Source: Pseudomonadota bacterium (lineage in GTDB: Bacteria > Pseudomonadota > Alphaproteobacteria > Rhizobiales > Aestuariivirgaceae). From it: a stretch of 39,525 nt of DNA. Position 1 is the stretch's first letter. The number at the start of each line of letters is the position of its first letter. Shown in pieces: positions 1 through 39,525 of this stretch. The notes beneath the pieces were generated by a model. It searched no databases and was not told the origin of the DNA. It saw nothing but the letters and a program-made list of their open reading frames with translations. The stretch lies in contig CAUJIO010000059.1 in NCBI GenBank assembly GCA_963205315.1, forward strand, positions 1 to 39,525, in the 5' to 3' direction. Made by a program: the position numbers and the translations under genes.

Positions 1-346
1 CACTCGTCCCGCATCTGCGATCTCCTGCCTATGTTCATTTGTGCGCATACATCGACGCGACGTGTGTGCATAAGTGCATGCGGATGGTTTGTGGCGGGCA
101 GTTGAAACTGACGCCTCATTCTGATTGCCGGACGTTCGTGACGCCCATAGTTGGTCTGTCGCTGCAAGCTCCATGGGCATGACGACTGGACGCACGTCAC
201 ACCTTCTTGCTGCCACAAGCCAATACGCTGGCGGATCTCTCCCACTTTGGAGGTGCAGCCCGACGGCAACATGACGCCCAAGTGTTTCGTTCGCCTATCA
301 TCTCAAGTCTTCGGGGAACCGGAGGTTCCACCGGATTTCTGGCTTT
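1..346. other. Leader region without a convincing gene
   Basis: I find no open reading frame with a credible ribosome binding site or recognisable product here. The only clear structure is the inverted repeat GGAACC-gga-GGTTCC near its right end, listed separately. A gene reading out of the window to the left cannot be excluded. Confidence 0.5.
315..329. promoter_or_regulatory. Inverted repeat upstream of the receiver-like gene
   Basis: GGAACC-gga-GGTTCC is a perfect 6-3-6 palindrome ending 17 bases before the ATG at 347. It may be an operator or a small hairpin. The GGAAC in it has no EcfG-type -10 box at 16-17 bases, so I do not call it a GSR promoter. Confidence 0.35.
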
Positions 347-793
347 ATGCCGGACGTCCACCGTATCCCCAACTCCTTCAGCAAAGCATCAAGCGTGAGC
401 AATATCCCAGATTTTAGCGCCCTGAGGGTTATCGTCGCGATCGAAAGTCCGCTCGTGCGGCTTGATGCCCTCGACACCCTGCGAGATCTCGGCATCATCC
501 AGTTGCGAGCCGCGTCGACGGCCATGCAGGCCTATTCCGCAGTCAACAGTGAGTCCTGCGATGCTTTTGTGCTGGGACTGGATGTGACAGGGCCGCAGTG
601 CCAACAACTCGTCGATGCATTGGAACGCCGCCGCATTCCAATCCTTATTGTGTCATCTGGCATAAGCCTTGTCGAAACCTTGCCAAAGTTGACCCGCGCA
701 GAAAGCTTGAGCGTTCCGTTCGACAGGCAATCGTTGGCAGATGCGCTGAATCGAGTGCTTCGAAGCGACTTCAAGCAGCCTGACGCGACTTGA
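347..793 (+). CDS. Receiver-like protein lacking the phosphorylation site
   Basis: A 148-residue protein with the fold pattern of a single response-regulator receiver domain (residues about 26-138). Alignment by eye with rhizobial receivers shows the functional residues are gone: the acidic pair is replaced by I32-E33-S34, the phosphoacceptor Asp by G77, the conserved Thr by S103, and the Lys by V123 in the motif SVPFD. It should not be phosphorylated in the usual way and may act as a docking or decoy partner. Its 3' end overlaps the 3' end of the convergent phyR by 23 bases, a position suggesting a link with the stress response. The start is uncertain: no strong Shine-Dalgarno sequence precedes ATG 347, and a GTG at 398 would still retain the whole domain. 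The family assignment is from sequence pattern; the role is inference. Confidence 0.6.
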   Translation: MPDVHRIPNSFSKASSVSNIPDFSALRVIVAIESPLVRLDALDTLRDLGIIQLRAASTAMQAYSAVNSESCDAFVLGLDVTGPQCQQLVDALERRRIPILIVSSGISLVETLPKLTRAESLSVPFDRQSLADALNRVLRSDFKQPDAT

Positions 794-1565
794 CCTCGAA
801 GAACAGGGCTTGCGAAATCACGCCCTTCACCATATCGGGCGAAAATGGCTTGGTGATGAGGAAAGCCGGCTCTGGCCTTTCACCCGTCAACAGGCGCTCA
901 GGGAAGGCCGTGATGAAGATCACGGGAACGTCGAATTCCTTGAGGATGTCGTTGACGGCGTCGATGCCAGAACTGCCATCAGCCAGTTGAATATCAGACA
1001 AAACGAGCTGAGGTTTGCGCCCGGCCGCCATCTTTATTGCCTCACGATGGGTGCGCGCAATTCCCACCACCCGATGGCCAAGTGACGTAACCAGATCCTC
1101 GATGTCCATCGCAATCAACGGCTCATCCTCGATGATTAGCACGTCGCTCGCAATCATTTCGGAGATCTGTTGCGTGGCAGACTGGTGCAGTTTTGTGACC
1201 TCTTCCACGCTGATACCCTGAATCTCCGCGATGTCTTCGAACTCAAATCCTTCAATTGCATTAAGGAGGTAGACCTGCCTCGCGCGGCCCGAGATGTTCA
1301 CAAGCCGTCCCTGAATGGTCGCTTCCCAAACCGGCTGGCCATTGTCCGGCCACTCGTTGATCGCGAGCGAACCCCACATCGAACACAATCCATGATAGAG
1401 CGCGACACGAATATTTCGCGCATCCTTGACCATGGATGGATCCGCGACGATACCTTCCAGAAGAGCGGCGACGTAAGTATCGCCACTTTTCTGGGACCCG
1501 GTCAGGGCGCGCGCGAAGCGGCGGAGATATGGAAGGTGCGGACCAATACGTTCTGATAATTTCAT
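771..1565 (-). CDS. phyR: Anti-anti-sigma response regulator PhyR
   Basis: PhyR is the master switch of the alphaproteobacterial general stress response. When phosphorylated it binds the anti-sigma factor NepR and frees EcfG. The 264-residue protein has the diagnostic inverted layout: an N-terminal sigma-like (ECF) domain at residues 1-138 and a C-terminal receiver at about 140-255. The receiver has every functional residue: acidic pair E146-D147, phosphoacceptor D191 in LVLSDIQLADG, T219 and K239. The length is normal for the family. It is divergent from nepR-ecfG, with a 191-base intergenic region carrying an EcfG-type promoter for each side, so positive autoregulation is likely. The ATG at 1565 gives the expected N-terminus of the sigma-like domain. 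Identification is secure. Confidence 0.97.
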   Translation of the reverse strand: MKLSERIGPHLPYLRRFARALTGSQKSGDTYVAALLEGIVADPSMVKDARNIRVALYHGLCSMWGSLAINEWPDNGQPVWEATIQGRLVNISGRARQVYLLNAIEGFEFEDIAEIQGISVEEVTKLHQSATQQISEMIASDVLIIEDEPLIAMDIEDLVTSLGHRVVGIARTHREAIKMAAGRKPQLVLSDIQLADGSSGIDAVNDILKEFDVPVIFITAFPERLLTGERPEPAFLITKPFSPDMVKGVISQALFFEVKSRQAA

Positions 1566-1622
1566 TGTTTCAATAGCTTAGACCTTCGGCCGAAGCTCTC
1601 CCTCTGCATTGAACACTCCGAC

Positions 1623-1647
1623 AATGCCCACTACAGCACTTTGTTCC
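1623..1647 (-). promoter_or_regulatory. EcfG-type promoter of phyR
   Basis: On the minus strand GGAAC (1647-1643), a 16-base spacer and CATT (1626-1623). This has one mismatch to GGAAC-N16/17-CGTT but keeps the strongly conserved TT. It would start a transcript about 50 bases before the phyR ATG. Confidence 0.65.
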
Positions 1648-1665
1648 AAAAGTTTTTTCCGGAGT

Positions 1666-1690
1666 GGAACAATTTTTCGGAGGACGAATT
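1666..1690 (+). promoter_or_regulatory. EcfG-type promoter of nepR-ecfG
   Basis: GGAAC (1666-1670), a 16-base spacer and AATT (1687-1690). The -35 box is exact and the -10 box keeps only the TT. It lies back to back with the phyR promoter, as expected for an autoregulated divergent GSR locus. Confidence 0.55.
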
Positions 1691-1756
1691 ATCGAATTAA
1701 ACCGCAATTGGCTATATATCAAAAAAGTGGACTGGCATCTCGCCGGCAATGAAAAG

Positions 1757-1939
1757 ATGACGATGACAGAACGTGACACCAAGCCACCCCATTTGAAGGC
1801 TACCAGCAAGAAGGCTTCTGCGGTGGTCAACAAGGCTGTTTCAAGCAAGCTAAAAGCTTATTATGACGACATCGCCGGGCAGCAAGTGCCTGACCGTTTC
1901 ATCGAGCTGCTTGACAAACTTGATGAGCAATCAAAGTGA
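1757..1939 (+). CDS. nepR: Anti-sigma factor NepR
   Basis: NepR holds EcfG inactive in unstressed cells and is sequestered by phosphorylated PhyR. The 60-residue product has the basic linker followed by the family signature: SSKLKAYYDDIAGQQVPDRF and then IELLDKLD, the two helices that contact sigma and PhyR. The reading frame is open back to 1664, but that would add about 30 residues to a family that is normally about 60 long and would place the start inside the -35 box of the promoter. ATG 1757 or ATG 1763 behind a weak purine run (GAAAAG) is therefore preferred. The stop overlaps the putative GTG start of ecfG, which suggests translational coupling. Confidence 0.93.
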   Translation: MTMTERDTKPPHLKATSKKASAVVNKAVSSKLKAYYDDIAGQQVPDRFIELLDKLDEQSK

Positions 1940-2529
1940 CAGCGCCACTTTCTGCATTGGCCGCGTCTACCGAGCGGAACGATCCGCCAATGCCAGACGC
2001 TGAATTCAAGCGCGATCTGATGAAGCAATTGCCATCGCTTCGCGCTTTTGCGATTTCGCTCGTCGGCAAGATGGACCGCGCCGATGACTTGGTTCAGGAA
2101 ACAGTGATGAAGGCCTGGGCCAATCGCACCAGCTTCACAGCTGGCACCAATATCAGGGCCTGGCTGTTCACCATTTTGCGAAATGAATTTTACACGGTGT
2201 TCCGAAAGCGCCGCCGCGAGGTCGAAGATGCCGATGGCATGATCGCGGCATCCGTCGGCGTGCATCCCGAACAGGACGGCCATATGGATCTGGCCGACAT
2301 GCAAGACGCATTGTCCCGTCTGCCGGTCGATCAGCGCGAAGCGCTGGTGCTGGTGACGGCATCGGATATGTCATACGAAGAGGCCGCAGCCGTTTGCGGC
2401 GTAGCGGTCGGCACCATCAAGAGCCGCGTCAATCGCGCCCGCGCCAAGTTGAGCGAGCTGCTCAAGGTGGGTGAGGCGCACGAGTTCGGTCCGGACGCCG
2501 CCACCCAGGCCATTATCGCGTCGCGCTAG
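1936..2529 (+). CDS. ecfG: General stress response sigma factor EcfG
   Basis: Extracytoplasmic-function sigma factor of the ECF15 (EcfG/RpoE2) type, 197 residues. Region 2 is visible at about residues 25-95, with the polymerase-binding motif DDLVQETVMKAW and region 2.3/2.4 NIRAWLFTILRNEFY. Region 4 is at about 125-182, with the helix-turn-helix MSYEEAAAVCGVAVGTIKSR. It directs transcription from GGAAC-N16/17-CGTT promoters, several of which occur in the following 7 kb. The start taken is GTG 1936, overlapping the nepR stop (GTGA). An ATG at 1990 gives a protein beginning at the normal family N-terminus and is a real alternative. It is co-transcribed with nepR. Confidence 0.95.
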   Translation: MTAPLSALAASTERNDPPMPDAEFKRDLMKQLPSLRAFAISLVGKMDRADDLVQETVMKAWANRTSFTAGTNIRAWLFTILRNEFYTVFRKRRREVEDADGMIAASVGVHPEQDGHMDLADMQDALSRLPVDQREALVLVTASDMSYEEAAAVCGVAVGTIKSRVNRARAKLSELLKVGEAHEFGPDAATQAIIASR

Positions 2530-2565
2530 AAGCCCGCGCCCGGCCACTCACCCTCACGTGGGCAA

Positions 2566-2590
2566 GGAACAAAATAGCGTAAGCCGCGTT
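2566..2590 (+). promoter_or_regulatory. Exact EcfG promoter before the DUF883-like gene
   Basis: GGAAC (2566-2570), 16 bases, CGTT (2587-2590). It is an exact consensus match 33 bases upstream of the ATG at 2624, placing the two membrane-protein genes 2624-3373 in the GSR regulon. Confidence 0.85.
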
Positions 2591-2623
2591 GCAAAACTGT
2601 AACTCAATTCAGAGGAGAAGGCC

Positions 2624-2959
2624 ATGCGCGCTAGCAATACGATTTCGACGATTTCCGACAAGTTGCGGGACACTGCGAGTGACGCCGGCGAGCATCTGAC
2701 GGCGGCCGGTGCAGCAGTAAACCAGGGTGTGCACGATGCGGCCGAAGTCGCAGCGGACGGAGTCCGTCAGTCTGCCCGCAAAGCCGAGGCGGCAATTCAG
2801 GATGCCACCGCATCAGGCAAGGAACTCTATCGCGATGCCGCGGATCGCGCAGGAAGATCCCTTGCCGGTATTGATACACTCGTTGCCCGCAACCCAGTTG
2901 GTGCGCTGGTTGCCGCACTCGGCATCGGGCTGGTGCTCGGCCTCATGGCACGCAAGTAA
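2624..2959 (+). CDS. DUF883/ElaB-like membrane-anchored stress protein
   Basis: A 111-residue protein with a long Ala-, Asp- and Glu-rich helical N-terminal part (residues 1-85, with repeated DAA/AAD patterns typical of amphipathic helices). It ends in a C-terminal membrane anchor, NPVGALVAALGIGLVLGLMA, followed by RK. This is the arrangement of the ElaB/YqjD (DUF883) family, tail-anchored inner-membrane proteins that accumulate in stationary or stressed cells; YqjD has been reported to bind ribosomes. The ATG follows a good ribosome binding site (GAGGAGAAGGCC). It has an exact EcfG promoter and is followed 3 bases later by a holin-like membrane protein, a pairing similar to yqjD-yqjE. A specific function cannot be read from the sequence. 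Confidence 0.8.
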   Translation: MRASNTISTISDKLRDTASDAGEHLTAAGAAVNQGVHDAAEVAADGVRQSARKAEAAIQDATASGKELYRDAADRAGRSLAGIDTLVARNPVGALVAALGIGLVLGLMARK

Positions 2960-2962
2960 GCC

Positions 2963-3373
2963 ATGCACGCGCTCTTGCGAATGGCTGCAACGTCCTTTGC
3001 AGTTTCCACGGCGAAGCGGCGCGCGAAGCGTGCCGTCCGCCATGGAGCGCTGCTGGTGGCGGTCTCCGTCATTGCGGTCACGGGACTGGGCTTTCTCACA
3101 GCAGCATTGTGGATCTGGGTGACAATGCAATCGACAGCCTTGATCGGCAGTCTGGTTGTCGGAGCTCTGTTCCTGGTCATAGCGGCCATTGTCTATATCA
3201 TGGCGCTCATCTCGAACCGTTCCGATGCAAGGGTCGGAGTTCTGGCTGGTCCTGCTGATCCTTTCTTGTCACAGCCGCGGTGGGCTGCCGATATGAATCC
3301 GCCCTCGATTGGAAATCTTATGGCAATTGTGGGAACAGGTTACATCCTCGGACGATTCGTCGGCCGACGATAG
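2963..3373 (+). CDS. Holin-like (YqjE-type) inner-membrane protein
   Basis: A 136-residue protein with a basic N-terminus (AKRRAKRAVRH) and two transmembrane segments, about residues 28-53 and 58-83. A soluble C-terminal part ends in a weakly hydrophobic segment and FVGRR. Length and layout fit the Phage_holin_3_6/YqjE-like superfamily, which is found beside DUF883 proteins in many proteobacteria and is not phage-derived in that setting. It starts 3 bases after the preceding stop, so it belongs to the same EcfG-driven transcript, and a strong terminator follows. Assignment to the superfamily is by topology and context more than by motif. Confidence 0.65.
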   Translation: MHALLRMAATSFAVSTAKRRAKRAVRHGALLVAVSVIAVTGLGFLTAALWIWVTMQSTALIGSLVVGALFLVIAAIVYIMALISNRSDARVGVLAGPADPFLSQPRWAADMNPPSIGNLMAIVGTGYILGRFVGRR

Positions 3374-3397
3374 AATTGTGAACGATCCCTCCCCTTG

Positions 3398-3426
3398 GGC
3401 CACATCTCTCGATGTGGCCTTTTTTT
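3398..3426 (+). terminator. Rho-independent terminator after 2624-3373
   Basis: GGCCACATC-tctc-GATGTGGCC, a perfect 9-base-pair stem with a 4-base loop, followed by seven T residues (3420-3426). It ends the two-gene membrane-protein transcript. Confidence 0.93.
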
Positions 3427-3447
3427 GTTCACGCCTGTCACAATCAT

Positions 3448-3472
3448 GGAACAACACTTCATAAATCGCATT
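3448..3472 (+). promoter_or_regulatory. EcfG-type promoter before DUF1328 gene
   Basis: GGAAC (3448-3452), 16 bases, CATT (3469-3472). There is one mismatch in the -10 box. It starts a transcript about 40 bases before the ATG at 3521. Confidence 0.65.
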
Positions 3473-3520
3473 GTCAACTTATGGATGGGATGCATCCAGC
3501 TTATTCATCAGGAGCATGAT

Positions 3521-3700
3521 ATGAATTTTTCCAACCTTCTTCATTGGGCTGTGATCTTCCTCGTGGTTGCGATCGTCGCGGCCTTGCTCGGGTTTGGCGG
3601 ACTTGCCGGCACTGCGATGGAGGGTGCCAAGCTGGTCTTCTGGGTCGCGATCGTCATCGCCATCATCTCGTTCGTTATCAGCCTGGTCCGAAGGGCCTAG
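3521..3700 (+). CDS. DUF1328 small membrane protein
   Basis: A 59-residue protein with two hydrophobic helices (about residues 8-28 and 38-56) joined by [14 protein letters not shown] and ending SLVRRA. This matches the DUF1328/YtjA family of small inner-membrane proteins, common in alphaproteobacteria and of unknown function. The frame is open from 3395, but ATG 3521 follows GGAG at a 6-base spacing and gives the family length. It sits alone between a terminator and a hairpin, behind an EcfG-like promoter, so stress induction is likely. Confidence 0.85.
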
Positions 3701-3733
3701 CCACCTCACTGCCGTTCGCTACTTGCAAGATAA

Positions 3734-3763
3734 CCGAAGGCCGGTCATGTGACCGGCCTTCGG
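3734..3763 (+). terminator. Large perfect hairpin after DUF1328 gene
   Basis: CCGAAGGCCGGTCA-tg-TGACCGGCCTTCGG, a 14-base perfect inverted repeat with a 2-base centre, 33 bases after the stop. There is no T run after it, so it may work as a Rho-assisted or RNA-stabilising hairpin more than as a classical terminator. Confidence 0.6.
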
Positions 3764-3837
3764 TGCATGTTACGTGCCACCGCAAAGATCTTCTCTGACT
3801 CGCGTCATTCTTTTTCCTCTGCATCTGGGCACAACAA

Positions 3838-3863
3838 AAGGGCCCCTGCCTCCAGGAGCCCTT
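3838..3863 (-). terminator. Terminator of the 49-residue peptide gene
   Basis: On the minus strand an 11-base-pair stem with one mismatch and a 4-base loop (AAGGGCTCCTG-gagg-CAGGGGCCCTT), followed by TTGTTGT. It lies about 37 bases after the stop of the peptide gene at 3900 and independently supports a minus-strand gene there. Confidence 0.75.
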
Positions 3864-3899
3864 CAAACTTCTATCCAATAGGAACGCGACGAAACTCCT

Positions 3900-4049
3900 T
3901 CAGTTTGTCCGCATCTTGTAGATCACCGTCTGGTTCGCAGACACCGGGGTGCTTACCGCTGGCTTCAGGGCATTGGCTGAAAGAACGGCCACAAAGGGAA
4001 TTGCCGTCAGTTGCCAGACTGCGAGAAATAGGACTTGTACAAAGCGCAT
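3900..4049 (-). CDS. Small secreted peptide, 49 residues, EcfG-driven
   Basis: A short reading frame encoding 49 residues. Residues 1-27 look like a signal peptide: MRF, then a hydrophobic core (VQVLFLAVWQLTAIPFVAVL), then a possible signal peptidase site SANA. The mature part would be about 22 residues with no cysteine (LKPAVSTPVSANQTVIYK, MRTN). ATG 4049 stands 6 bases behind GGAG (a second in-frame ATG is at 4052), and an in-frame stop lies just upstream at 4061-4059. An exact EcfG promoter ends 30 bases before the start and a terminator follows. I do not recognise a family. Expression signals on both sides make it likely to be real; an export role is inference. Confidence 0.7.
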   Translation of the reverse strand: MRFVQVLFLAVWQLTAIPFVAVLSANALKPAVSTPVSANQTVIYKMRTN

Positions 4050-4082
4050 CATCTGCTCCTATCTATCAAATTCTGTTGTGAT

Positions 4083-4107
4083 AACGGGCAGATAGCTGAA
4101 ATGTTCC
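4083..4107 (-). promoter_or_regulatory. Exact EcfG promoter of the 49-residue peptide gene
   Basis: Minus strand: GGAAC (4107-4103), 16 bases, CGTT (4086-4083). It begins 5 bases after the stop codon of the upstream gene and predicts a leader of about 25 bases. Confidence 0.85.
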
Positions 4108-4111
4108 CTGC

Positions 4112-4351
4112 TCAGTCCTGTGCGGATTTCTTCAGCGCATCGATGGCGCGCCGTATTTCGCCCAACCTCGATGACTCTCCACCGGTCATGCTCTCGTTGG
4201 CGGCCGCCTGGAGCTGATGCGCTTCATCTTCCCAGTTCTTCAGGATCTCGGCTTTTTCCTTCTGGGGGATATCCGCGGCGATCACCTCTGCAGGCGTATC
4301 GAACACTCTCGTTGGGTTTTCCTTGGCCTTGGACATTTTTGATGCTTTCAT
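4112..4351 (-). CDS. Conserved small soluble hypothetical protein
   Basis: A 79-residue, highly charged, helical protein without membrane segments or a signal peptide. Its recognisable core reads TRVFDTPAEVIAADIPQKEK, then AEILKNWEDEAHQLQAAANE, then a C-terminal helix RLGEIRRAIDALKK. I have the impression of a conserved rhizobial hypothetical, but know no function. The start is ATG 4351, 6 bases behind AGGAGGAG; the in-frame ATG at 4357 is too close to that site. It lies downstream of csbD, separated by a terminator, and I see no EcfG box of its own, so it may depend on read-through or on an unseen promoter. Confidence 0.75.
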   Translation of the reverse strand: MKASKMSKAKENPTRVFDTPAEVIAADIPQKEKAEILKNWEDEAHQLQAAANESMTGGESSRLGEIRRAIDALKKSAQD

Positions 4352-4370
4352 CGTCATCTCCTCCTGATGA

Positions 4371-4397
4371 AGAAAAGGGGCCGCAACTGCGGCCCCT
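4371..4397 (-). terminator. Terminator after csbD
   Basis: Minus strand: AGGGGCCGCA-gt-TGCGGCCCCT, a perfect 10-base arm with a tiny loop (effectively 9 pairs and 4 bases), followed by TTTTCTTC. It lies 9 bases after the csbD stop and before the 4112-4351 gene. Confidence 0.85.
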
Positions 4398-4405
4398 CTC
4401 GGTGG

Positions 4406-4603
4406 TCAAAGCCGGTTCAGCCAGTTATCAACCTCGGTCCTGGCCCGATCCTTGGCAAAGCCGTACTGCGCTTGCAGGCGCCCTTCGAGTTCGTCGCGCC
4501 GTCCTTCGATCACATCCAGATCATCATCCGTCAGCTTGCCCCAAGCCGTCTTTGCCTTACCACGGAATTCCTTCCAGTTGCCTTCGATACGGTCCCAGTT
4601 CAT
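4406..4603 (-). CDS. CsbD family stress protein
   Basis: A 65-residue hydrophilic protein opening MNWDRIEGNWKEFRGKAKTA, then WGKLTDDDLDVIEGRRDELEG, the signature of the CsbD family (UPF0337). These are abundant small proteins induced by general stress in many bacteria; their molecular function is not established. The length is typical. ATG 4603 is preceded by a modest ribosome binding site (CAGGAGCATTCTC). An exact EcfG promoter lies 67 bases upstream and a terminator directly follows, so it is a well-delimited GSR gene. Confidence 0.92.
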   Translation of the reverse strand: MNWDRIEGNWKEFRGKAKTAWGKLTDDDLDVIEGRRDELEGRLQAQYGFAKDRARTEVDNWLNRL

Positions 4604-4669
4604 GAGAATGCTCCTGTTAAGTTACTCGACATGCGGACCCTGTTCACAACGTGTCCGGCATAGCGATGA

Positions 4670-4694
4670 AACGCCTGGAGTGGGCCGTTGTTCC
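4670..4694 (-). promoter_or_regulatory. Exact EcfG promoter of the csbD-family gene
   Basis: Minus strand: GGAAC (4694-4690), 16 bases, CGTT (4673-4670). The predicted leader is about 60 bases. Confidence 0.87.
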
Positions 4695-4738
4695 TTCGTA
4701 CTGACGATGCTTGTGATGCCAGTTGAAAGTAAATGCCC

Positions 4739-6508
4739 TTAAGAGGCAGAGGGCGCCAGAGCAGAAACCGGGCTGGCAGGCAACAGGCTCACCGCCGAAG
4801 CCGGCGAATGAACACCGGCCCGGTCTTCTCCTGACGACCAGGCGATATTCAGGATGCGGGCCTCACCAACATGCGGCTTGATCCTGCGCTCGAGATAGCG
4901 GATTTGCGCGGCGCTTGGTCCACGAAGGCCGGTGATACAGATCACTTTGACATCCGAAGTCGCAAGGTCCGGAAACTTACCGGGTGCAACGGCATCCTGA
5001 GGGAGCATGCGATGAGGCACGGCCTTGAGGGTAAGAAGTGCCGAATAGGCCGCCGCGGCGGCGAAGTTCAAGACGCCTGGCTGCGACACGACAATGACCG
5101 GCGGATTGGCGTTTTCAATTGCAGGAATGTCGGCCCAGATCTCGTCGAGGGAGTCGGAGAACGTACTGGCCACCTCGTGAGCCTTGTCTCGAGAGAGTAC
5201 GCCTCGCACCTGGTCCGCCAAAGCCATCTGCAGCGCCGGCACGGCAACCGTCTCGAGAAAACCCTGCAGGTTGTTTTCAGTCTTGTAGTCCTGCGCCGAC
5301 TCCACGGCCTCCATTGAGTCTCCCGCCAGTAGCCGCTGGTAGAAGGAGTGATCGGGACTGAGCACCGTTTCAGTTCCAAGCATGATGTCGAGAAACCGGA
5401 GCGCCTCGATGTGGCGGCCGACGACCAGCAATCCAATGGTGATGGGGGTGGCGAGAATAAGCCCGATCGGACCCCACAGTGAGGCCCAGAATGCAGCAGA
5501 AACAACAATAGCGGTCGACGATACGCCCGTCATGCGGCCAAGAAAGACAGGCTCGAGAACCTGGCCAGCAATCAACTCGGCGCCAATAACGACACCAGCG
5601 ACCGACGCCGGCAGCAACCAGCCGTCGCTCACCGCGAGCGCAATGACGATTGGAAACACGGACCCCATGATCGTCCCGATGAAAGGTACGAAGCGCAATA
5701 CGACGGTGAGCAACCCCCATAAGAATGCACCAGGAACGCCGAGCAGGAAAAGTGAAACGCCGATGAAGAGACCGGCCGATGCGTTGATGGCTAGCTGCCC
5801 CATGAACAATCGGCTTAGACGTTGGCCTGCTTCGTCGAGTGCCAATGTCGTGCGGTGAATGTCATCGGTGCCGGCAAGACGTATCAACCGGTTTCTCAGA
5901 TCTTCGCGGTTGAACAAGATAAAGGTCAGCATGAGGATGACGATGCCGAGCTGCACCAAAGGATGAGCGACAACGTCGATCATGCCGATGAGGGGTTGCA
6001 GCGCGCCAAAGCGGGTATCATGGACTTCGACGGGTATGGGCCGCGCAGAAGGTTCAGCAGGTGCTGCGCTTGGCACCGGCCGCTCCAGTTCAACCTGCAG
6101 GTGCTTGAGAACGCCGGCGGCCCTGTCGATCACATCGCCACTGGCCGTTGCAAGTTTCAGCGACCTGGCCTTTTCGCGCAGATTAGCCTCATAGGAGGGA
6201 AGTTCCGCAGCAAGATTGGCAAGCGTCCGCCCCACCAGAAAGCCCGTGGCAGAAATGGCGAAGACTGCCAATATCACCACCAGCAGCACGGCAATGCTGC
6301 GCGGACAATTGATCTTCTGCAAACCGCGTACGAGAGGTGCCAGTAACACAGCGAGCAGGAGCGCCAGCACGATTGGAATGAAAATGTCCTGGCCAAAATA
6401 GAGTATCGTGCAGAGGACAACGAAGATAATCAGCCGGTTGGCGACAAGTTCGCCTTTTTCATTGGGGTTCGAGAATACGCGATGGGCCGGAAACGGAAGT
6501 GGCTTCAT
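4739..6508 (-). CDS. AI-2E family membrane protein with long C-terminal domain
   Basis: A 589-residue protein (from ATG 6508). The first two thirds hold the multi-helix AI-2E transporter (PerM/YdgG/TqsA) fold: paired N-terminal helices about residues 21-65, then a large soluble insert, then helices around GQLAINASAGLFIGVSLFLL and VPGAFLWGLLTVVLRFVPFIG, the family signature. Members are proposed exporters or antiporters of small molecules; the substrate is not predictable. About 200 residues follow the usual end of the domain (after the LGTETVLSPDHSFYQRLLAG motif). They are soluble and contain a Rossmann-like stretch, KVICITGLRGPSAAQIRYLE. A TTG at 6571 would add 21 residues, but ATG 6508 begins a normal cytoplasmic N-terminus. 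An exact EcfG promoter with a 17-base spacer lies about 125 bases upstream. Confidence 0.83.
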   Translation of the reverse strand: MKPLPFPAHRVFSNPNEKGELVANRLIIFVVLCTILYFGQDIFIPIVLALLLAVLLAPLVRGLQKINCPRSIAVLLVVILAVFAISATGFLVGRTLANLAAELPSYEANLREKARSLKLATASGDVIDRAAGVLKHLQVELERPVPSAAPAEPSARPIPVEVHDTRFGALQPLIGMIDVVAHPLVQLGIVILMLTFILFNREDLRNRLIRLAGTDDIHRTTLALDEAGQRLSRLFMGQLAINASAGLFIGVSLFLLGVPGAFLWGLLTVVLRFVPFIGTIMGSVFPIVIALAVSDGWLLPASVAGVVIGAELIAGQVLEPVFLGRMTGVSSTAIVVSAAFWASLWGPIGLILATPITIGLLVVGRHIEALRFLDIMLGTETVLSPDHSFYQRLLAGDSMEAVESAQDYKTENNLQGFLETVAVPALQMALADQVRGVLSRDKAHEVASTFSDSLDEIWADIPAIENANPPVIVVSQPGVLNFAAAAAYSALLTLKAVPHRMLPQDAVAPGKFPDLATSDVKVICITGLRGPSAAQIRYLERRIKPHVGEARILNIAWSSGEDRAGVHSPASAVSLLPASPVSALAPSAS

Positions 6509-6630
6509 GATTGACCGTGGATGAAAGATTGGTTTGAAACATATCAGTTTGTGCAGATCACGCTGACGCAAGGACAGCGCGATTGGACAAGATCACCCTG
6601 CCATCGCGAGCCGTGCTTTCGATTGATTTC

Positions 6631-6656
6631 AACGCCTCGGCAATATGGTCGGTTCC
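6631..6656 (-). promoter_or_regulatory. Exact EcfG promoter of the AI-2E gene
   Basis: Minus strand: GGAAC (6656-6652), 17 bases, CGTT (6634-6631). It predicts a leader of about 115 bases before ATG 6508. Confidence 0.8.
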
Positions 6657-6728
6657 GGCCCAAATGCAGCGCTTGCAGTCGCTTGAAACTGCTTGTGCCA
6701 GTCAGCGAAAAAATATCTTCTTCTGGTG

Positions 6729-6754
6729 GGAACCGGAGGCGAGTATCCCGCATT
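6729..6754 (+). promoter_or_regulatory. EcfG-type promoter of the HWE kinase gene
   Basis: GGAAC (6729-6733), 17 bases, CATT (6751-6754), with one mismatch in the -10 box, ending 39 bases before ATG 6794. Confidence 0.55.
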
Positions 6755-6793
6755 GGTGGACGCAACATAGTGTTTTCAGCTGGGACTTGAGAC

Positions 6794-8758
6794 GTGAAGG
6801 CCGCCTTAAACCGGGTTAAGTACCAGATTGTCGCAGGACTGATTTTCTCGGGGGCAGCTGGATTCGCAACCTATGGCCTGGAAGCCCGGGAATTGCAGGC
6901 TGAGATGGCGCGCGTGACGGCCGAACAAGTGGGCGAGATTGAAGAGCGGATCGCTCTCGCCTACGCCGAACTCGATTCAACGGCTACGCTCATCTCGCAG
7001 GCTCATCCGACCGTTAATGTACTCAGGGATTACATCAATGGTCTGGCACTCTCCAAGTCGAGAAATGTACCCTGGCTCTGGGCTTATGTGGCTAAGCCTA
7101 GCGACGTTGTTGCGCTTGAGAGCGAGATCCGCCGCCAGGATTCGATGCAAGCCTTCACCGTAAGAATATCACGCGAAAATACAAATCTGGTCGCGCCTGT
7201 CGTCTACGCCATGGGGACGACGGACGCCAGCCTGATTGGCTCAGACGTACTGTCTCAACCCGACTTGGCAAAGCTAGCGGAGGACTCGGCCAAGTCGCCG
7301 GCGTCGCAGTTGCATGAGCCACTCTTCCGTTTCACATTCCAGGGCCTTCCGCCAGACACGGTGTATTTGACGCGCTATGCCATTTCGGCCAGCGATCATC
7401 CGTTAGCGGTACAGCGGCCAAGCGTCATACTGCGCGGACTCACGACTGCCAATATTGCAAGATCCGCTCAGTTGAAGGATGGACAATCGTTACGCCTGAT
7501 CGACAATTCATCCGACCCCCCGCGGCCACTCATGCTCATCGGAGACAATGCCGCCGAAGCCGGATGGTTGTCGCCGTCAGAATTCTCGGTTGGAGACCAC
7601 AAATTCTTGGTGGCACTCTCGATGCCGCGCAATCACACGCGTCCGGGTTGGTGGCTGCTGGTTATCCTTGCCGGAATACTCATGACCGTCCTGTACGCCG
7701 CACTTCGGTCGGGCTTCATCGTCGGCGCACGGGCGACGCAACTTGGATCGATCCTGAACTCGACCGAAGAACGGCTCGCCGAAACGCAGAGACGTGAGAT
7801 TGCATTTTTCGAGAATGCCGGCACATCCAACTGCGAAACAGACTTCGCGACGGGTCAGATCGTGCGGGTCAATGACTCGTTGTGCCAGATGCTTGGCTAT
7901 TCCCGCGAAGAACTGGTCGGACGCAACTTCAACGAGATAACCCACCCCGACGATCTGGCCTTGAGCCGCTCGGCGCTTTTCGATGAGAAGGGGGAGCCCA
8001 ATTCCCGCCTTCAGTTCGAGAAGCGCTACTTGCGCAAAGATGGGTCCATCATGTGGGGTTTGGTGAACTCCAAGCTCTATTTTGATGGCGCGGGTCAGCC
8101 GAAGTCCTACATGACCGTGATCATCAACATTGACGACCGCAAGCGTGACGAGACGACAAAGGCTCTGCTGACGCGGGAGTTGGCACATCGTGTTCGCAAC
8201 ACGGTTCAACTGACCTCCAGCCTGGCGCGTCAAACGGCAGCGACTGCCCGTACCGTCAAGGATTACGACCTGAAGTTCCACCGCAGACTGGCGGCATTGA
8301 GCGCCGCACAGGACATATTGTTCGATCGCAACTGGATGTCGGCACCGCTGTCGCGAATCGCACAAGCGATCATCAAACCCTTCCTGCCCGAGGACCGCAG
8401 GCAAGGAGAACTCATAGTCAATCTTCCGGATGTGGAGCTGCCGACGCAGCAAGCCCAGACAATTGCAATCGCCCTCCACGAGCTCGCAAGCAACTCCTCG
8501 AAGTACGGCGCTCTCGCAAATGGCGGCAGCGTCAACGTTGTTGCCTCGCTGCAGCCGCCCGGAGATGACGGTGCAAAAGTGCTGCACCTGAAGTGGGAAG
8601 AGCGCTCACCCCTACCTATCCGCAAGCCGAGGCGATCGGGATTTGGGACGAGAATGCTGATGTCGGCGATGCCGGAGCAGTTTGACGGCCACGCCAAGGC
8701 AACCTGGCGGCGCGACGGCCTGCTTTACGAAGCGTGGCTCAAGCTCCCGGACGTGTGA
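6794..8758 (+). CDS. CHASE-PAS-HWE sensor histidine kinase
   Basis: A 654-residue membrane sensor kinase. A first transmembrane helix (about residues 8-27) and a second (about 285-304) flank a periplasmic CHASE-like domain. A PAS domain follows (about 335-450, with NDSLCQMLGYSREELVGRNF), then the kinase core. The phosphoacceptor is H465 in RELAHRVRNTVQ. The ATPase part has IALHELASNSSKYGALANGG and WEER-x9-PRRSGFGTRML, the pattern of the HWE/HisKA_2 class. These are the kinases that phosphorylate PhyR in other alphaproteobacteria (PhyK, PakF and relatives), which makes this a candidate input to the PhyR encoded 5 kb away. It is divergent from the AI-2E gene. The periplasmic ligand cannot be predicted. 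Confidence 0.88.
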   Translation: MKAALNRVKYQIVAGLIFSGAAGFATYGLEARELQAEMARVTAEQVGEIEERIALAYAELDSTATLISQAHPTVNVLRDYINGLALSKSRNVPWLWAYVAKPSDVVALESEIRRQDSMQAFTVRISRENTNLVAPVVYAMGTTDASLIGSDVLSQPDLAKLAEDSAKSPASQLHEPLFRFTFQGLPPDTVYLTRYAISASDHPLAVQRPSVILRGLTTANIARSAQLKDGQSLRLIDNSSDPPRPLMLIGDNAAEAGWLSPSEFSVGDHKFLVALSMPRNHTRPGWWLLVILAGILMTVLYAALRSGFIVGARATQLGSILNSTEERLAETQRREIAFFENAGTSNCETDFATGQIVRVNDSLCQMLGYSREELVGRNFNEITHPDDLALSRSALFDEKGEPNSRLQFEKRYLRKDGSIMWGLVNSKLYFDGAGQPKSYMTVIINIDDRKRDETTKALLTRELAHRVRNTVQLTSSLARQTAATARTVKDYDLKFHRRLAALSAAQDILFDRNWMSAPLSRIAQAIIKPFLPEDRRQGELIVNLPDVELPTQQAQTIAIALHELASNSSKYGALANGGSVNVVASLQPPGDDGAKVLHLKWEERSPLPIRKPRRSGFGTRMLMSAMPEQFDGHAKATWRRDGLLYEAWLKLPDV

Positions 8759-8787
8759 AGCTGTCGTTCTACCTTGGCAATGCACAA

Positions 8788-8823
8788 CAACGCCCGGCAT
8801 CGATCTCTCGATGCCAGGCGTTG
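8788..8823. terminator. Hairpin between convergent kinase and DUF892 genes
   Basis: CAACGCC/GGCGTTG and GGCATCGA-tctc-TCGATGCC form a 16-position stem with one internal mismatch. There is no strong T run on either side, only TTGTTGTG on the minus strand. It is placed to end both converging transcripts. Confidence 0.65.
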
Positions 8824-8850
8824 CTCCTGAAGACGGCAGATGGCCGCGGA

Positions 8851-9333
8851 TCAGTTTTTCGTCTGGTTCAGGCTGTCGATGGCGATTGCGGTGAGCTTGC
8901 TGTTCGCAGCTTTTTCCATGTCGAGAATCTCGGACAGCAAAGTATGGGCTTCGGCATTGTCCAAAACCTTTGCCCATTCGCGCAATGTGCCATAACGGGC
9001 AATCTCATAGTGTTCGACAGCCTGGCAGGCGCCTGCCAACGCGGCGTTACGAGCTACGGTGCCTTTGGCTTCTTCAATTACGCCTTCGGTTTCCTTGATC
9101 AGCCCGTCGATCGCATCGCACTTGACGCCCGAGGCCTCGACGCCGATCGTCTTGAAAACTTTGTTCAAAATCTTGATCTGGTCCTTGGTCTCGACCAAGT
9201 GGTCCTTCAGCGCCTGCTTGAATTCTGCGTGAGTGACATTCTCGATCACCACCGGCAACGCCTTGGTCAGGGCATTTTCAGCGTAGTAGACATCCTTGAG
9301 GGTATGTTCAAATGCATCGGCCAGAGTCTTCAT
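8851..9333 (-). CDS. DUF892 (YciF-like) ferritin-like protein
   Basis: A 160-residue all-helical protein opening MKTLADAFEHTLKDVYYAEN, then ALTKALPVVIENVTHAEFKQ. It continues with the helices LKDHLVETKDQIKIL and CQAVEHYEIARYGTLREWAK, the pattern of the DUF892/YciE-YciF family. Members adopt a ferritin-like four-helix bundle and are stress induced; the conserved Glu and His residues (E in YAEN, HLVET, EHYE) suggest a di-metal site. ATG 9333 is chosen because GGGAGAG lies 7 bases upstream and overlaps the alternative ATG at 9348. An EcfG-like promoter precedes it. The enzymatic role is unknown. Confidence 0.88.
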   Translation of the reverse strand: MKTLADAFEHTLKDVYYAENALTKALPVVIENVTHAEFKQALKDHLVETKDQIKILNKVFKTIGVEASGVKCDAIDGLIKETEGVIEEAKGTVARNAALAGACQAVEHYEIARYGTLREWAKVLDNAEAHTLLSEILDMEKAANSKLTAIAIDSLNQTKN

Positions 9334-9423
9334 ATCGGTCTCTCCCATTTACATTGCCGCGGTGCGACCGGCCTTTCGCAATATTGGAGCGCAGCGCCCG
9401 GCGACCGCATTGGACATCTCGAC

Positions 9424-9448
9424 AACACGGTGGAAGAGCAATAGTTCC
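9424..9448 (-). promoter_or_regulatory. EcfG-type promoter of the DUF892 gene
   Basis: Minus strand: GGAAC (9448-9444), 16 bases, TGTT (9427-9424). One mismatch to the consensus, TT retained. Confidence 0.65.
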
Positions 9449-9471
9449 CTCTCCTCTTTTTCCGCAACGCA

Positions 9472-11865
9472 CTAGGACAGCGCCGTTCGCTGAGTAATTG
9501 GGCGGCCGGGAACCAGAGCTTCAACTGCGCGCAGAACGGCTTGCGCATCAAGCCCATGGTGGCGATAGAGTTCGGCAATCGTGCCTGATTGGCCGAAGTG
9601 CTCAACGCCAAGCGAGCGCGACACGTGACCACGAACCGCACCGAGCCAGGCGAGCGTCGCTGGATGGCCATCCAGCATCGTGAGAATGGCGCAATTGCGC
9701 GGCACCTGGGCAAGCAGGCGTTCAACGTGGCTCTCGGCGTGCCGAACGCCGCGTTCGCGTGCCCGCTGCGCTGCCGTCCAACCTGCATTCAAGCGGTCGG
9801 CAGATGTAATGGCGAGGACTGCGGTCTCCGGCCTGTCTTCGCTTAATAGACCGGCGGCCTGAATGGCTTCCGGCGCCACCGCGCCGCAATAGGCAATGAC
9901 AACCTGGGTATTGGGTCCAGAAGGACGCATCCAGTAACCACCATCGACAATGTTTTGAGAAAGCTCCGGGGTCATCGTGCGCAGAGGTTGTTCGATTGGC
10001 CGTGTCGATAGCCGGAGATAGACCGAACCTCCGGTCTGATCGCGAAGCCACGTCCGCTCTTCGGGATCAGCATCACCATTACGCTGCATGTAGTCGAAGG
10101 CAAACTGCATCATGACTGCAAGTTCGTCGAGGTAGGCCGGCTCAAAGGCGCAAAGTCCATCTTGCGCCATGCCGATGAGGGGTGTGGAAATCGACTGATG
10201 TGCGCCGCCTTCAGGGGCCAGAGTGACACCAGACGGTGTTGCAACGAGCAAGAACCGCGCATCCTGATAACAGGCATAGTTAAGTTGATCGGCGCCCCGG
10301 AGAATGAACGGATCATAGACAGTGCCGATGGGAAGAAGCCGCACGTCATTGATCGTATGCGAAAGGCCCAACGCCGAGAGTGTCAGAAACAGATTGGACT
10401 CGGCGATGCCTAGTTCGATGTGCTGGCCCGCCGGTGAACAGTCCCAGTCATACATGGAGGGGATACGTTCAGCCTTGAACATATCTGCGAGAGAACTGCG
10501 TGCATACACGCCACGCCGATTGACCCAGGGACCCAGATTGGTCGACACCGTCACATCCGGAGCAGTGGTGACGATGCGGTTGGCAAGATCGCTGTCATCG
10601 CGCCCAATTTCATTGAGGATCTGGCCGAAGCCCATTTGGGTGGAGATCGATTTCCCCGCAGCGGACGGAAAGGTGAGAACGTCAGGTACGGTGACAGACG
10701 CTGCGGCATGACGCCGGGGTCCCGCCTTGAAAAACGCGGCCCGATGCACAAAGTCCTGAAGATCGTTGGCGGCGAGACTGGTTCCTTCCCACTTCTCCCA
10801 TTCGAAGCCCGGCCGGACGCCAGCCGATTCCTGAAACGCAGCCATCTGGGATACCGTCATCAAGCCTGCATGATTGTCCTTGTGACCAGCCAGCGGCAAC
10901 CCATGTCCCTTGACCGTGTAACAAATGAACAGCGTGGGGTGGTCGTTGAGCCCGGCCTTCTCGAACGCCTCCAGAAGTGTTGCGAGGTCATGCCCGCCGA
11001 GGTTACCCATGAGGGCCGCCAGTTCGGCATCACTCCGCCTGCCGATCAGATCGGCCACGAGCCCATCTGTGCCGATCTCGTCCGTGAGCCGCTTGCGCCA
11101 CGCGGCACCTCCCTGGAAGGTGAGAGCCGAGTAGAGTTGGTTTTCACAGCGATCAATCCAGTCGCGCAACTGTTCGCCGCCGGGCTCGGCAAAGGCTGAC
11201 TGTTGCATCTTGCCGTGCTTGACCACCACAACGTCCCAGCCAAAGTTACGAAACATGGCTTCGTATTTGGCCCAGAGGCCCTCGCGAATAACGGCGTCGA
11301 GGGATTGGCGGTTGTAATCGACAATCCACCAGCAATTGCGCAGGCCATGTTTCCAGCCCTCGATGAGCGCCTCATAGATGTTGCCTTCGTCCAGTTCGGC
11401 ATCGCCGAGAAGCGAGATCATCCGGCCCTCTGGCCGCTCCGTCATCCAACCATGGGCGCGCACATAGTCCTGGACCAGCGAAGAGAAGAGCGTCTGGGCC
11501 ACGCCAAGTCCCACCGAGCCGGTTGAGAAATCGACATCATCGGTATCCTTCGTCCGCGACGGATAGCTCTGGGCGCCGCCGTAACTGCGGAAGTCTTCCA
11601 GCTTGCCGCGAGTGGTATTTCCGGCGAGATACTGGATTGCGTGGAAGATCGGCGATGCATGGGGCTTCACGGCAACCCGGTCCTCGGGCCGCAAGACCTG
11701 AAAGTAAAGCGCGGTCATGATCGTCACCATCGACGCAGATGAGGCCTGATGACCGCCAATCTTCACGTCATCCGGTGGACGGATATGGTTGGCGTGATGG
11801 ATCATCCACATGGCGAGCCACAGAACACGCTTCTCGATCTCGGCCAGATATTTCTCAGCGGGCAT
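9472..11865 (-). CDS. Homodimeric AceE-type 2-oxoacid dehydrogenase E1
   Basis: A 797-residue thiamine-diphosphate enzyme of the transketolase superfamily, closest in layout to the homodimeric pyruvate dehydrogenase E1 (AceE) but about 90 residues shorter than enterobacterial AceE. Visible are the substrate/ThDP histidines in VKPHASPIFHAIQYL, the ThDP-Mg motif GDAELDEGN (G154-D155) ending in VDYNRQSLD (N185), and the pyrimidine-domain region QHIELGIAESNL. No E2 or E3 gene is nearby. It is divergent from an Lrp/AsnC regulator, an arrangement also known for mdeB (2-oxobutyrate dehydrogenase E1) of methionine catabolism in Pseudomonas putida. The true 2-oxoacid (pyruvate, 2-oxobutyrate or other) cannot be decided from sequence. 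The start follows GGTGGAG. Confidence 0.85.
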   Translation of the reverse strand: MPAEKYLAEIEKRVLWLAMWMIHHANHIRPPDDVKIGGHQASSASMVTIMTALYFQVLRPEDRVAVKPHASPIFHAIQYLAGNTTRGKLEDFRSYGGAQSYPSRTKDTDDVDFSTGSVGLGVAQTLFSSLVQDYVRAHGWMTERPEGRMISLLGDAELDEGNIYEALIEGWKHGLRNCWWIVDYNRQSLDAVIREGLWAKYEAMFRNFGWDVVVVKHGKMQQSAFAEPGGEQLRDWIDRCENQLYSALTFQGGAAWRKRLTDEIGTDGLVADLIGRRSDAELAALMGNLGGHDLATLLEAFEKAGLNDHPTLFICYTVKGHGLPLAGHKDNHAGLMTVSQMAAFQESAGVRPGFEWEKWEGTSLAANDLQDFVHRAAFFKAGPRRHAAASVTVPDVLTFPSAAGKSISTQMGFGQILNEIGRDDSDLANRIVTTAPDVTVSTNLGPWVNRRGVYARSSLADMFKAERIPSMYDWDCSPAGQHIELGIAESNLFLTLSALGLSHTINDVRLLPIGTVYDPFILRGADQLNYACYQDARFLLVATPSGVTLAPEGGAHQSISTPLIGMAQDGLCAFEPAYLDELAVMMQFAFDYMQRNGDADPEERTWLRDQTGGSVYLRLSTRPIEQPLRTMTPELSQNIVDGGYWMRPSGPNTQVVIAYCGAVAPEAIQAAGLLSEDRPETAVLAITSADRLNAGWTAAQRARERGVRHAESHVERLLAQVPRNCAILTMLDGHPATLAWLGAVRGHVSRSLGVEHFGQSGTIAELYRHHGLDAQAVLRAVEALVPGRPITQRTALS

Positions 11866-11990
11866 CAGTCACTCCACCTTTCGGCCCAGACGGCCTGACT
11901 CTGCCGAATCTACCAGATGCCGGGGCACGCCGCTGGATTGCGCGAAAAATCAAACTCCGTTCGTCGGCGTTCTGGCCGAAGTATCATGTT

Positions 11991-12003
11991 GCAAATAGTT
12001 TGC
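11991..12003. promoter_or_regulatory. Inverted repeat in the Lrp/E1 divergent region
   Basis: GCAAA-tag-TTTGC is a perfect 5-3-5 palindrome in the 242-base intergenic region, the kind of short AT-centred dyad that Lrp/AsnC dimers bind. A -10-like TATACT lies at 12037-12042 for the plus-strand regulator gene. Function is inferred. Confidence 0.4.
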
Positions 12004-12107
12004 GTCTGTTCGGCATAGGTATTAACTTTGTTGCGGTATACTGGTTTTCTTATTCCAACTTGTTCGCTGGGATATGCGACGCGGGATGGCTGAACAGGAG
12101 ACGCACC

Positions 12108-12641
12108 ATGGCTGGACACGAACTCGATCAGTTTGACATGCGGCTTCTTCGGGCACTGTCCGAAAATTGCCGCAAGACCAACAAGGAGCTGGTTGAGACC
12201 GTCAAGCTGTCACATTCCGCGATCTCCCGCCGGATTACACGACTGGAGGAGATGGGCGTGCTGGAGGGCTATTCAGCCCGCATCAACTCCTCTGCAATCG
12301 GCCTGACGGTGCGGGCCATGGTGGCTGTTAGCCGAGAAGCCTCGGTTCCGGCTGAAACACTTGGTGCCACACTGGCCAAACTGCCCGGCGTCATCAGAAG
12401 CTATGTCGTGACGGGAGAGCAAGATCTGTTTCTGGAAATTCTGGCAAAAGACCTGACGGAATTTGCAGATCTGATGCTGAAGGGCGTGCAGGCCACCAAG
12501 GGCGTCACGACGACAAAATCGATCTTCGTCATGCGACAGTGGGAAAACAACTTCCCCAACGCAGCCAGTGTGCAATCATCAGGCAGGAAACCCAGAAAGA
12601 TGTCCAGCACCACAACCACCCGCCGTTCAGCCCGGGGATGA
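12108..12641 (+). CDS. Lrp/AsnC family transcriptional regulator
   Basis: A 177-residue regulator with the N-terminal winged helix (residues about 6-60: LDQFDMRLLRALSENCRKTN, then LSHSAISRRITRLEEMGVLEGY) and a C-terminal RAM ligand-binding domain (about 65-145). In the RAM domain GVIRSYVVTGEQDLFLEIL carries the conserved G-x-D/E-D-F/L effector motif. The tail is Ser/Thr/Arg-rich. The frame is open from 11739, but ATG 12108 has AGGAG at the right distance and gives the normal family N-terminus. It is divergent from the E1 gene, its likely target; members usually sense an amino or 2-oxo acid and are autoregulated. Confidence 0.9.
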   Translation: MAGHELDQFDMRLLRALSENCRKTNKELVETVKLSHSAISRRITRLEEMGVLEGYSARINSSAIGLTVRAMVAVSREASVPAETLGATLAKLPGVIRSYVVTGEQDLFLEILAKDLTEFADLMLKGVQATKGVTTTKSIFVMRQWENNFPNAASVQSSGRKPRKMSSTTTTRRSARG

Positions 12642-12687
12642 CAGTCCTGCGGCCACGACGCGCCAGCCGGGGCCAGGCATCAAGCCC

Positions 12688-13749
12688 TCAGTCGATGCGG
12701 CGGCCGGAACCCTTGTCGAAGACGTGCACATTCCCGGGAAGGATGGAGAGATGAACCTTGTCGCCCGGCGCAATTGCGATGCGCTCCATCAACATGATGG
12801 TGAGGAGCTCGCCGCCCACTCTGACTGACACTTGCGTCGTCATCCCTAGCGGTTCCACCACAAAGATCTCACCGGCGATTCCATCCTTCGCAAGAACGAG
12901 ATGCTCGGGCCTGAGCCCCAGAGTGACGTGCTGACCTTCTGTAACGTTCAGCGTTGCGATCTTGATCCGGCCTCCATCCTTCAGCCGTACATTCGGTCCA
13001 TCCGCCAGGCTGACGACGCCGTCCAGAAAATTCATGGTCGGGGAACCGATGAAGCCCGCTACGAAAACGTTGGCCGGGCGATCGTAGAGATCAAGCGGCG
13101 GACCGACCTGCTGGACGATGCCTTCGTTCATGACGACGATGCGGTTGGCCATGGTCATGGCCTCGATCTGGTCGTGCGTCACATAGACCGCCGTGGTTTT
13201 CAGCGACTGATGCAGCGCCTTGATCTCGGTCCGCATCTGGGCGCGCAACTTGGCATCAAGATTGGACAATGGCTCGTCGAAAAGGAAGACCTTGGGATCG
13301 CGCACAATGGCGCGGCCCATGGCGACGCGCTGCCGCTGGCCGCCGGAAAGTTGCTTCGGCAAGCGGCCGAGCAAGCTGTTCAGGCCCAGCTTTGACGACG
13401 CTTCGCCGAGACGCCGGCTGATCTTGTCAGGCGCTTCCTTGCGCAACATGAGGCCAAAGGCCATGTTGCGGGAAACGTCCATGTGCGGGTAAAGCGCATA
13501 GGATTGGAAGACCATGGCGATATCGCGATCTCGTGGCGCCACATCATTCACCAGCCGCTCCCCGATGCGGATGTCGCCGCCGCTGGCTTCCTCCAGTCCG
13601 GCAATGATGCGGAGCAACGTCGACTTGCCGCACCCCGATGGTCCAACGAGTACGACGAACTCACCATCCTCGATTGATAGGTCGATGCCGGAGAGTACCT
13701 TAACGGCACCAAAAGTCTTGCTGACGCTCTGCAGTGTCACGGAAGCCAT
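12688..13749 (-). CDS. MalK/UgpC-type ABC transporter ATPase
   Basis: A 353-residue ATPase of the CUT1 carbohydrate importer family. Walker A is GPSGCGKST (K42), the signature LSGGQ is at 134-138, Walker B ends in FLFDEP (E159), and the switch histidine is in VYVTHDQIEAM. The C-terminal TOBE/OB domain (about 235-350) of MalK/UgpC proteins is present. It is the last gene of the minus-strand run from the GntR gene at 18787. Its start lies 6 bases after the stop of the upstream permease gene. It energises the two permeases encoded at 13756-15514. Confidence 0.93.
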   Translation of the reverse strand: MASVTLQSVSKTFGAVKVLSGIDLSIEDGEFVVLVGPSGCGKSTLLRIIAGLEEASGGDIRIGERLVNDVAPRDRDIAMVFQSYALYPHMDVSRNMAFGLMLRKEAPDKISRRLGEASSKLGLNSLLGRLPKQLSGGQRQRVAMGRAIVRDPKVFLFDEPLSNLDAKLRAQMRTEIKALHQSLKTTAVYVTHDQIEAMTMANRIVVMNEGIVQQVGPPLDLYDRPANVFVAGFIGSPTMNFLDGVVSLADGPNVRLKDGGRIKIATLNVTEGQHVTLGLRPEHLVLAKDGIAGEIFVVEPLGMTTQVSVRVGGELLTIMLMERIAIAPGDKVHLSILPGNVHVFDKGSGRRID

Positions 13750-13755
13750 GGCGAA

Positions 13756-14601
13756 TTATCCTTTGACGGCGCCGGCGGTCAGTCCGGTCACGAGATAGCG
13801 CTGGAGGAAAGCAAAGAAAACGCAGACGGGTATCAGGGCCAGGACCGATGCCGCCATCATTTGCCCCCAGTCAACCGCAAACTTGCCGATGAAGGTCAGA
13901 AGTCCGACGGAGAACGTCTTCTGGTCATCGCTGTTGATGAGCATGAGCGCGAAGAGCAGCTCGCTCCACGCCGCCGTAAACACGAAGGCTACTGTGGCGC
14001 CCATTCCGGGAAGCGTCAGCGGCAGGATGATCCGCCGCAGTGCTGTCACGCGCGTGCAGCCATCGATCATGGCCGCCTCTTCAAGGTCCTTCGGCACGCC
14101 GTCAAAGAAGGACTGCATGAGGAAGGTGGCGAAGGCGATATTGAATGCCGTGTAGATGACGATGAGGCCGTAGAGATTATCAGTGAGACCCAATTGCCCC
14201 ATGATGCGGAAGATCGGCGGGATCACCATCACCAGCGGAAAGGTCTGAGTCAGCAGAAGCACGAGGCTGACCCATGCCTTGCCGCGGAAGCGGAACCGCG
14301 ACAGCGCATAGCCCGCCAGCGAGGCCACGGCGGTGACGAGCAAGGCCGTGGCAATCGAGACGATGAGGCTGTTCAGGAAGAAACGGGGAAAATCACTCGC
14401 CTGCAGCACGTTGACATAGTTTTCCATCGTCATGTGGCTCGGCCACAGCTTGATGCCCTCGCTATAGAGAAGGCTCTGCGGCGTGACTGAGATCTTCACC
14501 GTCCAGTAGATCGGCAGGATGGCAAAGGCGACATAGAGAAAGACCGCGCCGTAGAGTCCGATGGCGCCCAGTGTCTTCTGCAAGCGTGATTGACCCACCA
14601 T
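13756..14601 (-). CDS. MalG-type ABC permease
   Basis: A 281-residue inner-membrane permease with six predicted helices. The EAA loop for ATPase contact is DLEEAAMIDGCTRVTALRRI, followed by ILPLTLPGMGA, the signature of MalG/UgpE (CUT1). ATG 14601 is separated from the stop of the partner permease by one base (TGAGATG), so the two are probably translationally coupled, giving a heterodimeric channel. Confidence 0.92.
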   Translation of the reverse strand: MVGQSRLQKTLGAIGLYGAVFLYVAFAILPIYWTVKISVTPQSLLYSEGIKLWPSHMTMENYVNVLQASDFPRFFLNSLIVSIATALLVTAVASLAGYALSRFRFRGKAWVSLVLLLTQTFPLVMVIPPIFRIMGQLGLTDNLYGLIVIYTAFNIAFATFLMQSFFDGVPKDLEEAAMIDGCTRVTALRRIILPLTLPGMGATVAFVFTAAWSELLFALMLINSDDQKTFSVGLLTFIGKFAVDWGQMMAASVLALIPVCVFFAFLQRYLVTGLTAGAVKG

Positions 14602-14602
14602 C

Positions 14603-15514
14603 TCAGACGTCCTTCATCAGACTGCGGCGCATCTGGATGACGATGAGCGAGTACAGCACCAGAAGCACCAGCAGCAGCACGGCAATCGCCGAGGCATAGC
14701 CCTTGTCCAGCATCTTGAAAGCCGACACGTAAATGTAGGTGGCAATGGTGTTGGTCGATCCCGCCGGACCACCCGCCGTCATGACGTAAATCAGATCTGC
14801 GAAAGTGGCGATCCACACCGTTCGAAGCATCACCGTGATGGCAATGGTCGGCGCAAGAAAGGGCATCGTCACCTTGGTGAATTGCTGCCAGACTGATGCG
14901 CCGTCAATGGCTGCTGCCTCATAGAGTTCAGCCGGAATCGATTTGCGCGCAGCCAGCAGCGTGATGGCGAAGAATGGGATTCCGAACCACACATTGGCGA
15001 TGATCGGCCCCCACATCGCGGTGGACGGACTGGCCAGGATCGTAACCGGTTCGGATTGCAGCCCCAAGAAGTAGAACACATGCGGCAACGGCCCAATGAT
15101 CGGGTTGAATAGCCACGACCATGTGAGGCCGGTCAGGAATGTCGGAACCGCCCAGGGCAGGAATACCAGCGCCTGAACGAGCTTCCGGCCATAGAAGGGC
15201 TTGTTGAGCAGCAAGGCCAGGCCGAGCCCGAGAAAGAACTGGAAGAACAGGCTGCCCGCCGTCCACCACGCTGTATTGACAAGAGCGCCGTGCAACACCT
15301 CGTCGGTCAAGAGCGCGCGATATTGATCAAATCCCGCGAACTGCGACTTGAACGCAGAGAATTTCCAGAAAGAATACGAGATGCCGATGATCAGCGGCAC
15401 AATGAGCACGCTGGCGATGATCAGCAGCGCTGGACTGAGGTAGACCCATGGCTCGAACACCACGCTCCAGCGCTTAATCCGTGCACCTTCCGCCGAATAT
15501 GCCGCCGCCACCAT
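14603..15514 (-). CDS. MalF-type ABC permease
   Basis: A 303-residue inner-membrane permease with an N-terminal helix (YLSPALLIIASVLIVPLIIG) and five more. The EAA motif is PAELYEAAAIDGASVWQQF followed by TKVTMPFL, as in MalF/UgpA. It follows the binding-protein gene after a 64-base spacer containing a stable hairpin. It works with the 13756-14601 permease and the 12688-13749 ATPase. Confidence 0.92.
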   Translation of the reverse strand: MVAAAYSAEGARIKRWSVVFEPWVYLSPALLIIASVLIVPLIIGISYSFWKFSAFKSQFAGFDQYRALLTDEVLHGALVNTAWWTAGSLFFQFFLGLGLALLLNKPFYGRKLVQALVFLPWAVPTFLTGLTWSWLFNPIIGPLPHVFYFLGLQSEPVTILASPSTAMWGPIIANVWFGIPFFAITLLAARKSIPAELYEAAAIDGASVWQQFTKVTMPFLAPTIAITVMLRTVWIATFADLIYVMTAGGPAGSTNTIATYIYVSAFKMLDKGYASAIAVLLLVLLVLYSLIVIQMRRSLMKDV

Positions 15515-15537
15515 GCCCCGCCCTGAAGATGAAGGAC

Positions 15538-15563
15538 GGCGCGCAACCGTTATGGTGCGCGCC
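15538..15563 (-). repeat. Intercistronic hairpin after the binding-protein gene
   Basis: GGCGCGCA-(10)-TGCGCGCC, a perfect 8-base stem between the binding-protein stop (15579) and the permease start (15514), without a T run. Such hairpins commonly protect the upstream binding-protein mRNA or partly attenuate permease expression. Confidence 0.7.
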
Positions 15564-15578
15564 GCGCGTCAATATAAA

Positions 15579-16859
15579 TTACTTGTGTTCAGCAAGATAC
15601 TTTTGCTGTTCAGCCGTCAGGAAAGCGGCCCAGCCATCAGCCACTTCCTTGGCGGACTTCTTGCCCAGCAGCAGTTCCTGGAAGGCGGTCGGAACCATGG
15701 AGTCATAGAAGACGCCAAGGTTCTCGAGATGGGTCGGGGGCGTCACCATCACATACTTCTCGGGATTGTTCAGTTCGTCGAACCAGCCCTTGAATTGCTC
15801 GGTCTTGAAGTGCTCGTCCTGTTCGGCACCCTTGTGAATCGGCATGACGCCAACGGTCTTTGCCCAGCCAAGGTTCTGCTTGTTGTCGAGCAGGAAGGAC
15901 ATGAGCTTCCAGGCATCGGCCTTGACGGGGCTGTCGGACATCATTGCCCATCCGCCATAACCCAGTGCAGGAAAGGCCTTGCCACCAGGGCCGACCGGCC
16001 ACGGCGCCACCGCGAAGTCTTCGGGTTTCATCTTCTCGGCGATGCCGATCAGCGCATCAGGATCCTGGTTCAACATGGCGCAGGTGCCGCTGTAGAAGCC
16101 GGTGACCAGTTCGTTGAATCCCCAGCTGATCGAGTCCTTGGGAGCCCAACCCTTCTGGTAGATGTCGGCCATCATCTGCAGGCCCTTGACAGCACCTTCC
16201 TCATTGAAGATCGACGTGCCGTCTTCATTGAAGTAGCCAGGCTTTCCGGCCATGTTGTCCATGAATTGCTGGATCGAGCCGAAGGCGCCGGGTCCGCCGC
16301 GCAGGCAGTAGCCGTACTTGCCATTGCCAAGCGCCGAGATCTTTTCGGCGGCGGCCGCGAATTCATCCATGGTTGCGGGGGGATTGGCGATGCCAGCCTC
16401 GGCAAAGAGCTTTTTGTTATAGAACATCGCATTGATGTAATAGCCATAGGGGATCATGAACTGCGTGTTCTTGACCGTCGAGCCAAACTCCCTGGCGCGG
16501 TCGCCAAGCGTCGCGTTTCCGGCCCAGTCCTTCATGTAGGGCCCAAGATCCTCGAGCTGGCCGTTGTTCGCATAGAGACCCATCCAGCGCTCCGGCATTT
16601 CGACGAGGTCGGGCGTTTCACCGGCCTGAACCATGCTGAGGAACTTTTCGAACGCCTGACCCCACGGGAGCGATATCACTTCCACCTTGATGTCCGGGTT
16701 GGCTTTTTCGAATTCCGCGATCTGGCTCTTGAGGAATTCGGTGCGCGGCGGGCTGGTGATCACCTCCAGCAGCTGCACCTTTGTTTCGGCCCAGGCCGAA
16801 GCCGCGCCAAGCGCGAGCAGGCCCGCCCCCAACATGATCGACGTCATCAGTTTTTTCAT
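15579..16859 (-). CDS. MalE-type periplasmic binding protein
   Basis: A 426-residue extracellular solute-binding protein of family 1. The signal peptide is residues 1-24 (KKLM basic start, a hydrophobic core and SAWA cleavage site). The mature protein shows FEKANPDIKVEVISLPWGQA and the hinge and pocket pattern of CUT1 binding proteins (YGYYINAMFYNKKLF, Trp-rich C-terminal lobe). ATG 16859 follows GGGAGG. It begins 10 bases after the stop of a PLP-enzyme gene, so it is part of the same transcript. That is an unusual partner, suggesting the ligand may be an amino-acid derivative or a thio/amino-conjugate and not a plain sugar. The ligand is unknown. Confidence 0.9.
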   Translation of the reverse strand: MKKLMTSIMLGAGLLALGAASAWAETKVQLLEVITSPPRTEFLKSQIAEFEKANPDIKVEVISLPWGQAFEKFLSMVQAGETPDLVEMPERWMGLYANNGQLEDLGPYMKDWAGNATLGDRAREFGSTVKNTQFMIPYGYYINAMFYNKKLFAEAGIANPPATMDEFAAAAEKISALGNGKYGYCLRGGPGAFGSIQQFMDNMAGKPGYFNEDGTSIFNEEGAVKGLQMMADIYQKGWAPKDSISWGFNELVTGFYSGTCAMLNQDPDALIGIAEKMKPEDFAVAPWPVGPGGKAFPALGYGGWAMMSDSPVKADAWKLMSFLLDNKQNLGWAKTVGVMPIHKGAEQDEHFKTEQFKGWFDELNNPEKYVMVTPPTHLENLGVFYDSMVPTAFQELLLGKKSAKEVADGWAAFLTAEQQKYLAEHK

Positions 16860-16869
16860 TTGTACCTCC

Positions 16870-18057
16870 CTAGGGTTTCTGACTTGTAGCTAAGGCTTTC
16901 TCCAGGTCGGCCCAGAGAATCTCCGGATCCTCAAGTCCGACATGCAGACGGATGGCGCGCGGCGAGACGCCGAAGCGGCCGAATGAGTTTACGCCCGGCG
17001 TCTGCGCCAGCGAAGCGGCGACCGGAACGATCAGGCTTTCGTGACCACCCCAACTCACGCCAAGGCGAAAGAACGACAAAGCATCGGAGAACCGGGCGAC
17101 ATCGATCCGCTCATCGACCTCGAACGTGAAGAGGCCGGTGAAACCGGTAAGCGTCGCGCGGCCGGGATGGTTCGAATAAACCGGATGGTGAACCTTGGTG
17201 ACCATGCCGTGCTGGCGGAGGCGATCAGCGATCAGCAGCGCGCTGTCCATATGCCGGCGAATGCGCAGCGGCAAGGTGCGCAACCCGCGTGTCAGCAGAA
17301 ACGCCTCGAGTGGCGATAGCTTGGCCCCGAGAAACGGATGCGTCAGTTCGTTGAGCCGGGCGATCATCGCCTTCGGGCCAGCCACCACGCCAGCCACCGT
17401 ATCGCTGTGGCCGCCAATATATTTGGAGGCCGAATGCACGACGAGATCGATGCCGTGAAGGATCGGCTTCTGGAATACCGGTGATGCCCAGGAATTGTCG
17501 ATCATGGTGACGACACCCTGCGCCTTGGCCGCCCGTGCCAGCCGTGCGATGTCCTGCAATTCGAATACCATCGAGCTGGGGCTCTCGAGATAAAGAAGCC
17601 TGGCGCCCGGCAGCGCTGCCTCGACAGCCTCGGCGTCGGTTCCATCGACATACTCGACAGTGACGCCGAAGCGCGGCAAGAGCTTCTCGAAAAACCGGTA
17701 GGCGTCACCATAGCAATGACGCACTGCGACGATGCGGTCACCGGACTGCACAATCGAGAGAACGGTCGCACTGATTGCGGCCATGCCGCTGGCGAAACCG
17801 CGCGCCGCCTCCGCGCCCTCCAGCGCCGCGATCCGGCGTTCGAAGTCGTGGGCCGTGGGATTGCCGACACGCGAATAGATGTAGCCGCTACCCTCGCCCG
17901 CAAATGCCTGACGCATGGCTTCGAAATTCTTGAAGGTGAATAGCGACGTCTGATAGATCGGGCCAACGACGGGGTCATGCTCGTGTTCGGCATCGTCGCA
18001 AACGATCAATGAGGCCTCGGCGATTGCCGCCGACGCCAGGCGCGGATCATGCTTCAT
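16870..18057 (-). CDS. Cys/Met metabolism PLP-dependent enzyme
   Basis: A 395-residue (from ATG 18057) fold-type I enzyme of the cystathionine gamma-synthase/beta-lyase/methionine gamma-lyase family. Visible are YSRVGNPT (PLP phosphate contact from the neighbouring subunit), the FASGMAAISA loop, the Asp of IDNSW that binds the PLP ring, and the Schiff-base lysine K212 in VVHSASKYIGGHSD. The position of the Cys used by methionine gamma-lyase (LYGCT) reads CYGDA, so it is not a canonical methionine gamma-lyase; the exact elimination or transfer reaction is open. An ATG at 18087 would add 10 residues; both starts overlap the end of the GntR gene. Its genetic partners are a GntR regulator and a CUT1 importer. 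Confidence 0.88.
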   Translation of the reverse strand: MKHDPRLASAAIAEASLIVCDDAEHEHDPVVGPIYQTSLFTFKNFEAMRQAFAGEGSGYIYSRVGNPTAHDFERRIAALEGAEAARGFASGMAAISATVLSIVQSGDRIVAVRHCYGDAYRFFEKLLPRFGVTVEYVDGTDAEAVEAALPGARLLYLESPSSMVFELQDIARLARAAKAQGVVTMIDNSWASPVFQKPILHGIDLVVHSASKYIGGHSDTVAGVVAGPKAMIARLNELTHPFLGAKLSPLEAFLLTRGLRTLPLRIRRHMDSALLIADRLRQHGMVTKVHHPVYSNHPGRATLTGFTGLFTFEVDERIDVARFSDALSFFRLGVSWGGHESLIVPVAASLAQTPGVNSFGRFGVSPRAIRLHVGLEDPEILWADLEKALATSQKP

Positions 18058-18787
18058 CGGGAAAGGCCTCGCGGATTTCGGTTTCAACGGAGTCGATCAG
18101 TTTCCAGGCTTCGTTGCGCGCCGCCACAGGATCGCGCCGGGCAATGGCTTCGAACATGGAACGGTGAAAGGGATGCGAGGCGGCGGCGAAATCCGGCAGG
18201 TGCAGCGCATTCTCCCAGAGTTGATGCAACAGATCGTGCATCGACTGAATGATCTGGGGGAAGAAGGGATTGCCCGTGGCGTGATAAATCGACTGATGGA
18301 ACTGCCAGTCCTCTTCAGAACCGCCGCCCCCGATATAGGCTGCTTCCATCCGGGCAAGAGCGTCCCCGATCGATGCGATGTCATCCTCGCTTGCCGATTT
18401 GGCGCAGACAGCGGCTGCCTCGCCTTCGAGCGCGCGGCGCACCTGCAATATCTGAAGCAGGTTTTTCACCTTCGAAGGCCTGGCCAGCACCAGCGGCACA
18501 TGCAGCAGATTGGGGCTGACCGCTACCCGAAGATATACGCCACTGCCCTGCCGCATCTCGACGATGCCCAAGGCCTCCCAACGCTTCAGGGCTTCCCGTA
18601 CCGTTGAACGGCCAACACCCAAGGTTTCGCAAAGTACCCGCTCGCTGGGCAATTTGCTGTTGGGCCGAATGTGCGCGCGTTCAACGAATGCCGCTAGGGA
18701 ATCGAGCACCGCGGTGTCCAACGACTTGGGGCGGACGGGCCTCAGAAGTCCTTCCGTCACACGGCCGCTCGATTTCGTCACCCACAT
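18047..18787 (-). CDS. GntR family regulator (FadR/FCD type)
   Basis: A 246-residue regulator. The winged helix is at about residues 18-88 (NSKLPSERVLCETLGVGRST, then VREALKRWEALGIVEMRQGSG). The FCD effector domain is at about 100-240, with the metal-ligand pattern DWQFHQSIYHATGN and a C-terminal HPFHRSM. The start is probably ATG 18787; ATG 18859 would place a palindromic operator candidate inside the coding region. It is the first gene of the operon with the PLP enzyme and the CUT1 importer and overlaps the PLP gene by 11 bases, so it probably autoregulates this operon. Confidence 0.87.
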   Translation of the reverse strand: MWVTKSSGRVTEGLLRPVRPKSLDTAVLDSLAAFVERAHIRPNSKLPSERVLCETLGVGRSTVREALKRWEALGIVEMRQGSGVYLRVAVSPNLLHVPLVLARPSKVKNLLQILQVRRALEGEAAAVCAKSASEDDIASIGDALARMEAAYIGGGGSEEDWQFHQSIYHATGNPFFPQIIQSMHDLLHQLWENALHLPDFAAASHPFHRSMFEAIARRDPVAARNEAWKLIDSVETEIREAFPDEA

Positions 18788-18820
18788 TGCTCCAACGGTC
18801 AGGTTATCAGACCACTTGAG

Positions 18821-18836
18821 ATTGTCTTGAAACAAT
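18821..18836. promoter_or_regulatory. Candidate GntR operator
   Basis: ATTGT-cttgaa-ACAAT, a perfect 5-6-5 inverted repeat 34 bases upstream of ATG 18787, resembling sites of FadR-subfamily GntR proteins. It lies in the promoter region of the GntR-PLP-ABC operon. Confidence 0.45.
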
Positions 18837-18923
18837 GTACCCGTCAAGGGCATGCTCACGGCTGTGGATTGTCTTCAAAATCACCTGCGCTCGGTTCACT
18901 CCTTCTCTTCCGCCCAATAAAAA

Positions 18924-18948
18924 GGCGGCGGAATTTGATCCCGCCGCC
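18924..18948 (-). terminator. Terminator of the inositol-like operon
   Basis: Minus strand: GGCGGCGG-gatcaaatt-CCGCCGCC, a perfect 8-pair stem followed by TTTTTATT. It lies 82 bases after the stop at 19031 and closes the long operon that starts near 27.7 kb. Confidence 0.9.
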
Positions 18949-19030
18949 CTTGGGTTTGAAACCTATTCATCGTAGGGCACGCCCTGTCGCGTGTTCCACA
19001 ACCTGCGTCGTCCGTCTGAGGCAGACCCCG

Positions 19031-19933
19031 CTACGGCCAGTACTTGTCGACGTATTTCTGGATCTCACTGCGCATGAACCGCGAAGACTGCTCGGCACGG
19101 TCTTCCCATGCAAACACGCAAGCCGTCATGATGCCGTCGAACTTCACCTCGGCCAGCGTCCCGAAAAACACGTCCCAGTCAACTTCGCCCTGTCCGATGT
19201 CGAGATGCTGGTGCACCGTGACCTTGGCACCCGGCGGATTGACAATATAGCGAAGGCCCGACGAGGCCTTGTGGTTCAACGTATCAGCCACATGCACATG
19301 CGCCAGCACCGGCGCACAATCCCGGATCATCTGCGCCATGTCGTCACCGAAATAGAATGTATGCGGCGCGCAATACAGAAACTTCACGTATTTCGAATTG
19401 ATGACGCGGATCATATCGACGGCAGGATGCAGCGTCTCGCACCAATCTTCCGGATGCGGCTCCACATGCAGCGCGATCCCTTCCTTCTCGAAGACGGGCA
19501 CCAGTTCTTCCATCGAGCGCCACCAGGCCGCTTCGCTGGCTTCGACCGAATAATGCCCGCCGCAGCAATTGGAGTGGCTGGCGCGGTCTGGCGAAGGGCC
19601 ACGGCCGAATTCCGAATTGAGCACGGGGCAATCCATCTCGACGGCAATCTCGATGGCCCGCTTCCAATAGCTCACCGCCGTCTTGCGCTCGTCTTCATGC
19701 GGGCTGGCCCAGCGGTACATGGGCAGCAGTGACGCGAGTTTTACACCGTGGTCCTTCAGTGATTTCTTGAATTCCGCCATGCGCTCCGGATAGGCGCGTG
19801 GCTGCACCCACCAGGCCAGAAAATCCGGCCGCGGAGAAAGTTCGATGTACTCATAGCCCATCTCTGCGGCCAGCCGCGGAATTTCCGTCAGCGGCAAATG
19901 ACGATGCATGTGCGGATCGAGAGCGATCTTCAT
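19031..19933 (-). CDS. IolH-like TIM-barrel isomerase/epimerase family protein
   Basis: A 300-residue protein of the xylose isomerase-like TIM-barrel (AP_endonuc_2) superfamily. Likely metal ligands are seen in HVEPHPEDW, YLYCAPHTFYF-like and HVHVADTLNH segments and in the C-terminal motif VHQHLDIGQGEVDWDVFFG. That last motif together with SSGLRYIVNPPGAKV is what I recall from IolH-type proteins of inositol operons, whose exact reaction is not settled. ATG 19933 follows AAGGAGGG. It is the last gene of the nine-gene operon, 15 bases after the PanB-like gene, and is followed by a terminator. Assignment to the superfamily is firm; the IolH label is from memory of the motif. Confidence 0.75.
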   Translation of the reverse strand: MKIALDPHMHRHLPLTEIPRLAAEMGYEYIELSPRPDFLAWWVQPRAYPERMAEFKKSLKDHGVKLASLLPMYRWASPHEDERKTAVSYWKRAIEIAVEMDCPVLNSEFGRGPSPDRASHSNCCGGHYSVEASEAAWWRSMEELVPVFEKEGIALHVEPHPEDWCETLHPAVDMIRVINSKYVKFLYCAPHTFYFGDDMAQMIRDCAPVLAHVHVADTLNHKASSGLRYIVNPPGAKVTVHQHLDIGQGEVDWDVFFGTLAEVKFDGIMTACVFAWEDRAEQSSRFMRSEIQKYVDKYWP

Positions 19934-19948
19934 GTCGTGCCCTCCTTG

Positions 19949-20761
19949 TCAGACACCGGATTTGGCCAGCAGCGCCTTGAATTTTTCAAGTTCGCCGGGA
20001 ATTGACTTCACGACTTGCGCCGGTTCCGGGAAGGCACGACTCTGAACGTCGTTGTGGAACTCGCGGAACGCGGCGATCCGCTCTTGCTGCAGCCTGTCGT
20101 ATTCCGCGGCAAAGTTGCGATAGACCTTGGCATGCTTGGGAACGTGGCCGCGATTCTGACCCAACACGTCGTCCGAAAACAGATAGTTGCAGTCACAACC
20201 GGTGCCAGCGCCCATCGATATCATGAACAGCGGCGTGCGCTTCGAGATCTCCGCGGCAATGTCAGGCGGCACGACTTCGATTTCCATGCCGAAGGCGCCG
20301 GCCTCCTCGTATTTCTTGACCTTCTCCCAGACCTTCATGGCGCTGTCAGCCGTCTTGCCGACCGCCTTGAAGCCGCCGGTCCACGTGCACGTGTGCGGGA
20401 TGAGTCCGACGTGGCCGATCACCGGAATGCCCTCGTCCGCCATGCGGCGCACAGTCTGGAACGAGGCCGCGCAATAGACGGCATTGGCGCCAGCCCGCAT
20501 CATCCTGAAACCCCATCGCAGAAAATCGTCAGTGGGCCCTTCGGCTTCCCACAACGCTTGTCCCGGAACAGCAAAGATGCCGGGTGCGACATCACGGAAC
20601 TTTGGATCGACCAACATCTCAGGCGGGACCGAGCACATATCGATGCCCGCCGCCTGCGCGGCCGCAAGTTCGTCCCAGCTTGTCACGCGCATCATCGAGT
20701 ATTGATATTTGCCTTTGTTGGCGAAAACGTCTGCGACCGTCGGGGGGCTGAGGCGTTGCAT
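19949..20761 (-). CDS. PanB-like protein with altered active site
   Basis: A 270-residue protein of the ketopantoate hydroxymethyltransferase (PanB) fold. The PanB pattern is clear in GIPVIGHVGLIPHTCTWTGG, FKAVGKT, EEAGAFGMEIEVVPPDIAAE and the GAGTGCD segment, so H117 and E162 are retained. The residues that bind magnesium and ketoacid in true PanB are not: VGDS is replaced by SVPPE, the second Asp motif (D-M/L-P-F) by AVPGQ, and the Lys/Glu pair in AVKLEGG by AVYCAAS. Pantothenate synthesis is therefore unlikely. With its neighbours (dehydrogenase, isomerases, oxygenase) it more likely performs an aldol, retro-aldol or C1 step on a ring-derived keto acid; this is inference. The start follows AAGGACACTACG. 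Confidence 0.8.
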   Translation of the reverse strand: MQRLSPPTVADVFANKGKYQYSMMRVTSWDELAAAQAAGIDMCSVPPEMLVDPKFRDVAPGIFAVPGQALWEAEGPTDDFLRWGFRMMRAGANAVYCAASFQTVRRMADEGIPVIGHVGLIPHTCTWTGGFKAVGKTADSAMKVWEKVKKYEEAGAFGMEIEVVPPDIAAEISKRTPLFMISMGAGTGCDCNYLFSDDVLGQNRGHVPKHAKVYRNFAAEYDRLQQERIAAFREFHNDVQSRAFPEPAQVVKSIPGELEKFKALLAKSGV

Positions 20762-20798
20762 CGTAGTGTCCTTGTCCTGAGTGCGTGGAGATGATGGA

Positions 20799-21887
20799 TC
20801 AGCCGATCATGCCAGATGGCAGCGGCGGGGTTGGATTTGCGGTTGCCGGCAGATGACGGCGCACGAAGTAGTCGGGCTCCCTGACCTGGCGCAGAAGGGT
20901 CGGAATGATTTCCCGGTAGCAGGCCCAGAAGCCCACATAAGGCGGCGGGCAATCCTTCAGGATCTCGCGGTGAAGCTCTGGCAGCCGGTGATAGGGCACC
21001 ATCGGGAACATGTGGTGCTCGACGTGATAGTTCATGTTCCAGTAGACGAAGCGGCTGAAACGGTTGATGTACATGGTCCGGCAATTGAGCCTGTGATCGA
21101 GCACATCCTCGGCCAGCCCGATGTGCTGGGTAAGGCCCGTCATGAACATGTGCCAGGCGCCATACATGCTGGGCAGGCCGATGAGCATGGCGGGCAGAAT
21201 CGAACCCATGGCGATGCAGGCCGCAATCACGCCGAGGTAGATCACAGTCCAGACGCGGGCGACGAAGATCACCTTCCCCTGCTCCGCCTCCGGAATGAAA
21301 TCGCGCTCCGCTGCCGTCAACCGGCCCGCGGCATAGCGGAGCATGGCCCACCAAGCCTGTGGGACCATGAGAAGGCCGAAGACGTTCAGCAGCGCCTTGG
21401 CAAGCTCCGGCGGGCGCATCAAGATGATCTCCGGATCGCGGCCGACAATGATTGTATCGGTATGGTGGCGCGAGTGGCTCCAGCGCCAGACGGTCGGATT
21501 GCGCACCGTCATGAAGCAGGCAAGCTGATAGATGGCATCATTCTTCCACGGCGTTTTGAAAGCCGTGCCGTGGCCACATTCATGCCAGCGCGAGTCGCCG
21601 GCCGAGCCATACAGAACGCCATAGACGATGAAGAAGGGAACGCACCACCATGATCCCCAGAAATAGACTCCGAGTCCGCCTGCAACGGCCAACGCCAGAA
21701 ACCAGATGATCGTGTCGCGCGTCGCCGGCCCATCGGATCTCTGCATGAGTTCCTTCATGCGGGCGCGCGTAATGGGGGTCTTGTACCACTCCGCATTGGC
21801 AAGGCCGATCTGTACGGCGCGCCGGTTGAGAGGGCCTTCAAGGCTGTAGTTGCGCGGGTATGGAGCGCTTGCGGTTTCGTACGTCAT
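20799..21887 (-). CDS. MocD-like membrane di-iron oxygenase/desaturase
   Basis: A 362-residue integral-membrane protein of the fatty acid desaturase/hydroxylase superfamily. All three histidine boxes are present: H102-ECGH, H138-SRHH and H288-VEHH, plus H255 in TQHIGLAED. Transmembrane helices lie near residues 60-95 and 205-245. The TQHxGLAEDVLDHRLN pattern and the context match my recollection of MocD, the oxygenase proposed to demethylate the rhizopine 3-O-methyl-scyllo-inosamine in Rhizobium leguminosarum together with a ferredoxin (MocE) and reductase (MocF). Neither electron-transfer gene is in this window. It lies between an IolI-like gene and a PanB-like gene in a sugar-uptake operon, an odd place for a lipid desaturase. 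The start follows GGGAGA. Confidence 0.82.
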   Translation of the reverse strand: MTYETASAPYPRNYSLEGPLNRRAVQIGLANAEWYKTPITRARMKELMQRSDGPATRDTIIWFLALAVAGGLGVYFWGSWWCVPFFIVYGVLYGSAGDSRWHECGHGTAFKTPWKNDAIYQLACFMTVRNPTVWRWSHSRHHTDTIIVGRDPEIILMRPPELAKALLNVFGLLMVPQAWWAMLRYAAGRLTAAERDFIPEAEQGKVIFVARVWTVIYLGVIAACIAMGSILPAMLIGLPSMYGAWHMFMTGLTQHIGLAEDVLDHRLNCRTMYINRFSRFVYWNMNYHVEHHMFPMVPYHRLPELHREILKDCPPPYVGFWACYREIIPTLLRQVREPDYFVRRHLPATANPTPPLPSGMIG

Positions 21888-21951
21888 TGCTGATCTCCCT
21901 GTATTGCCTTGAAGTCAGGGTGGTTGGTGTATCGATGCGCGAAATCGCCTG

Positions 21952-22773
21952 TCACAGAAAACCCCGCAGATAGGCAAAGGACTTCGAAAGCGGCTCGCTC
22001 GCATCCTCCAACTGATGAATCTTCGGATCGAACGGCTCCATCGAAACATAGCCACGATATCCAGATGCGACGATGCGCTTCAACTGCCCTCCAGTATCGG
22101 TAATGTCCGAGCCGTCGACAAATCCCCGGTCAGGCTCTGTCAACGCCTCGGGTGCCAGATCGGTCCGGCTGATGCCCGAGACATGAACGAGACCAATCAA
22201 TTCAGGAAACAGTTTCTGATCGCGGCAGCGGTAATACTGGAACGTATCGTAACAGATCTGCAGTGGCCCTGCCCCGTTCACATCACCGATGGCTTCGGCG
22301 GCGATGTGCTGATTCTGCAACGTACTGCCCGCCATGCCAAGCGGTTCAACATATCCGATGACTCCGGTGTCCGAGGCCAGAGCCTTGATGGCCTCCAGGG
22401 ACTGGCGGAGCTTGGCCGCCAGCTCGGTCTTGCTCCACCCATGATGGAGATCGATCACCGGGCACATCACAATGCCAGGTGCGCCAAGTTCGGCGGCATA
22501 GCGAAACAGGGCTTCAGCTTCCTGCGCGCGCTCCGGTGTCCAGTCATTGAAGCGCTGCAATGCATTGATGGAGGCAACCGAAAGCCCGGCATCCGCGATG
22601 CGGGACTTGAGATCCCTTGCGGTCATGCCATCGGCGAATTCACGGCCTTCGACATCGTTGCGCACTTCGACGGCTGTTGCGCCGGCCTGGCGGGCGAGAT
22701 TGAGAAAGTCATCGAGGGGCAAGCGCGGCGCCACCATTCGGTTGATCGCAAACTGAATTGCAGGCTGTGTCAT
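21952..22773 (-). CDS. IolI-like TIM-barrel isomerase
   Basis: A 273-residue xylose isomerase-like TIM-barrel protein. The segments SINALQRFNDW, GYVEPLG, LQICYDTFQYYR, GLVHVSGI, LTEPDRGFVDGSD and GYVSMEPFDP follow the order seen in 2-keto-myo-inositol isomerase (IolI), including the Glu/Asp/His/Glu metal ligands. IolI interconverts inosose isomers. ATG 22773 stands behind GAGGAC; a nearby ATG in another frame stops at once. It lies 17 bases after the Gfo/Idh/MocA dehydrogenase gene, whose ketone product it could use. Substrate specificity is inferred from homology and neighbours. Confidence 0.8.
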   Translation of the reverse strand: MTQPAIQFAINRMVAPRLPLDDFLNLARQAGATAVEVRNDVEGREFADGMTARDLKSRIADAGLSVASINALQRFNDWTPERAQEAEALFRYAAELGAPGIVMCPVIDLHHGWSKTELAAKLRQSLEAIKALASDTGVIGYVEPLGMAGSTLQNQHIAAEAIGDVNGAGPLQICYDTFQYYRCRDQKLFPELIGLVHVSGISRTDLAPEALTEPDRGFVDGSDITDTGGQLKRIVASGYRGYVSMEPFDPKIHQLEDASEPLSKSFAYLRGFL

Positions 22774-22790
22774 GTCATGTCCTCGTTCGT

Positions 22791-23987
22791 TTATGGATCG
22801 ATCCAGCACTTGGTCCAGATGCCGCCAGACTCGTGACTGTCGGCACAGGCGTCAATGAACTTGACACCTCGCGCGCCATCTTCTGCCGTCGACACAGCGA
22901 GGAAGCCACCGGGAAGGCTTCTTTGCCCGCGCCGCTCTTCAACAGCCAGAGCGAGTTCAGTGTACATGTTGCCCCAGGCGTCACTGAGTGATTCTCCGTG
23001 GCCGCGCGGCAGGTGAATGAGGCGTTCCACGGCAGGCAGAACACCTGAGCCGTGGCCGCGAACTATCACCTGCTCCGGTTGGTTCAGGTAATTGACGCGC
23101 AGCTGCTCTGGGAATTCCTGATTCCACTCAATGCCACCCTTCAGACCAAAAATACGCAGGCGAAGCCCGCAGTAATTGCCCGGAGCCGCCTGGGTGATCC
23201 AGATCGATCCCGGTGCGCCATTGGCAAGCTTGATGTTCATGAACACCGTGTCTTCCAGATTCTTCGGCGCACCGCAGACATGGAAGTCGGCACGCACATC
23301 GGTAATCGCCTGACCACTCACATAGTTCGCCAGATGGAAGGCATGCGTGCCGATGTCGCCCGTGGCGGAGGCGCGGCCCACCTTCTTCGGATCGCGCCGC
23401 CATGCCGCCCCCTTGAAACTCGGGTCGTCGGGCGCCGTCGCCCAGTCCTGCGCATATTCAACGACGATCTGCCGGACATCACCAATGGCTCCGTCCGCCA
23501 CCATCAGCCGCGCCTGCCGCACCATCGGATGGTAGGTGTAGGGATAGGTCATGCCGAGAAACATGCCGGTCTCGCGGCGGATGCGCACCAGTTCCAACGC
23601 CTCATCCATCGAAATTGTCATCGGCTTGTCGAGAATGACATCAATGCCGGCACGCATGAAAGCAGCCGCCGGTTCGAAATGCAGATAATTCGGCGTGCAG
23701 ATGACAACAGCCTCGATACCGTCGGCGCGAGCTGCCTCGGCACGGAGCATGCCGTTGTAATCCGTGTAGGCGCGGTCGGGTGCGATCAGCCACGCAGCGG
23801 CCGAGGCCCTGGCGTTCTCAGGGTTGGAAGACATCGCTCCGGCAACGATGTCCCAACGGTTCGACAGCCTGATCCCGGTTGCGTGCCAGTCACCGACGAG
23901 GCCGCCCTTGCCCCCACCCACAAACCCCAGCCGCAACCGGCGTGAGGCTACTGGATATCGCGTGTCGTCACTTCCCATCATGGCCAT
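22791..23987 (-). CDS. Gfo/Idh/MocA family dehydrogenase
   Basis: A 398-residue NAD(P)-dependent oxidoreductase. The N-terminal Rossmann domain (about residues 9-150) has a glycine-rich loop [15 protein letters not shown]. The usual EKP motif is DKP in [10 protein letters not shown]. The C-terminal domain carries the catalytic Asp/His pair in [15 protein letters not shown]. The family includes inositol dehydrogenases (IolG) and MocA. ATG 23987 is preferred because AGGTGA lies 8 bases upstream; a GTG at 23999 is possible. It starts directly after the ATPase stop (coupled translation). With the IolI-like and MocD-like genes it suggests oxidation of an inositol-type polyol. Confidence 0.9.
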
Positions 23988-24000
23988 GGCATCGATCACC

Positions 24001-24756
24001 TCAAGTGCGGATCACGTGATCCGTCAGTTCTTCTATCGTCGTGTCCTTCTTGGTGGCCTCGAACACCTTGGTACCGTGGCTCATCACCACGAAGCGGTCG
24101 CAGACCATGAAGGCATGGTAGAGATTGTGAGTGACGAGCACACTGGACGTGCCCTGTTTCTTGAGGTCGCCCACATATTTCAACAGATGTTCTGTCTCGC
24201 GCACGGACAGCGCGGACGTCGGCTCGTCGAGCAGCAGGATGTTGCGCTTGAAATGCACCGCCCGCGCAATGGCGACGGCCTGTTTCTGGCCACCGGACAG
24301 GAAGCCCACTTCCTTGCGCGGATCGTCAATGCCGGAAATCTGCACTGCGCTCCCCAGGATATCGATCGCGACGTCTTCCATCTTCTTGTGATCCATGAAG
24401 CCGAAGCGGTTGGTAATCTCGCGGCCCATGAAGATGTTGCGCGTGATCGACATGGAATCGACCAGGGCAATATCCTGATAGATCGTTTCGATTCCCGCGG
24501 CTTCCGAATCCGAGCGCGTCCGGATCTCGGTCTTCTTGCCGTTGACAAAAATGTCACCCGAGGTGGGCGGATTGATGCCTGAGATCATCTTCACCAAGGT
24601 CGACTTGCCGGCGCCATTGTCGCCGAGCAAACCCACCACTTCATTTTTCGCGATATGGAAGTTCATGCTGTCAAGGGCAGTGAAGGACCCGTATTTCTTG
24701 GTGATGTTGCGAGCCTCGTAGAGCCAATCCGAGGAGCCTTCTGTGTTACTAGCCAT
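24001..24756 (-). CDS. Single-domain FrcA-type ABC sugar ATPase
   Basis: A 251-residue CUT2 ATPase with one nucleotide-binding domain: Walker [11 protein letters not shown] (K51), Q-loop [13 protein letters not shown], signature FLSGGQKQ, Walker [12 protein letters not shown] and the switch His in VLVTHN. Most CUT2 ATPases (RbsA, AraG) are about 500 residues with two domains. The half-size form is known from FrcA of the Sinorhizobium meliloti fructose importer, which also has the order binding protein, permease, ATPase found here. A homodimer of the protein is therefore expected. The ATG follows GAGGAGGGACATC. Confidence 0.92.
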
Positions 24757-24767
24757 GATGTCCCTCC

Positions 24768-25832
24768 TCAGGCCTTGGCGCGGCGGACCGCAGTGTTCAT
24801 GATGACGGCGATGACGATCATCGTGCCGACGAACATTTCAAAGTAGAAGGCCGGCGCCTGCAGCAGCAGCAACACATCCTGGATGGTGAAGACGAGTGCC
24901 GTGCCGAACAGAATTCCGAGGATGGAACCCCGGCCACCATTGAGCGCCAGCCCCCCAATGACGCAGGCCGCAATCGACTGCAGTTCCATGCCCAGGCCGC
25001 CGCCCGGCTGGATCGAGCCGACGCGTGTTGCCGCGACGATGCCGGAGAGCGTCGCCATGAAGCCTGCAATTGCAAACGCAATATACTTGGTGCGGGCGGG
25101 ATCGATGCCGATGGCAACGGCCGCATTGCGGTTGCCGCCGACGGCGTAGAAGTGATTGCCGAGCTTGTGATGATGCAGGAGATAATAAAAGATCACGCAA
25201 AAGATCAGAAACCAGATCATCGAGGCGTGAACGACACCGACTTCACCGCCGAACATCGTCGCAAACGGCTCCGTGGGTTTGAAACGGAGAGCCCGCGCAC
25301 CATGATACAGCAGCGTCCCGCCTTTCCAGATCAGCATGGCGCCGAGGGTCGTGATGAAGGATGGAATATTGAATCGCAACGTCACGAACGCATGCACGAT
25401 ACCGGCGAGCGTGCCGACGCCAAGTGCAACGGCCATGCCGATGAACGGTGCCACGGCGCTGGCTTCTGCTTCGCCGACATCACCCAGCAGGTTATTGCTG
25501 ACGGTGGCGCAGACAATGGCCGTGAACGAGTAGAGGGCGCCGACCGAGAGGTCGAATTCGCCGGCAATCATCAAGATTCCGACACCCAGCGCCATGATAC
25601 CAAGCGGTGCGATGGACTTGAGAACGACGGTGATATTGGCAGGCGCCAGATAACGGAACTGGTCGGGGAAGAGCAGGCCGAAGATGATCGCCGCAGCCTG
25701 AGCCGCGATGAACATGATGAAAATGCCGCCTTCGGGATTGTCACGGATCCAGTCCATGAACTTGTTCGCCAGGGGGCGCTTGTTGCGCTCCGCCACAGCT
25801 TTCCGGATGTGATCAGATTGGCCGCTCGACAT
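24768..25832 (-). CDS. RbsC/FrcC-type ABC permease
   Basis: A 354-residue permease of the CUT2 (ribose/fructose) type. It has an N-terminal cytoplasmic stretch, then about nine to ten hydrophobic helices. The family motifs GILMIAGEFDLSVGALYSFT and YAVGGNRNAAVAIGIDPART, and the C-terminal ACVIGGLALNGGRGSILGIL loop, are present. ATG 25832 is chosen because GGGAGGGG lies directly upstream; the frame is open to 25871. It follows the binding-protein gene across an 81-base gap with a perfect 12-base hairpin. Confidence 0.93.
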   Translation of the reverse strand: MSSGQSDHIRKAVAERNKRPLANKFMDWIRDNPEGGIFIMFIAAQAAAIIFGLLFPDQFRYLAPANITVVLKSIAPLGIMALGVGILMIAGEFDLSVGALYSFTAIVCATVSNNLLGDVGEAEASAVAPFIGMAVALGVGTLAGIVHAFVTLRFNIPSFITTLGAMLIWKGGTLLYHGARALRFKPTEPFATMFGGEVGVVHASMIWFLIFCVIFYYLLHHHKLGNHFYAVGGNRNAAVAIGIDPARTKYIAFAIAGFMATLSGIVAATRVGSIQPGGGLGMELQSIAACVIGGLALNGGRGSILGILFGTALVFTIQDVLLLLQAPAFYFEMFVGTMIVIAVIMNTAVRRAKA

Positions 25833-25857
25833 GTTCCCCTCCCAAGAGATTTCGATT

Positions 25858-25891
25858 GAGACTGGCGGCACTTTCCTTGGCCGCCAGTCTC
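25858..25891 (-). repeat. Intercistronic hairpin after the binding-protein gene
   Basis: GAGACTGGCGGC-(10)-GCCGCCAGTCTC, a perfect 12-base stem between the binding-protein stop (25914) and the permease start (25832), with no T run. It probably stabilises the binding-protein mRNA or partly terminates. Confidence 0.8.
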
Positions 25892-25913
25892 AGCTTGTTT
25901 CAGCCGCCGCCGC

Positions 25914-26897
25914 TTAGCGGACGGGGCCCGCCCACTTCACGGCGAACTCATAGTTGGTCTTGTCGATCAGACCGAGACCGCCGGTATCCATTTCGGAAGG
26001 ATAGAGGCCGTACTTGATATTGAGTGCGAGCTGCGTGACCGCATAGAAGCCCTGGCTGTAGGGCTGCTGGTCGACGGTGGCGGTGAGCTCGCCATTCTTG
26101 ATATTCTCCAGAATGGATTGCGACACGTCGAAGCCACCGGCCGGAATCTTGAGGCCCGCGTCCTTGATGGCCTGAACGGCCTGGCTGGTGGGCGTCTGGC
26201 CGAGGCCGACCACGGCATCGGTTTCCGGATGGCCTAGCAGGTACTGTGTCATCAGGTTCAAGGCGTTGGCGTGATCGTTGCCGGTACCGAGAATTTCGGT
26301 CGTGGCACCGATTTCATCCATTGCCTTCTTCACGCCGGCGTGGCGGAGGACGGCATAGGTAGCTTGCGGCGCTTCGACAGGCGTGAAAACGTGGTCGCCC
26401 TTCTTGAGGCCATGCTCCTTGATCATCCGCTTGCCGATCAGGTAGCCCGTTTCCACGAAGTTCTGGCCCATGAAGGCCATGCGGCAGAGACCCTCGGCAC
26501 CCTTCGAGTCGTCGATGTTGAAGGTGACGATCGGCATGCCCTTGGCAGCGGCATCGCACAGCAGCTTGTCATACGCGTCGTCATCCGCGACGTTCACCGC
26601 AATGCCGCTGACGCCATTGGCGATGCCGGTCTCGAGAATGCCGAGCTGGTTCTTCTGGTCCTCTTCGCCGAACTGCACATCGAGCTTGACGCCCTGCTGT
26701 TCAGCGGCATCCTTCGCACCGTTGACGACAGCTTCGAAGAAGGGATTGGACGATTGCGACCACGGAACGAAGAGAATGGTGATCTTCGACCATTCTTCCT
26801 TGTGATCGGAGTCGAAAGCCATCGACACCGTTGGCATGGCGAGCGCCACGGCGCCCGCAATGACTGTACCTGTCAGCAATTTCTTGATCATCGACAT
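25914..26897 (-). CDS. Periplasmic sugar-binding protein (RbsB/FrcB/MocB type)
   Basis: A 327-residue CUT2 binding protein. The signal peptide is about residues 1-27 (MSMIKKLL, hydrophobic core, SMAF). The type 1 periplasmic-binding fold follows, with FVPWSQSSNPFFEAVVNGAK, ASGIAV-like VSGIAVNVADDDAYD, PIVTFNIDDS, GLGQTPTSQAVQAIKDAGL and the DQQPYSQGFYAV hinge. ATG 26897 stands 6 bases behind GGAGG; the frame is open to 26999. It is the second gene of the operon after the GntR regulator, with a palindrome in the 105-base gap. The ligand is unknown; operon partners suggest an inositol-like polyol. Confidence 0.92.
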   Translation of the reverse strand: MSMIKKLLTGTVIAGAVALAMPTVSMAFDSDHKEEWSKITILFVPWSQSSNPFFEAVVNGAKDAAEQQGVKLDVQFGEEDQKNQLGILETGIANGVSGIAVNVADDDAYDKLLCDAAAKGMPIVTFNIDDSKGAEGLCRMAFMGQNFVETGYLIGKRMIKEHGLKKGDHVFTPVEAPQATYAVLRHAGVKKAMDEIGATTEILGTGNDHANALNLMTQYLLGHPETDAVVGLGQTPTSQAVQAIKDAGLKIPAGGFDVSQSILENIKNGELTATVDQQPYSQGFYAVTQLALNIKYGLYPSEMDTGGLGLIDKTNYEFAVKWAGPVR

Positions 26898-26955
26898 TGG
26901 GTTCCTCCCGTTTGCGGCCAGCAGATTTTCGCATGTCCCGGTGACCGCTTCCGGA

Positions 26956-26974
26956 ACAGATTCGTATATTCTGT
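26956..26974. promoter_or_regulatory. Candidate GntR operator before the binding-protein gene
   Basis: ACAGA-(9)-TCTGT, a 19-base dyad with a 5-base perfect arm and an AT-rich centre (TTCGTATAT), 59 bases before ATG 26897. It may bind the GntR protein encoded just upstream. Confidence 0.4.
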
Positions 26975-27002
26975 GATGCGCACTCATCCGCTGCGCCACC
27001 GC

Positions 27003-27707
27003 TCACCAGCTCTTGTTGCCGAAGATGCGTTGAATGCCGGAGTTCAGATGTTCGCGCATGGCATTTGCGGCAGCAGATTCGTTGCCGCTCTCGATGCCTG
27101 AGAGAATGGCCCGGTGCTCTGCTGCGACGCGCCTCGAGGTGGCGTTTGGTGCAACTTGACGCAATTGCCGCGCTAACTTGAGCCCAAACAGAATGTGCGG
27201 CATCAGGGTTTCGAGCGTCATGACGTAATAGCGGCTGCGTGTGGCCTGAGCGATGGCAATGTGAAACGCCAGATCGGACTCCAGGATTGACGAGTCTTTG
27301 ACCTGGCCATTTTCCATGTCCTGGACGCTCTGGCGAATCCCTGCCACGGCGGCTGGATCAGCCCGGCGCGCGGCGAGGCCTGCCGCGGCGGTCTCGATGA
27401 CCATGCGGAAACGCATGCAATCTTCCAGATCGGCAAGCGACTCAGGCTGGCCGAAGGGCAGGATTGCCGGGGTCTTTCCGCAGGTGAAGGTGCCGGAGCC
27501 TCTCCGCGATTCGATCAGGCCTTCCTGTTTCAGCACCGCCAGAGCCTGGCGCAGCACGGGCCGCGATATGCCCAACCGCTCGGCGAGCACGGATTCCGAC
27601 GGCAAGCGCGAGCCGTGAGCATATGCAGGCAATGCAATCATGTCGCGGACTGCGGCAACTGCGTTTGCCATCAGCGGCGTAGCCAGATTTTCTGCGTGCT
27701 CCCCCAT
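27003..27707 (-). CDS. GntR family regulator of the inositol-like operon
   Basis: A 234-residue FadR/FCD regulator. The winged helix is at about residues 12-80 (SRLPSESVLAERLGISRPVL, then RQALAVLKQEGLIESRRGSG) and the FCD domain follows, with ligands in DLAFHIAIAQATRS and EHRAIL. ATG 27707 begins the normal family N-terminus; the frame is open to 27770 across AT-rich promoter-like DNA. It is the first gene of the nine-gene minus-strand run and most likely represses it until the imported substrate or its metabolite binds. Confidence 0.87.
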   Translation of the reverse strand: MGEHAENLATPLMANAVAAVRDMIALPAYAHGSRLPSESVLAERLGISRPVLRQALAVLKQEGLIESRRGSGTFTCGKTPAILPFGQPESLADLEDCMRFRMVIETAAAGLAARRADPAAVAGIRQSVQDMENGQVKDSSILESDLAFHIAIAQATRSRYYVMTLETLMPHILFGLKLARQLRQVAPNATSRRVAAEHRAILSGIESGNESAAANAMREHLNSGIQRIFGNKSW

Positions 27708-27760
27708 GACCGCAAGGAAGCACAAGTAAAATTGCGAGACAATATATTTTAGCAATATTC

Positions 27761-27776
27761 GTTGCTGCACCGCAAC
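27761..27776. promoter_or_regulatory. Inverted repeat upstream of the GntR gene
   Basis: GTTGC-tgcacc-GCAAC, a perfect 5-6-5 dyad 54 bases before ATG 27707, in AT-rich DNA that also holds ATTGC-(16)-GCAAT (27731-27756). It is a plausible autoregulatory operator. Confidence 0.4.
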
Positions 27777-27927
27777 AACTATTTACAACTCCTTACATTT
27801 CTTACCAATCTGTTGATCGTGCAATCGCGAGGAAAATGAGGTGTCCGCACGCCATGATGCGCACCGATTCCGCAATGTAAATGGAATTGCTCACCAGCCG
27901 GAAGCCAGCAGCAGAACATCTGGACGG

Positions 27928-28647
27928 CTAGGAACGCGGTGTGCCGAGATCAACCGATGACGCGTAATTCATACGCAGAAAATCCAGGAAATTGTCTCTG
28001 AACTGACGTGTGTGCATGTGGGCCAGCCGGTCTGCCCGCTCCACGTCGCGCGCCCGAATTGCGTCGATCATGTCTTCGTGTTCGTCGGTGAGAAGCCGTC
28101 CATCGCGCGTGCGTTCAATGTAGTCAAAGTGAAGATGCAGGATGCGGCGGCCCTCATCGAGGAGCCTCTCATAGAAATTCATCATGTAGGAATTTCGTCC
28201 AGCGCGCGCGATGGCCATGTGGAAAGCCTTGTTGGTGCCAGACATCGCAAGATGATCGCCCGAGCCGATTGCTGCGACAAAGTCCACTTGCGCTTCTGCA
28301 ATTGCCTTTAGATCGGCTTCGGTCCTGAGTTCGGCGGCAAGGCGCGTATTCACCCGCTGGGCGATATCGAGCGCGTCGACATATTTCGGAAACTGGACAA
28401 TATCCACAGGCGTCACGATGGTGGTCCGGTTCGGGAGGGTGACCACAAGCCCGTCGCCGGCAAGGCGGATCAGCGCCTCGCGGATAGGCGAGCGGGAGAA
28501 CCCGAAACGCCGCGACAGGCTCATCTCGTCCAACAGTTCCCCAGGCGCCAGGGTGAGTGACAGGATGTCTTTGCTGAGAACGTCATAAACGCTCTTCCAG
28601 CCGGCTGCCCTGCCTCCCGTCGCCATCGTCCTGACCTGCCCTGCCAT
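27928..28647 (-). CDS. GntR family regulator of the hydroxyproline-like cluster
   Basis: A 239-residue FadR/FCD regulator. The helix-turn-helix is at about residues 19-82 (MSLSRRFGFSRSPIREALIR, then LAGDGLVVTLPNRTTIVTPV) and the FCD domain is at about 95-225, with NKAFHMAIARAGRNS and HLHFDYIE segments. ATG 28647 is taken over a TTG at 28656. It is divergent from the DapA-like gene, with an array of TTGTCGACAA-type half sites between them, so it is the probable regulator of the three-gene plus-strand operon. Confidence 0.88.
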   Translation of the reverse strand: MAGQVRTMATGGRAAGWKSVYDVLSKDILSLTLAPGELLDEMSLSRRFGFSRSPIREALIRLAGDGLVVTLPNRTTIVTPVDIVQFPKYVDALDIAQRVNTRLAAELRTEADLKAIAEAQVDFVAAIGSGDHLAMSGTNKAFHMAIARAGRNSYMMNFYERLLDEGRRILHLHFDYIERTRDGRLLTDEHEDMIDAIRARDVERADRLAHMHTRQFRDNFLDFLRMNYASSVDLGTPRS

Positions 28648-28716
28648 GGCTATCAAACTCCAAGATATTGAATAATCATGATCAATTTTGATCTGACCTC
28701 ACTATCGCACACCCTC

Positions 28717-28755
28717 TTGACTTTGTCGATCAATTGTCGACAATAGGTCGACAAT
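28717..28755. promoter_or_regulatory. Promoter with TTGTCGACAA operator array
   Basis: A -35-like TTGACT (28717-28722) is followed 16 bases later by GACAAT (28739-28744). Overlapping it are TTGTCGA (28723-28729 region), the perfect palindrome ATTGTCGACAAT (28733-28744) and another TCGACAAT (28748-28755). The sites lie 14 bases or more before ATG 28769, an ideal repressor position. Confidence 0.7.
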
Positions 28756-28768
28756 TAAGGAAACCATC

Positions 28769-29650
28769 ATGAAGCTTTCTGGCGTGCTCCCGGCCCTCGT
28801 CACTCCGTTCGATCAGCAAGGCAACATCGACTTCAAGGCTTTCGAAAAACACCTGACCAACCTGCGGGCGGCCGGTGTCTCAGGGTGGGTCCCCTGCGGA
28901 TCGTCCGGCGAATACAATCTCATGTCGGATGACGAGCGCGACGAGGTTCTGAAATTCGTCAAGGCCTTCGCCAAGCCCGGTGAAACGCTGATTGCAGGCA
29001 CAAATGCACCTCACACCAAAGGTGTGATCGCCAATACCAAGCGCGCCAAACAGATCGGCTACGATACCGTGCTTCTGGCAACGCCGTTCTACACCAAGCC
29101 ATCGCAGACCGAGCTCATCAAGCATTTCAACACGGTGCTTGATGCGGTGGATGTCAACATCGTGCTCTACAGCTATCCCGCGAAAGATGGCGTTGAACTC
29201 GAATGGGAGCTGCTCGACGCGCTGGCCGATCATCCGCGCGTCATTGGCATCAAGGAAAGCTCGGGCGTATTGCAGCGCGCAATTGGCATCGCCACCCGCT
29301 ACAAGGACCGCATCCAGCTCGTCTCCGGCTCTGACGATATCGCGCTCGACTTCATGTTCTGGGGGGCTGACAGCTGGATCTGCGGTCCGGCAAACTGCAT
29401 GGCCAAAGCCGTGTGCGATCTTGACCGCACCTACCGTTCGGGCGACATGACCAAGGCCCGGTCCCAGATGGCAACTCTCTATGCCGCGATGAACATCCTT
29501 GAATCGGGAAAGTTCGTTCAGAAGCTCAAGTATGGCTGCGAACTGCTGGGAACATCCGTCGGCGAATGCCGTGCGCCGCTTGGTCCGCTGACGGATGACG
29601 AAAAGTCTGCCTTCCGGGCCGCCATGGAGCCAATCATCAACTGGAAATGA
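28769..29650 (+). CDS. DapA-family aldolase/deaminase
   Basis: A 293-residue TIM-barrel lyase of the dihydrodipicolinate synthase family. The substrate carboxylate motif is GSSGE (canonical GTTGE), the catalytic Tyr is Y134 in YSYP, and the Schiff-base lysine is K162 in VIGIKESSG. In hydroxyproline catabolism a member of this family (HypD) is the pyrroline-4-hydroxy-2-carboxylate deaminase. The two downstream genes, an amine dehydrogenase and a proline-racemase homologue, fit that pathway. Other aldolase reactions are possible. ATG 28769 follows AAGGA. It is the first gene of the plus-strand operon. Confidence 0.87.
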   Translation: MKLSGVLPALVTPFDQQGNIDFKAFEKHLTNLRAAGVSGWVPCGSSGEYNLMSDDERDEVLKFVKAFAKPGETLIAGTNAPHTKGVIANTKRAKQIGYDTVLLATPFYTKPSQTELIKHFNTVLDAVDVNIVLYSYPAKDGVELEWELLDALADHPRVIGIKESSGVLQRAIGIATRYKDRIQLVSGSDDIALDFMFWGADSWICGPANCMAKAVCDLDRTYRSGDMTKARSQMATLYAAMNILESGKFVQKLKYGCELLGTSVGECRAPLGPLTDDEKSAFRAAMEPIINWK

Positions 29651-29701
29651 CAGCGGCCGTGAGGAACTTGCACGATCAATTCCAGTCAGCGTGATGCGAA
29701 C

Positions 29702-30934
29702 ATGACTACGGTTATCGTCGGCGCCGGAGTAATTGGAACCACACTGGCATATGAGCTGCAACGCCGGGGCCGCGATGTTGTCATGATCGAGCGCGACGCG
29801 CCGGGCAAAGGCGCATCCTTCGGCAACATGGCTTCAATTGCCGTCACCGAGTTCATGCCCGCGTCACGGCCATCGATCTGGAAGCAGATCCCGGGCTGGA
29901 TGCTGGACCCCGAAGGTCCGGTGCGGGTGCGGCCGTCTTATATGCCGAAACTGCTTCCCTGGTTCCTGCGGTTCATTGCGGCATCGCGACCTTCGGTCCT
30001 TCGAGAGCTGGAAGCGCAAGGCGCTGCTCTCTGCGCACGCGTCTACGACGACTTGCTGCCGTTGTTACGCGACACCAGCCTCGAAAGCGAGCTCACGGAC
30101 GTAGGTTGCCTTTCGCTCTATGCGGATGAAGCCGAATTCAAGGCCGACCGGGAGCACATCGATATCCTCGAACGGTTCGGTTTCCCACATGAGGTCATCG
30201 GCCCGCAGGCAATCAAGATGCTGGAGCCCGAGATCTCCGACAGGATCGGCATGGCGGTTGTCTTCCCGCAGAATCGCTCAGTGCGCGATCCCTATCGCCT
30301 GGTTGTGAAGCTCGCCGAGCGCTTCTCCGCTCTTGGCGGACAGACCGTCACTGGCGACGTTACCGGTTTTGAACGCAGTGAAGGTATGCGGGCGGCAATC
30401 CTGCGCGATGGCCGCCGCATTGAAGCAAACGAGATTGTCATCTGCGCCGGAGCGCATTCGGCACGGCTCGCGGACATGCTGGACGAACCGATCCCGCTGG
30501 AAACCGAGCGTGGGTATCATACGCAGATCATGTCGCCGGGCATCGCGATCAAGCATTCCATCATCTGGCCGGCACGCGCCTTCATGGTGACGCCAACTGC
30601 GGGCGGCATCCGGGTCGGCGGCACTGTCGAAATGGCGGGACTCGACGCGCCACCCGATTACCGGCGGTCGAAGGTCACGGTGAGGCGCGCAAAGGAGGCC
30701 TTGCCCAATTTGACGTGCGAAAACTTCACCGAATGGATGGGGCATCGCCCGGCGTTGCCCGACACGATTCCGGTCATGTCGGCTTCACGGAAAACCAAAG
30801 GCCTGTTCTATGCAACCGGTCACGGCCATCTGGGCCTCACATATGCCGCGACCAACGCGCGGCTGATGGCTGATCTCATGACCGGTGCCAAGCCGCCGAT
30901 CGACATGCGGCCGTATCGCATCAACCGCTTTTGA
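29702..30934 (+). CDS. DadA-like FAD-dependent amine dehydrogenase
   Basis: A 410-residue member of the DAO/D-amino-acid dehydrogenase family. The dinucleotide-binding motif VIVGAGVIGTTLAYELQRRG ends in the acidic residues of MIERD. The C-terminal motif ATGHGHLGLTYAATNARLMA closes the FAD site. In the hydroxyproline route this type of enzyme oxidises cis-4-hydroxy-D-proline. It lies 51 bases after the DapA-like gene and 12 bases before the racemase-like gene. The ribosome binding site is weak. The substrate is inferred from context. Confidence 0.87.
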   Translation: MTTVIVGAGVIGTTLAYELQRRGRDVVMIERDAPGKGASFGNMASIAVTEFMPASRPSIWKQIPGWMLDPEGPVRVRPSYMPKLLPWFLRFIAASRPSVLRELEAQGAALCARVYDDLLPLLRDTSLESELTDVGCLSLYADEAEFKADREHIDILERFGFPHEVIGPQAIKMLEPEISDRIGMAVVFPQNRSVRDPYRLVVKLAERFSALGGQTVTGDVTGFERSEGMRAAILRDGRRIEANEIVICAGAHSARLADMLDEPIPLETERGYHTQIMSPGIAIKHSIIWPARAFMVTPTAGGIRVGGTVEMAGLDAPPDYRRSKVTVRRAKEALPNLTCENFTEWMGHRPALPDTIPVMSASRKTKGLFYATGHGHLGLTYAATNARLMADLMTGAKPPIDMRPYRINRF

Positions 30935-30946
30935 AAGACCTGCATC

Positions 30947-31978
30947 ATGTGGAAGAACAGCCTTGAACTGTTACTGGTGCATTGCCAGGGTGAGATCGGA
31001 AAAGTTGTCACCGGCGGTGCGCCCGGGATTCCCGGTGACACGATTCTCGACAAGATGAATTACATCAACACCGTCGATGACAGTCTGCGCCGCTTCGTGA
31101 CGTTCGAGCCGCGCGCCCATGTGGCAATGACAGTCAACCTTCTGCTGCCGCCATGCCGGCCTGATGCCGATGCCGCGTTCATCGTTCTGCAAGCTGATCG
31201 CGCTCATCCGATGAGTGGATCGAACTGCATCTGCGTTGTGACGGCACTGCTTGAAACCGGACGCGTGAAGATGGTGGAGCCGACGACGATCGTGAAGCTG
31301 GATACGGCCGCTGGCCTCATCACTGCCCGTGCTGCTTGCGAGAACGGACGCTGCAAATCGGTGAGCCTCGACAATGTACCGGCATTCGCCGTGGAGATTA
31401 ACGCCCCCGTTCGCACGACGAAATGGGGAACGATCAAGGCCGATATCGCCTTCGGCGGAGTCTTCTACGCCCTGATTGATGTGGCGCAGATCGGCTTGAC
31501 GATCACGCGTGACAACGCCAGGGCGCTCGCCGAAGCAGGGATCGAGATCAAGTCGCTGCTCAAGGAGCAAACCCGCGTTTCCCATCCAGACATTCCAGGG
31601 CTCGACGAGGTGGCCTATGTCATGTTCCGCGACCGGGATCCCGATGGCGCGGTTCGCACCTGCACGACATTGAAGCCGGGACGTGTCGACCGCAGTCCCT
31701 GCGGCACGGGATCTTCCGCCAATCTTGCCGTCCTCCATGCCAGGGGTCTGGTCAAGACGGGAGACAAACTTCTGTCCCGCTCCATCATCGATGGCACATT
31801 CACGGCCGAAGCCATTGGCGATATCATGATCGGCAAGCACCGGGCGGTGTTGCCGCGCATCACTGGCGAAGCATGGATCTATGGCCGCGAGGAACTCCGA
31901 TTGGATGAGTCAGATCCTTTTCCGCGAGGATTTGCCCTCTCTGACAGCTGGGGTCCACAGGTCGGTGAACTCGGCTGA
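30947..31978 (+). CDS. Proline racemase superfamily protein with Ser/Cys pair
   Basis: A 343-residue member of the proline racemase/4-hydroxyproline epimerase superfamily. The second catalytic cysteine is present: C252 in DRSPCGTGSSANL. The first motif, M-C-G-H-G in racemases and epimerases, reads MSGSNCICVV, so the Cys is S90 and the following His is S92. The family also contains trans-3-hydroxyproline dehydratases, which have Thr at the first site, so the reaction here may be an epimerisation or a dehydration of a hydroxyproline-like substrate. Two extra cysteines (C94, C96) lie beside the altered motif. The operon partners are consistent with hydroxyproline use. The length is normal. Confidence 0.88.
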   Translation: MWKNSLELLLVHCQGEIGKVVTGGAPGIPGDTILDKMNYINTVDDSLRRFVTFEPRAHVAMTVNLLLPPCRPDADAAFIVLQADRAHPMSGSNCICVVTALLETGRVKMVEPTTIVKLDTAAGLITARAACENGRCKSVSLDNVPAFAVEINAPVRTTKWGTIKADIAFGGVFYALIDVAQIGLTITRDNARALAEAGIEIKSLLKEQTRVSHPDIPGLDEVAYVMFRDRDPDGAVRTCTTLKPGRVDRSPCGTGSSANLAVLHARGLVKTGDKLLSRSIIDGTFTAEAIGDIMIGKHRAVLPRITGEAWIYGREELRLDESDPFPRGFALSDSWGPQVGELG

Positions 31979-32128
31979 GAACAGGCGGTGTCATCGTCGT
32001 TGGTCCAGACCTAAGATTCAGATGCGTTCTGTCAACGATCGTGCGGAGATTCAGGTGCTGAACAATGCAAGGCAGGCTCGTGTTGGAGGCAATCCGTACA
32101 ACGAACCGAAGGACGCGAACGAAGGAGA

Positions 32129-33169
32129 TTATGTGTAGATCGACTGATCGATGGAGCTCTCCCGGCTGATCGGTTCCGCGGCCTGCACCAGACAGTCGCC
32201 AGCTTCGCACATGGTGTGCAGCCGCCGGGAGATCACGATTCCGCCCTCGGCAAAACGAAGTGGCTGCTCTGTTTCGTCGAGCCGTTCGAAATCGTGAAGC
32301 CAGCCTGCAATCTGGCCTTCCTCGACAGTTTCACCCAAGCGGACCGCTGGTTCGAACCATCCGCGCCGCGTGGCGTAAATGCCCTGGCTATGGCGCGCGA
32401 GCGAGAGCAGTTGGGTCGATGCCGCAGCAGCCAACCCATTCGACAAGACAGGTGCCGCAACCACGCCAAGAGTCATCAGAAGCCGGTCAATGGCGTTTGC
32501 GGTTGCAGCCACGCTGGCAACGGTTGCTGTACCGCCGCCGCCGAACTCGCCGCTGATGCCAATCGATCCGGCCCGGCTTGCAGCTCCCATTGAAGTGGGG
32601 GCGTGGGGACCATTGTCGGCGATGAAGGCGTGGGGGATGCCAAGCGACATCATCAGATCTATTGCCTTGCGATTGCGCGCCGGATCGGCGTTTCGCTCAA
32701 CCAAGGCCGTCAAAAGATGCTCCATCGAGGTTCCTCCGGAATGCAGGTCGAAGATGACATCGTGGCGCGGAAACAGTTCCTTTTCGAGAAAGTGGGCGAG
32801 ACGGCTGGTGGGTGTGCCGGCCGGATCACCGGGGAAAGCCCGGTTCAGATTTCCTCCGTCCAGAGGCGAGCAGCGCCTGGCCGCCATGACTGCCGGCATG
32901 TTTGCTGTGGGCAATATCGTTACGCTCCCCGTCATTTTCCCGGGATCGAGCCTGCGGATGAGCTTGGCCAGGCAGAGCTCGCCTTCGTATTCATCACCAT
33001 GGTTTCCGGCCATCAGGAGGATCGATGGGCCATGAGAGTTACGAATACGGCAAACAGGGATCTTGATCTGGTAATAGGGGGAACGGTCGATCGAGAACGG
33101 AATGCCGATGTGGCCGAGCGTGCGGCCCTCGCGGTCGAAGTCGAGCGTGTGAATCACTCCGGTATGCAT
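32129..33169 (-). CDS. AstE/AspA-type (DoeB-like) zinc deacylase
   Basis: A 346-residue enzyme of the succinylglutamate desuccinylase/aspartoacylase family (M14-like). Zinc ligands are His57 and Glu60 in AGNHGDEYEGE and the His of DLHSGGTS; the substrate motif GGNLNRAFPGD is also present. Related proteins remove an acyl group from N-acylated amino acids, for example DoeB in ectoine breakdown. A GTG at 33172 precedes ATG 33169; no strong ribosome binding site is seen. It is a single minus-strand gene, divergent from the amidohydrolase gene at 33316, and could supply hydrolysis of an N-acyl substrate. The substrate is unknown. Confidence 0.82.
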   Translation of the reverse strand: MHTGVIHTLDFDREGRTLGHIGIPFSIDRSPYYQIKIPVCRIRNSHGPSILLMAGNHGDEYEGELCLAKLIRRLDPGKMTGSVTILPTANMPAVMAARRCSPLDGGNLNRAFPGDPAGTPTSRLAHFLEKELFPRHDVIFDLHSGGTSMEHLLTALVERNADPARNRKAIDLMMSLGIPHAFIADNGPHAPTSMGAASRAGSIGISGEFGGGGTATVASVAATANAIDRLLMTLGVVAAPVLSNGLAAAASTQLLSLARHSQGIYATRRGWFEPAVRLGETVEEGQIAGWLHDFERLDETEQPLRFAEGGIVISRRLHTMCEAGDCLVQAAEPISRESSIDQSIYT

Positions 33170-33213
33170 CACTTCATCTCACGCATTCACAACGGCGATC
33201 GTTCGAAGCACTC

Positions 33214-33303
33214 ATCATGTTATCGGACCTTCTCTCTGATTTCGCTCTTCATCCCGATCAAACTCAGGCACGCATGTGGATGGACTCGCGATCATGTTAT
33301 GAT
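33214..33303. promoter_or_regulatory. Repeated ATCATGTTAT sites in divergent promoter region
   Basis: The 10-mer ATCATGTTAT occurs at 33214-33223 and again at 33291-33300. The second copy is part of the perfect dyad ATCAT-gtt-ATGAT (33291-33303). The region separates the deacylase and amidohydrolase genes and contains TATGAT (33298-33303) as a possible -10 box only about 13 bases before ATG 33316. Confidence 0.4.
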
Positions 33304-33315
33304 AGTCTCGCAAAC

Positions 33316-34224
33316 ATGACAAAGCTCTATGACGGTCCGATCATCGATGCCCATCATCACTTGTGGGATTTGGAGCTCAAGCGTCATCCCTGGCTCAGTC
33401 CAGAAGCCGCGGGGCGCAGTGGTCTCGGTGCGCTCGATCCGATCAGGCGGAATTATCTCGCTGCGGACTATCGGCGCGACGCGCACAATTTCAACATCGT
33501 CGCGACCGTCCATATCGAAGCCAGCTGGCAGGCTGATGATTGCGTCGGCGAAACCAGATGGCTGGAAAGCATCGACAAGCCTGGCGGCGTCGCAACCCGC
33601 TATGTCGCGCATGTGCCGCTTGGCAGTCCTCGCGCTCAGGCCCTGCTCGACGAGCAGGCGGCATTTGAACGGGTCGTGGGGATTCGCGATATCCTCAGCT
33701 GGGATCCTGATCCTGCGAGGCGGTTTGCGGCACGTGACGGAATCATGAATGAGCCCGAATGGCGGCAAGGCCTCGCTGGTCTCAAGCGCCACGGCATGAG
33801 TTTCGACCTGATGGTGTTCGCACGTCAGTTGCCGGATGCCGCCAGGCTGGCCGCGCACTTTCCGGACCAGCAGTTCGTCCTCAATCACTGCGGCAGCCCC
33901 ATCGACCGGGATGAGGCGGGCATGGAGGCGTGGCGGAACGGCCTGTTGCTTCTGGCGCGCCAGCCCAATGTGGCGATCAAGATTTCCGATCTTGTTGCCT
34001 ACGACCATGACTGGTCTCTCGATAGCCTGCGGCCGGTCGTGAGGCACTGCATCGATTGCTTCGGTCCTGATCGTGCAATGTTCGCCAGCGACTTCCCGGT
34101 TGCCGGCCTGCATGCGACGTTTGACGAAGTATACGGGAGCTTCAAGACCATTGTCAGTGACCTCACGCCAAATGAACAGAACGCGCTGTTCTATGGCACG
34201 GCCAAACGCATCTATCGGCTCTAG
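33316..34224 (+). CDS. COG3618 amidohydrolase (fuconolactonase-like)
   Basis: A 302-residue metal-dependent hydrolase of the amidohydrolase_2 group. The metal motif is IIDAHHHLWDL near the N-terminus, followed by the HPWL segment typical of COG3618. Further signatures are VHIEASW, FVLNHCGSP and FASDFPVAGL. The family includes L-fuconolactonase, galactonolactonase and 2-pyrone-4,6-dicarboxylate lactonase. ATG 33316 starts exactly at the family N-terminus, with no Shine-Dalgarno sequence and a possible short leader. The frame is open to 33217. It ends 6 bases from the convergent permease stop. With the neighbouring sugar importer it may open a sugar lactone; this is inference. Confidence 0.87.
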   Translation: MTKLYDGPIIDAHHHLWDLELKRHPWLSPEAAGRSGLGALDPIRRNYLAADYRRDAHNFNIVATVHIEASWQADDCVGETRWLESIDKPGGVATRYVAHVPLGSPRAQALLDEQAAFERVVGIRDILSWDPDPARRFAARDGIMNEPEWRQGLAGLKRHGMSFDLMVFARQLPDAARLAAHFPDQQFVLNHCGSPIDRDEAGMEAWRNGLLLLARQPNVAIKISDLVAYDHDWSLDSLRPVVRHCIDCFGPDRAMFASDFPVAGLHATFDEVYGSFKTIVSDLTPNEQNALFYGTAKRIYRL

Positions 34225-34230
34225 GCTGCA

Positions 34231-35205
34231 TCACCGCCGGACCTTCTCCCGGCCCGAGAGCAGCAACAGGATCAAGACGAGAGACCCGAACAGAATGCTG
34301 CGCCAGCCTGCGGAAGCATTGACGACGGTGATGAGAGCTGTAATCGTGACAAGCAGCAGCGCGCCGGGCATGGTTCCGGCATATGTGCCGAGCCCGCCCA
34401 GAATAGATGTACCGCCCAGCACGACCGCCGCAATGGATGCCAGCAGATAGGGATCACCGATCCCGACATAGCCTTGCCCGTTCATGCCGAGCAGCAAGAC
34501 TCCTGCAAGGCCTGCCGTGAATCCGCTGATGGCATAGACCACAGTCGTCGTGGCTTGTAGCGGAACACCCGATAACCTGGAGGCGAGCGGATTGGCTCCG
34601 ATGGCATAGATGCGGGTGCCCAGCGGCGTTGCATGCATGATGAGAAGAACGAGCGCCGATACGCCTAGCCACACGAAGACCCCTGCCGGGATGCCAGCCG
34701 GCCTCGCATTGCCCAGCCACGCCACCAGCGGGTTTTGCGATGATATTGCGCTGCCGCCTGCGATGATGATGAGCAGGCCCTGCAGGAAAGTCGCCATAGC
34801 CAAGGTCATGATCATCGGATGGACACGCAGGTAAGCCACACCGAGGCCGTTTCCGAGGCCGATGAAGGTCGTCATGACAAGTGTCGCCAGGATCGCTGTG
34901 AGGCCAGTCGGATCAGCGTCGATCGAAAGCAGCGGAAGGCTGACGGCGCTGACCGTGACGATCGCCGCAATGGAAAGATCTATGCCGCCGGCAATCACGA
35001 CGAAGGTCTGGCCCGCCGCGACGAGACCAATCACCGATGCCAGTTCGACGAGATAGCGAAGATGGCCGAAGGCGCCGAAGCCGGGCCGCATCACGCTTGC
35101 CACGGCCCAGACCAGCAACACCGTGGCGAAGGTGAGAAACGGCCGGCTGCGAAGCACCATTGAGGCGCGGCGGGTGAAAGATGCAGCTGATGTGCTCGAG
35201 TTCAT
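34231..35205 (-). CDS. RbsC-type ABC permease (second)
   Basis: A 324-residue CUT2 permease with about nine hydrophobic helices and the motifs AGQTFVVIAGGIDLSIAAIV, IYAIGANPLASRLSGVPL and AVVLGGTSILGGLGTYAGTM. ATG 35205 overlaps the stop of the first permease (ATGA) and stands behind GGAAGAG; longer readings of the frame run into the other permease gene and are rejected. It forms a heterodimeric channel with the 35202-36170 product. Confidence 0.93.
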   Translation of the reverse strand: MNSSTSAASFTRRASMVLRSRPFLTFATVLLVWAVASVMRPGFGAFGHLRYLVELASVIGLVAAGQTFVVIAGGIDLSIAAIVTVSAVSLPLLSIDADPTGLTAILATLVMTTFIGLGNGLGVAYLRVHPMIMTLAMATFLQGLLIIIAGGSAISSQNPLVAWLGNARPAGIPAGVFVWLGVSALVLLIMHATPLGTRIYAIGANPLASRLSGVPLQATTTVVYAISGFTAGLAGVLLLGMNGQGYVGIGDPYLLASIAAVVLGGTSILGGLGTYAGTMPGALLLVTITALITVVNASAGWRSILFGSLVLILLLLSGREKVRR

Positions 35206-36170
35206 CTCTTCCTCCGGAATTGCGGAATGGCCACCGCCCCGATAATGATCAGTCCCTGCGCGACATATTGCGCAACCGGCGTGAAGCCCAGAAAGAACAT
35301 GACACTGATCATGAGGCTGAGCAGCAGGCTTCCTGCAAGCGCGCCGCGCATCGATCCCTGACCGCCGAGGAACCCGATGCCGCCGAGCACCGCCGCCGCA
35401 ATGGAATTCAGAGTGAAGGCCGTTCCGATCACGGGATCGCCCGAGCCTGTCTGTGCGGCAACAAACAGGCCCGCGCAGGCCGACAAGAGCCCGCTGATCG
35501 CATAGGCAGAGACCAGCACGCGATCGACCCTGATTCCGGAGCGGTATGCACCAACCGGGTTTTCGCCAGCGGCATAAATTGCAAGGCCCAGCGGCGTCGC
35601 GAGGTAGATCTTCCAGAGCACGACAATCACGACAAGGATCAAGAAGGCAACTGGTGTGTTGCCGGCCAGCATATCCGACAGCCACATCGGCACGGCACCG
35701 CCCGGGCGTGGCAGAATAAGCAAGGCGGCCCCTCCCACGATGAAAGAGCCAGCGAGCGTCACGACGATGGCTGGCAGCCGGAGTTTCACCACGATGAGGC
35801 CCGTCGCAGCGCCGATACCCAGGCCCGCGAGTGCAACCACGGCTGTGCCGCCGCCTACACCCAGGGGACCAGCCATCGTGGTTGCGGCTATTACCGCGCC
35901 GAGGCTCACCATGGCACCGATCGCGAGGCTGATGCCACCTGTCAGCATCAGGATTGCCTGGGCCATGGCGACGAGTGCGAGGGGAAACCAGCTCTGGGTG
36001 AATTTCGCAAAGCCCGGGAGGGTGAAGAAGCCGGGAAACAGAAATCCATAGGCGGCGAGGAAAACCACCACCACTGCGAACAGACCGAACAGATCACCGT
36101 TGCGGCGTCGCTGCACCTGCCAGTAGAGCGGCGGGGCGGCCTGTTCAGCGGGAGTCGTGGCGCCGCTCAT
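35202..36170 (-). CDS. RbsC-type ABC permease (first)
   Basis: A 322-residue CUT2 permease with motifs MAQAILMLTGGISLAIGAMV, IYAAGENPVGAYRSGIRVDR and AAVLGGIGFLGGQGSMRGAL. Its ATG overlaps the stop of the ATPase gene (ATGA at 36170-36167), and its stop overlaps the next permease gene in the same way, so the three are translationally coupled. Confidence 0.93.
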   Translation of the reverse strand: MSGATTPAEQAAPPLYWQVQRRRNGDLFGLFAVVVVFLAAYGFLFPGFFTLPGFAKFTQSWFPLALVAMAQAILMLTGGISLAIGAMVSLGAVIAATTMAGPLGVGGGTAVVALAGLGIGAATGLIVVKLRLPAIVVTLAGSFIVGGAALLILPRPGGAVPMWLSDMLAGNTPVAFLILVVIVVLWKIYLATPLGLAIYAAGENPVGAYRSGIRVDRVLVSAYAISGLLSACAGLFVAAQTGSGDPVIGTAFTLNSIAAAVLGGIGFLGGQGSMRGALAGSLLLSLMISVMFFLGFTPVAQYVAQGLIIIGAVAIPQFRRKR

Positions 36171-37675
36171 GCAGCCGTCACCGTGGGTTCTGCACCGACC
36201 GCCGCGGCGACGATCGCCTGCTCGCTCAAGTCAGCGCGCTGCAATTCGCTCACAATGCGGCCCTCCCGGATAACGACGACGCGATCACACAAATGAACCA
36301 GTTCGGGCGTGTCCGAACTGAGCAACACGACAGCCTTGCCGTCTGACGCAAACTGACGGAGCATGATGTAGATCTCGCGTTTGGTCTCAACATCGACACC
36401 CCTGGTCGGGTCATTGAGCAATAGCACCTGCGGCTGGTGTGGCATCCATTTGGCGAGTGCCACTTTCTGCTGGTTGCCTCCCGAAAGGGCTTGGGCTGGC
36501 CGGTCGAGATCACCCTTGATGGCGAAATGTGCTGCCAGACCTTTGGCAATCTCGCCTTCCTTGATGCGGTTCCGCAGTCTTAGTGCCGCAGCACGCGCGA
36601 AGCCCGGCAGCAAGAGGTTGGTGATGATCGGATGGCTGATGTGCAGGCCCTCACGCTTGCGATCCGCCGGCACGTAGGCAATGCCCATGGCGTTGGCTTG
36701 AGATACGCTGCGGGGAAGTCCGGCGTTGCCGTTGACCTCCGCCGCCGATGTCTCTGCCGGCGTTGCACCATAGAGCCCAAGCAGGAGGTCTTCCTGGCCC
36801 TGCCCCGCCAATCCGCCAATGCCAAGAACTTCGCCGGTCTTGATCTCGAGATCGGCCTCCCGGATGAGACCTGATGAAAACCCCTTGATTACTATCGCCT
36901 TTGCGCGGCTGCGGGCGGTCGTCCAATGCGGAAAGAGGTCGCCGGGATCACGCCCGACCATGAGCCGCACCAGTCCATCGGCATCGATTCCCGCAATCGA
37001 ACGGTCAGCCGTCCGTACTCCGTCTTTCAAGATGGTCACATGCTGGCACAGGGCCATGACTTCGGGCAGGCGATGCGAGATGAACAGGATGGCCACTCCC
37101 TCACCTTTGAGTTTCTGCAACAGTTCCGTCAGGATCCGGGCTTCAGATGCAGACAGGGAGGATGTCGGCTCATCGAGTATGAGGACGCGCGGCTTGCGGT
37201 AAAGGGCCTTGGCAATCTCGACCATCTGCCTTCGGCCAAGCGGCAAGTTTCCGACTGGCATTGACAAGGGCTCATGGAGGCCCACGAGGCTTGCCGCAGC
37301 CCCGGCGCGAGCCGACAGTTCAGTATAATCAATGATGCCGAACCGGCGGGGATAGGAGCCGAGGCCGATGTTTTCGGCGATCGACAGGCTTCCCGTAACG
37401 CTCAACTCCTGTTGAACGACGGCAATCCCCGCTGCTTGTGCCGCTGCAGGTGACATGCGCGGGACGGGATTTCCGTCAATCTCGATCGTCCCCCTGTCCG
37501 CAGGCATTGCCCCGGACAGGAGGTTGATCAATGTGGATTTTCCGGCGCCGTTCTCGCCCAGCAGCGCATGGATACGCCCCGGATACAACTCGATCGAGAC
37601 ATCGCGCAGCACCGGGTTGCCGAAGAACGACTTCGACACCCCGCGCGCCGCCAGGTAGGGAGCGTCCGTTGCCAC
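36167..37675 (-). CDS. RbsA-type double-domain ABC sugar ATPase
   Basis: A 502-residue CUT2 ATPase with two nucleotide-binding domains. The N-terminal domain has Walker A LGENGAGKST (K46), a signature LPLGRRQ (diverged from LSGGQ) and Walker B VLILDEPTSSL. The C-terminal domain has the degenerate loop GGLAGQGQEDLLLGLYG in place of Walker A, as is normal for RbsA, and a full signature ALSGGNQQKV with LLLNDPTRGVDV (Asp for the usual Glu). It powers the permease pair that follows. Confidence 0.94.
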   Translation of the reverse strand: MATDAPYLAARGVSKSFFGNPVLRDVSIELYPGRIHALLGENGAGKSTLINLLSGAMPADRGTIEIDGNPVPRMSPAAAQAAGIAVVQQELSVTGSLSIAENIGLGSYPRRFGIIDYTELSARAGAAASLVGLHEPLSMPVGNLPLGRRQMVEIAKALYRKPRVLILDEPTSSLSASEARILTELLQKLKGEGVAILFISHRLPEVMALCQHVTILKDGVRTADRSIAGIDADGLVRLMVGRDPGDLFPHWTTARSRAKAIVIKGFSSGLIREADLEIKTGEVLGIGGLAGQGQEDLLLGLYGATPAETSAAEVNGNAGLPRSVSQANAMGIAYVPADRKREGLHISHPIITNLLLPGFARAAALRLRNRIKEGEIAKGLAAHFAIKGDLDRPAQALSGGNQQKVALAKWMPHQPQVLLLNDPTRGVDVETKREIYIMLRQFASDGKAVVLLSSDTPELVHLCDRVVVIREGRIVSELQRADLSEQAIVAAAVGAEPTVTAA

Positions 37676-37693
37676 GGCCGGGAGTCTGATGGA

Positions 37694-38746
37694 CTATTGT
37701 TCGGCCAGCATCTTGTCGAACAGGGCGTGATCGTAGGGCGAGTAGATGTAACCATCGGCAGGGAAATCTCCCGCCTTGGCGAGATACTGGTCGATGTTGG
37801 AATTGTCGATGATCGGCAGCGGCACCTTGACGAAGGCGGGAATGTCCTTGCCCTGAAGCGCCTGGACGGCGATATAGGTCGAGAAGGCACCAAGCCAATT
37901 CGGCTGCATGGTCGCCCAGGACGTCAGCCCCTTTTCCTTCCACAGCTCGAGGAACTGCCGGGCATTCTCGCCGGTGATCGGCACCATCGGGCGGCCTTGC
38001 TTGTCGAGAGCAAGAATGGCGCCTGCCGACAGGGCACCGCCCAGCGACAGGATGCCATCGATCTCGGGGTTGGCGAAGAGAAGGCTGGTGACGGCCTCCT
38101 GGGCAGGGGCGACATTGTAGGCCGTGTTGGTCTCGGCGAGGATTTTGACATCCGGATTTGCAGCAAGCGCCGCATTGGCACCCTTGCGGCGGTCATCGCT
38201 CACCGAAATGCCGGCCGGGCCATTGAGGACCAAGATCTTGCCCTTGCCGCCAATGGCGTTGATCAGGAACTTGGCGGCCTGGTCACCCCACTGGTTCGAG
38301 TCAGTGTTGACCTTCGCAGTCACGTCCTCGCTGTCGACGAGACTGTCGAAATTGATGATTGCGATACCCTTGGCGCAGGCATCGGCCACGACGCGCGCCG
38401 GAGCCGTCGATGAGCCGGCGATCAGGATGATGGCGTCAACATCCGAATCGATCATCGACTGGATCTGCTGAATCTGCACGTTGGCGTCGCCCTGCGCGTC
38501 AGTCACGACCAGCTTGTCGACGAGGCCCTGCTTTTTCAGCTCCTCGACCTCAGCCTCGATTGTACCTTGAGTCTGTTTCATCCAGGTTGGAACAGAATAG
38601 ATGTTGGCCCAGCCAATCGTGAAGGGCGCCTTGCGGTCTCCCTTGATACATTTGGCGGCCGCGCTCGCGTCAGAGGCGGCTCCGATGCTGAAAGCCAAAG
38701 CCAGACAAAGAGCACTTGCCGTCGAACAGAACAATGATTTCATCAT
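37694..38746 (-). CDS. Periplasmic sugar-binding protein (CUT2)
   Basis: A 350-residue type 1 periplasmic-binding protein. The signal peptide is about residues 1-30 (MMKSLF start, hydrophobic core, ASDASAAA). The fold shows the motifs PFTIGWANIYSVPTWMKQTQ, QIQSMIDSDVDAIILIAGSS, GIAIINFDSLVDSE and PEIDGILSLGGALSAGAILA. ATG 38746 follows AAGGGA; the frame is open to 38905. It is the first gene of the importer operon and ends 18 bases before the ATPase gene. The ligand is unknown; an amidohydrolase and deacylase nearby may act on it. Confidence 0.92.
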   Translation of the reverse strand: MMKSLFCSTASALCLALAFSIGAASDASAAAKCIKGDRKAPFTIGWANIYSVPTWMKQTQGTIEAEVEELKKQGLVDKLVVTDAQGDANVQIQQIQSMIDSDVDAIILIAGSSTAPARVVADACAKGIAIINFDSLVDSEDVTAKVNTDSNQWGDQAAKFLINAIGGKGKILVLNGPAGISVSDDRRKGANAALAANPDVKILAETNTAYNVAPAQEAVTSLLFANPEIDGILSLGGALSAGAILALDKQGRPMVPITGENARQFLELWKEKGLTSWATMQPNWLGAFSTYIAVQALQGKDIPAFVKVPLPIIDNSNIDQYLAKAGDFPADGYIYSPYDHALFDKMLAEQ

Positions 38747-39219
38747 GACGTTTCCCTTACTGTTTTCATTGCGGCGCCCGGGATTGAATCGAGCCTTACG
38801 GTCCTGCGCGAGATGAACGGTATGTCCCGCCAAAGTCTTCACACGCCAGCCATTCTGAATTTCCGGTATAGTCGATCGTAACTTTGTTTCCCGGACAATC
38901 GGCACGCTATATGGAGTATCAACTTATTTCAAGTGCTGTTGCGCGGCCTCTACGATATTTCGGCAACGATCTCACTTTTACTGGAACTGACAATAACTTA
39001 TTCGGCAAGCGCACACCATCGCTGTGCCGCAGACAGCCACAACACCGAACGAAACTCTGCTGAAACAGCGAACCCGCGATCCGGCTGTCCGGCATCACAG
39101 GCTTGATGAATCCGGCTCGACCTATGAATTACGGCATATTCACAATCCTTATTGCAGCAGAGATGCCGGAGATATCTCGCCACGGCTGGAGCAAGATGTG
39201 GCTTTTTTTCATAAGCCCC
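38747..39219. other. Intergenic region before the second CUT2 operon
   Basis: There is no supported gene in these 473 bases. The part near 38.9 kb is AT-richer and should hold the promoter of the importer operon, but I see no clear sigma-70 pair. The only dyad I note is GAGATATCTC (39169-39178). Upstream IclR-type control is plausible because the iclR-like gene precedes it on the same strand. Confidence 0.5.
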
Positions 39220-39525
39220 TCAGGCGAGTTCAGTTGAGATTTCGCGGCAGGTGGCAACCAATGCGGCCGCCACCTCTGTGTAGCGCTCCGCGATGCCATG
39301 CCGTTTGAGGCAGGGGATCACGATGGCAGCGATGGCCCTTTCCTGCTTGTCAAGGATGGGCGCACAGATGTCGACGACACCCATGACATCGTGACTTTCG
39401 GAGATCGAAAACCCATTCCGCCTGAACTCTTCGAAACGTTTGGTGAGCTTTGCATCGCTGATGGCCGAACCGGTTTCGTTGCGGCTCTCCTTCACCATCT
39501 GCTTACGCAAGTCGGCGGGCTGGAA
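39220..39525 (-). CDS. IclR family regulator, C-terminal part (truncated by window)
   Basis: The frame is open to the window edge, so only the last 101 residues are present; they begin FQPADLRKQM. They match the end of the IclR effector-binding domain: RNGFSISESHDVMGVVDICA, then PILDKQERAIAAIVIP and a C-terminal helix TEVAAALVATCREISTEL. The DNA-binding domain lies outside the window. Located upstream and on the same strand as the CUT2 importer, it is the likely regulator of that operon. Confidence 0.85.
   Translation of the reverse strand, partial: FQPADLRKQMVKESRNETGSAISDAKLTKRFEEFRRNGFSISESHDVMGVVDICAPILDKQERAIAAIVIPCLKRHGIAERYTEVAAALVATCREISTELA

Follow-up and report, generated by a model that had tools for sequence, protein, structure and literature searches.

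The rhizopine-catabolism loci mocCABRDEF of Sinorhizobium meliloti and Rhizobium leguminosarum have in common with the operon analysed here a binding protein, a Gfo/Idh dehydrogenase, a xylose-isomerase-like protein, and MocD. A demethylation step belongs to the moc model. Rhizobium and Peteryoungia carry mocDEF-PanBL clusters with a LacI regulator, one of them on R. etli p42e, where PanBL denotes a PanB-like protein; as in our operon, MocD and PanBL are grouped there with a TIM barrel of the IolI type. Passages of one report tie such TIM barrels to the catabolism of inositol derivatives (PMC3538637).

Two more distant systems are similar in principle. In the purU-mabO-folD operon for nicotine catabolism on pAO1, demethylation is coupled to tetrahydrofolate (THF) and followed by FolD and PurU; it differs in that the oxidase MABO itself is given as the producer of methylene-THF, and the portion of the paper used here does not mention a PanB-like partner (PMC3891541). 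Fae and Gfa, as covered in an excerpt of a review, accelerate the capture of formaldehyde by a carrier, tetrahydromethanopterin or glutathione (PMC8879981). Their likeness to PanBL lies in the proposed logic; the carrier differs.

Organisation of the operon

The window, i.e., the whole stretch of 39,525 nucleotides that was analysed, contained the nine minus-strand genes and the single terminator of the preliminary description. The ORF listing and Pfam placed each gene in the family given in Table 1, with inter-gene gaps of 1 to 105 bases when the preferred starts were used. The region 18900-19036, which contains the terminator hairpin, gave a fold that outperformed 200 of 200 shuffled sequences (z = -3.5); the hairpin was absent from the list of a consensus terminator scan, and Rfam had no matches in the window.

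Table 1. Features of the operon, in the order of transcription.
Feature	Position	Strand	Basis
GntR/FCD-type regulator, first gene	27003..27770	-	Pfam GntR and FCD; L196 has a 58% relative in the equivalent position
Periplasmic sugar/polyol-binding protein	25914..26897 (alternative ORF start 26999)	-	Pfam Peripla_BP_4
Importer permease	24768..25871	-	Pfam BPD_transp_2; 72% in L196
Importer ATPase, one ABC domain	24001..24756	-	Pfam ABC_tran; 89% in L196
Gfo/Idh/MocA dehydrogenase	22791..23999	-	Pfam
Xylose-isomerase-like TIM barrel (IolI-like)	21952..22773	-	Pfam AP_endonuc_2
MocD-like membrane di-iron oxygenase	20799..21887	-	Pfam FA_desaturase
PanB-like protein (PanBL)	19949..20761	-	Pfam Pantoate_transf
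Second xylose-isomerase-like TIM barrel (IolH-like)	19031..19933	-	Pfam AP_endonuc_2
Intrinsic terminator, GC-rich hairpin GGCGGCGG...CCGCCGCC followed by TTTTT	18919..18948	-	Sequence and fold

Compared with the rhizopine moc loci, the operon has the GntR/FCD regulator in place of MocR (25.5 bits to the MocR model NF052281, cut-off 650), a permease and an ATPase of its own, and a second TIM-barrel gene; mocE and mocF are located elsewhere in the genome, and no genomic PurU exceeded the family cut-off. The LacI clusters differ in their regulator, in having mocE and mocF between MocD and PanBL, and in their importer, which is of another kind or absent from the stretch.

Importer, dehydrogenase and TIM-barrel proteins

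Peripla_BP_4, BPD_transp_2 and ABC_tran domains were all present, as expected of a CUT2-type sugar importer. The top NCBIfam model for the binding protein was the rhizopine SBP (NF052284), with 119.9 bits against a cut-off of 420, which places the protein outside the family. This score is a weak test because the SBP of locus L006 reaches 43.6 bits, though the MocR of L006 passes its own cut-off. The best PDB sequence match of the binding protein was 4ru1; those of the dehydrogenase were 3v5n (306 bits), 7d5m, 7d5n and 3dty.

The IolI-like protein matched PDB entries 4hgx and 2q02 and was 31-40% identical to the TIM-barrel genes adjoining mocDEF in L004, L005 and L007. The names IolI-like and IolH-like are labels of resemblance, as NCBIfam gave no family for the former and the matches of the latter were far below cut-off. 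Orthologues of the IolH-like protein (76-77%) were found in importer/Gfo operons of Aureimonas, adjoining iolD and Gfo/Idh genes, and of Ensifer, with Gfo/Idh genes. Both iolD and iolE are present in the genome of the window.

The oxygenase and its probable electron partners

The MocD-like protein was 60-63% identical to five MocD proteins from mocDEF operons, and the three His boxes were invariant among the six aligned sequences. A tblastn search with relatives (E up to 1e-8) found no mocE, mocF, purU or folD in the window. The absence of the ferredoxin and reductase, pointed out in the preliminary description, is therefore correct for the operon and the window, but not for the genome: contig C15 carries a mocD-mocE-mocF set, without an adjoining PanBL. 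The genes for MocE and MocF were found only on this contig, whereas MocD is also encoded in the operon. In a relative of the same genus, mocE, mocF, purU and iolG adjoin the equivalent operon.

PanBL and true PanB

PanBL retains the PanB-type TIM-barrel fold and scored above the Pfam Pantoate_transf cut-off. In the tree, PanBL formed a clade apart from PanB, although the program warned of a meeting of long branches that involves L177, a PanB row, and the rows of PanBL. The active-site His and Glu of PanB are retained. In the numbering of the genome's own PanB, D49, K118 and E120 are lost in 75 of 75 PanBLs and D88 in 74 of 75; all four are absent from the window PanBL. We take these Asp, Asp, Lys and Glu residues to be the PanB ligands of Mg2+ and the keto acid. 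Glu160 and His210 are new in PanBLs and invariant.

The window PanBL fell below both NCBIfam panB cut-offs (TIGR00222, 101.1 vs 207.55; PRK00311, 116 vs 272), and the true panB of the genome, over the cut-off, is on contig C45. Annotated plasmid matches list PanBL as 3-methyl-2-oxobutanoate or ketopantoate hydroxymethyltransferase. A PanBL relative from Rhizobium etli could not replace panB ("data not shown") and had no role in pantothenate synthesis; mocD does not occur in that paper (PMC3082293). A pantothenate role for PanBL was rejected on the basis of the panB scores, the lost residues and the R. etli result.

Pairing of PanBL with oxygenases

The neighbours of PanBL were surveyed by tblastn at 85 loci, from which nine lower-scoring stretches (L153-L161) were excluded, as they match true PanB best. 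One of the excluded stretches, the true-PanB-like L155, gave a weak 27% MocE match. PanBL relatives occur in many bacteria, so the protein is not peculiar to the operon of the window.

The neighbourhood search suggested for the desaturase-PanB pair revealed a conserved pair. A MocD- or FA_hydroxylase-type oxygenase was present in the fetched stretch at 82 of the 85 loci, and the pairing held in 38 of 40 loci after thinning below 88% identity. Relatives of MocD, MocE, MocF or FA_hydroxylase lay within 1.5 kb at 81/85 PanBL loci vs 0/26 true panB loci. The pairing persists through rearrangement and through exchange of the importer, the dehydrogenase and the oxygenase itself. Four distant PanBL loci have PhyH proteins, one of them with TauD as well, while nine PanBLs (L142-L149, L151), all in one deep tree group of 14 rows, have no recognised oxygenase neighbour.

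PanBL directly follows mocF in rhizopine-type moc loci, with purU next, in disagreement with the earlier view that PanB is not part of moc. Downstream of PanBL and on the same strand, purU was found at 12 of the 85 loci (13 if a weak 34% match on the opposite strand in L029 is included). Relatives of folD were detected at three (L004, L006, L008), and purU or folD within 3 kb at 4 of the 40 thinned loci; a folD relative lay within 1.5 kb at 1 of 26 true panB loci. With these counts and no PurU over the cut-off in this genome, purU was dismissed as a constant partner of PanBL, and the pathway of this organism does not have to end in formate. In searches of a library of open papers, which did not extend to the first descriptions of moc by Rossbach (1994) and Bahar (1998), we saw no earlier report of a link between PanBL and an oxygenase.

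Proposed role of PanBL

We put forward a scheme, in our judgement evenly poised between right and wrong, in which an O-methyl cyclitol is imported and demethylated by MocD, with MocE and MocF acting in trans, and PanBL passes the C1 unit to THF. We consider the operon logic fairly firm, and infer the PanBL reaction and the operon substrate. The imported compound would be a cyclitol, of the inositol or inosamine kind, that bears an O-methyl (or possibly an N-methyl) group. The MocD-like di-iron enzyme would hydroxylate the methyl group, yielding the demethylated polyol and formaldehyde, or a short-lived hydroxymethyl ether, with electrons presumably drawn from the MocE and MocF encoded on C15. 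The Gfo/Idh dehydrogenase, together with both TIM-barrel proteins of the operon, could then steer the polyol, by oxidation and isomerisation, in the direction of the iolE/iolD pathway. PanBL would load the formaldehyde or hydroxymethyl unit onto THF to give 5,10-methylene-THF, which may be converted to formate by FolD and, in some relatives, PurU. The synteny with oxygenases, the purU and folD neighbours of some loci, the PanB fold kept without the putative Mg2+/keto-acid ligands, the R. etli result and the nicotine parallel speak for this scheme. Against it stand the small number of loci with purU or folD, the folD relative at one true panB locus, the nine PanBLs that have no recognised oxygenase neighbour, and the C15 mocD-mocE-mocF set that lacks an adjoining PanBL.

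The preliminary description had outlined a similar route, ending in a C1 or aldol step by the PanB-like enzyme. Its picture of a catabolic operon of the inositol type, related to moc, in which an enzyme probably demethylates by oxidation and PanBL acts in C1 metabolism, agrees with the rhizopine SBP as the top model (below its cut-off), the identity to MocD, the Aureimonas and Ensifer neighbours, and the genomic iolD and iolE. The aldol step has become less likely because PanBL has lost the residues that we take to be the Mg2+ and keto-acid ligands of PanB.

More tentatively, PanBL may be a dedicated formaldehyde (or hydroxymethyl)-THF transferase, the folate counterpart of Fae and Gfa. It would have arisen from PanB by loss of the Mg2+/keto-acid site and been recruited as a neighbour of oxygenases from several unrelated families, namely MocD, FA_hydroxylase and, in a few genomes, PhyH/TauD, which would demethylate polyols and sugars.

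It is less probable, though worth weighing, that PanBL acts without folate, as a lyase or hydrolase on a hydroxymethyl ether or hemiaminal, or as a helper of MocD, with formaldehyde removed by other routes. The same oxygenase synteny would be expected, and the scarcity of purU and folD at PanBL loci and the lack of a genomic purU over the cut-off are in its favour; however, the kinship with a folate-dependent hydroxymethyltransferase and the recurrent purU/folD neighbours would then be coincidence. An aldolase or C-C lyase acting on a sugar-derived keto compound, partly the idea of the preliminary description, with only an indirect link to the oxygenase, seems improbable: D49, K118, E120 and, with one exception, D88 are missing, and PanBL and the oxygenase stay constant while importers and dehydrogenases vary. 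We give little credence to a desaturase acting on membrane lipids within an ordinary sugar operon; the FA_desaturase domain and weak NCBIfam desaturase matches below cut-off point that way, but the 60-63% identity to the MocD of mocDEF sets speaks against it, as do the importer and dehydrogenase genes that adjoin the MocD-type gene in many surveyed loci. A second ketopantoate hydroxymethyltransferase, as the Pfam match and the public annotation would have it, is hardly credible given the scores below both panB cut-offs, the panB on C45 and the failure of the R. etli relative to complement a panB mutant ("data not shown"; PMC3082293).

Implications for C1 transfer

The proposed transfer of formaldehyde to THF by PanBL concerns a reaction that a review, in the excerpt used here, calls spontaneous, in contrast to the enzyme-assisted capture by tetrahydromethanopterin and glutathione (PMC8879981). 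In E. coli, according to parts of another study, the measured spontaneous rate was too slow to feed growth; the authors named PanB as one of two possible promiscuous catalysts, saw the same growth without them, and left room for an enzyme not yet characterised (PMC7073904). The PanBL family, which derives from PanB and accompanies oxygenases of the type that removes methyl groups, offers a specific candidate for this step. If this is true, rhizopine catabolism would gain a C1 exit, and the common annotation of PanBL as ketopantoate hydroxymethyltransferase would be corrected.

Operon and genome of the window

An ORF check and a family profile search bore out all nine ORFs, as well as the strand and families assigned in the preliminary description; the terminator at the operon end was likewise confirmed. 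The regulator is of the GntR/FCD type. Among curated models, that of the rhizopine binding protein scored best against the operon's binding protein, far under its cut-off. Contig C59, which is the window, belongs to a draft genome of 4.67 Mb that carries over cut-off a true panB (C45), two iolD genes and one iolE gene. Besides the operon's PanB-like protein (PanBL), a second PanBL adjoins an FA_hydroxylase protein on C93, and a mocD-mocE-mocF set lies on C15. FolD was found at 61% identity, and no PurU over cut-off was found in this genome.

Coordinates of features in the window and in two fetched loci
Locus	Position	Strand	Feature	Remark
Window	18919-18948		terminator hairpin	followed by five T
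Window	19031..19933	-	IolH-like gene	TIM-barrel
Window	19949..20761	-	PanBL
Window	21952..22773	-	IolI-like gene	TIM-barrel
Window	25914..26897	-	binding protein
Window	28769-38905		DapA-like, DAO-type oxidoreductase, proline racemase, AstE/AspA-type, amidohydrolase and second sugar-type importer genes	resembles a catabolic cluster for hydroxyproline or amino acids
L093 (C93)	4055-7487		AAA-type ATPase gene, then overlapping protease-like gene	groEL on one side, the C93 PanBL on the other; identified by eye only
L095 (S. meliloti RCAM1115)	10644-11728		moc-locus mocD	split over two frames, without annotation

Association of PanBL with oxygenases

The pairing of a desaturase-type oxygenase with PanBL, for which a neighbourhood search had been proposed, recurred widely in a tblastn survey. 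A MocD- or FA_hydroxylase-type oxygenase was present in the stretch at 82 of 85 PanBL loci, comprising the best 80 of at least 530 matches on genome contigs and five plasmid loci. Two of the three misses lie near a contig end, 699 and 1,710 bases before PanBL (L013 and L021); the third, L043, has purU after PanBL, and MocD is present at another locus of that genome, L065. Within 1.5 kb of PanBL, relatives of MocD, MocE, MocF or FA_hydroxylase occurred at 81 of these 85 loci (best 80 of at least 530, plus five), as against none of 26 true panB loci, one of which had a folD relative at that distance. After thinning to below 88% identity, 38 of 40 PanBL loci retained the oxygenase in the stretch, and four had purU or folD within 3 kb. 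The arrangements included MocD-MocE-MocF-PanBL, MocD-MocE-PanBL, FA_hydroxylase-MocE-PanBL, and an importer then PanBL with a divergent MocD. This variation in order and partners suggests that the MocD-PanBL pair is kept by selection and not by mere descent of one operon.

PanBL in plasmid and moc loci

PanBL follows mocD-mocE-mocF in the first five plasmid records (59-65% identity, tblastn), and is itself followed by purU and folD (L004), iolG (L005), purU (L006 and L008) or an unrelated gene (L007). The MocR next to this set in Phyllobacterium L006 exceeds the rhizopine MocR cut-off (765 vs 650), and R. leguminosarum L008 has the same gene order. S. meliloti L095 reads mocB, mocR, mocD, mocE, mocF, PanBL, purU, and its MocR shares 93% identity with the L006 protein. 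The mocD of L095, split over two frames and unannotated in that record, may be broken, or misread through sequencing error. These gene sets place PanBL in rhizopine-type moc loci. The terms panB, hydroxymethyltransferase and formaldehyde had no occurrences in PMC10107442 by term search.

The mocDEF-PanBL cluster of R. etli and R. johnstonii (L007, L234, L235) is flanked by cobalamin (cob) and NAD (nadA, nadC) biosynthesis genes. Public plasmid records label PanBL 3-methyl-2-oxobutanoate hydroxymethyltransferase, some with a pantothenate GO term. The R. etli result contradicts this; in print, a relative fails as PanB.

A close relative of the operon

Genome G566, of the same genus, preserves the order GntR-binding protein-permease-ATPase-IolI-MocD-PanBL-IolH at 58-89% identity. 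The Gfo/Idh/MocA dehydrogenase gene is absent at the equivalent place; an FA_hydroxylase and such a gene lie 3' of the operon. Past the regulator are a second FA_hydroxylase, purU, iolG, mocE, an IolI-type gene and mocF. This neighbourhood supports a supply of electrons from MocE/MocF and a tetrahydrofolate branch for the window-type operon.

Distant PanBLs

Scanning 385 genomes of the class yielded more PanBLs, and the flanking DNA of the best was fetched. An oxygenase relative is present at 23 of 34 further loci, a set that also counts those of the window, of C93, of S. meliloti and of same-genus genomes. Pfam identified PhyH proteins at L139, L140, L141 and L150, the last also with TauD. 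Relatives of MocD, MocE and MocF are present at L136 and L138; the gluconolactonase-like and dehydratase genes of L138 hint at methylated sugars. Genome G161 (L138-L140; 1.6 Mb, AT-rich) has four PanBL genes, neighboured by MocD, FA_hydroxylase, PhyH and GH4, a possible sign that several methylated sugars are used.

As evidence against the pairing, no oxygenase relative was found at L132 (contig start), L135 (MocE and PurU only) or, by tblastn, at nine loci (L142-L149, L151), nor by Pfam among seven neighbour genes of five of the nine. The PanBLs of these nine belong to one deep group and possibly differ in function; in seven of them the Tyr found at position 96 of the window's PanBL is missing. 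NMT1-like binding proteins or a TRAP transporter lie near some.

Proposed role

The moc model has a demethylation step. According to a title cited in PMC5789663, the moc system involves a ferredoxin-oxygenase complex feeding inositol breakdown. TIM-barrel genes adjoining mocD were previously tied to inositol derivatives (PMC3538637), and in Aureimonas an orthologue of the operon's last gene adjoins iolD. Our evidence on the operon and PanBL comprises gene content, synteny, predicted fold and residue changes. MocD would demethylate the substrate, whose class we infer, and PanBL would capture formaldehyde or hydroxymethyl on tetrahydrofolate. PanBL is a misannotated PanB-related family linked to oxygenases of the demethylating kind, and it makes formaldehyde-folate condensation by an enzyme directly testable.
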